Source of the DNA: Verrucomicrobiota bacterium | GTDB lineage: Bacteria > Verrucomicrobiota > Lentisphaeria > Victivallales > UBA1829 | DNA: 39,839 nucleotides | NCBI GenBank assembly: GCA_022703965.1 | Contig: JAKJHH010000007.1 | Span: forward strand, 1 to 39,839 | Direction: 5' to 3' | Part shown: positions 1 through 39,839 of the stretch, piece by piece | Layout: the number at the start of each line of letters is the position of its first letter | Numbering within the stretch: position 1 is the stretch's first letter | Notes under the pieces: model-generated | What the model was told of the DNA's origin: nothing | The model's input: only the letters and a program-made list of their open reading frames with translations | Database searches by the model: none | Program-made: the position numbers and the translations under genes

Positions 1-993
1 ATCATGGTCTATGATGTCGCAGACCCCGGGTACATCTGTTGAGACGACCGGAAGCCCTGCCGCAAAAGCTTCAAGGATTACGATTCCCAGAGCCTCTATC
101 AGTGTCGGAAAGACAAAGATGTCGGCACTTTTGTAGATGCCTATGAGTTTAGCTGAGGGCAGCAGAAAACTTTTTGCCTCGCCGCCTGAGCAGTCTTCGA
201 TAATTTTGATGTTCAAGTTATCCAGCTCAGGACATATTTCTCTGAGCTTGGAATTTCCCCGTCCGGCAAGAATCCAGACGAAATCTATTCCCGCTTCCTT
301 GAGCTTTGCCGCGATTGCCGGAATAGAGTTAAATCCTTTTTTGGGATGATAGCGTCCGACTGTCAGGAGCACAGGAATATCGCGTCCGCCGGTGATTTCT
401 TTTCTGAACGCTTCATCCCTCGGGGTTTCGTTGAATTTGGAAAGCTGAACGCCGTTTGGGATGATTTTAATTTTGTCCGCTTCGATTCCAAGATCAAGAT
501 ATTCTTTGCGAACAGTCGGAGTTATCGCCACGAAGCCGTCGTAATTTCTGTAAGCGTTCGAGATCAGTTTGTCGCGTTCTGGGTCAAGACGATAGCCGTA
601 ATTGATTTCCGGCATTTTCTGTATGTCTTCTCCGCAGCATCTGAGCACGGCAGGAATCTTCAGAAATTTGAAAGCCTTCCATGCGTAGACTCCGAGCGGA
701 TAACCCATCGTAACCTGCCAGATGTCGAACTTGTGGATCTTCTGAAGTCTCCATATCTGAAAGAGAAGATGAATCTCTCCGAGCAGAGGGATTCTGCGCA
801 GAAGTCCGCATGTTTTCGCAGGAAGATGAATGGTTTTATAGCCTGTTTCCGGCGCTGTTTTTGCCGGAGCCGTCGTGCATATGACCGTTGCGTCGTGGCC
901 GTTTGCAGCCAAGCCTTCGCATACATTATGCACACAGACCTCAGCCCCTCCGACATGAGGATAAAACTGCGCTATCAGATGGGCTATTTTCAT
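1..993 (-). CDS. GT4-family glycosyltransferase (C-terminus cut by window edge)
   Basis: This is a GT-B fold glycosyltransferase, probably adding a sugar to a surface glycan or lipid-linked precursor at the inner face of the membrane. Reading from ATG at 993, the protein opens MKIAHLIAQFYPHVGGAE, the N-terminal acceptor-domain pattern of the GT4 family with its glycine-rich loop. Near the window edge it carries the donor-site pattern EALGIVILEAFAAGLPVV (an E-x7-E motif) followed by STDVPGV. The frame stays open for 331 codons to base 1, so the last part lies outside the window. The start is five bases after the stop of the upstream carbamoyltransferase gene, so the two are co-transcribed. The family is certain; donor sugar and acceptor cannot be read from the sequence. 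Confidence 0.88.
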   Translation of the reverse strand, partial: MKIAHLIAQFYPHVGGAEVCVHNVCEGLAANGHDATVICTTAPAKTAPETGYKTIHLPAKTCGLLRRIPLLGEIHLLFQIWRLQKIHKFDIWQVTMGYPLGVYAWKAFKFLKIPAVLRCCGEDIQKMPEINYGYRLDPERDKLISNAYRNYDGFVAITPTVRKEYLDLGIEADKIKIIPNGVQLSKFNETPRDEAFRKEITGGRDIPVLLTVGRYHPKKGFNSIPAIAAKLKEAGIDFVWILAGRGNSKLREICPELDNLNIKIIEDCSGGEAKSFLLPSAKLIGIYKSADIFVFPTLIEALGIVILEAFAAGLPVVSTDVPGVCDIIDHD

Positions 994-998
994 ATCTC

Positions 999-2771
999 TT
1001 AAGAATTTTTCCTTGTGATGATGACGTTATCGACAATCAGCACATCCAGCGCGGAGTTGAGGTAAACATCAACCGCATCGCATGCACCTTTGACGATAGG
1101 ATATCCGTGCAGGTTGAACGAGGTGTTCAGTACCGACGGAATTCCGGTTTTTTCGTAGAATTTTGTGATGAGGTCATGGAATTCAGGATAAATTTCCTTG
1201 GTGACGAGTTGTGAACGCGCTGTTTTGTCTGCCTGATGAATTCCGGCCATGAATTTTTCGGATTCGCCCTGAATCGCATCGAAAGTGAACATCATGTAAG
1301 GCGAACCGGCTTTCTGGTTGGCAGGCGGAATTTTTACGAGCATTTCGGCTTTTTCACGGATCATTGCAGGCGCAAAAGGCATCCAGAAGTCGCGCTTTTT
1401 GATTGCGGCGTTGATGATATTGATAATTCTCATATCATCAGGAGCCGCGATAATCGAACGGTTTCCAAGGGCGCGTGCGCCGAATTCCATACGTCCTGAG
1501 CATCTGGCGACGATTTTACGCTGAATCAGCATATCCGCGACATCCTCGTTGATCTTGTCGGAGACACGGAAATCAACCTTGTCGGCATACTTTTTCTTTG
1601 CTTCCTCAATATCGTCAGAAGCGTTGCTTCCGAGGCAGAAGGGGCCGAATTTGATATCCGGTGAGCCTTCTTTTTTGAATTTATTCCAGGCAAGGAATGC
1701 CGCTCCGAAGGCGTTTGTTTCATCGCCGCATGACGGGAAGCAGTTCACGAATTCGACTTCAGGCAGCGCGGCAATGAGCTTGTTTGCCTTTACGTTCATA
1801 AAGAATCCGCCTGTCAGAAGAACTTTTTTGATTCCTGTAGCAGCTACTCCTGCCTTGATCCATTTGACGGCTACGTCTTCCGCGAGCATCTGAAGTCCAG
1901 AAGCCAGATTGTCGAAACGGACATTGCTTGTGGCTATGAAGAGATCCTTGATAAGCTCCTGCTTGCCGTGTCCCTTTGAGTTGCTGACATCAGTATATTT
2001 GCCGTTGTTGAATACGAGCGGATTATTAGGGCTGAAACCGATGAAATTTGAAAGCATGTCGTAGACAGCCTTGGAATATTTTGGCGACGCATAGGGGGCA
2101 AGTCCCATAAGCTTGTATTCATGTTCATGCGGCATGAAGCCCATGATATAGGTAATGTGAGCGTAAAGACATGCCGGAGAGAAGGAGTCGGACTGTGCAA
2201 TAAGCTCAAGTTTGTTGTTTTTACCCTTGTAGACTGCGCTTGTCTTGCCGTCGCCTCCGCCGTCCATTGAGAAAACGAGGTATTCCTCGTTCTTGTCGGC
2301 TGAGGAGAGACCGTAATAAGCTGAAGCCGCGTGGCAGAGATGATGGTCAAAACGTGTTGTTTTATCCTGAATTCCGAGTTCCTTCAGAAAGTCGTTCAGA
2401 TCCTTTTCCTTTTTAGCGTTGGAAGTGCCAAGGCTTGCAAAAAGATTGAATACTTTTTCTATGGAGAAATCGCTTTTTTCCTTGATTCCGAAACACTGCT
2501 GGCGGATTCTGCTGTAGCGGTTATGGAATTTGCGCAGGTCAGATTCGCGCGACGCAGGAACTTTTGAAGTCATTCCGCCGACTGCGACATGATCTATGTC
2601 TTTGCTGCTGATTCCGGCAAACGCAAGAGCCTCCTTGATCGACAGAAGAGGAAAACCGGCATGGTTTTTCATTCTGCTGAGGCGTTCTTCCTGTATGGCG
2701 AAAATCACCTCATTGTCCTTCATCAGGACAGCCGATGCATTCAGTGTCGGGCTGATTCCAAGAATATACAT
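999..2771 (-). CDS. Carbamoyltransferase (NodU/CmcH/TobZ family)
   Basis: Transfers a carbamoyl group from carbamoyl phosphate, via an adenylated intermediate, to a hydroxyl of a sugar or similar small molecule. The 590 residues match the full family length. The N-terminal Kae1/YgjD-like domain begins MYILGISPTLNASAVL, has the metal-binding histidines in FDHHLCHAA (H143, H144, H147) and the ATP loop FSMDGGGDGKT. The C-terminal domain has the family signature FGARALGNRSI and later SVLNTSFNLHGYPIV. The start is supported by a GGGA-type ribosome site just upstream. It lies between a glycosyltransferase and an asparagine-synthase-like gene on the same strand, which suggests decoration of a polysaccharide or glycosylated metabolite. 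The true acceptor is unknown. Confidence 0.92.
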   Translation of the reverse strand: MYILGISPTLNASAVLMKDNEVIFAIQEERLSRMKNHAGFPLLSIKEALAFAGISSKDIDHVAVGGMTSKVPASRESDLRKFHNRYSRIRQQCFGIKEKSDFSIEKVFNLFASLGTSNAKKEKDLNDFLKELGIQDKTTRFDHHLCHAASAYYGLSSADKNEEYLVFSMDGGGDGKTSAVYKGKNNKLELIAQSDSFSPACLYAHITYIMGFMPHEHEYKLMGLAPYASPKYSKAVYDMLSNFIGFSPNNPLVFNNGKYTDVSNSKGHGKQELIKDLFIATSNVRFDNLASGLQMLAEDVAVKWIKAGVAATGIKKVLLTGGFFMNVKANKLIAALPEVEFVNCFPSCGDETNAFGAAFLAWNKFKKEGSPDIKFGPFCLGSNASDDIEEAKKKYADKVDFRVSDKINEDVADMLIQRKIVARCSGRMEFGARALGNRSIIAAPDDMRIINIINAAIKKRDFWMPFAPAMIREKAEMLVKIPPANQKAGSPYMMFTFDAIQGESEKFMAGIHQADKTARSQLVTKEIYPEFHDLITKFYEKTGIPSVLNTSFNLHGYPIVKGACDAVDVYLNSALDVLIVDNVIITRKNS

Positions 2772-2799
2772 TGTTTCCCTCTCTAAAATATTTAAAAAA

Positions 2800-4650
2800 T
2801 TATCTTTTCAAAAAAGTTCCCGCAGTAAGCAGAGCCTGAACGAAGTCTGCCCCTGCCTTTCCCTTGTTTTCTCCCTCAAGGAATGCCGGAACAGCGGTTC
2901 CGATCTGTGCTCCGTCAAGGATTCTGTCGAAACCAGTGGCTCCTCCGGCGCATATCGACATCACGGCATCCTTCAGCTCTTTCTGATTCCGCAATGCGTG
3001 CTCTCTCGACGGCCAGGTTCTTTCCTGCCAACGCGGAATTTCCTTTTCCGGAAAAATTCGCCTTTTCACATAGCCTGATAACTGATAAAAAGTCTGCTCG
3101 GTTCTGCTTGCTGTAACCGGAAACTTTGTATTGGCGCTCGGCAGTGCAGCCAAAGCGGGATCAAGAATTTTAAGCGCCGCTTTTTCTATTTTTCCGTAAA
3201 ATCTCTGTTCAAGCGGCAGGGACAGATAGAAGTCGAATATGCGGTTGTCGAAGGATACTGTTCTCTGTTCGGCATAAGTCGCTATCGACGCATGATTCGG
3301 ATAACTGTAATGGCGCGATATATGATGGAAACTCAAATATTCCCAGAGATCATAAGGATCGCTTGTCCACTGTTTTCCAATATTTATAATTTCGCTCACC
3401 GAATCTCTCTGGAAGCTTTTCAGATGCTCCTTCATTTCCGGCTTGATGAAGTTCCATATATCAGTCTGTTTTGTGTTTCTGTACGGAGCATTCGCAATAT
3501 AATATCCGGCAAGGTCTTCCGGAAGTTCGGCTATGGTTCTGAAGTAAGTTTTCCTGCCCATGAAACTATGTGAGTGTCCCGGTATATACATGCCCTGAAA
3601 CATATAATCAAAGCCGTGTCCATGAAAACAGACATCCGCATGTTTTTTCACAGTATCGGCAAAGCCCAGAAAGAGACCGTGATCGAAGTTATACATGCCG
3701 CCGATTATACTTGCGGAAGCCCTGAAAATCTGTGAATAATGGTCGTATTCAAGTTCAAGTCCGACGTGCGGAGCGCCTTTGGTCTCTGCAATTTTTTTTG
3801 CGGTAAGATACTCGTTGTTTTCTCCGAGTGCGGTAGTGAAACAAGTCGGCACCGTGTCTCTGAAGGACGCAAGAACCGAGCGCGAGTCCATGCCTCCGCT
3901 GAGGAAGTGGCCAAGACGCGGTGAATCGCTGCTCTTTTGTCTTACGGATTCTATCATAAGCCCCGCGAGTATTTCGGCATGTTTCTTGAGTGAAAGACGG
4001 CTCTTTTCATAATTTCTTGACCAGTAGCGTCTTATTGAGACTTTTCCTCCGTTAATCTCCATTATGGAGGCATCGGGAAGGAAATTTACATTTTCGGCGT
4101 AAGTTTTTGTGCCTAGTATGCGCTGAAGCCAGAGAAATTCAAAAATAGCCTCGGAAGAAACCTTCAGATCGCCTTTTTCCTTGAGCAGATCCCAGATAGT
4201 CGAGAAGTACGGAGTTCCGTAGAAAACTCCCTCACTTTGTGCATAGTAGAATGGTATTGACGTAAAACGGTCGTTTACAATGCTGAGGGTTCCTGATTGC
4301 TTGTCGAAGAGAAAAATCAGAAATTCACCGTTGATGGACGCTATTTTGCTGTCAGACGGAACTCCTTCAGCCGCAAAAAGGTTCAATACGGCTTCCCGGT
4401 TGATTACAGTATCTACAATGGGACTTCCCATTACGGAGATCAGATATTTGTCCGTTTCTTTGAAAAGCGGAGCGGGAAGCACTCCTCCTGCTATTATAGA
4501 AAATTTAAGCTCTGGAGACAGTGATTCTTTATTCAGTTCAGCTTTGCCGTAGTTCGAGGGCAGGAGCGTAGAGGCGGTGTCTCTTTTTTCAAGAGCCGCC
4601 ATAAAAAACGGAATACTGAACTCTGCCTTGAATTTTTCCATAAAATCCAT
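2800..4650 (-). CDS. Asparagine-synthase-like amidotransferase lacking the N-terminal cysteine
   Basis: Class-B asparagine-synthase relative that would activate a carboxylate with ATP and form an amide. The synthetase half has the PP-loop SGGMDSR at about residues 251-257. The N-terminal half resembles the glutaminase fold (INGEFLIFLFD, then NDRFTSIPFYY), but the chain does not begin Met-Cys, so the usual catalytic Cys2 is absent and ammonia or another amine would have to be used. This is typical of asparagine-synthase homologues in polysaccharide and natural-product clusters. I chose ATG 4650 over an in-frame TTG at 4653; ATG 4641 is also possible and no strong ribosome site decides. It is the first gene of the carbamoyltransferase-glycosyltransferase operon, with a 28-base gap to the next gene. 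Confidence 0.82.
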   Translation of the reverse strand: MDFMEKFKAEFSIPFFMAALEKRDTASTLLPSNYGKAELNKESLSPELKFSIIAGGVLPAPLFKETDKYLISVMGSPIVDTVINREAVLNLFAAEGVPSDSKIASINGEFLIFLFDKQSGTLSIVNDRFTSIPFYYAQSEGVFYGTPYFSTIWDLLKEKGDLKVSSEAIFEFLWLQRILGTKTYAENVNFLPDASIMEINGGKVSIRRYWSRNYEKSRLSLKKHAEILAGLMIESVRQKSSDSPRLGHFLSGGMDSRSVLASFRDTVPTCFTTALGENNEYLTAKKIAETKGAPHVGLELEYDHYSQIFRASASIIGGMYNFDHGLFLGFADTVKKHADVCFHGHGFDYMFQGMYIPGHSHSFMGRKTYFRTIAELPEDLAGYYIANAPYRNTKQTDIWNFIKPEMKEHLKSFQRDSVSEIINIGKQWTSDPYDLWEYLSFHHISRHYSYPNHASIATYAEQRTVSFDNRIFDFYLSLPLEQRFYGKIEKAALKILDPALAALPSANTKFPVTASRTEQTFYQLSGYVKRRIFPEKEIPRWQERTWPSREHALRNQKELKDAVMSICAGGATGFDRILDGAQIGTAVPAFLEGENKGKAGADFVQALLTAGTFLKR

Positions 4651-4830
4651 CAAAAATAAAGTCTTTTAATTTACTCCATTAAGCGCTAATCTCAAGCAGG
4701 ATAAGCCTATTCTTCTTAGCTACGCTCTCCTTTTTAAAACAAAACTCACATAAATGTCGTAAAAGCTGCTCTTTCTGGGGCTTTTCCGTTTGACGGTCAT
4801 CCGATTTGTAAATGCGGAAGGATTTCTGAA

Positions 4831-6006
4831 ATGGACAATAAAAATTCAATAAAGCTTGAACAGAGCGGAGAACTCCTGAAGTCCTGGATTAATTTTACCG
4901 GGACAAAAATTACGGCTCCGTTTATAAACCGTCTGCTATGCAGCGCCGACGAAGGCGTTTCCTCGGATCAGGCGGCGCTTTTCCAGACAATACTCGAAAA
5001 AGAACCGGTCATTGCCGCGCACATTCAGACGCGAATCTCGGCTGTCATGGCGTGCGATTTCTCCATCGAATCTGAAGACCGTGGGCTTGCCCTGAAACTT
5101 GAAGCTATTCTGCGCAAAGCCGGAATTCAGTCGCTCATGCGTCATCTTCTCGATGCCATTGTAACAGGCTATTCAGGCTCGGCGACAATATGGGGAGAAG
5201 GCGGCGCTTTTATCAGAAAGTTCCAGCATATTCATCCCTCAAACTGGATCTTTGACGATAACGGAGATGTATTGCTCTTTACTCGCAACGGACTTTCTGT
5301 TCCGCTCAAATCATATCCGGAAAACCAGTTCATTTTCCATACTCACCTTTTGAAACCGGGACTGCCCTCGAAGGGAGGACTTCTCAGAACGCTTGTCTGG
5401 CTATACTTCTTCAAACATTACGCAATGCGCGACAGAGCCAGATACATCGAGAAATTCGGCGTTCCTTTCATGATGGCGAAAATCCGCCGCGACGAATTCG
5501 AAGACAAGGCGCTCCGTGAAAACATCCTCTCTTCACTCGCCCGGGCCGGAAGCGACGGGGCCGGAGTCATTACCTCCGACTCCTCTCTTGAGATCATCAA
5601 TGCCTCGTCCTCCGGCCCGGACACTCAGGAATGGCTCGATTACATTGATTCAGTTTATGCTCTTGTGATTCTCGGACAGACGGCTTCAAGCTCGGGAGCT
5701 TCAGGATTCAGCAAAGGACAGATTCAGGAGAATGTCCGCCAGGATATTCTGGAATCGGACTGCCGCAGCCTCATGGAGACTCTTGACAATCAGCTCCTTG
5801 CCCCGCTTGAATTCTACCTTACGGGCTCAAAAGGAAAATGCCGCATCAAGCTCGATTTTCAGGTTTCTGAAGACCTGCGCGAAAAGGCGGAAATCGTGAA
5901 AATCCTTGCCGAAAGCGGATATAAAGCGGACAGAAACTGGGTGGCAAAAACATTTTCTGTCCCTCTCGAAGATGAAAACAACAACAGTGACGGAGATAAT
6001 GAATGA
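4831..6006 (+). CDS. Mu gp29-like phage portal protein (DUF935)
   Basis: The portal forms the ring at one vertex of the capsid through which DNA passes and on which head assembly starts. The 391-residue product has the DUF935/Mu gp29 pattern: an N-terminal stretch with LEKEPVIAAHIQTRISAV, then HPSNWIFDD, FIFHTHL, and the region around YFFKHYAMRDRARYIEKFG-V-PF. It is somewhat shorter than Mu gp29 itself, mainly at the C-terminus. ATG 4831 follows an AAGGA ribosome site at good spacing. It starts the head cassette, and the stop overlaps the next start as ATGA. No terminase gene precedes it, unlike a normal Mu-like order, because the upstream gene is a divergent sugar-modification gene. Confidence 0.88.
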   Translation: MDNKNSIKLEQSGELLKSWINFTGTKITAPFINRLLCSADEGVSSDQAALFQTILEKEPVIAAHIQTRISAVMACDFSIESEDRGLALKLEAILRKAGIQSLMRHLLDAIVTGYSGSATIWGEGGAFIRKFQHIHPSNWIFDDNGDVLLFTRNGLSVPLKSYPENQFIFHTHLLKPGLPSKGGLLRTLVWLYFFKHYAMRDRARYIEKFGVPFMMAKIRRDEFEDKALRENILSSLARAGSDGAGVITSDSSLEIINASSSGPDTQEWLDYIDSVYALVILGQTASSSGASGFSKGQIQENVRQDILESDCRSLMETLDNQLLAPLEFYLTGSKGKCRIKLDFQVSEDLREKAEIVKILAESGYKADRNWVAKTFSVPLEDENNNSDGDNE

Positions 6007-7034
6007 AAACTGAACGCATAGCCTTTTTCAACGGACTCGAATGCTTTTCCGAAAACAAAAGACAGGCTCGTGAGCTTCCTTCCGAGTTCATGATCATACG
6101 CTTCGGCATCAACAAATACACAAAGGACGGACATCAGGACGAATTTAATTTCACGCAGAACGATGCCGATGCCGTAATCACTGAATTCGAGTCCAGAGGC
6201 CGTGACCTCGTCATCGACTATGAACATCAGACCTTGCGCGGCTCTCAGGCTCCGGCGGCAGGATGGATAAAACGTCTTTTCAAGAAGGACGACGGTCTCT
6301 ACGGCGAGCTCAAATACTGGACGGAACAGGCAGCGGAATACCTGAAAAAAGGTGAATACAGATATTTCTCTCCGGTGATCCAGTTTTCCAGACGCGGAAA
6401 AACAGTAACAGCTATCCACTCGGTGGCGCTCACGAATCATCCTGCGATGCACTTTAATCCGGCTCTCGCAGCCGACGACAGCCTCGAAGTTGATCCGTCA
6501 TGCCCGCCCTCAAACATAAACGAAACGGAGTTTCAAATGAAAAGAATCTTTGAACTGCTCGGTCTTCAGGAGTTCTCCGACAAGACCAGCCCGGAGGCGC
6601 TTTCAAAAGCAGCCGACAAAGTCGCTGAACTTTGCAGGCTCGCCGAAGAAGGCGGGAATTTTCTCAACAAACATGCCTGTAAATCATTCGATGATCTTGA
6701 GGCTAAGATTTCTTCTCTTCCTTCAGAAGAAACATTGAAGGCTCTTGAGCTGGAAATCACAAAACGTGATGCTGAATCAGCAGTCGCAGTCGGATTTTCA
6801 GACGGAAAGCTTCAGGAATCATTGCGTGAATGGGCAAGAGGCTTTGCCGAAAAGGATCTTGCAGGGTTCAAATCATGGCTTGAAAAAGCCCCTGTGATCG
6901 TGCCGCTCAATTCAAATATTGAGCAGAGGAATCCTCTGGACGATACAGAAGCAAAGCTTTCGGAAACCGAGCTCAAAATTATGAGACTTCTTGGCCTTTC
7001 CGATGAAAAAATCAAAGAAATAAATTCAAAATAA
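6003..7034 (+). CDS. Mu I-like prohead protease with C-terminal scaffold
   Basis: Self-cleaving protease that processes the scaffold during procapsid maturation. The 343-residue protein shows the Mu-like I family pattern: RDLVIDYEHQTL with a catalytic-type histidine, APAAGWIKRL, KKGEYRYFSPVIQF, and a second histidine segment ending LTNHPAMHFNPAL. After about residue 178 it changes to a helical, charged scaffold-like region starting MKRIFELLGL. It begins in a four-base ATGA overlap with the portal gene, so translation is probably coupled. Protease-scaffold fusions of this type are known in Mu, where the scaffold is also made separately from an internal start. Confidence 0.86.
   Translation: MKTERIAFFNGLECFSENKRQARELPSEFMIIRFGINKYTKDGHQDEFNFTQNDADAVITEFESRGRDLVIDYEHQTLRGSQAPAAGWIKRLFKKDDGLYGELKYWTEQAAEYLKKGEYRYFSPVIQFSRRGKTVTAIHSVALTNHPAMHFNPALAADDSLEVDPSCPPSNINETEFQMKRIFELLGLQEFSDKTSPEALSKAADKVAELCRLAEEGGNFLNKHACKSFDDLEAKISSLPSEETLKALELEITKRDAESAVAVGFSDGKLQESLREWARGFAEKDLAGFKSWLEKAPVIVPLNSNIEQRNPLDDTEAKLSETELKIMRLLGLSDEKIKEINSK
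6537..7034 (+). CDS. Candidate nested scaffold protein (Mu Z-like) from an internal start
   Basis: An in-frame ATG at 6537 (codon 179 of the protease gene) is preceded by ACGGAG six bases upstream, a good ribosome site inside coding sequence. The resulting 165-residue product starts MKRIFELLGLQEFSDKTSPE, the typical beginning of free-standing Mu-type scaffold proteins, and is rich in helix-forming charged residues such as EALSKAADKVAELCRLAEE. In Mu, scaffold Z is produced from the 3' part of gene I in the same way. The internal site and domain boundary coincide here, which is the main support; expression is inferred. Confidence 0.6.
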   Translation: MKRIFELLGLQEFSDKTSPEALSKAADKVAELCRLAEEGGNFLNKHACKSFDDLEAKISSLPSEETLKALELEITKRDAESAVAVGFSDGKLQESLREWARGFAEKDLAGFKSWLEKAPVIVPLNSNIEQRNPLDDTEAKLSETELKIMRLLGLSDEKIKEINSK

Positions 7035-7046
7035 AGGAGACTTGAA

Positions 7047-7463
7047 ATGTCAGCACTGACTACAAACAGAGACACCAAGGAAAGAGTTCCGGCTTTCCGC
7101 AGATACCTTGTTACTCCGGGCGAAATCATGTATGCAGGCGGCATCGCCGCGCTCAATACTTCGACTGGAAAAATCGAAATGGCATCCGATAAAGCTTCGC
7201 TCAAAGTCATCGGACGCTCTGAGCAGTATGTCGACAACAGCGAAGGCAGAAATCCCCTCTGCGAAGCCAAGGCAGGCTGCTTCCTCTTTGCCAACTCTGC
7301 TGCTCATCCTGTGACTGTCGCCTCAATCGGAGCAAAATGTTATGTTGAGGACGATCAGACCGTTTCCAGCAGCGGCGGAACAAACAATGTCGTTGCCGGA
7401 GTCGTCTTCGATGTCACCGAGGCGGGCGTCTGGGTCGAAATTCAGCCTTACATGTCAATCTAA
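7047..7463 (+). CDS. Small capsid decoration/cement-like protein
   Basis: A 138-residue beta-rich protein between the protease/scaffold and major capsid genes, the place where Mu-like and related phages encode head decoration or stabilisation proteins. Visible features are a short polar N-terminus (MSALTTNRDTKERVPAF) and a Gly/Val-rich body with VTPGEIMYAGGIAALN, ASIGAKCYVEDDQTV and a final VAGVVFDVTEAGVWVEIQP, similar in layout to DUF2190-type proteins. The ATG is preceded by AAAGGAG. The function rests on position and general sequence character; no catalytic motif is present. Confidence 0.62.
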   Translation: MSALTTNRDTKERVPAFRRYLVTPGEIMYAGGIAALNTSTGKIEMASDKASLKVIGRSEQYVDNSEGRNPLCEAKAGCFLFANSAAHPVTVASIGAKCYVEDDQTVSSSGGTNNVVAGVVFDVTEAGVWVEIQPYMSI

Positions 7464-7486
7464 AAATAATAGAAGGAGATTTATAA

Positions 7487-8395
7487 ATGGATATCAACAG
7501 AAAAAATATCGAGACACTTTTCAAGGGCTTTGACGCAAGTTTCAAGGACGCCTTCACTCTGGCTCCCGATTCATGGAAGAAGTTTGCAATGACGGTTCAG
7601 TCCGGAACAGCCTCAAACATCTATCCTTTCATTGAGCAGTTCGGCGGAATGCGCGAATGGACAGGCGACCGTCAGATCAAGAATATTTCCTCAATGAAAC
7701 TCGAAATCATAAACCGCAGCTTCGAGGATACCGTCGCTGTAAAGCGAAACGACATCGAAGACGACCAGGTCGGCATATACAGCGTTCTGATCTCACAGAT
7801 GGGACTCAATGCCGCGAAGATCTGGCAGGAACTCGCAGTGTCGGCTCTTCTTTCAGATGCCGCTGTCTGGGCGGACGGCGCCGCATTCTTCGGAACAAGC
7901 CGCAAGTATGGCGAACATGCTGTGAGCAACCTGAGCGAAGCCGCTCTTTCTCAGGATTCCTACAAGGCGGCAAGACAGGCGATGATGGAGTACAAATCTC
8001 ACAGCGGCAAAGCTCTCGGAGTCGTTCCCAATCTGCTTATCGTAGGCTCCAAGAACGAAGCCGCCGCTTTCGGCATAGTCAAGGATTCCCTTGCTGTTGC
8101 CGGTGTCAGCGGCAGAGCAGGATCAACCGAGAACCCCTGGTTCGGCACGGCGGATTACATCGTTCTTCCCGAGCTCTCGGGCGATTACGAGGATCTCTGG
8201 TTCCTTGCGGCTTCTTCAGGCGTTCTCAAGCCGCTTGTCGTTCAGCAGAGAAAACAGCCCGTGCTTACAAGGCTCGATTCTGACAACGATGAAAATGTCT
8301 TCATGCGCAACGAGTACATCTATGGAACCGAGGCAAGAGGCGAAGCCTTCCTCGCCTTCCCGCACCTGATTTACAAGGGTGGTTCGGCAGCATAA
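7487..8395 (+). CDS. Mu gpT-like major head (capsid) protein
   Basis: Major capsid protein that builds the icosahedral shell. The 302-residue product has the features of the Mu-like gpT family: an N-terminal ININ-type helix (IETLFKGFDASFKDAF), YPFIEQFGGMREWTGDRQIKN, the strand RSFEDTVAVKRNDIEDDQVGIY, ELAVSALL with the following WADGAAFFGTS, and a C-terminal NEYIYGTEARGEAFLAFPHL. Length equals that of the Mu family. AGGAG lies shortly before the ATG. A strong terminator follows it immediately, so the capsid gene would be the last on the upstream transcript. The reading frame is intact with no sign of decay. Confidence 0.92.
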   Translation: MDINRKNIETLFKGFDASFKDAFTLAPDSWKKFAMTVQSGTASNIYPFIEQFGGMREWTGDRQIKNISSMKLEIINRSFEDTVAVKRNDIEDDQVGIYSVLISQMGLNAAKIWQELAVSALLSDAAVWADGAAFFGTSRKYGEHAVSNLSEAALSQDSYKAARQAMMEYKSHSGKALGVVPNLLIVGSKNEAAAFGIVKDSLAVAGVSGRAGSTENPWFGTADYIVLPELSGDYEDLWFLAASSGVLKPLVVQQRKQPVLTRLDSDNDENVFMRNEYIYGTEARGEAFLAFPHLIYKGGSAA

Positions 8396-8406
8396 AGAAC
8401 TGCGTG

Positions 8407-8435
8407 AGCCGCCGCCTCTAAAGCGGCGGCTTTTT
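8407..8435 (+). terminator. Rho-independent terminator after the major capsid gene
   Basis: A perfect eight-base GC stem (GCCGCCGC at 8408-8415 with GCGGCGGC at 8423-8430) plus one A-T pair closes a seven-base loop and is followed by TTTTT. It sits 11 bases after the capsid stop codon. It would let the head structural genes be made in excess over the connector genes downstream, which then rely on read-through or an unseen promoter. Confidence 0.85.
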
Positions 8436-8460
8436 AAACTCTCAAAAAAAGGACTTGGAC

Positions 8461-8883
8461 ATGAGCAATTACATTTCAGCTCAGGATATAAGCGACAGAA
8501 TGGGACAGTCCCGCATTGACGCACTATGCGCAAATTCCGGTATTTCCAGCGCAAACATGCTTGCGAAGGCCTCGGAAAACGCCGCTTCTCTTATTGACGG
8601 CTATCTGTCTTCGGCATACGAACTACCTCTTTCCGCTGTCCCGGCGATGCTGCGGAATATTGCGGTTGATCTTGCCGAATACGAACTTTATAAACTTTCC
8701 TCCAGCCCGTCCATACCGGAAAAGATAAAGGATTCCTGCAAGGATGCCGTTCTTTTTCTGGAAAAGCTTGCCGAGGGCAGTATCAGGCTGGATGAAAGCA
8801 TATCGCTACGTAAAGAAATAAATCCTGTTCTGCTCGTTTCTGCGGATTCGCTTATGGATGCTGAAAGCATGAAAGGATTCTGA
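8461..8883 (+). CDS. Mu gp36-like protein (DUF1320)
   Basis: Probable head-tail connector (head completion) protein of the DUF1320/gp36 family. The 140-residue product starts MSNYISAQDISDRMGQSRID, the family N-terminus, followed by a helical segment with ASLIDGYLSSAYELPL, then IAVDLAEYELYKL and a C-terminal helix with KDAVLFLEKLAEG. ATG 8461 is preferred over the upstream in-frame TTG 8455 because AAAAGGA at about 8447-8453 gives normal spacing to it. It comes first after the capsid terminator and is followed two bases on by the gp37-like gene. The match is good across the whole length. Confidence 0.82.
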   Translation: MSNYISAQDISDRMGQSRIDALCANSGISSANMLAKASENAASLIDGYLSSAYELPLSAVPAMLRNIAVDLAEYELYKLSSSPSIPEKIKDSCKDAVLFLEKLAEGSIRLDESISLRKEINPVLLVSADSLMDAESMKGF

Positions 8884-8885
8884 AA

Positions 8886-9293
8886 ATGCCTTTGACAGAT
8901 TATGTTGAATCTCTCGAAAATCTGCTGGATTTCGCAGTTCTGCGTCTTAAAAGCTACAACGACTGGAATGTGTCGAAGTTTCCCTCAACGGACATAAAGA
9001 AAATTTTCGAGTATATGCCTGATCTGCGTTGTCCTGCCGCGCTGGTTTCATTCGAGTCCGAAGCATATGCGGAAAATCCGCGTGCGGAAATCAGAATCGT
9101 TGTGACTGTGCTGGCGGACATGCTTTCAGATTCAGGAGCGAAAAGCGGAAGAACAATACTGCGCAAGGCCATCGAACTGCTTGACGGACAGGCTTACGGC
9201 GATGCCGTTTTCCGTGCGCTTTCAGCCTCGTTCAGCGATTGCGGTGCTTCATGTGCCGCCTATAAACTTACAATCAAAGTAAGCGACAGGTGA
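8886..9293 (+). CDS. Mu gp37-like protein (DUF1834)
   Basis: A 135-residue protein that follows the gp36-like gene as in Mu, where gp37 acts at the head-tail junction. It has an N-terminal helix (LTDYVESLENLLDFAVLRL), a PAALVSFESEAYAE-type beta strand followed by RAEIRIVVTVLAD, and a helix with GRTILRKAIELLDG, matching the general layout of DUF1834 connector/tail-terminator-like proteins. The assignment relies on both layout and order. It begins two bases after the preceding stop and is followed four bases later by the next start, so it is part of one translation unit. Confidence 0.68.
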   Translation: MPLTDYVESLENLLDFAVLRLKSYNDWNVSKFPSTDIKKIFEYMPDLRCPAALVSFESEAYAENPRAEIRIVVTVLADMLSDSGAKSGRTILRKAIELLDGQAYGDAVFRALSASFSDCGASCAAYKLTIKVSDR

Positions 9294-9297
9294 ATTT

Positions 9298-9615
9298 ATG
9301 CGTCTTCGTTTTGTTTCCGGAAGCGATGTTTTTGAGTTTGAGGCGGATGATTCTTCTTTCAAGGAGGAGAAAACTCCGCTTATAAATTCAATTTACGGAA
9401 CTGATATTTCCTTCGGTATGCTTCTGAGTTTTTCGTGCAGATATATTCCGGATTCCGCAAGCTCAATTCTTATCGATAAAGTTTCAGGTGAAGGCAGCGG
9501 AAAATATGCCGTCTATAAGGATTCCGAGCTTCTATGCGAAAACGCTCTTCTGGATATCACTGTTTCAGGGACAGATGTTCTTGAGCTTATTTTAAGCTGG
9601 AAAGGAGTACTCTGA
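9298..9615 (+). CDS. Unrecognised small phage-cassette protein
   Basis: I do not recognise this 105-residue protein. It is acidic and beta-rich, starting MRLRFVSGSDVFEFEADDSS and ending in VLELILSWKGVL, with no signal peptide or membrane segment. It is translationally linked to the gp37-like gene upstream (four-base gap) and to the next frame (TGATG one-base overlap), so it belongs to the head cassette. In a full Mu-like genome this position would lead into tail genes, so it may be a connector or an accessory head protein. The reading frame looks authentic because spacing and composition match its neighbours. Confidence 0.55.
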   Translation: MRLRFVSGSDVFEFEADDSSFKEEKTPLINSIYGTDISFGMLLSFSCRYIPDSASSILIDKVSGEGSGKYAVYKDSELLCENALLDITVSGTDVLELILSWKGVL

Positions 9616-9929
9616 TGTCAACAGTAAGATCATTTGACTCTCTCAGGCTCGGAACTGTAATGATAGATTCATCCGTTTTCGTTCCGGGCAGCGGAGTTCT
9701 GAAAAATTCGGCGTCGGACACTGTCTATCACGGAGAAAAACCGATACTTGTCAGGCGCAGAAATTATCTTGAATTCCACTGCAAAGTTAGCGGAAAATAT
9801 GAATTTGAGGATGAAATCGCTACTGCTACAATATATTCTTCCGCCTTGACTCTCTACAGCTTCAGCGGAAGAGTTACATCTGTTTACAATCAGCTCGAAG
9901 ATATCACTTACATTACGGTCAGGGGTTGA
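9615..9929 (+). CDS. Unrecognised last protein of the phage cassette
   Basis: I do not recognise this 104-residue product. It is polar and beta-rich, with SGKYEFEDEIATATIYSS and a final DITYITVRG, and lacks any hydrophobic segment. Its start overlaps the preceding stop by one base. Its 3' end overlaps by 11 bases the 3' end of the convergent substrate-binding-protein gene, so the phage region stops exactly at a host gene. That pattern suggests deletion or recombination removed whatever followed. The C-terminus may therefore be unnatural, although the frame ends in a proper stop codon. Confidence 0.5.
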   Translation: MSTVRSFDSLRLGTVMIDSSVFVPGSGVLKNSASDTVYHGEKPILVRRRNYLEFHCKVSGKYEFEDEIATATIYSSALTLYSFSGRVTSVYNQLEDITYITVRG

Positions 9930-11043
9930 CGTTTGTAAGGTATCTTGTGGCGAATTGCCCTTCGGGGGTCTTGTAGATTTCCAGAATGACAGCCGACTTT
10001 ATCATGCGGTTGTCCTCACCTATGCTGGCGTTTCCTGTTACGAGCTCAAGATTTTTGATTGAGGAAAGACCTTTTCTGATCTCTTCGCCTGTCAGCCCCT
10101 GCTTCATGGCTTCTGTAAGCATTGTAATCGAGTCATAACCAAGAGCCTCGAAAGTGCCGACTTTTCCGTTATAATTCTTCTCGCAGTAAGCAAGAAAATC
10201 CTGAACTGCCTTGCGTTTGTCTTCACGCGAAAAAGCTCCGACAATAAAGCAGCCTTCGATATTATCGCCTGAACCGTTGATGACCGGATCGTTGTCCCAG
10301 CCGTCAGCTCCGCAGAATTTAGCCTTGAGACCCATTACTTTAGCCTGTTTGATTATCATGGGGACTTCAGGATGGTATCCAGGGATAAAGACAAATTCGG
10401 CTCCACTTGAAGCTATTTTCTTGAGCTGCGCTCCGAAATCAGTATCTTTCTGCTGATAAAATTCCTCTGCGAGAATCTTTCCTCCCGCCGCAGTATAAGC
10501 TTCTTTAAAACTCTTTGAAAGTCCCTTCGAATAATCGCTGTTTCTGTCGACGATCAGAGCGGCATTCATGACTTTACGTGTTTTTGCAAGATAGTTGGCT
10601 ATGACAACGCCCTGAAAGGAATCATCGATACAGGTTCTGAACATGTACGGATTGCGTTGAGTAACCTTGTCGTTGGTTGCGGTAGGAGTGATGACAGGCA
10701 TTTTGAATTCGACGGCATCGCGTCTTACCGCAAGAGAAGTTGTACTGATGACAGGGCCGAGGATTGCAACGACCTTATCTGAACCGGCAAGTTTTTTGAA
10801 GGCATTCCGGCTCTGCGTCGCATCACCGTTGTTGTCCTCGACGATGAGCTCGATTTTCTTTCCGTTGAATCCGCCTTCGGCATTGATCTTGTCGACATGC
10901 AGCTTTATACCGTTGAAGGTGAGAGTCCCGTAGGCGGCAAGACTGCCGGAGAAGGGCAGAATCACGCCTACTTTTACGGTTTCCTGAGCTGAAAGTGCAA
11001 AAGAAACAAGTAATGCCGCTGTTGCCAGAATCAGTTTTTTCAT
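9919..11043 (-). CDS. Branched-chain amino acid-type ABC transporter substrate-binding protein
   Basis: Periplasmic binding protein of the LivJ/LivK (type I, Peripla_BP_6) family that captures amino acids or related small compounds for an ABC importer. The 374 residues begin with a signal peptide (MKKLILATAALLVSFALSAQ, likely cleaved after LSA). Family features follow: TVKVGVILPFSGSLAAYG, INAEGGFNGKKIELIVEDN, VVAILGPVISTTSLA and MPVITPTATND. No permease or ATPase genes of the Liv type are nearby in the window, so partners must be elsewhere. It is the third gene of a minus-strand operon after the HIT protein and trpA genes. The ligand is not predictable from the sequence. Confidence 0.9.
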   Translation of the reverse strand: MKKLILATAALLVSFALSAQETVKVGVILPFSGSLAAYGTLTFNGIKLHVDKINAEGGFNGKKIELIVEDNNGDATQSRNAFKKLAGSDKVVAILGPVISTTSLAVRRDAVEFKMPVITPTATNDKVTQRNPYMFRTCIDDSFQGVVIANYLAKTRKVMNAALIVDRNSDYSKGLSKSFKEAYTAAGGKILAEEFYQQKDTDFGAQLKKIASSGAEFVFIPGYHPEVPMIIKQAKVMGLKAKFCGADGWDNDPVINGSGDNIEGCFIVGAFSREDKRKAVQDFLAYCEKNYNGKVGTFEALGYDSITMLTEAMKQGLTGEEIRKGLSSIKNLELVTGNASIGEDNRMIKSAVILEIYKTPEGQFATRYLTNVNP

Positions 11044-11061
11044 CAGTAAAAGTCTCCTTGA

Positions 11062-11865
11062 TTATTTAAGGGCTCCTGAGAGAGACTTGACGAAGTTTCT
11101 GATCTCTTCAAGAGAGCCTTTTCCTGCCGCAAGAGCTTCAACCTTACGCACAAGAGCGCTTCCGATGACGATGCCGTCCGCGCCTGATGCCGCGGCGGCT
11201 CTGACGTGTTCTGGAGTCGATATGCCAAAGCCGACGACGACAGGCAAATTGCTGTATTTTTTGATTCCTTTGATCTTTGCACCGACTCCTGAGGCGAACT
11301 CTTTCCGTTCGCCTGTAACGCCTTCCTGAGAAACGTAATAGATGAATGCGCCCGCATAGTCTCCGAGAGCTTTATAACGTTCTTCAAGAGTTGTCGGAGC
11401 TATCAGGCTGACGATGCCGAGACCGGCGTCATCAATCTGTTTCTTGTAGTCGGCTGATTCTTCAGGCGGCATGTCGAGCGGAAGTATTGCGTTGACTCCG
11501 GAAGCGGCGGCTTTTTTGCAGAAATCCGCAAACTTGCATGAGTACGCAACAGGATTCATATAAGTAAAAAGCACGAGAGGAAGATTCGGATGTTTTTTGC
11601 GGACTTCGGCGGCAAGCTCAAGCACTTTCAGTGCGGTCATACCGGAATCGAGAGCGCGGCAGGCGGCAAGCTGGTTTGCTTCGCCGTCGGCAAGCGGGTC
11701 AGAGAAGGGAACGCCGAGTTCAAGGATATCGGCTCCTCCGGCGGCGACTTCATCAATTACCTGTAATGAACGTTTGAAGTCCGGGTCGCCTGCTGTGACG
11801 TAGAATACGAAAGCCGGACGTTTTTCTCCGGCGCATTTTTTGAAAGTTTCGTTTATGAGATTCAT
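11062..11865 (-). CDS. trpA: Tryptophan synthase alpha subunit
   Basis: Cleaves indole-3-glycerol phosphate to indole and glyceraldehyde-3-phosphate, passing indole to the beta subunit. The 267-residue length is standard. The catalytic pair is at its canonical position: E49 in LELGVPFSDPLADG and D60 in the same segment. FIYYVSQEGVTGER corresponds to the flexible loop, and VVVGFGIS and GADGIVIGSALV to the phosphate-binding region. It overlaps the HIT-family gene upstream by four bases, and no trpB or other trp gene is in the window, so it is separated from its partner or is at the end of a trp operon that continues beyond. The substitution after LADG (EAN in place of the usual PT) is a minor variant. 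Confidence 0.95.
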   Translation of the reverse strand: MNLINETFKKCAGEKRPAFVFYVTAGDPDFKRSLQVIDEVAAGGADILELGVPFSDPLADGEANQLAACRALDSGMTALKVLELAAEVRKKHPNLPLVLFTYMNPVAYSCKFADFCKKAAASGVNAILPLDMPPEESADYKKQIDDAGLGIVSLIAPTTLEERYKALGDYAGAFIYYVSQEGVTGERKEFASGVGAKIKGIKKYSNLPVVVGFGISTPEHVRAAAASGADGIVIGSALVRKVEALAAGKGSLEEIRNFVKSLSGALK

Positions 11866-12296
11866 TCTGAAAGTTCTCCGAGTTTGATTTTTTCACTGAT
11901 CTGAGCTGCGATTGCGTTGCGTTCCGAGTCTGAAGCATATTTGAGCTGTCGCCAGTTCCAGTGGAAGCCGTCCTCCAGCGAGCGCGGAACTACATGGAGA
12001 TGAGCGTGCATGACGACCTGTCCGGCGCATGTGCCGTCCGAAAGATGAAGATTAAAGCCGTCCGCATGCAGAGCCCTTTTCATGGCGACTCCGGCTCTTG
12101 AACCGACGTGGAAGATTCTGCCGCCGACATTTTCCGGTATGGATGCCACGCTTGTATGATGCTCCTTGGGGATGACGAGGATGTGTCCCGGGTTGATCGG
12201 CGCGATATCCATGAAGGCGAGAACAAGTTCATCTTCATAAACTTTTGTACACGGGATTTCACCGGCTATGATTCGGCAGAAAATACAGTTTTTCAT
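11862..12296 (-). CDS. HIT-family nucleotide hydrolase/transferase
   Basis: Histidine-triad protein, likely hydrolysing nucleoside phosphoramidates or dinucleoside polyphosphates (HINT-like). The 144 residues contain the characteristic MKNCIFCRIIAGEIPCTKVYE start with two cysteines, the IAPINPGHILVIPKEHH segment, and the triad HAHLHVV (H97, H99, H101). It is the first gene of the operon HIT-trpA-binding protein, with its stop overlapping the trpA start by four bases. Its physiological substrate cannot be specified. The family is one of the best conserved in bacteria, so the call is safe. Confidence 0.93.
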   Translation of the reverse strand: MKNCIFCRIIAGEIPCTKVYEDELVLAFMDIAPINPGHILVIPKEHHTSVASIPENVGGRIFHVGSRAGVAMKRALHADGFNLHLSDGTCAGQVVMHAHLHVVPRSLEDGFHWNWRQLKYASDSERNAIAAQISEKIKLGELSE

Positions 12297-12442
12297 ATGG
12301 TCGCTTCTTTATTTTAAATTAAGCTGCAAAATAACAAAGATAAATTTAGCGTTTTCGGAGTAAAAATAAACATGTGAAATGCTTTTTATTCGCTTAAAAA
12401 AGACTTTTATGTTAATTTTTTTTTAGATTTTCCCGAAAAGGC

Positions 12443-12471
12443 TTGATTGCCAATTAAAAACGTAATATATT
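12443..12471 (+). promoter_or_regulatory. Predicted sigma70-type promoter for argD-argF
   Basis: TTGATT at 12443-12448 and TATATT at 12466-12471 are separated by exactly 17 bases, within AT-rich DNA 60 bases upstream of the argD start. No other equally good pair is seen in the 232-base divergent gap. Prediction only. Confidence 0.45.
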
Positions 12472-12528
12472 TTTCGCTTGTTTCTTGAGAGATAACAAGC
12501 TTTTACAGAAGGCGCAGACGAAGAAAAA

Positions 12529-13752
12529 ATGGAAACGAAAGATTACAGTCAGATTTTTGAGCTTCAGAACAAGTATGTGATGAACACCTATGTATCAACG
12601 GGTCTCATGCTTGTCAGAGGTAAGGGAGTCAATGTCTGGGACAGCAACGGCAAGTCATACATCGACTTTGCCTGCGGTATTTCCGTTTCAAACCTTGGAC
12701 ACTGTCATCCTGCGGTGACGAACGCTGTCAAAAAACAGCTTTCGACGCTTGTGCACGTATCCAACCTCTTTTACAACGAATATCAGCCGCGCCTTGCTGA
12801 AAAACTCATACGCCACGGTTTTGACGGACAGGCATTCTTCTGCAACAGCGGAGCCGAAGCGAATGAAGGACTTATAAAATTTGCCCGCAAATGGGGCTTT
12901 GAATCGGGACGTCATGAGATCATCGTGATGGAGGAATCTTTCCACGGACGTACTCTCGCTACTCTCGCGGCGACCGGACGTGAAAAATACCGTCACGGCT
13001 TCCAGCCCGATATGCCCGGCTTCGTACATGTTCCGTTCAACGATCTTGAGGCTGTGAAAAAGGCGTACAACAGCAAGACCGTCGCCATACTTCTTGAGCC
13101 TGTACAGGGCGAAGGCGGCATCATTGCCTCGAACGCCGAATATTTGCGCAAGATACGTGAATTCTGCGATGAGAAGAACATCCTTCTTCTCTTTGACGAA
13201 GTTCAGTGCGGAATGGGGCGTACCGGTTTCTTCTACGCATATCAGGGTTACGGAATCGAGCCTGACGGACTTTCTCTTGCCAAGGCTCTCGGCAACGGCA
13301 TCCCGATAGGAGCGTTCCTTGTAAAGCGTAAATATGAAAAAGTGCTGACTCCCGGAACTCACGCAAGCACATTCGGCGGAACTCCCCTCGCATGTGCCGG
13401 AGCTCTTGCGGTGATAGACACTATTCATAACGAGAATCTGCTTGCAAACTGCGTCAAACAGGGACATTTCCTTGTAGAGCAGCTTGAGAAGCTCAAAAAG
13501 AAATATCCGTGCATGCTCGAAGTCCGCGGAAAAGGTCTCCTTGCCGGAGTGCTTTTCGACGACAGCGTAAAGGTCGGAGCCAAGCTTCTGCCGCTTCTGC
13601 GCGAGCATGGACTTATCGCTCTCCCTGCCGGAGAAAACGTTCTGCGTCTTCTGCCTCCTCTCAACGTTAAAGAGAGAGAGATCAAAGCCGCTGTTAAAAT
13701 AATTGCTGAATGCCTGGCTATACTGGCCGCAGCAAAACAGGCCGCCACCTGA
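12529..13752 (+). CDS. argD: Acetylornithine aminotransferase
   Basis: PLP-dependent class-III aminotransferase that converts N-acetylglutamate semialdehyde to N-acetylornithine in arginine biosynthesis. The 407 residues have full length and the family marks: DFACGISVSNLGHCHPAV near the N-terminus, CNSGAEANEGLIKFAR, LLLFDEVQCGMGRTG, and the PLP lysine K252 in LSLAKALGNGIPIG. The N-terminal extension is modest. argF follows 33 bases later, so the pair forms a biosynthetic operon. Class III family members can also act on ornithine or GABA, but the argF neighbour makes ArgD the most likely role. Confidence 0.93.
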   Translation: METKDYSQIFELQNKYVMNTYVSTGLMLVRGKGVNVWDSNGKSYIDFACGISVSNLGHCHPAVTNAVKKQLSTLVHVSNLFYNEYQPRLAEKLIRHGFDGQAFFCNSGAEANEGLIKFARKWGFESGRHEIIVMEESFHGRTLATLAATGREKYRHGFQPDMPGFVHVPFNDLEAVKKAYNSKTVAILLEPVQGEGGIIASNAEYLRKIREFCDEKNILLLFDEVQCGMGRTGFFYAYQGYGIEPDGLSLAKALGNGIPIGAFLVKRKYEKVLTPGTHASTFGGTPLACAGALAVIDTIHNENLLANCVKQGHFLVEQLEKLKKKYPCMLEVRGKGLLAGVLFDDSVKVGAKLLPLLREHGLIALPAGENVLRLLPPLNVKEREIKAAVKIIAECLAILAAAKQAAT

Positions 13753-13785
13753 ACAGAAACCCTGCTCAATACGGAGAATTGATTA

Positions 13786-14691
13786 ATGCAGAAAGATTTT
13801 CTTACATTCGGTGAAATAAGCTTTGATGAAATCAAAGAAGTTTTTGCACTTTCAGAAAAACTCAAAAAAGAAAGAGCATTTACAAAAGACAAACCGCTTG
13901 CAGGCAAAAGCGTCGGCATGATTTTCTCCAAATCCTCGACCAGAACCCGTCTTTCTTTTGAAGTCGGTATTCACGAACTCGGAGCGTATCCGGTTTTCAT
14001 GGATCAGAGCAAGCTGCAGATGGGTCGCGGCGAAACTATCGCAGACACAGCAAGAGTCATGAGCAGATACCTTCACGCCGTTGTAATCCGCACATACGGA
14101 CACGATGAAGTTGTCGAATTCGCAAAGTATGCAAGCATGCCGGTCATCAATGCATTGACTGACGACTATCACCCCTGCCAGATTCTGACAGATATATTTA
14201 CTGTTTATGAATACAGCAAGCGCATTGAAGGTATCAAGATGGTTTTCCTCGGCGACGGCTCAAGCAACATGGCGAATTCGCTGATGCTTGCCGCGCACAT
14301 TGCCGGCTTTGAACTCGTGATTGCCGCTCCCGAAAAGTACAGACCTCGCGCCGATCTCATGACAATGAAGAACAGCTGCGGCAAGGTAGTCTGGGAACAG
14401 GACCCGAAAAAGGCCGTCGAAAACGCCGATTATCTCTATACGGACGTCTGGGTCAGCATGGGTTTTGAGAAGGAATCAGCGGCGCGTCTTGCCGAACTGG
14501 CTTCGTACCAGCTCGACATGAAGCTTCTGAAGGCAGCCAAACCTGACGCCAGAGTCCTGCATTGCCTTCCTGCCCACAGAGGCGAGGAAATTACAGATGA
14601 CGTCATTGAGTCATCACAGTCAATCGTCTTCGATCAGGCCGAGAATAGACTGCATGTTCAGAAGGCCATCATGTCGATGATGATCAAGTAA
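13786..14691 (+). CDS. argF: Ornithine carbamoyltransferase
   Basis: Forms citrulline from ornithine and carbamoyl phosphate. The 301-residue protein has the carbamoyl phosphate signature STRTR (residues 51-55), MGRGETIADTA, the ornithine-binding-type segment around DDYHPCQILTD, and the HCLPAHRGEE motif that includes the active-site cysteine. All are as expected for the anabolic enzyme. Preceded by GGAGAATT shortly before ATG 13786. It ends the argD-argF operon with a clear terminator. A cluster of this order is common in Gram-negative anaerobes. Confidence 0.95.
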   Translation: MQKDFLTFGEISFDEIKEVFALSEKLKKERAFTKDKPLAGKSVGMIFSKSSTRTRLSFEVGIHELGAYPVFMDQSKLQMGRGETIADTARVMSRYLHAVVIRTYGHDEVVEFAKYASMPVINALTDDYHPCQILTDIFTVYEYSKRIEGIKMVFLGDGSSNMANSLMLAAHIAGFELVIAAPEKYRPRADLMTMKNSCGKVVWEQDPKKAVENADYLYTDVWVSMGFEKESAARLAELASYQLDMKLLKAAKPDARVLHCLPAHRGEEITDDVIESSQSIVFDQAENRLHVQKAIMSMMIK

Positions 14692-14715
14692 TTCCGTCAT
14701 AAATTCCGATCTTCA

Positions 14716-14751
14716 ACACCTGTTATGCCCATTGCGTAACAGGTGTTTTTT
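14716..14751 (+). terminator. Rho-independent terminator after argF
   Basis: ACACCTGTTA (14716-14725) pairs perfectly with TAACAGGTGT (14737-14746) around an 11-base loop and runs into six or seven Ts. It lies 24 bases after the argF stop codon and closes the arginine operon. Confidence 0.85.
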
Positions 14752-14868
14752 GTATGCGCGGCTGCTTTATCAGCTTGCTATTAGCCTTACTTATGATAAT
14801 TATATGCCGTCATATATTATTCCGGGTAGCGTCGAAGAGGGACTTTTAAAGGCAGGGGAAAAGCGACT

Positions 14869-16596
14869 TTGTCAAGAACTGTTAATATATATGTAAACGC
14901 AGTCGCTCTGGCGCTTCTTGGACTTCTGTCCGGATGCGCAGGGTCTCCTACGCCCGGATACATCCGTTCCATTGAGTACAACAATCCGATAAATCCAAGG
15001 ACTCTTTACGCCGACAATCTTAAGCATGGCAGTCTTTCAGAAGAGCTTTATCTGATGGAACGAGGACGCATGGCTCAGATGCTCGGCGACTACGAGACAA
15101 GCCGCCAAAGCTTTTGTGATGAGATAGATATACTCAAAAAGCGCGAGCTCGACGACAATACTCTGCCGGGAGCGGAGATCAATACAGGTTCTGTTCTTGT
15201 AAATGACAACATGCTACCTTACAAAGCCCGTCTTTTTGAAGTGGAAATGCTCTATCTCTATCAATCCTTCAACTATCTTGGGAAGGGTGATCTTGATGGA
15301 GCTCTGGTCGAAATCCGTAATGCGGATTTCCTTCTTAACGAGGCTGAAGAAGCCAGAGAAATGCAGGATTACAAAGAGGAAGAATTCCGCAAATCCGAAG
15401 CTGGAGTCCAGAAGAAACTCTTTGAAAATGAACAGAATATGCAAAAAAAAGCCGAGAAGGTGAAAGAGAAGGCAAAGTCACCGCCACCGCCTCCTCCTGT
15501 TGAACAGAAGCCCTCCAAACCTGTGAAAAATTCGGAAGATATTTTTGCGGAAGAAGACAGCGCAGCAGAGCCGAGTTCTGAGACTTCGGAAGCCGAAAGT
15601 GAAGCGCAGAAGAAGAAAGAAGTCGAAGCCGCTAAAACTGAAATGAACTCTAAAAGGAACACCTATGAAGCTCGCGGCATGGCGGAATATGAGAAATCCT
15701 TCGCCAATATGGCGGATACTCTCGCAAAATCCAAGGCGTCATTCTTAAATCCTTACGTCATATATGTTTGCGGAATACTCCACGAGATGAACGGTGATAT
15801 TGACGATGCCTACATCTGCTACAAGAAAGCTCTGGGACTCATGCCCGATAATCCCTACTTGCAGCGCGACCTTGTGCGAACCGCTATAAAGCTCGGAAGG
15901 ACAGAGGATTATGAAAGTTTAAAAAGCACTTATCCGGAGATATGGGAGCAGTTTAAGAAGGAGAAAACTGGAGAAAACGGACGATTGGTGGTACTTTATG
16001 AATATGGATGGGCTCCGCGTAAGAAGGAGGTCTTTATAACTCTTGCCGCGGTTGCGGTGGCTTATCCGGTATATGATTTCAGGTGGCGCGATGTTCCGCC
16101 GCTTCGAGTTTCCTCCGATCTTGGAGAAGTCGGCAATACGGCTCCGATATGCTATATGAACTCCCTTGCGGTGCATGCACTGAAGGAGGAGGCAAAATGG
16201 AGAGTCATAAGACAGACTGCCAGAGTAATAGTGAAAGGAAGCGCTTTTGCGGCTGGAGCCGTAATGACGGCCTCAAGCGATAATGACGCAGTGAAAGCGA
16301 CCGGAATCGGTATTATGATAGCTTCGGCGCTTTATAACAATCTAAGTGAAAACGCTGATTTACGCTGTTTCATGTCGCTGCCCGAAAATGTGCAGATCCT
16401 TGTCGCGGAAATGCCGCCGGGAGAGCACAAGATGAAGTTCGGGCAGAGTCTGGAAGAAAGAATTCCTATCAGCACAGGAAAGACCACTATAGTAAGAGTT
16501 ATACAGGCGGGACCGAGAACGATTTTTCAGCTTTTATGGCCGAATAAGCCCGCTGAAAAGGAAGAAAATGCAAATCAACCCCGGGAGGGCAATTGA
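14869..16596 (+). CDS. TPR-containing lipoprotein (COG3014-like)
   Basis: A large exported lipoprotein of 575 residues. The start is TTG 14869, with AGGGGAA upstream; no ATG fits. A signal sequence with lipobox LLSGC is followed by mature Cys, so it would be anchored to a membrane. The N-terminal third carries tetratricopeptide-like helices (YETSRQSFCDEIDIL), then a charged coiled region including a run of prolines and KPSKPVK, then TPR helices ending in YICYKKALGLMPDNPYLQRDLVRTA, and a C-terminal domain with a glycine/alanine-rich hydrophobic segment. Its layout resembles COG3014 proteins that accompany LpoB and YcfL. It opens the envelope cluster and overlaps the next gene region by a few bases. 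Confidence 0.72.
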   Translation: MSRTVNIYVNAVALALLGLLSGCAGSPTPGYIRSIEYNNPINPRTLYADNLKHGSLSEELYLMERGRMAQMLGDYETSRQSFCDEIDILKKRELDDNTLPGAEINTGSVLVNDNMLPYKARLFEVEMLYLYQSFNYLGKGDLDGALVEIRNADFLLNEAEEAREMQDYKEEEFRKSEAGVQKKLFENEQNMQKKAEKVKEKAKSPPPPPPVEQKPSKPVKNSEDIFAEEDSAAEPSSETSEAESEAQKKKEVEAAKTEMNSKRNTYEARGMAEYEKSFANMADTLAKSKASFLNPYVIYVCGILHEMNGDIDDAYICYKKALGLMPDNPYLQRDLVRTAIKLGRTEDYESLKSTYPEIWEQFKKEKTGENGRLVVLYEYGWAPRKKEVFITLAAVAVAYPVYDFRWRDVPPLRVSSDLGEVGNTAPICYMNSLAVHALKEEAKWRVIRQTARVIVKGSAFAAGAVMTASSDNDAVKATGIGIMIASALYNNLSENADLRCFMSLPENVQILVAEMPPGEHKMKFGQSLEERIPISTGKTTIVRVIQAGPRTIFQLLWPNKPAEKEENANQPREGN

Positions 16597-16598
16597 AT

Positions 16599-17783
16599 AT
16601 GTTTTTGCGAATGATGAAAATTAAGACGCTCCTGCTTGCGGCAGCATTGACGGCATCAGCCGGGCTCACAGCGGCAGAGAGCAGCGACACCATAAAAGCC
16701 GCAATATTCATGCGGAACAACGGAGGTCTTGAGCTTTCGGACAAGATCGATACATTCAATGACAGATTGTCCGCACGCCTCACGGAAAAAGGTTTCGGCA
16801 TTCTGGACTTCAAGTCCATCGTTCAGAAGTTCAGAGAGGCCAACGCGCCTGAAGAGCAGATCTTCAAGGACGTGAAGACGGTCATGGGCGTGGCGACGAC
16901 GACAAGAACGAATTCCAGCTTGACTGGACTTGCCACAAATGACCGTCAGCAGAATGAAACAGAACTTGTCGAGCAGGGACGTGCTGGCGCAGTAGCGCAG
17001 GCATCCTCGCTGCGTGTCGCTCAGATGCTTGATGCCGATTTCATCATCGTAGCGTCGATGGGACAGCTCGGACATGAAAAGCGCACATTTAAAGGCGAAG
17101 GCACTATATACAAAACAGACAATACTGTGGATCTTTACACTATGCCGCTGACCATCAAAGTGCTTGACGGTGCCACAGGTCAGTCGGTTTACGGCGATAC
17201 GCTTACAGCCTCGTACAAAGTAAATCAGAACGCGAGTCTTCAGATTCAGCAGAACAACATAGTGGACAATCTGCTGGATTCAGGTAGTGCCATGTTGTCC
17301 GACAATATAAGCTCGAATGTGGAGCGCATCCGCAAGGCGGCAAAACAGGCGGCGGCTTCGGTTCCGTTCTCGGTACAGGCGAACATCGAAGGAGTCAGCG
17401 TTGAACTCGACGGAGTGTCGATAGGTTCTGCGCCTGGTAATTTCAAGGCTAGACCTGGTCTGCATCAGCTGAGGGTTTCACGTGAATACTTCCAGACATG
17501 GGAACGCACCGTGAATGTCGCTGAAAATCAGAAGTTCGATGTAGCTCTTGAGCTTTCGGAATCGGGACTCGCGAAGTATAAGGATATCACGGCGTTCAAA
17601 CAGGCTCAGGAACTCGAAAAGGCCGAGAGACTTGCAAAAATCGACATCGCCAAGGAACAGAGCAAGGCCGATGTTGATGTCAAGGAAAAGCTTTCTTCCG
17701 GCGGTGAAGTCTTCCTTAAAAACAGCTATATACGCTCCGACGGATTCGCCCAGCAGCTGATGCAGGTTATTCACGGTCGTTGA
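16599..17783 (+). CDS. Exported PEGA-domain protein, CsgG-like N-terminus
   Basis: Probably an envelope protein in the same complex as its neighbours. A signal peptide (MFLRMMKIKTLLLAAALTAS then GLTAAE) precedes a domain of about 200 residues that begins KAAIFMRNN and includes ADFIIVASMGQ, resembling the alpha/beta fold of CsgG-type proteins. A PEGA-like beta domain follows at about residues 245-310, with VELDGVSIGSAPGNFKARPG, then a lysine/glutamate-rich helical tail. ATG 16599 is chosen; TTG 16593 overlaps the previous stop, and ATG 16611 is also possible. GGGAGG lies upstream. The CsgG relationship is an inference from partial pattern, so the name is approximate. Confidence 0.6.
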   Translation: MFLRMMKIKTLLLAAALTASAGLTAAESSDTIKAAIFMRNNGGLELSDKIDTFNDRLSARLTEKGFGILDFKSIVQKFREANAPEEQIFKDVKTVMGVATTTRTNSSLTGLATNDRQQNETELVEQGRAGAVAQASSLRVAQMLDADFIIVASMGQLGHEKRTFKGEGTIYKTDNTVDLYTMPLTIKVLDGATGQSVYGDTLTASYKVNQNASLQIQQNNIVDNLLDSGSAMLSDNISSNVERIRKAAKQAAASVPFSVQANIEGVSVELDGVSIGSAPGNFKARPGLHQLRVSREYFQTWERTVNVAENQKFDVALELSESGLAKYKDITAFKQAQELEKAERLAKIDIAKEQSKADVDVKEKLSSGGEVFLKNSYIRSDGFAQQLMQVIHGR

Positions 17784-17818
17784 GTGTCGGATAAAATAAT
17801 TCAGGAGATAATTTTAAT

Positions 17819-18943
17819 ATGATAAAATCAATCAGGATGGCAAGTTTATATATATCGGCCTCTGCTCTGGCGTTTGTCAGCATGACGGCCTTTGCTCAGG
17901 ATCCCCTTCCAAAAGGGGAACAGGCAGGGATTTACATCGGTGAACTGAAGGTTCAGCCTTCTGTAATGGATTCGGCGCAGAAAAATGGCAAGATTCTTTC
18001 CATGAAGCTCGCCGCACAGTCTCTCGACACCCAGTTCATTTCCGCTCTGAGTTCCGCCAGGGTTTTCCAGATCGTCGAACGCAAGCGCAAGTCCGAGATC
18101 GAACAGGAACAGGGCTTTGCAGCTACTGCGGTCGATATTAATGACAGGAATGCGGCTCAGATAGGTAAAATGGCAGGAGCGAAATATGCTTTTCTGCCTC
18201 AGATCGACGCCTTTGAAGACATGGTGGAAGTTCAGGAATACAAGGATATCGGACGTTCTTCCATGAGGCGCAGAATATACATATCGGCGACAGTTTCGAT
18301 TGTCGACACGACAACAGGACGTCTGCTGCCGGATGTACCGAGCGCACAGATGGTTCAGGAGGAAATCGTCGAGAACAACAGAACCGGTGTCGGCCTTCAG
18401 GGTAGCGATGCCGCTCTGGTTGAGCTGGCTAAAAAAGTTGCCAACGCACTCTGTCAGGACTCGATCGCTCTCATACGCCCCGCCAAAATCCTGACAGTCA
18501 CAGGTCAGCAGGTTCTGATAAACCGCGGCATCCCGTCTGGTTTTGTGGAAGGTGCTCCTGTCGAATTCTTTGCTTCGGAAGAAGTGAAGGATGACGATTC
18601 AGGCGAAATCTTCCGCAACGAGGTATCAGTCGGAAGAGGTGTCGTATCCCGTTCGGATGCCAGACAATCCTACGCGACAATAGCAGGCGGCAATCTCGGA
18701 ATCGCCAAGGGTTGTGTGGTCAAGCTGATAAAGGTCAATGCGCCAAAAGCCGTGATTCCTCTGTCAGCGCCCGGCGGTTCATTTCCCGAGGCTCCGAGAC
18801 GCGTTCCGGCAAATCCTGCCGACACGACTCCCGGCTCATCAGAAAAGCCTTTGCAGTTTGATAATAATGCCACAATTGAACAGTCCGGCACAAATGGAGC
18901 AAACCAGAATCCGCCCCAGAACGCCGGAACACAGAATAACTGA
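17819..18943 (+). CDS. CsgG-family exported protein
   Basis: A 374-residue exported protein with a signal peptide ending MTAFAQ (cleavage expected after AFA) rather than a lipobox. Residues about 30-230 show the CsgG-type fold pattern: IYIGELKVQPSVMD, LDTQFISALSSARVFQIVERKRKSEI, IGKMAGAKYAFLPQID, and ISATVSIVDTTTGRLL. A short beta-rich domain follows (LINRGIPSGFVEGAPVEFF), and a Pro/Asn-rich, low-complexity C-terminal tail ends the protein. The CsgG family includes curli secretion pores and many envelope proteins of unknown function; no curli genes are present here, so a curli role is unlikely. GGAGAT precedes the ATG. Confidence 0.78.
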   Translation: MIKSIRMASLYISASALAFVSMTAFAQDPLPKGEQAGIYIGELKVQPSVMDSAQKNGKILSMKLAAQSLDTQFISALSSARVFQIVERKRKSEIEQEQGFAATAVDINDRNAAQIGKMAGAKYAFLPQIDAFEDMVEVQEYKDIGRSSMRRRIYISATVSIVDTTTGRLLPDVPSAQMVQEEIVENNRTGVGLQGSDAALVELAKKVANALCQDSIALIRPAKILTVTGQQVLINRGIPSGFVEGAPVEFFASEEVKDDDSGEIFRNEVSVGRGVVSRSDARQSYATIAGGNLGIAKGCVVKLIKVNAPKAVIPLSAPGGSFPEAPRRVPANPADTTPGSSEKPLQFDNNATIEQSGTNGANQNPPQNAGTQNN

Positions 18944-18957
18944 GGAGTGAATTGAAC

Positions 18958-19356
18958 ATGAAAAAACTTCTTTATTACGGACTGGCACTGGCTTCTCTGA
19001 TTCTGATTCAGGGATGCAGCACCGCTGTCATGGACATCGACGGCGGCGCGGACGGCAGCACAACAGTCAACTTCAAAAACAGCCCGGTCGACGTAAAAGT
19101 GCTTGATACCAGAACCCGTTTCATCAACGGTCTGCTTCAGGTGAATATGGAAATAGAATCAGGCTACAGCAATCCCTACAGACTTGAGTACAAGTTCTCA
19201 TGGTACGATTCCTCAGGTATGGAAGTCGATCCAGCCCGTACCGCATGGATTCCGATATATCTGAACGGAAGAGAAACCAGAACCATTCAGGGACTGGCTC
19301 CCAATCCTTCGGCCAAGACTTTCAAGGTCAAAATCCGCGAAGCTGACGATCAGTGA
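18958..19356 (+). CDS. YcfL-like lipoprotein (DUF1425)
   Basis: A 132-residue lipoprotein with signal peptide and an atypical but plausible lipobox (LIQGC). The mature part matches the YcfL family well: LDTRTRFINGLLQVNMEIES, YRLEYKFSWYDSSGMEVDP, and the closing NPSAKTFKVKIRE. In enterobacteria ycfL lies next to lpoB, as it does here. Its role is not established; association with peptidoglycan synthase regulation is inferred from gene order. ATG 18958 is preferred over the in-frame TTG 18952 because GAGGAG gives better spacing. The next gene is the LpoB-like gene after a 38-base gap. Confidence 0.85.
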   Translation: MKKLLYYGLALASLILIQGCSTAVMDIDGGADGSTTVNFKNSPVDVKVLDTRTRFINGLLQVNMEIESGYSNPYRLEYKFSWYDSSGMEVDPARTAWIPIYLNGRETRTIQGLAPNPSAKTFKVKIREADDQ

Positions 19357-19394
19357 TATATTAAAACTCAAATATAAAACAGACAGGATTAATT

Positions 19395-19988
19395 ATGATA
19401 AGCAAACGTATTGTTTTTCTCGGACTGACTCTCTGCGGACTTGCCGTGCTGGTGACTGCCTGCTCGTCTCCCAAGGTCAGATATGGCGATCCGACATCCG
19501 CAAAACCGGTATCGACGGACTTCGGTTCGAACGATCTTCAGCAGACAGCCAACAGCATGGTTAACTCAATGCTGACCTTTCCGCCGATCGTTGATATCAC
19601 AAGAGACCGCCGTCCGATCATTGAAGTCGCCAAGGTCAACAACAAGACCATGCAGCATATCGATACTCAGTCGATCACTGACTCGATAAGAACAAAGCTG
19701 ATGCGCTCCGGCAAGTTCCGCTTCACCGACAGAAGCTCAGATGCCCAGACAATCGAGGAAATCAGAGCACAGCAGGAAAAAGGACTCAACGATCAGAATT
19801 CCGCCGTCCAGTTCGGACAGCAGTATTCCGCCGAGTACCTGCTTGTATCCAATCTCACTGAAATCAAGCAGAAAAATGACGATGTCGTTGATGTCTACTA
19901 CAAGTTCACCATGAGCCTGAAGAACCTCAGAACAGGAATTCTTGAGTGGAGTGATGAACAGGAAATCCGCAAAACAAAAGAATATTAA
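19395..19988 (+). CDS. lpoB: LpoB-like penicillin-binding-protein activator lipoprotein
   Basis: In E. coli, outer-membrane lipoprotein LpoB reaches through the periplasm and activates the PBP1B peptidoglycan synthase. The 197 residues here have a signal sequence with lipobox VTAC and a mature domain with the family pattern RPIIEVAKVNNKTMQHIDTQ, SIRTKLMRSGKFRFTDRSS and AEYLLVSNLTEIKQKN, ending in TGILEWSDEQEIRKTKEY. The disordered linker before the domain is short, so it may sit at a different depth or act on another PBP. The flanking YcfL-like gene supports the call. No PBP gene is in the window. Confidence 0.87.
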   Translation: MISKRIVFLGLTLCGLAVLVTACSSPKVRYGDPTSAKPVSTDFGSNDLQQTANSMVNSMLTFPPIVDITRDRRPIIEVAKVNNKTMQHIDTQSITDSIRTKLMRSGKFRFTDRSSDAQTIEEIRAQQEKGLNDQNSAVQFGQQYSAEYLLVSNLTEIKQKNDDVVDVYYKFTMSLKNLRTGILEWSDEQEIRKTKEY

Positions 19989-20005
19989 TACAGGACATAG
20001 ATTTT

Positions 20006-20725
20006 ATGTATAAGCTTATTTATCTCCTTGCGGCTCTTCTGATACTGCCGCTTGCCGGATGCTCTGTCAATCCCTCTTTGACCTATGATTTTCAACCTCT
20101 TCCCAAGATGGAGAACGTTAGCCCCGTCAGGAAAATCGTCATCATGAAACCTTTTGATGACAGAGGTCACGCGGGTACGACTCCCTGTACAAAGGCTTAT
20201 ATTCCCTTCTATCCTTATGTAAGGGAAATACGTACGCCCGAGGCTTTCACTTATGAGTGGAACGCAAACCGTTTCGACTACGAAATGGATTTTGCCGAGC
20301 TGCTCGCAGCAGACTTGCGTGCCGCAGGACTCGCGGTTGAAGTGACAACATCGCCTGAAATCTCGAAAATTTCTCCTCTGCTCAGCGGAGCACAGGCTCC
20401 GGACTACATAATCAGACTCAAGTTGAACAGACTTGACTGGCAGCGTAAATTCACTATGTACGGTGTCAGTATTGTCGGCTATGTTCCCCAGGCCTTCGGC
20501 GCTCCCGATGAGTACGGATATGCGTATCTGAAGTTTTCCGCTGAGATGATTGACTCAAAAGGCAAGACAGTTTCCGTCAGAACCTTTTCAGCCACTGAAA
20601 GCCAGAACGGCTGGCTTTATTACTACAGTGGCTATCTCAGAGCTTTGACCAGAGCTTATCAGCAGGTTTCGCCTGATTTCCGAGGTTTCGTAGCCTCGTC
20701 CATTGCCTCCGGCACCCCGCAGTAA
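20006..20725 (+). CDS. Unrecognised lipoprotein closing the envelope cluster
   Basis: A 239-residue lipoprotein with signal sequence and lipobox PLAGC. The mature protein has KIVIMKPFDDRGHAGTTPC near the N-terminus, an alpha/beta segment with DFAELLAADLRAAGLAVEV, and IRLKLNRLDWQRKFTMYG followed by a large aromatic-rich part. The pattern KxIVIxPFxDxR and the layout are reminiscent of CsgG/LpoB-type and ABC auxiliary lipoproteins, but I cannot place it in a named family. It follows the LpoB-like gene by 17 bases and converges on the GH43-like gene. It is most likely part of the same envelope complex. Confidence 0.6.
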   Translation: MYKLIYLLAALLILPLAGCSVNPSLTYDFQPLPKMENVSPVRKIVIMKPFDDRGHAGTTPCTKAYIPFYPYVREIRTPEAFTYEWNANRFDYEMDFAELLAADLRAAGLAVEVTTSPEISKISPLLSGAQAPDYIIRLKLNRLDWQRKFTMYGVSIVGYVPQAFGAPDEYGYAYLKFSAEMIDSKGKTVSVRTFSATESQNGWLYYYSGYLRALTRAYQQVSPDFRGFVASSIASGTPQ

Positions 20726-20748
20726 TTGTTAATGTTAAGTCCTGTGAT

Positions 20749-21636
20749 TTACGGCAGCGTTTGCCAGGAGATCAGATCATCGCTCCAGGCAAACGCAATG
20801 CAGGCGTATTGGTCGAAAATTACATCCTCGTTCTGCGGGCCGCTGCCGTGAAAGAACATGATAGCCTTAGCGAACCCCGGGTCATTTCTCAAATCAAGCA
20901 CCATTCCGGCTGTGAGACGTCCTTGAGCCCAGGGCCACTCAGGCTGGCGCAAAATGATAAGTCGGCCTGTGTCCTCCCAGTGAATGAGGTCGCGGCTTAT
21001 TTTTTCGCCGATTCCGTTTTCAGGTGAATGCCAGAGGCGGTAGAGCTGTTCTTTTTCGTCATAAATTACGCAGACATTCTCGCCGCAGTTTGCGTGTCCC
21101 TGATATTCCCAGTGAAGAAGGTCGCGCGAGGAAGAAATTGAGACTCCGTTCTGCTTGTAGAAACACCACCATAAACCGGGCTGCTTTCTGTCTTCAATGA
21201 TATACGGATCTATCATGCGTCCTGCCTCGGCAAAAGACGTGTTTTTGACGTTGAGCCATTCCGGTTTGTCCCAGTGAATGAGGTCATCGGAACGCATCAG
21301 CCATATTCTCGCGTTCTGATTCGCGTATTTCTCGCCGTTTTCGCGGCAGTAGGTCTGACAGCATAAACAAAAGCGCCCTTCGTATCTGAATACATTACCG
21401 GGGCTGGAAAAGTTCTTGCTCTTATCCTTTTCAGAAAGCTTGAGAACAGGCGTAAAATTCTTGAGGTCTCTGCTTGTCGTCATTGCCAGAAAAAGCCAGA
21501 CATCTCCATTTTCATCCGTCTCAACCAGCGTAAAATATAAGTAAAATACTCCTTCATGATAATAAACCGCAGGATCACGATACGCCGTATGCGCATCCCC
21601 TTTAAGCAATATCGGAGAATCAAAATCCATAAGCAT
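20749..21636 (-). CDS. GH43-like glycosidase (five-bladed propeller fold)
   Basis: A 295-residue protein without signal peptide, so probably cytoplasmic and acting on oligosaccharides. It has the repeated blade pattern of GH43/GH32-type enzymes: YRDPAVYYHEGVFYLYFT with an early Asp, AMTTSRDLKNF, LMRSDDLIHWDKPEW, GRMIDPYIIED, SSSRDLLHWEYQG, and SWSDD-like SDDLISW near the end. An Asp in the first blade (RDPAV) fits the catalytic base. ATG 21636 is chosen because AAAAGGA lies about eight bases before it, while the ATG at 21645 abuts the site. It is divergent from an AraC-type regulator, which probably controls it. Confidence 0.72.
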   Translation of the reverse strand: MLMDFDSPILLKGDAHTAYRDPAVYYHEGVFYLYFTLVETDENGDVWLFLAMTTSRDLKNFTPVLKLSEKDKSKNFSSPGNVFRYEGRFCLCCQTYCRENGEKYANQNARIWLMRSDDLIHWDKPEWLNVKNTSFAEAGRMIDPYIIEDRKQPGLWWCFYKQNGVSISSSRDLLHWEYQGHANCGENVCVIYDEKEQLYRLWHSPENGIGEKISRDLIHWEDTGRLIILRQPEWPWAQGRLTAGMVLDLRNDPGFAKAIMFFHGSGPQNEDVIFDQYACIAFAWSDDLISWQTLP

Positions 21637-21671
21637 TATCAGCATCCTTTTAAATTGCTTTATTGACTCTT

Positions 21672-21686
21672 TGATATATTATATCA
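21672..21686. promoter_or_regulatory. Palindrome in the GH43/AraC divergent region
   Basis: TGATATA and TATATCA flank a single T, a perfect 15-base inverted repeat in the 105-base AT-rich gap between the divergent glycosidase and AraC-type genes. Its location fits an operator or a promoter element, but AraC-type sites are often direct repeats, so the owner is uncertain. Confidence 0.4.
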
Positions 21687-21741
21687 GCATTATAGGTGCT
21701 TATAAATGGATAATATTTACAAATAGATAGATGATATCGTC

Positions 21742-22539
21742 ATGAATGAAGACATAATAAGTTTCCCTCCTTACAGGGCGGATACGCCGCTTTTCATTAC
21801 CTTTGCTGGAATTACGTATCGCGACGGAAAATATCGTCACGCAAGGCGAAAAACGGAAATCACAGTTTTCGAGTACATCATAAAAGGACGCGGAACTCTC
21901 TGTGTTGACGCCACTCTTTGTCATCCCGAGGCCGGAGATGTTTACATAGTTCCGGCAGGTACGGATCATTATTATTACTCTGATGCCAAAGATCCCTGGG
22001 AAAAAATCTGGTTCAATGTCGGAGGCTCTCTGGTTCCGACGCTCCTTGCCGCCTATGGACTTGCCGGAGTCCTCTTGCTGAAAAATTGTCCGTTGAAGGA
22101 TTATTTCGAGGAAAATCTTGCGAAACTCAGAAAACCCGGCAAAGATATGGCAGAGCTTTCGATGGAGATAATCGGCCCTCTGATCGCCATGCTCGGAAAC
22201 TTCAATTCTCCTGCTGATGAAAAGAGCTCTGAAGCAGCCTCAATGCTCAAATTGATCCATGAGAGAATTTACGATAAAACTATTCCGCTTGCGGATTTCT
22301 GTAAAGTTTCCGGAAAATCCGAATCACAATCCATGCGTATTTTCAAAAAAGAATTCGGGATGACTCCATACGCATATTTTCTGCACTGCAAGATGGAAAA
22401 AGCCGAAGGCCTGCTGAAGAATTCCGCTCTGCCGATAAAGGAAATTGCCTTGCAGCTAGGCTTCGAAGATCCTTATTACTTCTCGAATCTCTTCAAGCGA
22501 AAAACCGGAAAATCTCCCTCTGCCTGCCGTCTGGGATAA
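21742..22539 (+). CDS. AraC-family transcriptional regulator
   Basis: A sugar-responsive regulator with an N-terminal cupin-like sensor and a C-terminal double helix-turn-helix. The cupin half has a GRGTLCVDATLCHPEAGDVY-like pattern and VPAGTDHYY. The DNA-binding half spans about residues 165-265 and includes FCKVSGKSESQSMRIFKKEF, then IKEIALQLGFEDPYYFSNLF, the second-helix signature of AraC, and GKSPSACR. Length of 265 is usual. It is divergent from the GH43-like gene, its likely target. The inducer is not predictable but should be a glycan-derived sugar. Confidence 0.88.
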   Translation: MNEDIISFPPYRADTPLFITFAGITYRDGKYRHARRKTEITVFEYIIKGRGTLCVDATLCHPEAGDVYIVPAGTDHYYYSDAKDPWEKIWFNVGGSLVPTLLAAYGLAGVLLLKNCPLKDYFEENLAKLRKPGKDMAELSMEIIGPLIAMLGNFNSPADEKSSEAASMLKLIHERIYDKTIPLADFCKVSGKSESQSMRIFKKEFGMTPYAYFLHCKMEKAEGLLKNSALPIKEIALQLGFEDPYYFSNLFKRKTGKSPSACRLG

Positions 22540-22547
22540 AAAGTTTA

Positions 22548-22573
22548 GGACAGTCCAGAGGTCCGTTTTTTTT
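22548..22573 (+). terminator. Weak candidate terminator after the AraC gene
   Basis: GGAC (22548-22551) can pair with GTCC (22561-22564) just before a run of eight Ts at 22566-22573. The stem is only four bases and thus weak. It lies nine bases after the AraC stop codon. Confidence 0.35.
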
Positions 22574-22635
22574 CGGTTGACTATGGAATGATATTGTAAT
22601 ATTCCCTTGATTATTATAATGATGGTCAAAAAGAC

Positions 22636-22689
22636 TTGATCCCAGTTTAAAATCAATGTATAGTAAGTACTGTTAAACGATACATATTG
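22636..22689 (+). promoter_or_regulatory. Promoter and inverted-repeat operator of the AbiE pair
   Basis: TTGATC (22636-22641) and TATAGT (22659-22664) are separated by 17 bases. An imperfect inverted repeat, CAATGTAT at 22654-22661 and ATACATATTG at 22680-22689, overlaps the -10 and the start of transcription. AbiEi-type antitoxins bind inverted repeats in their own promoters, so this fits autoregulation. Site prediction from sequence only. Confidence 0.5.
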
Positions 22690-22696
22690 GTGATAT

Positions 22697-23320
22697 ATGA
22701 AATTACAGTTGCGACAGAAAATAACTGGTGATCTGTTTGATTACGCACAGTTGACCGATGTTCTGTCAGGATATGGCAATGTCCGGACGAAAATCGGGAG
22801 GTTGCTGGCGTCCGGTGAAGTCATTCGGATTAAGAAAGGGTTTTATACCTTCCCTGAATATCTGCGCAAGGCACCGTTGAACTCCTGCGCCATTGCTAAT
22901 ATGATATATGGGCCGAGTTATGTAAGTTGCGATTATGCACTTGCTTATTACGGGATGATCCCGGAACGGGTCGAAGCAGTTACATCCATGACGTTGGGTC
23001 GTCCCAGAGAGTTTTCCACCCCGGTTGGCAATTTTATTTACCTGCAACGGAATGCGGCAGATTATTCGATCGGTATTGACGGAATGGATTCTGCAGGCGG
23101 TAATTTTCTGATTGCAGCCAAAGAAAAGGCTATATACGACAAGGCATTGACGGATAAACGTTTTGACGGCACTGCTGTGGAAAACTATCTGTTTGAAGAT
23201 CTGAGGCTGGAACCTGATAGTCTGGCTGATTTGAATCGAACAGTGCTTTCAGAATTACTGGAGCACGCAAGAGGGCGAATGAGCGGCTTGCTAAAGTTTT
23301 TAATGGAGAATTCGCGATGA
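22697..23320 (+). CDS. AbiEi-like antitoxin (type IV toxin-antitoxin)
   Basis: Antitoxin and autorepressor of an AbiE system. The 207-residue protein has an N-terminal winged-helix-like region with LLASGEVIRIKKGFYTFPE and a larger domain with YGPSYVSCDYALAYYGMIPE, both typical of AbiEi/COG5340-type proteins. In type IV systems it acts by counteracting the toxin's effect rather than binding it. The start of the toxin gene overlaps the stop by four bases (ATGA). Codon use has more CGG, TTG and GGG-style triplets than the flanking metabolic genes, suggesting acquisition from outside. Confidence 0.82.
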   Translation: MKLQLRQKITGDLFDYAQLTDVLSGYGNVRTKIGRLLASGEVIRIKKGFYTFPEYLRKAPLNSCAIANMIYGPSYVSCDYALAYYGMIPERVEAVTSMTLGRPREFSTPVGNFIYLQRNAADYSIGIDGMDSAGGNFLIAAKEKAIYDKALTDKRFDGTAVENYLFEDLRLEPDSLADLNRTVLSELLEHARGRMSGLLKFLMENSR

Positions 23321-24183
23321 ATATGGTAATTCAGCAGATGCTTGAGCGCTATGAATGTCGCAATGAGGACGATTATATTAACGCGCTGAGGGAAATCATG
23401 CAGGAATTAGCCTTGCAGGGCTTATGGCGCGGGAAATTCTTTGAACACGCCGCTTTTTACGGAGGGACGGCACTGCGGATCCTTTACGGACTGAATCGGG
23501 GTTCCGAAGATTTGGATTTTTCGTTGCTGCATCCAGACCAAGAATTCCGTTTGTCAAGTTATGCCGAGGCTTTACGTCGGGAACTGGCAAGTTTTGGCTT
23601 TTCGGTCGAATTTGTGAGTAAAGAAAAAAATCGTGAATTCAATATTGATTCCGCTTTTTTGAAGACAAACACTAAGATGCAGTTGATTTCGATTGGATTG
23701 CCGGCTGCACTGACGGATCGGATTCATTCCCGGAAAGACTTGAAAATCAAACTGGAAATAGACATTGATCCGCCGCCGGGATTCCAGACGGAGATCAAAA
23801 CGTTGCTACGCCCTATTCCGCATACCGTACGGGTTTATGTCACTCCGGATTTGCTGGCTGGAAAATTGCATGCGGTTCTTTGTCGTAAATGGCGCAACCG
23901 TTCCAAAGGACGGGATTGGTATGATATGGTCTGGTATGCCGCCCATTATCCGCAAGTCAATCTTTCCCATCTGGAGCAACGGATGCGACAATCAGGCGAT
24001 TATCCTGATGGACAAGCGTTGACCTTGTCTCGCTTGCATAGCTTTCTGCTGGAGACAGTTGAAGGCTCTGATATTGAAATGCTGAAGCAGGATCTGCGTC
24101 CATTTATCCGTGATCAGCAGGAACTTGAACTGTGGAGCAAAGACTTTTTCCGGCAAATTGTAACACTTTTTGTCCCGGCATAA
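23317..24183 (+). CDS. AbiEii-like nucleotidyltransferase toxin
   Basis: Toxin half of the AbiE system, a predicted nucleotidyltransferase that in studied systems modifies nucleic-acid targets such as tRNA ends, causing growth arrest upon phage infection. The 288 residues show the DNA-polymerase-beta-like motif GGTALR (49-54) followed by SEDLDFSL, a third acidic segment in KLEIDIDPP, and the family region LLAGKLHAVLCRKWRNRSKG with RDWYD. The key residues look intact. It overlaps the antitoxin by four bases and shares its unusual codon use. The exact target cannot be deduced. Confidence 0.85.
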   Translation: MNMVIQQMLERYECRNEDDYINALREIMQELALQGLWRGKFFEHAAFYGGTALRILYGLNRGSEDLDFSLLHPDQEFRLSSYAEALRRELASFGFSVEFVSKEKNREFNIDSAFLKTNTKMQLISIGLPAALTDRIHSRKDLKIKLEIDIDPPPGFQTEIKTLLRPIPHTVRVYVTPDLLAGKLHAVLCRKWRNRSKGRDWYDMVWYAAHYPQVNLSHLEQRMRQSGDYPDGQALTLSRLHSFLLETVEGSDIEMLKQDLRPFIRDQQELELWSKDFFRQIVTLFVPA

Positions 24184-24269
24184 TTCGCCAGAGCCTGTTC
24201 TGCTGTCCTTGCTGTGGCTCATATAACATTACACTTAATGATCCGCCTCACAGGAGCATAACGGTGATA

Positions 24270-24374
24270 TCAGGATTTTTCGATCTGGCCTTGTTGCTTG
24301 TCAAGGACTGTCAGAAGATCGAGATTCAGAGAAAGTGCGCACTGTTGAAATCTTTGTAAGTCGATTGCATTCAT
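24270..24374 (-). CDS. Small 34-residue ORF after the lipoprotein gene
   Basis: ATG at 24374 is preceded by AAAGGA at about nine bases, and the frame reads MNAIDLQRFQQCALSLNLDL and continues to a stop at 24270-24272. It begins 14 bases after the stop of the lipoprotein gene on the same strand, so it could be translated from that transcript. Its hydrophobic/polar pattern looks like a helix. It may be a genuine small protein or the 5' remnant of a gene broken when the AbiE region arrived. I cannot identify it. Confidence 0.3.
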   Translation of the reverse strand: MNAIDLQRFQQCALSLNLDLLTVLDKQQGQIEKS

Positions 24375-24388
24375 AATCCACAATCCTT

Positions 24389-25222
24389 TTATCTTGTGCA
24401 GATGGGAAGGCCTTTGTCTCCGGTGAAGCGGATGAATATCGACCACGGTCTGGCAGGATAGAGCATTAAGGCTTTGACCATGATGCGGTTGTAACCCTTC
24501 TGAAATTTGATGCCGTCAATGCTGTCCTGATCTATGGATGCTTCTCGGAAGCCTTGGCTCCAGGCATGGACAAGACGCTCGTTGATCCAGATTTTCATGT
24601 AGCCGTTTCCGCCGCTTTTAAGCGTGATGTCCTGTACATCATTTTCTGAATAGACATAGGTCAGGAGATAGACCATAGCAGGTCTGGAAAGATTCGGGTA
24701 GAATGCCCTCAAATCTATTTTTCCGGGAGTGGCACCTCCGTCGAAAAGAGTCTTCTGCCAGCTTACCAGCCCGGCTACTTCCGTTCCGTCTGCATACTTT
24801 TCATCGGGAAGGACTTCCTTGTGGATGAATGAAGCCGGATTCTCATTCGTCGGCATTTCAAAAGGACTCGAAACCAGCCAGTTCATCACAAAGGAACTGT
24901 CGGAGAGAAAACGTTCGGTGTTCGCGTCCGGCATGACAAGACGGTTGGCTACAGGCACTTGCACAGAAGCTTCGGGTGGAAGCAGAGGACTCGTGAGTTC
25001 AGGCTTTTCATCGGAAGATTCATATTTTGGGGACTTCCAGGTTTTTCCGTTTTTCTGCACGGAGACCGGAAGATCTTCCTGCTTAGGTTGAGGCGGCGGC
25101 AAAGGCGCGATCAGAGGCTGGACAACGCTTTCTTCCTCTTTTGTTTCAGGACCGGAGGAAGAGCATCCGGCAATATATAAAGCCGTCATCAGTGCTACTG
25201 CAAACAGAATTATCTGTTTCAT
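24389..25222 (-). CDS. Lipoprotein with C-terminal beta-sandwich-like domain
   Basis: A 277-residue lipoprotein: signal sequence and lipobox YIAGC followed by SSSG, then a proline-rich linker (PLIAPLPPPQPKQEDLP). The C-terminal half includes YMKIWINERLVHAWSQGF and GIKFQKGYNRIMVKALMLYP, the strand pattern seen in exported beta-sandwich or PA14-like domains that are common in planctomycetes and lentisphaeres. No catalytic residues are recognisable. It stands alone except for the small ORF downstream, with its own 140-base upstream region before the DegT gene. A carbohydrate- or envelope-binding role is possible but not shown. Confidence 0.6.
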   Translation of the reverse strand: MKQIILFAVALMTALYIAGCSSSGPETKEEESVVQPLIAPLPPPQPKQEDLPVSVQKNGKTWKSPKYESSDEKPELTSPLLPPEASVQVPVANRLVMPDANTERFLSDSSFVMNWLVSSPFEMPTNENPASFIHKEVLPDEKYADGTEVAGLVSWQKTLFDGGATPGKIDLRAFYPNLSRPAMVYLLTYVYSENDVQDITLKSGGNGYMKIWINERLVHAWSQGFREASIDQDSIDGIKFQKGYNRIMVKALMLYPARPWSIFIRFTGDKGLPICTR

Positions 25223-25365
25223 TGGCTGTCGCTGCTCCTTTGTTAACAGTCCCGGTCTCTAAGATATGAGCTTTTAAGGCTTTTGACAAGAAGAAATTTT
25301 AAAAAAGCGCTTTCCGGGTATAAAGTAGCTGAATTGTTTTTAAATAATTTTGCAGGAGTTATAAA

Positions 25366-26592
25366 ATGAGCGACGATAATTTCATAAGGTTCTTCAAACC
25401 TCAGATCGGAATAGAAGAGATCAGCGAAGTTGTGGACTGCCTTAAATCAGGATGGCTCACCACTGCCGGAAGAACTAAGAAATTCGAGGAGGATTTTGCA
25501 AAATATACAGGTTTCTCCCATGCCGTCGCGTTGAACTCCTGTACTGCCGCCCTCCATCTTGCGCTTGAAGCCGTCGGACTTCAGGAAGGCGAACTTGTTA
25601 TTGTCCCTTCAATGACTTTCGCGGCTACCGCCGAAGTCGTCCGCTACTTCAACGCTACTCCCGTTCTTGTCGACTGCAACGAAGACGATTTCTGCATGAA
25701 CATGACGCAGGCCGAAGAAATTATCGAAAAAATTCAGGCGGGAAAACCTGTTAAGGGCGTTCCTGAAAAACACGGAAAAATCCGCGCCATCATCCCAGTC
25801 CACTATGGAGGTCAGGTTGCAGATGTCCTTAAAGCTCGTGAACTCTGCGACAAGTACGGCATGTACATGATCGAAGACTGCGCTCACTGCTGCCCCGCCT
25901 TCTTCAAGGACAAAAAAGGACAGTGGATCATGGCCGGCAAAAGCGCGGATATCGCCTGTTACTCCTTCTATGCCAATAAAACCATTACGACAGGTGAAGG
26001 CGGCATGGCGACAACCGACAATCAGGAATGGGCCGACAGAATGCGTGTTATGGCTCTCCACGGCATCAGCAAGGACGCCTGGAAGCGCTTCTCCAAAGCC
26101 GGATCATGGTATTACGAGATCGTCGCCCCCGGCTTCAAATACAACCTTACCGACGTCGCCTCAGCCATAGGCATACACCAGCTCAAAAAGGCTGATCTCT
26201 TCATGGATGAGCGCAAAAAAGTCGCCGAAAAGCTTACAAAAGGACTTCATGGAATTCCCGGTATAGTCCTTCCTTTCGAGAAAAAGGACAGAAAGCATGC
26301 CTGGCATCTCTATGAAATCCGTATCGTCGCCTCGGAAACAGGCATAACGCGCGATCTGTTTATTGATAAGATGAAGGATGCCGAAATAGGTTGCAGCGTA
26401 CATTATATTCCTCTTCACATGCACCCCTATTACAAGGAAAAATACGGCTTTGTGAAGGAAGACTTCCCGATTTCAGGAATGCTTGCTTCGGAAATCATGT
26501 CTCTGCCCATCTATCCGGGTCTGACGGACGAGGAAATCCATCGTATCTGTGAAGCCGTGAAAAAGATTGTCAAGGAAGCTAAAAAGGCTTGA
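25366..26592 (+). CDS. DegT/DnrJ/EryC1/StrS aminotransferase
   Basis: PLP enzyme that aminates keto-sugar nucleotides, a step in making amino sugars for lipopolysaccharide, O-antigen or glycans. The 408 residues follow the family length. Features are GWLTTAGRTKKFEEDFAKYTG, NSCTAALHLALEAVG, PVHYGGQVADV, MIEDCAHCCPA, and the PLP lysine K205 in SFYANKTITTGEGG. GGAG precedes the ATG. The downstream Maf gene begins seven bases after the stop, so they share a transcript. The nucleotide-sugar substrate cannot be stated, but the sugar genes at the left edge of the window show that glycan modification is active in this genome. Confidence 0.92.
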   Translation: MSDDNFIRFFKPQIGIEEISEVVDCLKSGWLTTAGRTKKFEEDFAKYTGFSHAVALNSCTAALHLALEAVGLQEGELVIVPSMTFAATAEVVRYFNATPVLVDCNEDDFCMNMTQAEEIIEKIQAGKPVKGVPEKHGKIRAIIPVHYGGQVADVLKARELCDKYGMYMIEDCAHCCPAFFKDKKGQWIMAGKSADIACYSFYANKTITTGEGGMATTDNQEWADRMRVMALHGISKDAWKRFSKAGSWYYEIVAPGFKYNLTDVASAIGIHQLKKADLFMDERKKVAEKLTKGLHGIPGIVLPFEKKDRKHAWHLYEIRIVASETGITRDLFIDKMKDAEIGCSVHYIPLHMHPYYKEKYGFVKEDFPISGMLASEIMSLPIYPGLTDEEIHRICEAVKKIVKEAKKA

Positions 26593-26599
26593 TGTTTTC

Positions 26600-27181
26600 A
26601 TGAATAACTCCGGCATCAGATTGATACTCGGCTCCGCCTCGCCGCGGCGCCGTGAGCTTTTGAAAGCGGCTGGCTTTGATTTTGAAGTCATAGCCCCGCA
26701 TGTGCCGGAGATCGAGAATTATCTTTATCCGCCTTACATACCTCTGCTGAATGCAATGCTCAAAGCTGATGCCGTCGCCAAAGATCATCCGAATGCCTTA
26801 GTAATCGGAGCCGACACCGTGATTTCCTTCGAGGACAATATCATAGGTAAACCAGCCTCCGAGTCTGACGCCGTCGATATTCTCTGTCGTCTTTCAGGTA
26901 AAGTCCACGAAGTCATAACCGGAGTCCGCCTGAGATCCTTCGCCCTGAACATCCGTTGCGACTTTGCCGAAATCAGCACAGTCCGCTTCAAAAACTTCAC
27001 CGCCTCGACCGCCCGCGACTATGTAAAACGAGTCCATACCCTCGACAAAGCCGGAGCCTACGCCATCCAGGAACACGGCGACATGATTGTCGCCGAAATC
27101 TCCGGTTCCCTCGATAACATCATCGGCCTCCCCTGCGACAAACTAAAAACCGCAATCAGCGCCGCAAGAACAGCCATCTAA
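26600..27181 (+). CDS. maf: Maf-like nucleoside triphosphate pyrophosphatase
   Basis: Hydrolyses dTTP/UTP-type or modified nucleotides, preventing their incorporation; bacterial members also inhibit septum formation when overproduced. The 193-residue product has the signature LGSASPRRREL at the N-terminus, VIGADTVISF, the VRLRSF strand, and KAGAYAIQEHGDMIV near the end. ATG 26600 is chosen over an earlier in-frame codon because the family begins just before the ILGSASPRR motif and AGGCTTGATG provides a modest ribosome site. It follows the DegT gene directly. Assignment to the YhdE-type subgroup is likely but not certain. Confidence 0.88.
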   Translation: MNNSGIRLILGSASPRRRELLKAAGFDFEVIAPHVPEIENYLYPPYIPLLNAMLKADAVAKDHPNALVIGADTVISFEDNIIGKPASESDAVDILCRLSGKVHEVITGVRLRSFALNIRCDFAEISTVRFKNFTASTARDYVKRVHTLDKAGAYAIQEHGDMIVAEISGSLDNIIGLPCDKLKTAISAARTAI

Positions 27182-27358
27182 ACACATTCTGCATCCATCT
27201 CAATCCATGATTAGAAAATCAGACTTATTTTCAAGATAAAAATGAGTATACAGACAAGACTTAACTCTTATGACAAAATCATTAGCTCTCGACATCTCAA
27301 AAGATTGAATCAGTTTCTCGGAACTGTGAACAAGATAAACCTTTCAGATATTCCGATA

Positions 27359-28228
27359 TCATGCATGAAAAAGATGTGATTTAAAACCGCAATGGTCAAC
27401 AGTATGTGTTGCTTCCGAGTCTTTACATATATACTTTGTTTTCAAATCCTTGCATAATCCTCCAAGATCGGGAAAAATAGAGGAATGCGTAATCCCCATG
27501 GTAGTGAGTTCAGTGCGGATGGATTGGGCGGCATCTTCAGAAAATTCATATCGGAAAATAAATGATGGATTAATTCCAAAACATTTCTCCAGCGGTTCTC
27601 TTGATGATCCATGAATTGTGAATACACTTTTTTGAGCAACTAAACGCTGGTCGATATACGTAGTGGTTATTGCCACAGGATTGATAGTAGACAATGGTTT
27701 GTTAGTATCATTATCATTGGATCCTGTACGTGGGTTTGCCGCATTGAAAGCAAGCTGACAATTGTTATAACCTCCGCAAACACTTTGGCTAGTAGCCATA
27801 GAAAGAAGAACAGATTTTTTATTAACTGAAACATTATTCATCTCTGCCGGGTTTAATATCCAAACAACTGGCTTACTCTTTTCTGTATCAGAGCCAGCGT
27901 CTAAAGTAGCAAAGTAAAGTGCCACAAGAACACTTTCGGTCCAATCAAGTAAACGAGTTGGAGCTCCATAGTGTTGCATTTGAAAGAGCCATTTGTCAAA
28001 ACGGTCAAATTCGATATCCACTCCATAGCCAGGAGCCTTATTCCGAAAGTCGTGACAAATCAGGTTTTCATTATATTTCCGGCGGAAAATTGTCGGTTTC
28101 AACTCCCAATTTTCCTTTTGCCCGCGAAACCAACGAATTGTCCATCCCGCAGTATCTGTATCTAAATGGGACATGAATTCGGCAACGGTCTTAATTGTTC
28201 TTTTTGCACCCAATGTTGATAGAGTCAT
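27359..28228 (-). CDS. FRG-domain protein
   Basis: A 289-residue protein built around an FRG domain, named for its Phe-Arg-Gly core. WFRGQ (residues 33-37) and the later QHYGAPTRLLDWT segment with ALYFAT are clear matches. The C-terminal half is polar and not recognisable. The function of FRG domains is not established, but they occur in isolated, often transferred genes, including candidate defence loci. ATG 28228 is chosen over TTG 28243 because AGGATA lies just upstream. The gene is relatively AT-rich, with no operon partner in either direction, and lies between Maf and a divergent glycosidase. Confidence 0.82.
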   Translation of the reverse strand: MTLSTLGAKRTIKTVAEFMSHLDTDTAGWTIRWFRGQKENWELKPTIFRRKYNENLICHDFRNKAPGYGVDIEFDRFDKWLFQMQHYGAPTRLLDWTESVLVALYFATLDAGSDTEKSKPVVWILNPAEMNNVSVNKKSVLLSMATSQSVCGGYNNCQLAFNAANPRTGSNDNDTNKPLSTINPVAITTTYIDQRLVAQKSVFTIHGSSREPLEKCFGINPSFIFRYEFSEDAAQSIRTELTTMGITHSSIFPDLGGLCKDLKTKYICKDSEATHTVDHCGFKSHLFHA

Positions 28229-28653
28229 TGTGTATCCTATCAATTTAAACTGATTTTACATTTTTTAGATGTTTTTTGTTAAATCAGCTAATGTTTTTTG
28301 AACTTGCACAAATTAGGCACATTTCTGTACATGTGAAGGTTCTACATTTCAAGGATATATGCACTGAAATCTCAAGCATTTTCTTGGAATGCCATCATGT
28401 GACAAGATAAAAGTAAATGCCTACATAAGTTCAAACCAATTTGACTTGCACTGGCGGATTGATGATTTGCAGGGCTGATTTCATGAAATATTTGAAAATC
28501 CGCTAAAGGAAAATGGCAAAATCACCGGAAGACTGGCATTTTATCAAGTCTTGCTTTTCGTCGGATGAATTGCAGGAGCGACAAAGCTGATTATTCATGC
28601 AAGCTTCATATTGACGGAAGTTTTGCGCTAACAGGTAAATTATTGAGGTTTTT
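28229..28653. other. 425-base intergenic region
   Basis: AT-rich region between the divergent FRG and GH2 genes. It holds no credible coding frame, tRNA or strong hairpin. Repeated short words such as GACTTGCAC-like GAACTTGCAC at about 28310 and GACTTGCACTGG at about 28440 are the only structure I see; they could be protein-binding sites. Promoters for both genes are presumably here but I could not identify a clear pair. Confidence 0.4.
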
Positions 28654-30987
28654 ATGCGCCAGTCCGCAGTCTTGAAAGAATGGACTTTTCATTTAGGAAA
28701 TATCGACGGATTCGAGCTTCCTGATTTTAACGATTCTGCCTGGACTCAGGTGCAGATTCCTCATGACTGGGCCATCAACGGCCCCTTCGATCCGGAAAAC
28801 GACAAGCAAGTTACCAGAATTCTTCAGGACGGAGAAACTCACGAGACAGCACACTATGGACGTACAGGCGGCCTGCCGCATGTCGGAATCGGACTCTACC
28901 GCACAAGTTTTGATCTTGCGGAATCAGGGCGCTCGATACGTCTGGAATTCGACGGGGTGATGAGTCATGGGAAAGTTTATGTCAACGGAAAATTCGCTGG
29001 CGAACGTCCTTACGGTTACAGCTCCTTTGCGCTTGATATCGGAGACTTGACGCAGGCGGGCAAAAATATCGTTGCCGTCCGTGTCGAGAATCCGCCGACA
29101 TCTTCGCGTTGGTATCCCGGAGCAGGAATTTATCGAGAAGTCCGTCTGCACAAGCTCGAAGAGGCTCATTTCAAATATAACGGAATCGAACTTAAAACGG
29201 TCTCCTTGGACTTGGAACAGCGTAGCGCCACATTGCAGGTCAATGCTGAATGCAGCGCCGGAGATGTCGAATTTGAAGTGCTTGATCCCTCCGGAACGCT
29301 CCTTGCAAGCGGAAAAGATACGCTTAAACTGACTCAGTGCCGTTTCTGGTCGCCCGAGGAGCCGTCACTTTATCTTGTCCGTGCGAAGCTTTTTCACAGA
29401 GGAATCCTTGCCGATCAGCTTGAAATTCCATACGGTTTCCGGCAAATAGCTTTTGATTCTGAGCGCGGTATGACGCTGAACTCAAAACCCTATTACATGA
29501 AGGGCGTCTGCCTGCATCATGACGCTGGACCTCTCGGAGCGGCTTTTTCGCTTCCCTCTTTGAAACATCGTTTCCTCCTGCTCAAGCAGATCGGATGCAA
29601 TGCTGTCCGAAGCACGCACAATCCTCCTGATCCGAAGTGGCTGGATCTTTGCGATTCAATGGGATTTCTTGCCATTGATGAAGCCTTTGACTGCTGGCAG
29701 ATCGCAAAATGCGCCAATGACTACTCCACTCTCTATGCGGAATGGCACGAGCGCGACCTTTGCGACATGATCCGGCGCGACCGCAATCATCCGTCCGTAA
29801 TTATGTGGAGCATCGGCAACGAAATCAACGAACAGCGCGACAAGGACGGAGCATCAGTGGCACGACATCTTGCCGAGCTTGTCCGCAATATCGATAAATC
29901 TCGTCCTGTCACGGCCGGACTCGACGTGCCTGACATGGCTCTGGAAAACCGTCTGCCTCAGGAACTCGATATCGTAGGCTGGAACTATAAACCGCACCGC
30001 TACGAGGAATTCCATAAGCGTCTGCCGGATAAGCCTCAGTACGGCAGCGAAACAGCCTCGACGGTCAGCTCAAGAGGTGAATATTTTCTTCCGGCTGAAA
30101 GCGGCGTCAAGGATCACGAAAACTGCCAGTGTTCAAGCTATGACCTTGAGCACTGCCCGTGGTCGCAGACTCCGGACACCGAATTCCACTATCAGGATCA
30201 GTGTCCTTGGATAATGGGTGAATTTGTCTGGACAGGTTTTGATTATCTCGGAGAACCTTCGCCGTACAATCATCACTGGCCGTCCCACAGCTCCTACTTC
30301 GGAATTTTCGATCTCTGCGCTTTGCCGAAGGATCGCGCATGGCTCTATGCGGCACGCTGGACATCACGCAAGATTCTCCATATCCTGCCGCACTGGAACT
30401 GGGAAGGCCGAGAGGGTACCGTTGTTCCGGTTCACGTCTACACAAATTACGGACAGATTGAGCTGCTTGTCAACGGAAAATCCTATGGAGTCAAAAAACT
30501 CAGTCCCTCTAACCGCATTGTATGGGATAATGTAATTTATGAGCCGGGAAGCATCGTTGCAGTGGCTAAGGATGATGCCGGCAATCTGCTGGAATCCGTA
30601 AGCAGAAAAACAGCCGCGCAGGCAAGCAAGATATCGCTTTCAGCAGACAGGAATATATTGACTGCCGACGGCGAAGACCTAGCCTTTGTCACTGTCTCGG
30701 TGCTTGACGTGAGCGGCGAAATTCAGCCTCACTCCTCGCACGACATACGCTTCACTGTAAGCGGCGGAACTCTGGCTGCGCTTGGAAACGGCGATCCGCG
30801 CTCAATCGAGACTTTTGACCAGAAGCATATTTCTCAGTTTCACGGACAGTCCATGCTTATAATCCGCTCGCGCAGAACAGCCGGAACAATCAAAGTCCGT
30901 GCAGAAGCAGACGGTCTGAGTCCGGCAGAGCTGGAACTCAGCGTAACGGAGCGTCCATATCTTGATTCAATAAAATTTCCGCTTTGA
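28654..30987 (+). CDS. GH2 beta-galactosidase-like glycosidase with C-terminal Ig-like domains
   Basis: A 777-residue family-2 glycoside hydrolase, probably releasing beta-linked galactose or a related sugar from oligosaccharides inside the cell, since no signal peptide is visible. Domain order: N-terminal sugar-binding sandwich (PHDWAINGPFD, GLYRTSFDL, VRVENPPTSSRWYPGAGIY), immunoglobulin-like strand region, TIM barrel, and C-terminal DUF4982 plus Big-1-like domain. The acid/base is E390 in SIGNEINE and the nucleophile is E523 in IMGEFVWTGFDY, both intact. RNHPSVIMWSIGNE is the classic family signature. It is followed 14 bases later by a GNAT gene, so the two probably share a transcript. Confidence 0.93.
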   Translation: MRQSAVLKEWTFHLGNIDGFELPDFNDSAWTQVQIPHDWAINGPFDPENDKQVTRILQDGETHETAHYGRTGGLPHVGIGLYRTSFDLAESGRSIRLEFDGVMSHGKVYVNGKFAGERPYGYSSFALDIGDLTQAGKNIVAVRVENPPTSSRWYPGAGIYREVRLHKLEEAHFKYNGIELKTVSLDLEQRSATLQVNAECSAGDVEFEVLDPSGTLLASGKDTLKLTQCRFWSPEEPSLYLVRAKLFHRGILADQLEIPYGFRQIAFDSERGMTLNSKPYYMKGVCLHHDAGPLGAAFSLPSLKHRFLLLKQIGCNAVRSTHNPPDPKWLDLCDSMGFLAIDEAFDCWQIAKCANDYSTLYAEWHERDLCDMIRRDRNHPSVIMWSIGNEINEQRDKDGASVARHLAELVRNIDKSRPVTAGLDVPDMALENRLPQELDIVGWNYKPHRYEEFHKRLPDKPQYGSETASTVSSRGEYFLPAESGVKDHENCQCSSYDLEHCPWSQTPDTEFHYQDQCPWIMGEFVWTGFDYLGEPSPYNHHWPSHSSYFGIFDLCALPKDRAWLYAARWTSRKILHILPHWNWEGREGTVVPVHVYTNYGQIELLVNGKSYGVKKLSPSNRIVWDNVIYEPGSIVAVAKDDAGNLLESVSRKTAAQASKISLSADRNILTADGEDLAFVTVSVLDVSGEIQPHSSHDIRFTVSGGTLAALGNGDPRSIETFDQKHISQFHGQSMLIIRSRRTAGTIKVRAEADGLSPAELELSVTERPYLDSIKFPL

Positions 30988-31001
30988 ACTGAAAGTGTCT
31001 T

Positions 31002-31496
31002 ATGAGTGAGCTTATAAAACTGGAATTCAGGAAAATAAGCTCATTTCATCGAGGCATACTTTTCGAGTTGCTGTCTGACGCATACTCTTTTGATTCCCGC
31101 TGTGCAGAAGTCTGGAGCAATGACTGGAAGAGTTTCGATGATTTTTTCTTTGATAATCCGCATATTGCGGATCGTTGCGGCTTCGTAAGCACGATCGACG
31201 GCAATCCCATAGGCTTTGCCTCGTGGGATCCGAGAAATATGCCTGACTATGCGATAATCGGACATAACTGCATAGCTACGGAGTTCAAAGGACATGGCTA
31301 TGGAACTCAACAGATCCTTGAGGCAATACGCAGGATATCTGAAGCGGATTTCAAAAAAATTATTGTCACCACCAATGATCTTCTGATTCCGGCAAAACAT
31401 ATGTATGAGAGAGCAGGATTCCGAATGATCCGCCGTCGTGAAAACAAGCATTTTTCAGGCGGATATATTGATTACAAATACTCACTTCGCGATTAA
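31002..31496 (+). CDS. GNAT-family acetyltransferase
   Basis: A 164-residue N-acetyltransferase using acetyl-CoA. The acetyl-CoA binding motif is in CIATEFKGHGYGTQQI, followed by IIVTTNDLLIPAKHMYERAGF-R typical of the C-terminal half of the fold. The start ATG 31002 follows the GH2 stop by 14 bases, so a link with sugar metabolism is possible. The substrate is unknown. It is the last gene before the non-coding hairpin element. Confidence 0.82.
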   Translation: MSELIKLEFRKISSFHRGILFELLSDAYSFDSRCAEVWSNDWKSFDDFFFDNPHIADRCGFVSTIDGNPIGFASWDPRNMPDYAIIGHNCIATEFKGHGYGTQQILEAIRRISEADFKKIIVTTNDLLIPAKHMYERAGFRMIRRRENKHFSGGYIDYKYSLRD

Positions 31497-31540
31497 TATT
31501 GATAGTTGTGACATGAAAAAACAGTTTTTTAAAGAAATTT

Positions 31541-31756
31541 ACAGTGGCATCCCATAGGAAACTGAAAAAATAAAGTAAAAAAGCTTGTATTGAGCTTAGA
31601 ATATAAAGCTTTTGCAAAACATAAAAATCGGAATTGGGTATTTCCAGGGTACACGACGGAGGGAGGGAAGATCGCTCTTCCGCCGCTCGGCGGGCAGGAA
31701 TGAATTCCTGCACTCTGTTAAAATGCTTCGCATTTTACTTTTTATGGGATGACTGT
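31541..31756. repeat. Hairpin-rich element with terminal inverted repeats (MITE-like)
   Basis: ACAGTGGCATCCCATA (31541-31556) and TATGGGATGACTGT (31743-31756) are inverted copies differing by a two-base bulge. Inside lie four compact hairpins in a row: GGAAGA/TCTTCC (31666-31681), CCGCCG/CGGCGG (31680-31693), GCAGGAA/TTCCTGC (31694-31711) and AAAATGC/GCATTTT (31720-31736). A direct repeat AGAAATTTA occurs at 31533-31541 and 31758-31766, which may be a target duplication, but its core is self-palindromic so this is ambiguous. It codes for nothing credible and resembles a non-autonomous transposon. Confidence 0.6.
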
Positions 31757-31767
31757 GAGAAATTTAT

Positions 31768-31795
31768 TTGACAGTCTTTTTAATTATGCTATTTT
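31768..31795 (+). promoter_or_regulatory. Promoter of the first ars block
   Basis: TTGACA at 31768-31773 is a perfect -35, followed after 16 bases by TATTTT at 31790-31795, some 30 bases before the ArsR start. It lies 12 bases from the end of the hairpin element. ArsR proteins repress by binding near such promoters; no clear operator palindrome is visible. Confidence 0.55.
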
Positions 31796-31825
31796 ACCAA
31801 TAAGCCAAATATGAAGAGGTGTTAA

Positions 31826-32134
31826 ATGGTTCCGGAAAAGTACAATGTTCAGGCGGAGATAATAAAGGCGCTTGCTCATCCGAGCAGACTTTATATTGTG
31901 TCTGAGCTTGCTAAAAGAGAAATATGCGTCTGTGATCTGACAGAGATGGTCGGCGCTGATATCTCGACAATTTCCAAACATCTGCTTGTACTTAAGAACG
32001 CCGGAATAGTTTCGACACGAAAGGAAGGGACTCAGATCTTTTATAAACTCCTCTGTCCATGTATTCTGGATTTTGTTTCGTGCATTGCCAATGTCGCAAG
32101 AAAAAATGCAGAAACAAGCATGAAAGGTGTATGA
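31826..32134 (+). CDS. arsR: ArsR-family arsenic-responsive repressor (first block)
   Basis: Dimeric winged-helix repressor that releases DNA upon binding As(III) or similar. The 102-residue protein contains the metal-binding pattern EICVCDL (C34 and C36), the recognition helix DISTISKHLLVLKNAGIVS, and a beta-wing YKLLCPCI. The extra cysteines C77, C79 and C86 could form part of a second metal site, possibly suited to trivalent organoarsenicals. It is the first gene of the arsenic island with a strong -35 upstream. The following permease gene starts 60 bases on. A member of this type commonly regulates the downstream operon. Confidence 0.9.
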   Translation: MVPEKYNVQAEIIKALAHPSRLYIVSELAKREICVCDLTEMVGADISTISKHLLVLKNAGIVSTRKEGTQIFYKLLCPCILDFVSCIANVARKNAETSMKGV

Positions 32135-32195
32135 CGATCTATTGTTTTTTGAACTATTATTGGCTTTTTGACCAAATACAAAAAGGATATTGTTT

Positions 32196-33497
32196 ATGGA
32201 ATGGAAAGAAGAATGGAAAAAGCTTGCGGCGATAGTCGCGGTTTTTATACTTTGCTTTTATCTGCCTGTCGGCTACGAGAGATTTGACCATGCGCTGCTG
32301 GAGGCGTTTTATCTTGTAAAATGGTATGCCCGTGAACATGTACTTCTCTGCCTTATTCCGGCGTTTTTCATTGCCGGAGCAATTGGAGTTTTCATCAGCC
32401 AGGCTTCCGTAATGAAGTATCTTGGGCCGAAAGCCAATAAGTTTCTGGCCTATGGAGTTGCGGCGGTGTCGGGGACAATTCTGGCGGTCTGTTCGTGTAC
32501 AGTATTACCGCTTTTTGCCGGGATCTACCGAATGGGGGCGGGACTTGGCCCCGCCTGTGCATTTCTTTATTCAGGTCCGGCGATCAATGTTCTTGCAATC
32601 GCAATGACTGCGCGCATACTTGGAATCGAACTGGGAATTGCACGCGCTGTCGGCGCAATCGTATTCAGTATTGTCATTGGCGTAGCGATGCATCTGATCT
32701 TCCACAAGGAGGAAGAAGCCAAAGCCGCGGCACAGATGGAAATGCCTGAGCCTGATGTCAAACGTCCGCTATGGCAGACATCACTTTATTTTGCCTCGAT
32801 GGTCGGCATTCTGGTTTTCGCGAACTGGGGAAAATCAGACGATTCGGACGGGGTCTGGAATCTGATTCAAGCCTGGAAATGGCCGATTACTTCACTCTGC
32901 GCGCTCGCATTAGGAACTATGCTGATCAAGTGGTTTGAGGTCAAATCTTGGAAAGTCGCAGTCACTGCAATTCCGGTAATAATCTTAGCTTTGCTGTTTC
33001 CGGATATGCCGCTGCTTGCGTTTGCGGCCGGAACCATTGGATTGTCTGTTTTTACCAGCACGGATAAAGGAGAAAGCGGTGAATGGTTCCATTCCTCGTG
33101 GACTTTTGCGAAACAGATCCTGCCTCTGCTTCTTTTCGGCGTACTGATTGCGGGATTCCTGCTGGGACGCGTCGGTGAAGAAGGAATGATTCCCTCGGAA
33201 TGGGTGTCTGCGGCAGTGGGAGGCAACTCTTTTTCGGCAAACTTTTCTGCAGCTTTCTTCGGAGCGTTCATGTATTTTGCAACCTTGACTGAAGTGCCGA
33301 TTCTACAAGGCTTGATCGGAAACGGAATGGGACAGGGGCCCGCTCTCGCTCTCTTGCTTGCCGGTCCGGCTCTGAGCCTGCCCAATATGCTTGTGATCAG
33401 AAGTATCATGGGAACGAAAAAGACTGTAGTTTTTGTTTCGCTGGTCATCGTGATGGCCACATTTTGCGGCATGATTTTTGGAACATTCTGGGGTTAA
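32196..33497 (+). CDS. COG0701-type permease (arsenical efflux, ArsP-like)
   Basis: Inner-membrane transporter of the DUF318/COG0701 family with about ten predicted membrane segments over 433 residues. The conserved CSC motif is at C99 and C101 in LAVCSCTVLPLFAGIYRMGAG; a second repeat appears as the FGAFMYFATLTEVPILQGLIG segment. Family members include ArsP, which exports trivalent organoarsenicals such as methylarsenite and aromatic species, so the arsenic context points to export. ATG 32196 is used, with AAAGGA eight bases upstream; an in-frame TTG at 32190 is less likely. Followed by a small redox protein, as in other ars islands. Confidence 0.82.
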   Translation: MEWKEEWKKLAAIVAVFILCFYLPVGYERFDHALLEAFYLVKWYAREHVLLCLIPAFFIAGAIGVFISQASVMKYLGPKANKFLAYGVAAVSGTILAVCSCTVLPLFAGIYRMGAGLGPACAFLYSGPAINVLAIAMTARILGIELGIARAVGAIVFSIVIGVAMHLIFHKEEEAKAAAQMEMPEPDVKRPLWQTSLYFASMVGILVFANWGKSDDSDGVWNLIQAWKWPITSLCALALGTMLIKWFEVKSWKVAVTAIPVIILALLFPDMPLLAFAAGTIGLSVFTSTDKGESGEWFHSSWTFAKQILPLLLFGVLIAGFLLGRVGEEGMIPSEWVSAAVGGNSFSANFSAAFFGAFMYFATLTEVPILQGLIGNGMGQGPALALLLAGPALSLPNMLVIRSIMGTKKTVVFVSLVIVMATFCGMIFGTFWG

Positions 33498-33536
33498 TCC
33501 CAGTCTAATACTCAAAGAAAGAGAAGGAATTATAGC

Positions 33537-33767
33537 ATGAAAATTCAAATTCTGGGAACAGGTTGTCCGAAGTGCAAAACTCTGGCGGAAAACGCGGAAA
33601 AAGCAGCAAAAGAACTCGGCCTTGACTTTGAGCTTGAAAAAGTCACCGATATCAACAAAATCATGGCTTTCGGCGTGATGATGACTCCGGCTCTGGCACT
33701 TGACGGCAAAGTCAAGGCGGTCGGAAAGCTTTTAAATTCTGAAGACATTAAAAAACTTTTAGTATAA
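33537..33767 (+). CDS. Small redox-active disulfide protein (thioredoxin_3-type)
   Basis: A 76-residue glutaredoxin-fold protein that probably reduces a partner disulfide in the arsenic pathway. It has the family start MKIQILGTGCPKCKTLAENA with a CPKC motif (C10, C13) and the cis-proline region MMTPALALDGKV. This family is found next to COG0701 permeases in many arsenic and related islands. AGGAATT precedes the ATG. It probably supplies electrons to or senses metal for the neighbouring proteins, but the partner is not known. Confidence 0.85.
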   Translation: MKIQILGTGCPKCKTLAENAEKAAKELGLDFELEKVTDINKIMAFGVMMTPALALDGKVKAVGKLLNSEDIKKLLV

Positions 33768-33780
33768 AGGAGTTTTAACT

Positions 33781-34164
33781 ATGGATACTGCTCAAAAACC
33801 TTGTGCCTGCGGAAATGCTCCCAAACTTATATTTCCCTGTTCTGGTGCGGCCGATGCAGGAGCCGTTGCCGATCTTGCGGCTCGTAAACTCTCCAAAAAC
33901 GGCGATGGCAAAATGTTCTGTCTGGCCGGTATCGGCGGACGCGTGGATGGAATAATGAAATCCACAGAGGCCGCTGCAAAGATTCTGGCTATAGACGGAT
34001 GTGCTCTGCAATGCGCAAAAAAGACTCTGCTGGAAGCCGGATTTTCGGAATTTGAATATATCAATCTTTCTGAACTCGGCATGTGCAAGGGACAGACTGA
34101 AGCTGATGAATCGAACATCGCAAAAGTTGTAGCGCTTGCCAAAAGTAAACTGGCCTGTAAATAA
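33781..34164 (+). CDS. DGC-domain (putative zinc-binding) protein
   Basis: A 127-residue cysteine-rich protein of the DGC family: CACGNAPKLIFPCSGAADAG at the N-terminus, CLAGIGG, and the family signature IDGCALQCAKKTL. The cysteines suggest metal or arsenical binding. The domain's function is not established. In the ArsEFG system described for Shewanella (nitroarsenical reduction and efflux), small proteins lie next to arsF and arsG; this one could fill the ArsE position, but that is a guess from order. Separated by only 13 bases from the redox gene, with AAAGGAG before its start. Confidence 0.72.
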   Translation: MDTAQKPCACGNAPKLIFPCSGAADAGAVADLAARKLSKNGDGKMFCLAGIGGRVDGIMKSTEAAAKILAIDGCALQCAKKTLLEAGFSEFEYINLSELGMCKGQTEADESNIAKVVALAKSKLACK

Positions 34165-34176
34165 GGAGCCGCTTTC

Positions 34177-34647
34177 ATGATTATAAAATCTTTATTGCTC
34201 GTTGCTGCCTGTTTCATGACTTTCTCTTTGTCGGCTCAGTGCTGCGGGAAGAAAACGGTTGACGCTGATGTCCAGAAGAAAGAAACTCTCAATGCGGTCT
34301 CAGCTTCCGCAGAGACAAATCAGGCAAAGCTACCCAAGCTTGTTGATCTGGGTGCGAAAAAATGTATTCCCTGCAAAAAAATGGCTCCCATACTGGAAGA
34401 ATTGACTCTTGAATACAAAGGTATCATGGATGTTGAATTTATCGATGTATGGGAAAAGGAAAACGTAGCAAAGGCAAAGCAGTATGGCATTCAATCAATT
34501 CCCACTCAGATTTTCTTTGATGCCAACGGCAAGGAAGTCTGGCGACATGAGGGATACATCTCAAAGGAAGATATTCTGTCAAAGTGGAAAGAACTGGGCT
34601 CCGATATGGAAAAAATGAAGAAAGAAAAAGAACAGAAAAGTAAATGA
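34177..34647 (+). CDS. Exported thioredoxin-like protein
   Basis: A 156-residue periplasmic thioredoxin with a signal peptide (ending SLSA) and the mature start QCCGKK. Its fold shows VDLGAKKCIPCKKMAP (CIPC active site), VDVWEKENVAKAKQYG-like strands and the cis-proline segment YGIQSIPTQIFFD. The preceding cysteine pair is unusual; Q before the first Cys does not satisfy a lipobox, so it is probably not lipidated. It likely reduces disulfides of exported partners of the ars operon. ATGA overlap with the ArsF-like gene indicates coupled translation. Confidence 0.8.
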   Translation: MIIKSLLLVAACFMTFSLSAQCCGKKTVDADVQKKETLNAVSASAETNQAKLPKLVDLGAKKCIPCKKMAPILEELTLEYKGIMDVEFIDVWEKENVAKAKQYGIQSIPTQIFFDANGKEVWRHEGYISKEDILSKWKELGSDMEKMKKEKEQKSK

Positions 34648-35120
34648 GCAAAGATAAACAGATTGCCTGGATAAAAGCTTTCTTACTGGCCTTTGTCTTC
34701 GTCAGCATAGGGTTTTCTCTGGGACGCCATAGCGTTAAGTCAGGATCGACGGGATCGCTGCCGCCGTCAGGCGGCAAAAGCTCGGTACAGGTTTACTATC
34801 TGCATTCGACCTTTCGCTGCACGACCTGCAATACCATCGAGAAAATGACGAAAGCCTTCCTGGATCGTCAATATAAGGCTGATCTGGCGTCCGGTGATAT
34901 GCTCTTCAACGAAATTGATTTTCAGGCTGATGAGGACTTGGCGAAAAAGTTCGGGGTTGTCGCCAGCTGCATCGTTGTCGCGGCAATAAAAGACGGTAAG
35001 ATTGTCGATTTCCGACGTCTTGACGAGGTCTGGACGCTGATGAAAGATCCTCCGGCTTTCGATAAATATATTAATGACGCGATTGATGCCATGAAACAGA
35101 AAAACAGAGGAACAGAATGA
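34644..35120 (+). CDS. arsF: ArsF-like nitroarsenical reductase subunit
   Basis: A 158-residue membrane-anchored protein: an N-terminal hydrophobic helix (AWIKAFLLAFVFVSIGFSLG), then a thioredoxin-like domain with VQVYYLHSTFRCTTCNTIEK that has CTTC. This is the pattern annotated as ArsF family in the arsEFG system, in which ArsE and ArsF are needed to reduce nitro groups on aromatic arsenicals in Shewanella. The DsbD-type partner gene follows with a four-base overlap, so electrons may be passed between the two. Activity here is inferred from family and context. Confidence 0.72.
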   Translation: MSKDKQIAWIKAFLLAFVFVSIGFSLGRHSVKSGSTGSLPPSGGKSSVQVYYLHSTFRCTTCNTIEKMTKAFLDRQYKADLASGDMLFNEIDFQADEDLAKKFGVVASCIVVAAIKDGKIVDFRRLDEVWTLMKDPPAFDKYINDAIDAMKQKNRGTE

Positions 35121-35809
35121 GCTGGTTTATAATCGGATCTGCCCTCTGGCTTGGTATTCTGACTGCGATCAGTCCATGTCCGCTGGCAACTAATATAGCC
35201 GCGATTTCATTCATCGGACGTCAGCTCGGCAATGAGCGCGGAGTTCTGCTTTCAGGCTTGCTCTATACAGCCGGACGCGTTCTGGCTTACGTGTTTCTGG
35301 GAATCGGGATTGCCTCGGGTGTGATGGTGAGCGGAGAGCTCTCGCGTTTTTTACAGTTGTATATGAATGAAATTCTAGGTCCGGCACTTATTCTGCTGGG
35401 AATGATTCTCCTCGGAATGCTGGGTTCCGGAATGTCAATGAATTTGATCGGCCACGAAAAACTGCATAAACATGCGGAAAAAAAAGGATTGTCTCTGGCA
35501 TTGCCGATCGGCTTCGTCTTTGCTCTATCCTTTTGCCCTGTCTCCGCGGGTCTGTTTTTCGGAGCTTTGATTCCGCTGACGCTCAAGAGCGGCGGAGCCT
35601 TTCTTCTGCCGCTGATTTATGGTATTGGAACAGCACTGCCGGTGATCTTGTTTTCGTTTCTGATCGCCTTTGGAGGCGAATATCTTGGTAAAGCATTCAA
35701 CTGTCTGACAAAAATTGAAGTTTGGGTACGCCGGGTTGCCGGAATCATGTTTATCGTTGTCGGCATTTACTATTGCCTGATCCATATTTATCAAATCTGC
35801 TTATGGTGA
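35117..35809 (+). CDS. arsG: ArsG-like CcdA/DsbD-type membrane protein
   Basis: A 230-residue integral membrane protein with about six transmembrane helices. It matches the CcdA/DsbD family with ISPCPLATN at the N-terminus and FALSFCPVSAGLFFG later, the two helix cysteines that carry electrons across the membrane. In the arsEFG system the equivalent protein is reported as the efflux permease for trivalent aromatic arsenicals. A redox role (CcdA-like) for the exported thioredoxin and ArsF-like protein is equally consistent with the residues. It ends the first ars operon. Confidence 0.72.
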   Translation: MSWFIIGSALWLGILTAISPCPLATNIAAISFIGRQLGNERGVLLSGLLYTAGRVLAYVFLGIGIASGVMVSGELSRFLQLYMNEILGPALILLGMILLGMLGSGMSMNLIGHEKLHKHAEKKGLSLALPIGFVFALSFCPVSAGLFFGALIPLTLKSGGAFLLPLIYGIGTALPVILFSFLIAFGGEYLGKAFNCLTKIEVWVRRVAGIMFIVVGIYYCLIHIYQICLW

Positions 35810-35972
35810 AAAAAAGGCGCAAGGTCTCTGCGTCGATGTATATCGGAAAAACCTTCATCACCACAAATCAATAACACATTATAATAGTCTAACAGTTTTA
35901 TAACAGAAATCCTGTTGCTCTGCTTTGAGCCTTATGCTTTGGTATTGCCGAAGATAAAGGAGGACATGAAAC
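35810..35972 (+). promoter_or_regulatory. Region between the two ars blocks with candidate -10
   Basis: The 163-base gap has TATAAT at 35880-35885, a consensus -10, with no good -35 at normal spacing. Nearby is a short hairpin AACAG/CTGTT around 35900-35914. It may drive the fused arsenate reductase gene, which has AAAGGAGGA just before its start. No clear terminator of the first block is visible. Confidence 0.4.
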
Positions 35973-36878
35973 ATGGCCGAAAAAATAAAAGTTCTTTTTG
36001 TTTGCAAGTACAACTCATGCCGTACTCAGATGGCAGAAGCATTTCTGAAAAAATACGGAGCGGATCGCTTTGAGGCGGAAAGCGCCGGACTCGAAACCGG
36101 TGATTTAAACCCTTATGCGATTGCCGTAATGGAGTCTAAGGGGCTCGATATCTCACACAACAAATCCAAGACGGTTTTCGAGCTCTTCAAGGAAGGACGC
36201 TATTATGACTACGTCATCAGCGTATGCAGTTACGATGATTCCGAATGTCCGGTATTTCCAGGCAGGACGATCAGAAAAAACTGGAACCTGCCCGATCCCG
36301 CAAGCTTCGATGGAACAGATGACGAAATCCTCGAAAAAACGGCTCTTCTTTGCAGTGATATAGAGCATCTGGTTCTGGAATTTATCGCAACCGCAAATCC
36401 GGCAGGCGAAATCTTTGCCGAATCAACACAGCGTTTTCGCAAGATGCCAAGACTGAAAGTGCTTTTTCTCTGCACCGGAAATTCCTGTCGCAGTCAGATG
36501 GCTGAAGGCTGGGCACGTTTCCTCAAGAACAATCAGATAGAAGCTTATTCAGCCGGAATTCGCGCTCAGGGACTCAATCCTAACGCTGTCAAAGTTATGG
36601 CCGAGGCCGGTGTTGATATCAGCAGACAGACCTCAAAAACTCTCGACGCTCTTTCAGGTATTACTTTTGACTATGTTGTGACGGTATGCGGACATGCTCA
36701 CGGAAGCTGTCCTGTTTTTCCCGGTGGTGTAAGAGTGCTTCATGTTCCTTTCGATGATCCGCCGCATCTTGCAGCAGACGCTAAGACTGAAGAGGAAGCC
36801 CTTTCGCATTACCGTCGAGTCCGCGATAAAATAAAAGAATTTGTGCTTAAAATGCCGGAAAATCTGACGGAAAGATAA
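35973..36878 (+). CDS. arsC: Tandem fused arsenate reductase (two LMW-PTPase/ArsC domains)
   Basis: One 301-residue chain containing two complete thioredoxin-coupled ArsC-type domains. The first spans about residues 5-145, with CKYNSCR (C11, R17) and redox cysteines C85 and C92. The second spans about 158-300, with CTGNSCR (C167, R173) and C239 and C246. All three cysteines needed for the arsenate-reduction cascade of this class are present in both halves. The halves differ: the first has the LPDPASF version, the second HVPFDDPP. A linker of about 12 residues joins them. Reduction of arsenate to arsenite is expected; whether both sites are active cannot be seen. Confidence 0.88.
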   Translation: MAEKIKVLFVCKYNSCRTQMAEAFLKKYGADRFEAESAGLETGDLNPYAIAVMESKGLDISHNKSKTVFELFKEGRYYDYVISVCSYDDSECPVFPGRTIRKNWNLPDPASFDGTDDEILEKTALLCSDIEHLVLEFIATANPAGEIFAESTQRFRKMPRLKVLFLCTGNSCRSQMAEGWARFLKNNQIEAYSAGIRAQGLNPNAVKVMAEAGVDISRQTSKTLDALSGITFDYVVTVCGHAHGSCPVFPGGVRVLHVPFDDPPHLAADAKTEEEALSHYRRVRDKIKEFVLKMPENLTER

Positions 36879-36945
36879 GGAACTAATAGGTTCCGGAAAA
36901 ATTCCTGTGAAGTTTTTTGATATGAGATTTGAATTTTATTTTTGT

Positions 36946-36959
36946 CGAAATACATTTCG
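36946..36959. promoter_or_regulatory. Palindrome upstream of the second arsR
   Basis: CGAAAT and ATTTCG flank AC, a perfect inverted repeat 30 bases before the start of the second ArsR gene. The size and place fit an ArsR operator. No good promoter hexamer pair is visible, so this is a candidate only. Confidence 0.45.
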
Positions 36960-36988
36960 TCATATGGCGAATTGACGGAGATATAAAA

Positions 36989-37345
36989 ATGCGAAAAATA
37001 TTGAATATTACCAAAGCGTTGTCGGATGAAAACCGTATCCGTGCTCTAATGATGTTGCAGGGCGGGGAAATGTGTGTATGCAACATAATAGAAATGTTGG
37101 ATCTGGCTCCATCGACGGTATCCAAGCACATGTCGATATTGAAACAGGCTGATCTGGTTGAAACACGCCGGGACGGCAAATGGACTTATTATCGTCTGAG
37201 CGATGTGGATTCCAATCCTGCCGCGACGGAAATCATTCAATGGCTTCTCTCTAATCTGGAGAAAGATTCGATGGTTCGAAAGGATAAGACTCGTCTGAAC
37301 AAATATAAGTCAAAGACATCAACAGCCTCTTGCAAGAACTGTTGA
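36989..37345 (+). CDS. arsR: ArsR-family repressor (second block)
   Basis: Second metalloid-responsive repressor of 118 residues. It contains MCVCNII (C29 and C31), the recognition helix LAPSTVSKHMSILKQADLVE, a wing with GKWTYYRL, and a C-terminal tail ending SCKNC whose extra cysteines may create a distinct metal site. ATG 36989 is preferred because GGAG lies eight bases upstream and it starts at the usual family beginning; an in-frame start at 36929 would add an implausible leader. It is located between the fused arsenate reductase and its unfused relatives. Confidence 0.88.
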   Translation: MRKILNITKALSDENRIRALMMLQGGEMCVCNIIEMLDLAPSTVSKHMSILKQADLVETRRDGKWTYYRLSDVDSNPAATEIIQWLLSNLEKDSMVRKDKTRLNKYKSKTSTASCKNC

Positions 37346-37375
37346 AATACTAAATATTTACAGGAGACCACTATC

Positions 37376-37819
37376 ATGGACAAGAAGCACAAGATTCTGA
37401 TTTTATGCTCGGGAAATTCATGCCGCAGCCAAATGGCAGAAGCGTTTTTCCAGAAATATGCTCCGGATGAATTTGAGGCTTACAGCGCCGGACTTGAGCC
37501 CCGTCCAATCCATCCTCTGACAATCAAGGTAATGAATGAAATCGGCATCGACATCTCATCGAAACGTTCAAAATCGGTAAGAGAGTATCTGGGCAAGGAA
37601 GTCTTTTCTTTTGTAATTTTTGTCTGTGGCGAAATGGAACAGAACTGTCCTCATCTCTTTCCGCTTGCACCATGGCAGAGTCTTTCCTGGCCTTTTCCCG
37701 ATCCTGCCTCTTTTGAGGGTGATGATGAGGGACGACTCCAGATATTTCGGGAAGTTCGAGATGCGATCGAAGAGAAAATAAAAAACTGGCTGACAGAGTA
37801 TCGAAACAAAAATCAGTAA
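37376..37819 (+). CDS. arsC: Arsenate reductase, resembling the first half of the fusion
   Basis: A 147-residue stand-alone LMW-PTPase/ArsC-type protein with CSGNSCR (C11, R17) and C84, C91 seven residues apart as in thioredoxin-dependent ArsC. It shares with the first half of the fused protein the LSWPFPDPASF segment, whereas the second half has DDPP without that form. GGAG lies ahead of the start. It likely reduces arsenate or acts in a paralogous step. The pair with the next gene copies the domain order of the fusion. Confidence 0.85.
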   Translation: MDKKHKILILCSGNSCRSQMAEAFFQKYAPDEFEAYSAGLEPRPIHPLTIKVMNEIGIDISSKRSKSVREYLGKEVFSFVIFVCGEMEQNCPHLFPLAPWQSLSWPFPDPASFEGDDEGRLQIFREVRDAIEEKIKNWLTEYRNKNQ

Positions 37820-37841
37820 CAGAAGTCAGGAACTAATCATA

Positions 37842-38285
37842 ATGAGCAGAAAATTAAATGTTTTATTTCTTTGTACCGGTAATTCCTGCCGCAGTCAGAT
37901 GGCTGAAGGCTGGTGTCGTCACCTTAAAGGTGATGTATTTGAGGCCTATTCAGCAGGAATCGAAACTCACGGACTTAATCCCAACGCGGTCAGAATCATG
38001 GCCGAAGCCGGGGTCGATATCTCTAAGCATAAATCAAAACTCTTGACCGATCTCAATGAGATAAGTTTTGATTACGTTGTAACCGTATGTGGTCACGCTC
38101 ACGAGACTTGTCCGTTCTTTCCGGCCAAGGCTAAAATTGTTCATGTAGGGTTCGACGATCCTCCGCGCATGGCGAAACTGCTTGAGTCTGAAGAAGAAAA
38201 ATTGAATTGTTATCGTCGTGTACGAGATGAGATCAGAAACTTTGTTGAGTCTCTGCCGGATGCTTTATTTAATAAAAATGTATAA
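37842..38285 (+). CDS. arsC: Arsenate reductase, resembling the second half of the fusion
   Basis: A 147-residue stand-alone arsenate reductase with CTGNSCRSQMAEGW (C11, R17) and VCGHAHETC (C83 and C90), matching the second half of the fused gene closely through AYSAGI, GLNPNAV, MAEAGVDIS and the DDPP segment. All redox cysteines are present, so it should be active with thioredoxin. It follows the previous gene by 22 bases and precedes ArsM by 25, within one operon. It is the best candidate for the canonical ArsC of the island. Confidence 0.9.
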   Translation: MSRKLNVLFLCTGNSCRSQMAEGWCRHLKGDVFEAYSAGIETHGLNPNAVRIMAEAGVDISKHKSKLLTDLNEISFDYVVTVCGHAHETCPFFPAKAKIVHVGFDDPPRMAKLLESEEEKLNCYRRVRDEIRNFVESLPDALFNKNV

Positions 38286-38310
38286 CTAAAGACATGAGGG
38301 GGAATCTAAA

Positions 38311-39444
38311 ATGACAGAAAAAATTAAGAAAACAGATGATGTTCACAATTTCGTCCGTGACGCTTATTCTAAGATTGCCGTAGCAAATTCATCGTGCTGC
38401 GGATCCAAAAACGTTTGCGGAGGTGTGGAGAATCCAGAAAAATTTGCAAATGAACTTGGCTATACGGACGCTGAGCTTGCTTCATTGCCTGATGATGCCA
38501 ATATGGGGCTTTCCTGCGGCAACCCAACCGCTTTGGCCGCGTTAAAGCCCGGTGAAGTGGTTCTGGATCTCGGTTCAGGCGGCGGCTTTGATGTCTTTAT
38601 AGCTGCGGAAAAAGTTGGTTCGTCTGGTAAGTCCATCGGCGTCGACATGACCCATGAAATGCTGATGAAAGCACGGAAGAACATAGGACAATTCACTCAG
38701 CATACGGGGCTGAATAATGTCGAATTTCTGCTCGGAGAGATCGAACATCTGCCGCTGCCTGATAACAGTATTGATGTGGTAATTTCCAATTGTGTTGTGA
38801 ACCTTTCTCCTCGCAAACAGCAGGTCTGGAAAGAAATTTTCCGAGTATTGAAGCCCGGAGGACGCGCTGCCATTTCCGATTTAGCGCTGTTGAAACCGTT
38901 GCCGGAAAATATTGTCGAATCTGTTACCGCATTGGTCGGTTGCGTCGCGGGGGCAGTACTGATTACCGATACCGAAGCGATGATAAAAGAGGCCGGTTTT
39001 ACAGACTTTAAATTCGACAATAAATCGACGTTTATCGATAAAATGGAACAATGGAATGATCCGTTGTACTGCGCAATCATTGAAATGCTGCCCCAAGGCG
39101 AAAAACTCAGCAACTACATAACAAGCCTGGAAGTTTCAGTCAGCAAGCCGTGCTGCTGTCCTAAGGGAAAGATTGATGAACAAATACAGGAGCTGATTGC
39201 CATTGGAGCTTCAGTAACCGCACACTGCCAACCCTGCTTTACTTATCATCTGGCTAAGGCTAAAGAACTTGGTCTATCTGAGTCAGATATCAAAGCAGCT
39301 GTGGCAGTAGGTGAATCTCTGCAACGCGGAGCTGGGGCAGCTATGCATAAACATGTCCGTGAATCGCTTGGGAATGCCATTCAGGCGAGTTCCTGCTGCC
39401 GTCCGGAAGAACCGCAAAAAAGCTGTTGTGGGAAAAATGAATAA
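38311..39444 (+). CDS. arsM: ArsM arsenite methyltransferase with C-terminal AhpD/CMD-like domain
   Basis: Methylates arsenite with S-adenosylmethionine. Conserved cysteines C69 (LSCGNP), C161 ([10 protein letters not shown]) and C211 (VGCVAG) correspond to those that bind As(III) in characterised ArsM. The SAM-binding segment is [14 protein letters not shown]. Beyond about residue 282 a second domain of the carboxymuconolactone-decarboxylase/AhpD type appears, with HCQPCFTYH (CxxC at C306 and C309, plus H313) and KAAVAVGE. The protein also has cysteine-rich N- and C-terminal ends ([14 protein letters not shown]). Such an alkylhydroperoxidase-type CxxC could regenerate thiols or receive arsenic. 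The order of neighbours supports a methylation branch. Confidence 0.88.
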
Positions 39445-39839
39445 GGACCTTCCAAAAATAAGCCCCTCAAATTCCGCGCTTGATTTTTTGATGCAGGTTC
39501 ATGAAGCAATCCCCGGAATTACTGAAGCCGTATTGGATGCAGGACGTTCTGATGACGGGCGTTCAAGTTATGAAATTCTCTGTGCCGCGGCAGAGCCGTT
39601 GAAAGGTTCAACTGTTGTCGATCTGGCCTGTGGAAGCGGCCGTTTGACCGAATTATTGGCGGATCGTGTCGGAAGCAGCGGGAAAGTGATAGCCGTAGAC
39701 TTGAGTCCGGCTGAACTGGCATTGGCTGAACGACGGATGAAAGGTGTTGAGCAGATCCAGTTGCGCCGGGAATCGGTTTTGTCTCTTTCATTGGCGGACT
39801 CATCGGCGGATGCTGTACTGTGTCACATGGCATTTATGC
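39437..39839 (+). CDS. SAM-dependent methyltransferase, truncated at window end
   Basis: ATG 39437 overlaps the ArsM stop by eight bases, and the frame stays open to the end of the window (134 codons). The SAM-binding motif is VVDLACGSGRLTELL, followed by VIAVDLSPAEL, both typical of class I methyltransferases. It differs from ArsM and is likely translated with it. Its substrate cannot be known from the visible part; a second arsenical or thiol methylation step is possible. Confidence 0.72.
   Translation, partial: MNKDLPKISPSNSALDFLMQVHEAIPGITEAVLDAGRSDDGRSSYEILCAAAEPLKGSTVVDLACGSGRLTELLADRVGSSGKVIAVDLSPAELALAERRMKGVEQIQLRRESVLSLSLADSSADAVLCHMAFM

Follow-up and report, generated by a model that had tools for sequence, protein, structure and literature searches.

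The window analysed here, a stretch of 39,839 nucleotides (contig JAKJHH010000007.1 of the Verrucomicrobiota assembly GCA_022703965.1), carries on its forward strand a block of eight phage-type genes between positions 4831 and 9929. The preliminary description listed eight intact frames and named head parts among them, and both statements hold: the eight ORFs are complete with zero internal stops, and the portal, protease, decoration-like, capsid and Gp36 adaptor proteins are matched by Pfam or PHROG profiles. The first gene (4831 to 6006) encodes a Mu-like portal protein of 391 aa (PF06074, Portal_Mu, E=4.2e-71). It is followed by the gene for a head maturation protease resembling Mu gpI (6003 to 7034, 343 aa; PF10123, E=2.4e-61; phrog_328), which has a C-terminal scaffold region. 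By analogy with Mu, the internal Met179 of the protease, an in-frame ATG with a modest CGGAG upstream, could be the start of a nested scaffold (6537 to 7034, same strand). The next three genes encode a decoration or virion structural protein (7047 to 7463, 138 aa; phrog_1731, E=2.8e-30), a Mu gpT-like major capsid protein (7487 to 8395, 302 aa; PF10124, E=5.4e-66), and a Gp36-type head-tail adaptor (8455 to 8883, 142 aa; PF07030, E=2e-24; phrog_195). The last three are h6 (8886 to 9293, 135 aa), in the neck/tail-terminator position and with a profile match to a same-position prophage protein at 96% probability, and two genes for small proteins in tail-tube positions, h7 (9298 to 9615, 105 aa), which travels with h8, and h8 itself (9615 to 9929, 104 aa), whose product is beta-rich. 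Neither h7 nor h8 had a PHROG, Pfam or PDB match; the AlphaFold model of h7 was too poor for use, and a fold search with the predicted model of h8 (pLDDT 61) gave no match. Upstream of the block, 42 bp 5' of the portal start codon, lies an element (4777 to 4796, forward strand) composed of the T-rich GGGGCTTTTCCG and TTTGACGG, to which we return below.

As described earlier, the block is flanked on both sides by host genes, and h8 overlaps the convergent gene on its right by 11 bases (9919 to 9929). By reading, the left neighbour (2800 to 4653, reverse strand, 617 aa) is asparagine-synthase-like and the right neighbour (9919 to 11043, reverse strand, 374 aa) resembles an ABC substrate-binding protein; beyond the latter are trpA-like and HIT-like genes, and all of these are outside the system. 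The block was also called head-only. This label does not fit, because h6, h7 and h8 match, in order, the neck/tail-tube-position genes of the nearest phages, and the block is thus not strictly head-only. The reported absence of MuF extends to the whole genome assembly. A related phage contig (L157), however, also lacks MuF between portal and protease, and its absence is therefore no evidence of trimming. No integration or replication gene was found in the block.

The packaging motor was likewise reported to be absent, which is true of the window but not of the genome: an intact, single-copy gene for the large terminase subunit (TerL; 744 bits) resides at a separate locus on another contig (C333). 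A PF17289 match on contig C92 (L121) was rejected as the TerL of this genome, C92 being a separate phage-like contig. TerL is a single-copy gene at a separate locus in nearly all other genomes of the clade described below. G002 and G017 have TerL without a detected clade capsid, and G015 has two TerLs. The Walker A and Walker B motifs and the acidic residues of the nuclease are conserved in every TerL. These observations bear on the suggestion that the block is a domesticated capsid compartment, that is, a DNA-free shell put to an encapsulin-like use. The window alone, with only shell, portal and connector genes, would agree with this suggestion. However, an encapsulin-like system consists of shell and cargo and would need neither a portal nor a DNA motor, whereas here the portal is present, TerL is conserved, and both co-diversify with the capsid. 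Because the terminase that does so retains its catalytic residues, we think that a DNA-free compartment is very unlikely.

Related cassettes were counted by an HMM search of all ORFs together with a codon-usage gene caller; all of the genomes are MAGs, and that of the window is 78% complete. Orthologues of the block form one clade, in single copy, in 13 genomes from two families of Victivallales/Lentisphaeria, and of 36 genomes examined from the same family, 31 have Portal_Mu, nearly always in single copy. In the portal tree, the window and 12 other cassettes form a clade with a long stem (support 100/100) and cluster by genus. The window's portal (clade A) is 44-58% identical to those of its 12 relatives, and the major capsid protein is 53-64% identical across the clade, with a mean column identity of 73%. 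The tree of portal, capsid and TerL is congruent with the host rpoB tree, with zero supported conflicts, and the Mantel correlations against the host (r 0.94/0.87/0.91) were equalled in 0/5000 permutations. The dN/dS values lie between 0.02 and 0.38, mostly 0.05-0.2, with several pairs saturated and the protease pair G001/G024 left out, and they indicate purifying selection rather than the relaxed selection in all eight genes that had been considered earlier. An in-frame TAG in the capsid gene of G003, and another in h8 of G016, reflect either MAG error or decay. The system has been retained since before the split of the two bacterial families. The same block recurs in relatives and is vertically inherited. 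The 13 cassettes sit in differing host neighbourhoods, and a neighbourhood comparison showed that the other cassette loci share no gene cluster with the flanks of the window.

The portals of genera g5, g6 and g10 and of G002 fall outside the window's clade. Parallel split head cassettes were seen in genus g5, genus g6 and family f4, which suggests that this bacterial order captured phage heads repeatedly.

One could envision that the block is what is left of a recently trimmed or decaying Mu-like prophage, with its head genes intact by chance. The same family does harbour several kinds of Mu-like prophages (L035, L044, L047), and the block is devoid of integration and replication genes. Such a prophage would be contiguous and would carry, at a single site, genes for integration or transposition, MuF, terminase and tail; here these are absent from the block and TerL is unlinked. 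Moreover, a full prophage at the same place was found in no relative examined, and recent trimming is difficult to reconcile with same-clade cassettes in two families, a tree congruent with that of the host, purifying selection, a retained unlinked TerL and a shared regulatory element. We reject this explanation as exceedingly unlikely. A phage satellite, or another helper-dependent element borrowing tail and motor, would account for the partial set of structural genes. Satellites are mobile and have their own integrase or replication genes, whereas the block has neither, is fixed and vertically inherited, and belongs to a system with unlinked parts and its own TerL; this reading, too, is scarcely credible.

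The arrangement in the window genome, eight genes in phage order, is the least broken that we have seen. In G008, ~111 kb of one contig separate the cassette from h6, and TerL and h7-h8 are on other contigs. A Mu-type head holds about 40 kb, far less than this spacing. A lone h6 gene occupies separate loci in G003, G008, G016 and G041, and h6 is kept in g1, g4, g9 and f7; in g2/g3 it was found through its upstream element. An apparent link of h6 to a g5 cluster through a 957-aa neighbour was discarded, as the neighbour is UvrA and the cluster a chance one. The h7-h8 pair forms a lone unit at further loci in relatives and is kept as such in three genera; it was undetected in genera g2, g3 and g8. 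Searches of the clade genomes revealed neither a tape measure nor a baseplate gene, a weak negative, because the same insensitive profile also missed known prophages. One hypothesis that would accommodate these absences is a tailless or near-tailless domesticated head that packages DNA, its purpose being not delivery through a tail but lysis release followed by competence uptake, storage, or a decoy function. The head, portal, adaptor and TerL are indeed the most widely detected parts in the clade. This hypothesis does not readily explain why h6 and the h7-h8 unit have been kept where they are, or why fibre-like and chaperone-like genes, the former preceded by the element, adjoin the capsid genes of f7; with the tests of absence also being weak, we regard it as unlikely.

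The dispersed units share an element consisting of a T-rich stretch and TTTGACGC, located some 35-60 bp upstream of the start codon; the copy in the window, TTTGACGG, matches the consensus at 7/8 bases. With curated start codons, the element precedes 34 of the 36 scattered units, compared with 7 of 405 control genes (Fisher p=2e-41). A first shared-word test gave no significance in G000 (the window genome), G001 and G003, where the start codons chosen had cut off or displaced the element. The element was found at only 2/26 of the 3' ends, and in the related phage L157 TTTGACGC precedes TerS, portal, protease, adaptor and h7; the near-absence at 3' ends and the presence before internal genes of a phage argue against an insertion scar. 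Searching with the element uncovered the h6 orthologues of g2/g3 and, in G041, a fibre-like gene. In a G008 sample taken regardless of gene content, it led to a zinc-ribbon/HTH gene, an orthologue of an HTH gene in G007, G041 and phage L157, and the encoded protein of these relatives is a candidate regulator.

Taken together, the block probably represents the head genes of a phage that became domesticated and persists as a vertically kept, dispersed and co-regulated DNA-packaging system, likely a GTA-like viriform. Among the options offered earlier, the evidence strongly favours that of a part of a split gene-transfer agent. The sequences show that the genes and the unlinked TerL are intact, that the units are dispersed yet have a 5' element in common, and that the system is under purifying selection and has co-diversified with its host; particle formation, the packaged content, the rest of the tail, the role of the regulator, release and delivery are inferred. 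A signal would switch on a late regulator of phage origin, for which the zinc-ribbon/HTH protein is perhaps a candidate, and promoters with the T-rich stretch and TTTGACGC would then fire at several unlinked loci. A prohead could be built from protease/scaffold, capsid, decoration protein and portal, into which TerL, encoded elsewhere, would drive DNA by way of the portal. As the genes probably span much more of the chromosome than fits into a single head, the cargo would be mostly other host DNA. Gp36, h6, h7 and h8 may seal the head and start the tail, after which particles would exit the cell and hand DNA over to others. Alternatively, the phage might have dissolved into a host regulon, each gene or group having its own locus and a captured late promoter, with some genera making DNA-packaging particles that lack a tail, which would be an undescribed type of viriform; this is rather improbable.

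The genetic basis of GTAs is known from only a few lineages, and open-literature searches recovered no publication describing a GTA in Lentisphaerota or related Verrucomicrobia. Our best reading is that of a GTA-like viriform new to the phylum and unusually dispersed. If it is a GTA, it would add a phylum, Mu/B3-like heads as an independent phage source, and extreme dispersal, which would escape prophage and GTA finders because these seek clusters. The TTTGACGC element offers a direct route to a complete inventory of the system's genes in any genome of this group. Several observations count against the GTA reading: the lack of detected tape measure and baseplate genes, the undetected h7-h8 of g2, g3 and g8, the irregular TerL distribution in G002, G015 and G017, the in-frame TAGs, and the protein composition. 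Alphaproteobacterial GTA proteins have a known carbon-poor composition bias, and the proteins studied here are not carbon-poorer than their prophage homologues, several being richer, which is the opposite sign. Of the six defining features of GTAs (PMC9662315), three were evident from sequence: proteins of caudoviricete origin by similarity (portal, protease, capsid, adaptor and TerL), a genome endogenised at multiple loci (cassette, TerL, h6 and h7-h8 being separate), and vertical inheritance with host co-diversification (congruent trees, Mantel test). A fourth, a head too small for the system's own genome, would apply if the head were of Mu type, given the distances in G008; the other two, packaging of mostly random host DNA and its delivery to other cells, would belong to the working proposed above.

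The nearest capsid of a named phage, at 37% identity, is that of Pseudomonas phage LPB1 (Casadabanvirus), one of the Mu-like siphophages of the B3/D3112 kind. These phages share with the block the order portal, protease, decoration, capsid and adaptor; unlike the block, they are complete phages in which a MuF-type minor head protein and further genes are encoded between portal and protease, and they have a full set of tail genes. Closer still in gene order are two viral genomes from IMG/VR, IMGVR_UViG_3300021255_000142 (L233/G100, circular, 41,956 bp) and IMGVR_UViG_3300024054_000540 (L157/L376), which, unlike the dispersed system, are contiguous. Both have TerL, portal, protease, decoration, capsid, adaptor, h6, h7 and h8 in one row, which is the order of the window, and the TerL of G100 and the capsid of L157 are 47% and 51% identical, respectively, to the counterparts in the window genome. 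G100 continues into tape measure and fibre-like genes, and the TTTGACGC element is absent at its matching genes. Among GTAs, that of Brachyspira hyodysenteriae (BhGTA/VSH-1) likely has a genome dispersed over several loci, and its putative TerL groups separately from those of phages (PMC9662315). Compared by description, our system resembles BhGTA in its probable multi-locus dispersal and differs in phylum and proteins. RcGTA of Rhodobacter capsulatus (Rhodogtaviriformidae) is encoded at five loci (PMC9662315), and its dedicated activator GafA has HTH and sigma-like parts (PMC6363796). As in RcGTA, phage-derived structural genes are fixed in the host at several loci, vertically inherited and co-diversifying. 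Unlike RcGTA, the system has a Mu/B3-like portal and gpT capsid, a Lentisphaerota host and no low-carbon signature. Furthermore, whereas RcGTA has a main cluster of ~14 kb, the head genes, TerL, h6 and h7-h8 are separate units in most of the genomes, and a common TTTGACGC element stands before nearly every unit.

The eight phage-derived genes lie on one strand at 4831-9929 as complete open reading frames, and the absence of internal stops bore out the intact frames of the preliminary description. The convergent right neighbour overlaps h8 by the expected 11 bases. The left neighbour is on the opposite strand and starts 178 bases from the block; third-position G+C of the cassette (0.54) is near that of its flanks (0.51). 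Matches to Mu-like Pfam families (E 4e-71 to 2e-24) were found for portal, protease, capsid and Gp36 adaptor, and the decoration-like protein matched phrog_1731, a known virion protein family, while family searches with h6, h7 and h8 gave no significant match. Elsewhere in the window, two adjacent genes at 22697-24183, one for an antitoxin-like protein of 207 aa and one for a nucleotidyltransferase-like protein of 288 aa, look like an AbiE-type toxin-antitoxin. The permease, thioredoxin-like, cytochrome-c-biogenesis-like, arsenate-reductase-like and methyltransferase-like genes at 32190-39444 look like a cluster for arsenic/metal resistance.

Every genome compared is a metagenome assembly, that of the window (G000) being 78% complete in 380 contigs. 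Of the 36 genomes in the window's family, 31 contain Portal_Mu, in nearly all as a single copy, and forty loci were fetched and mapped. In the portal tree, the window groups with five further genera of its family and with G041 and G048, which belong to another family of the order (f7), in one fully supported, long-stemmed clade, within which rows cluster by genus. Genuine Mu prophages that carry a gene at the MuF position (L035, L044, L047, L049, L054, L055) lie outside it, as do the portals of genera g5, g6 and g10. The block is not an isolated remnant. None of the gene families that neighbour the window's cassette recurs beside the other cassettes. The named records are MAGs of Victivallales/Lentisphaeria, and several of them come from the gut of yak, sheep and buffalo. 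Two clade genomes have an in-frame TAG in one block gene; the single codons seen in the G003 capsid (L023, near 11505), G016 h8 (L321) and also G015 rpoB (L336) may be assembly errors, decay or suppression.

The packaging motor, earlier described as absent, is missing from the window but not from the genome. A terminase search, followed by a profile built from nine clade terminases, found a single intact TerL (744 bits) unlinked to the block, at G000:C333:4542-5816, between a PhoU-like and a chemotaxis-like gene. The other clade genomes carry one TerL each, apart from the capsid genes, except G015, with two copies, and G022 (56% complete), in which the search found none. In f7, portal, TerS and TerL are near one another in G041, TerS and TerL are together in G048, and the capsid genes of both are at another place; the f7 TerS matches PF03592. 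The 17 sequences checked all retain a Walker A motif (GGSRSGKT or GGARSGKT), a Walker B motif (LNEAT or INEAT) and the acidic residues of the nuclease, and the clade profile matches the solved large terminases 5OE8/5OEA. Clade TerL is monophyletic and adjoins a viral set that includes L233. Conservation of the portal and of a catalytically intact TerL alongside the shell means that selection has kept DNA packaging as the function, which speaks against an empty, DNA-free compartment, the domesticated capsid considered earlier. A second TerL lineage also exists (L127 in G015, L193 in G002, L194 in G017); the clade capsid was not detected in G002 and G017. The terminase alignment shows an intein-like insertion (CFVAGTLIETSGG...) in a viral TerL (L157:3599-5797).

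A tree of portal+MCP+TerL was compared with a tree of host RpoB in the 12 genomes having all genes, and the two agree, as vertical descent would have it. Both trees contain (G000,(G041,G048)), (G003,G008), (G019,G011) and (G018,G024,(G001,G010)); G015 lies close to the latter two groups, and G000 beside f7; a few forks of the RpoB tree are unresolved, and there are zero supported conflicts. Pairwise identities correlate with those of RpoB (r = 0.94, 0.87, 0.91; 0/5000 permutations as high), and since RpoB identity in this set falls to 69%, the association of cassette and host is old. Among close pairs, portal, decoration, capsid, adaptor, TerL and h6 gave dN/dS values of 0.02-0.38, most of them 0.05-0.2, and h7 gave 0.31; selection is purifying, not relaxed. 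Dispersal of the genes, their fixation and co-diversification with the host speak against a prophage, remnant or satellite, and hence against recent prophage trimming.

With h6, h7 and h8, the cassette is not strictly head-only. The order gp36-h6-h7-h8 is common to the window and the nearest phages, the viral contigs L157/L376 and G100/L233. These differ in having TerL before the portal; L157/L376 has one additional gene behind gp36, and G100/L233 (circular, 41,956 bases) continues past h8 into a tape measure and fibre-like genes. Because of this order, an h6 profile match to a prophage protein in the equivalent position, and beta-rich, low-confidence predicted structures for h7 and h8, we regard h6 as a putative neck/terminator protein and h7/h8 as candidate tail-tube-type proteins. 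The G100 phage (L379-L380 + L233, IMGVR_UViG_3300021255_000142), near the clade, has a 72-base end repeat and a MuF-like gene far from the portal. Orthologues of h6 stand alone in G003, G008, G016 and G041, and h7-h8 are paired at a further locus in G003, G008 (adjoining a RecO-like gene) and G016; the window's genome thus has the least dispersed arrangement among those seen. The main alternative, a particle without a working tail, would fit the failure to detect h7-h8 in genera g2, g3 and g8 or a tape measure in clade genomes, both weak negatives, but not the fibre-like genes of G041.

Side-by-side reading of upstream regions revealed an element in which TTTGACGC comes after a T-rich stretch. 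It lies 34-85 bp (median 43.5) upstream of the start codon in nearly all units, whatever the gene or genome; the window's copy is TTTGACGG (4789-4796). With curated starts, TTTGACG occurs within 110 bp upstream of 34/36 unit heads and 7/405 other genes (same genomes, at least 120 aa), although the Fisher p of 2e-41 overstates independence, units being kin by descent across genomes. Different units within one genome (for example G008 portal, TerL, h6 and h7) have no common ancestry, yet all bear it. The word is not rare (10 observed in the window, 7 expected), and only its position is informative; at the 3' ends of units it was found in 2/26. It precedes TerS, portal, protease, adaptor and h7 of phage L157 and is therefore probably part of an inherited late promoter. 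Three of the seven control matches look like extra members of the system: an h6 orthologue (G018), a fibre-like gene of 556 aa next to the capsid genes of G041, and a 166-aa zinc-ribbon/HTH gene preceded by two copies of the element (G007). Some 346 kb of G008, sampled irrespective of gene content, gave one more convincing site, two copies ahead of a 163-aa orthologue of the last. An HTH gene weakly like this candidate regulator lies directly upstream of the second-lineage TerL of G015. Two kinds of repeat in G008 also contain the word (L386:6850-7120, L400:5000-5120, and contig ends in L382, L383, L387, L390, L392, L394-L396, L398 and L399): one, at many contig ends, holds an inverted TTTGACGC pair (GCGTCAAAATTGGTTTGACGC), and the other, intergenic, has a T-rich TTTGACGC and a hairpin.

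Other split sets occur in relatives, and the element is absent from those of g5 and g6. Genus g5 (L041, L133, L134, L135; also L037, L040, L042, L043, L045, L046, L060) has a second Mu-like set, with TerL-protease-decoration-capsid-adaptor-tail-like genes beside uvrA and, at another locus, the portal and its upstream gene; most of the genus has one copy of the portal. In genus g6 (L025, L031, L136), host genes flank a head cassette that lacks both MuF and TerL; in G005, TerL and its upstream gene are on a separate contig. In family f4, genus g30 (L197, L198, L199, L200, L202, L203), a compact cassette (TerS-portal-possible scaffold-SU10-type capsid-two small genes-TerL) lies between host genes with no tail genes adjoining; its TerL is single copy in most f4 genomes. 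It is a head-and-motor cassette that parallels the window's but derives from a different phage.

Of the six features that define a GTA (PMC9662315), the three decidable from sequence are present, in keeping with the earlier suggestion of a split gene-transfer agent, the probable nature of this system. The low-carbon signature of alphaproteobacterial GTAs was looked for and is absent, a difference from those agents. The HTH of the zinc-ribbon/HTH protein weakly resembles HTH_20 and sigma-70 region 4 (below cut-off). GafA of RcGTA likewise combines an HTH with a sigma-like part (PMC6363796), a likeness of analogy rather than homology.
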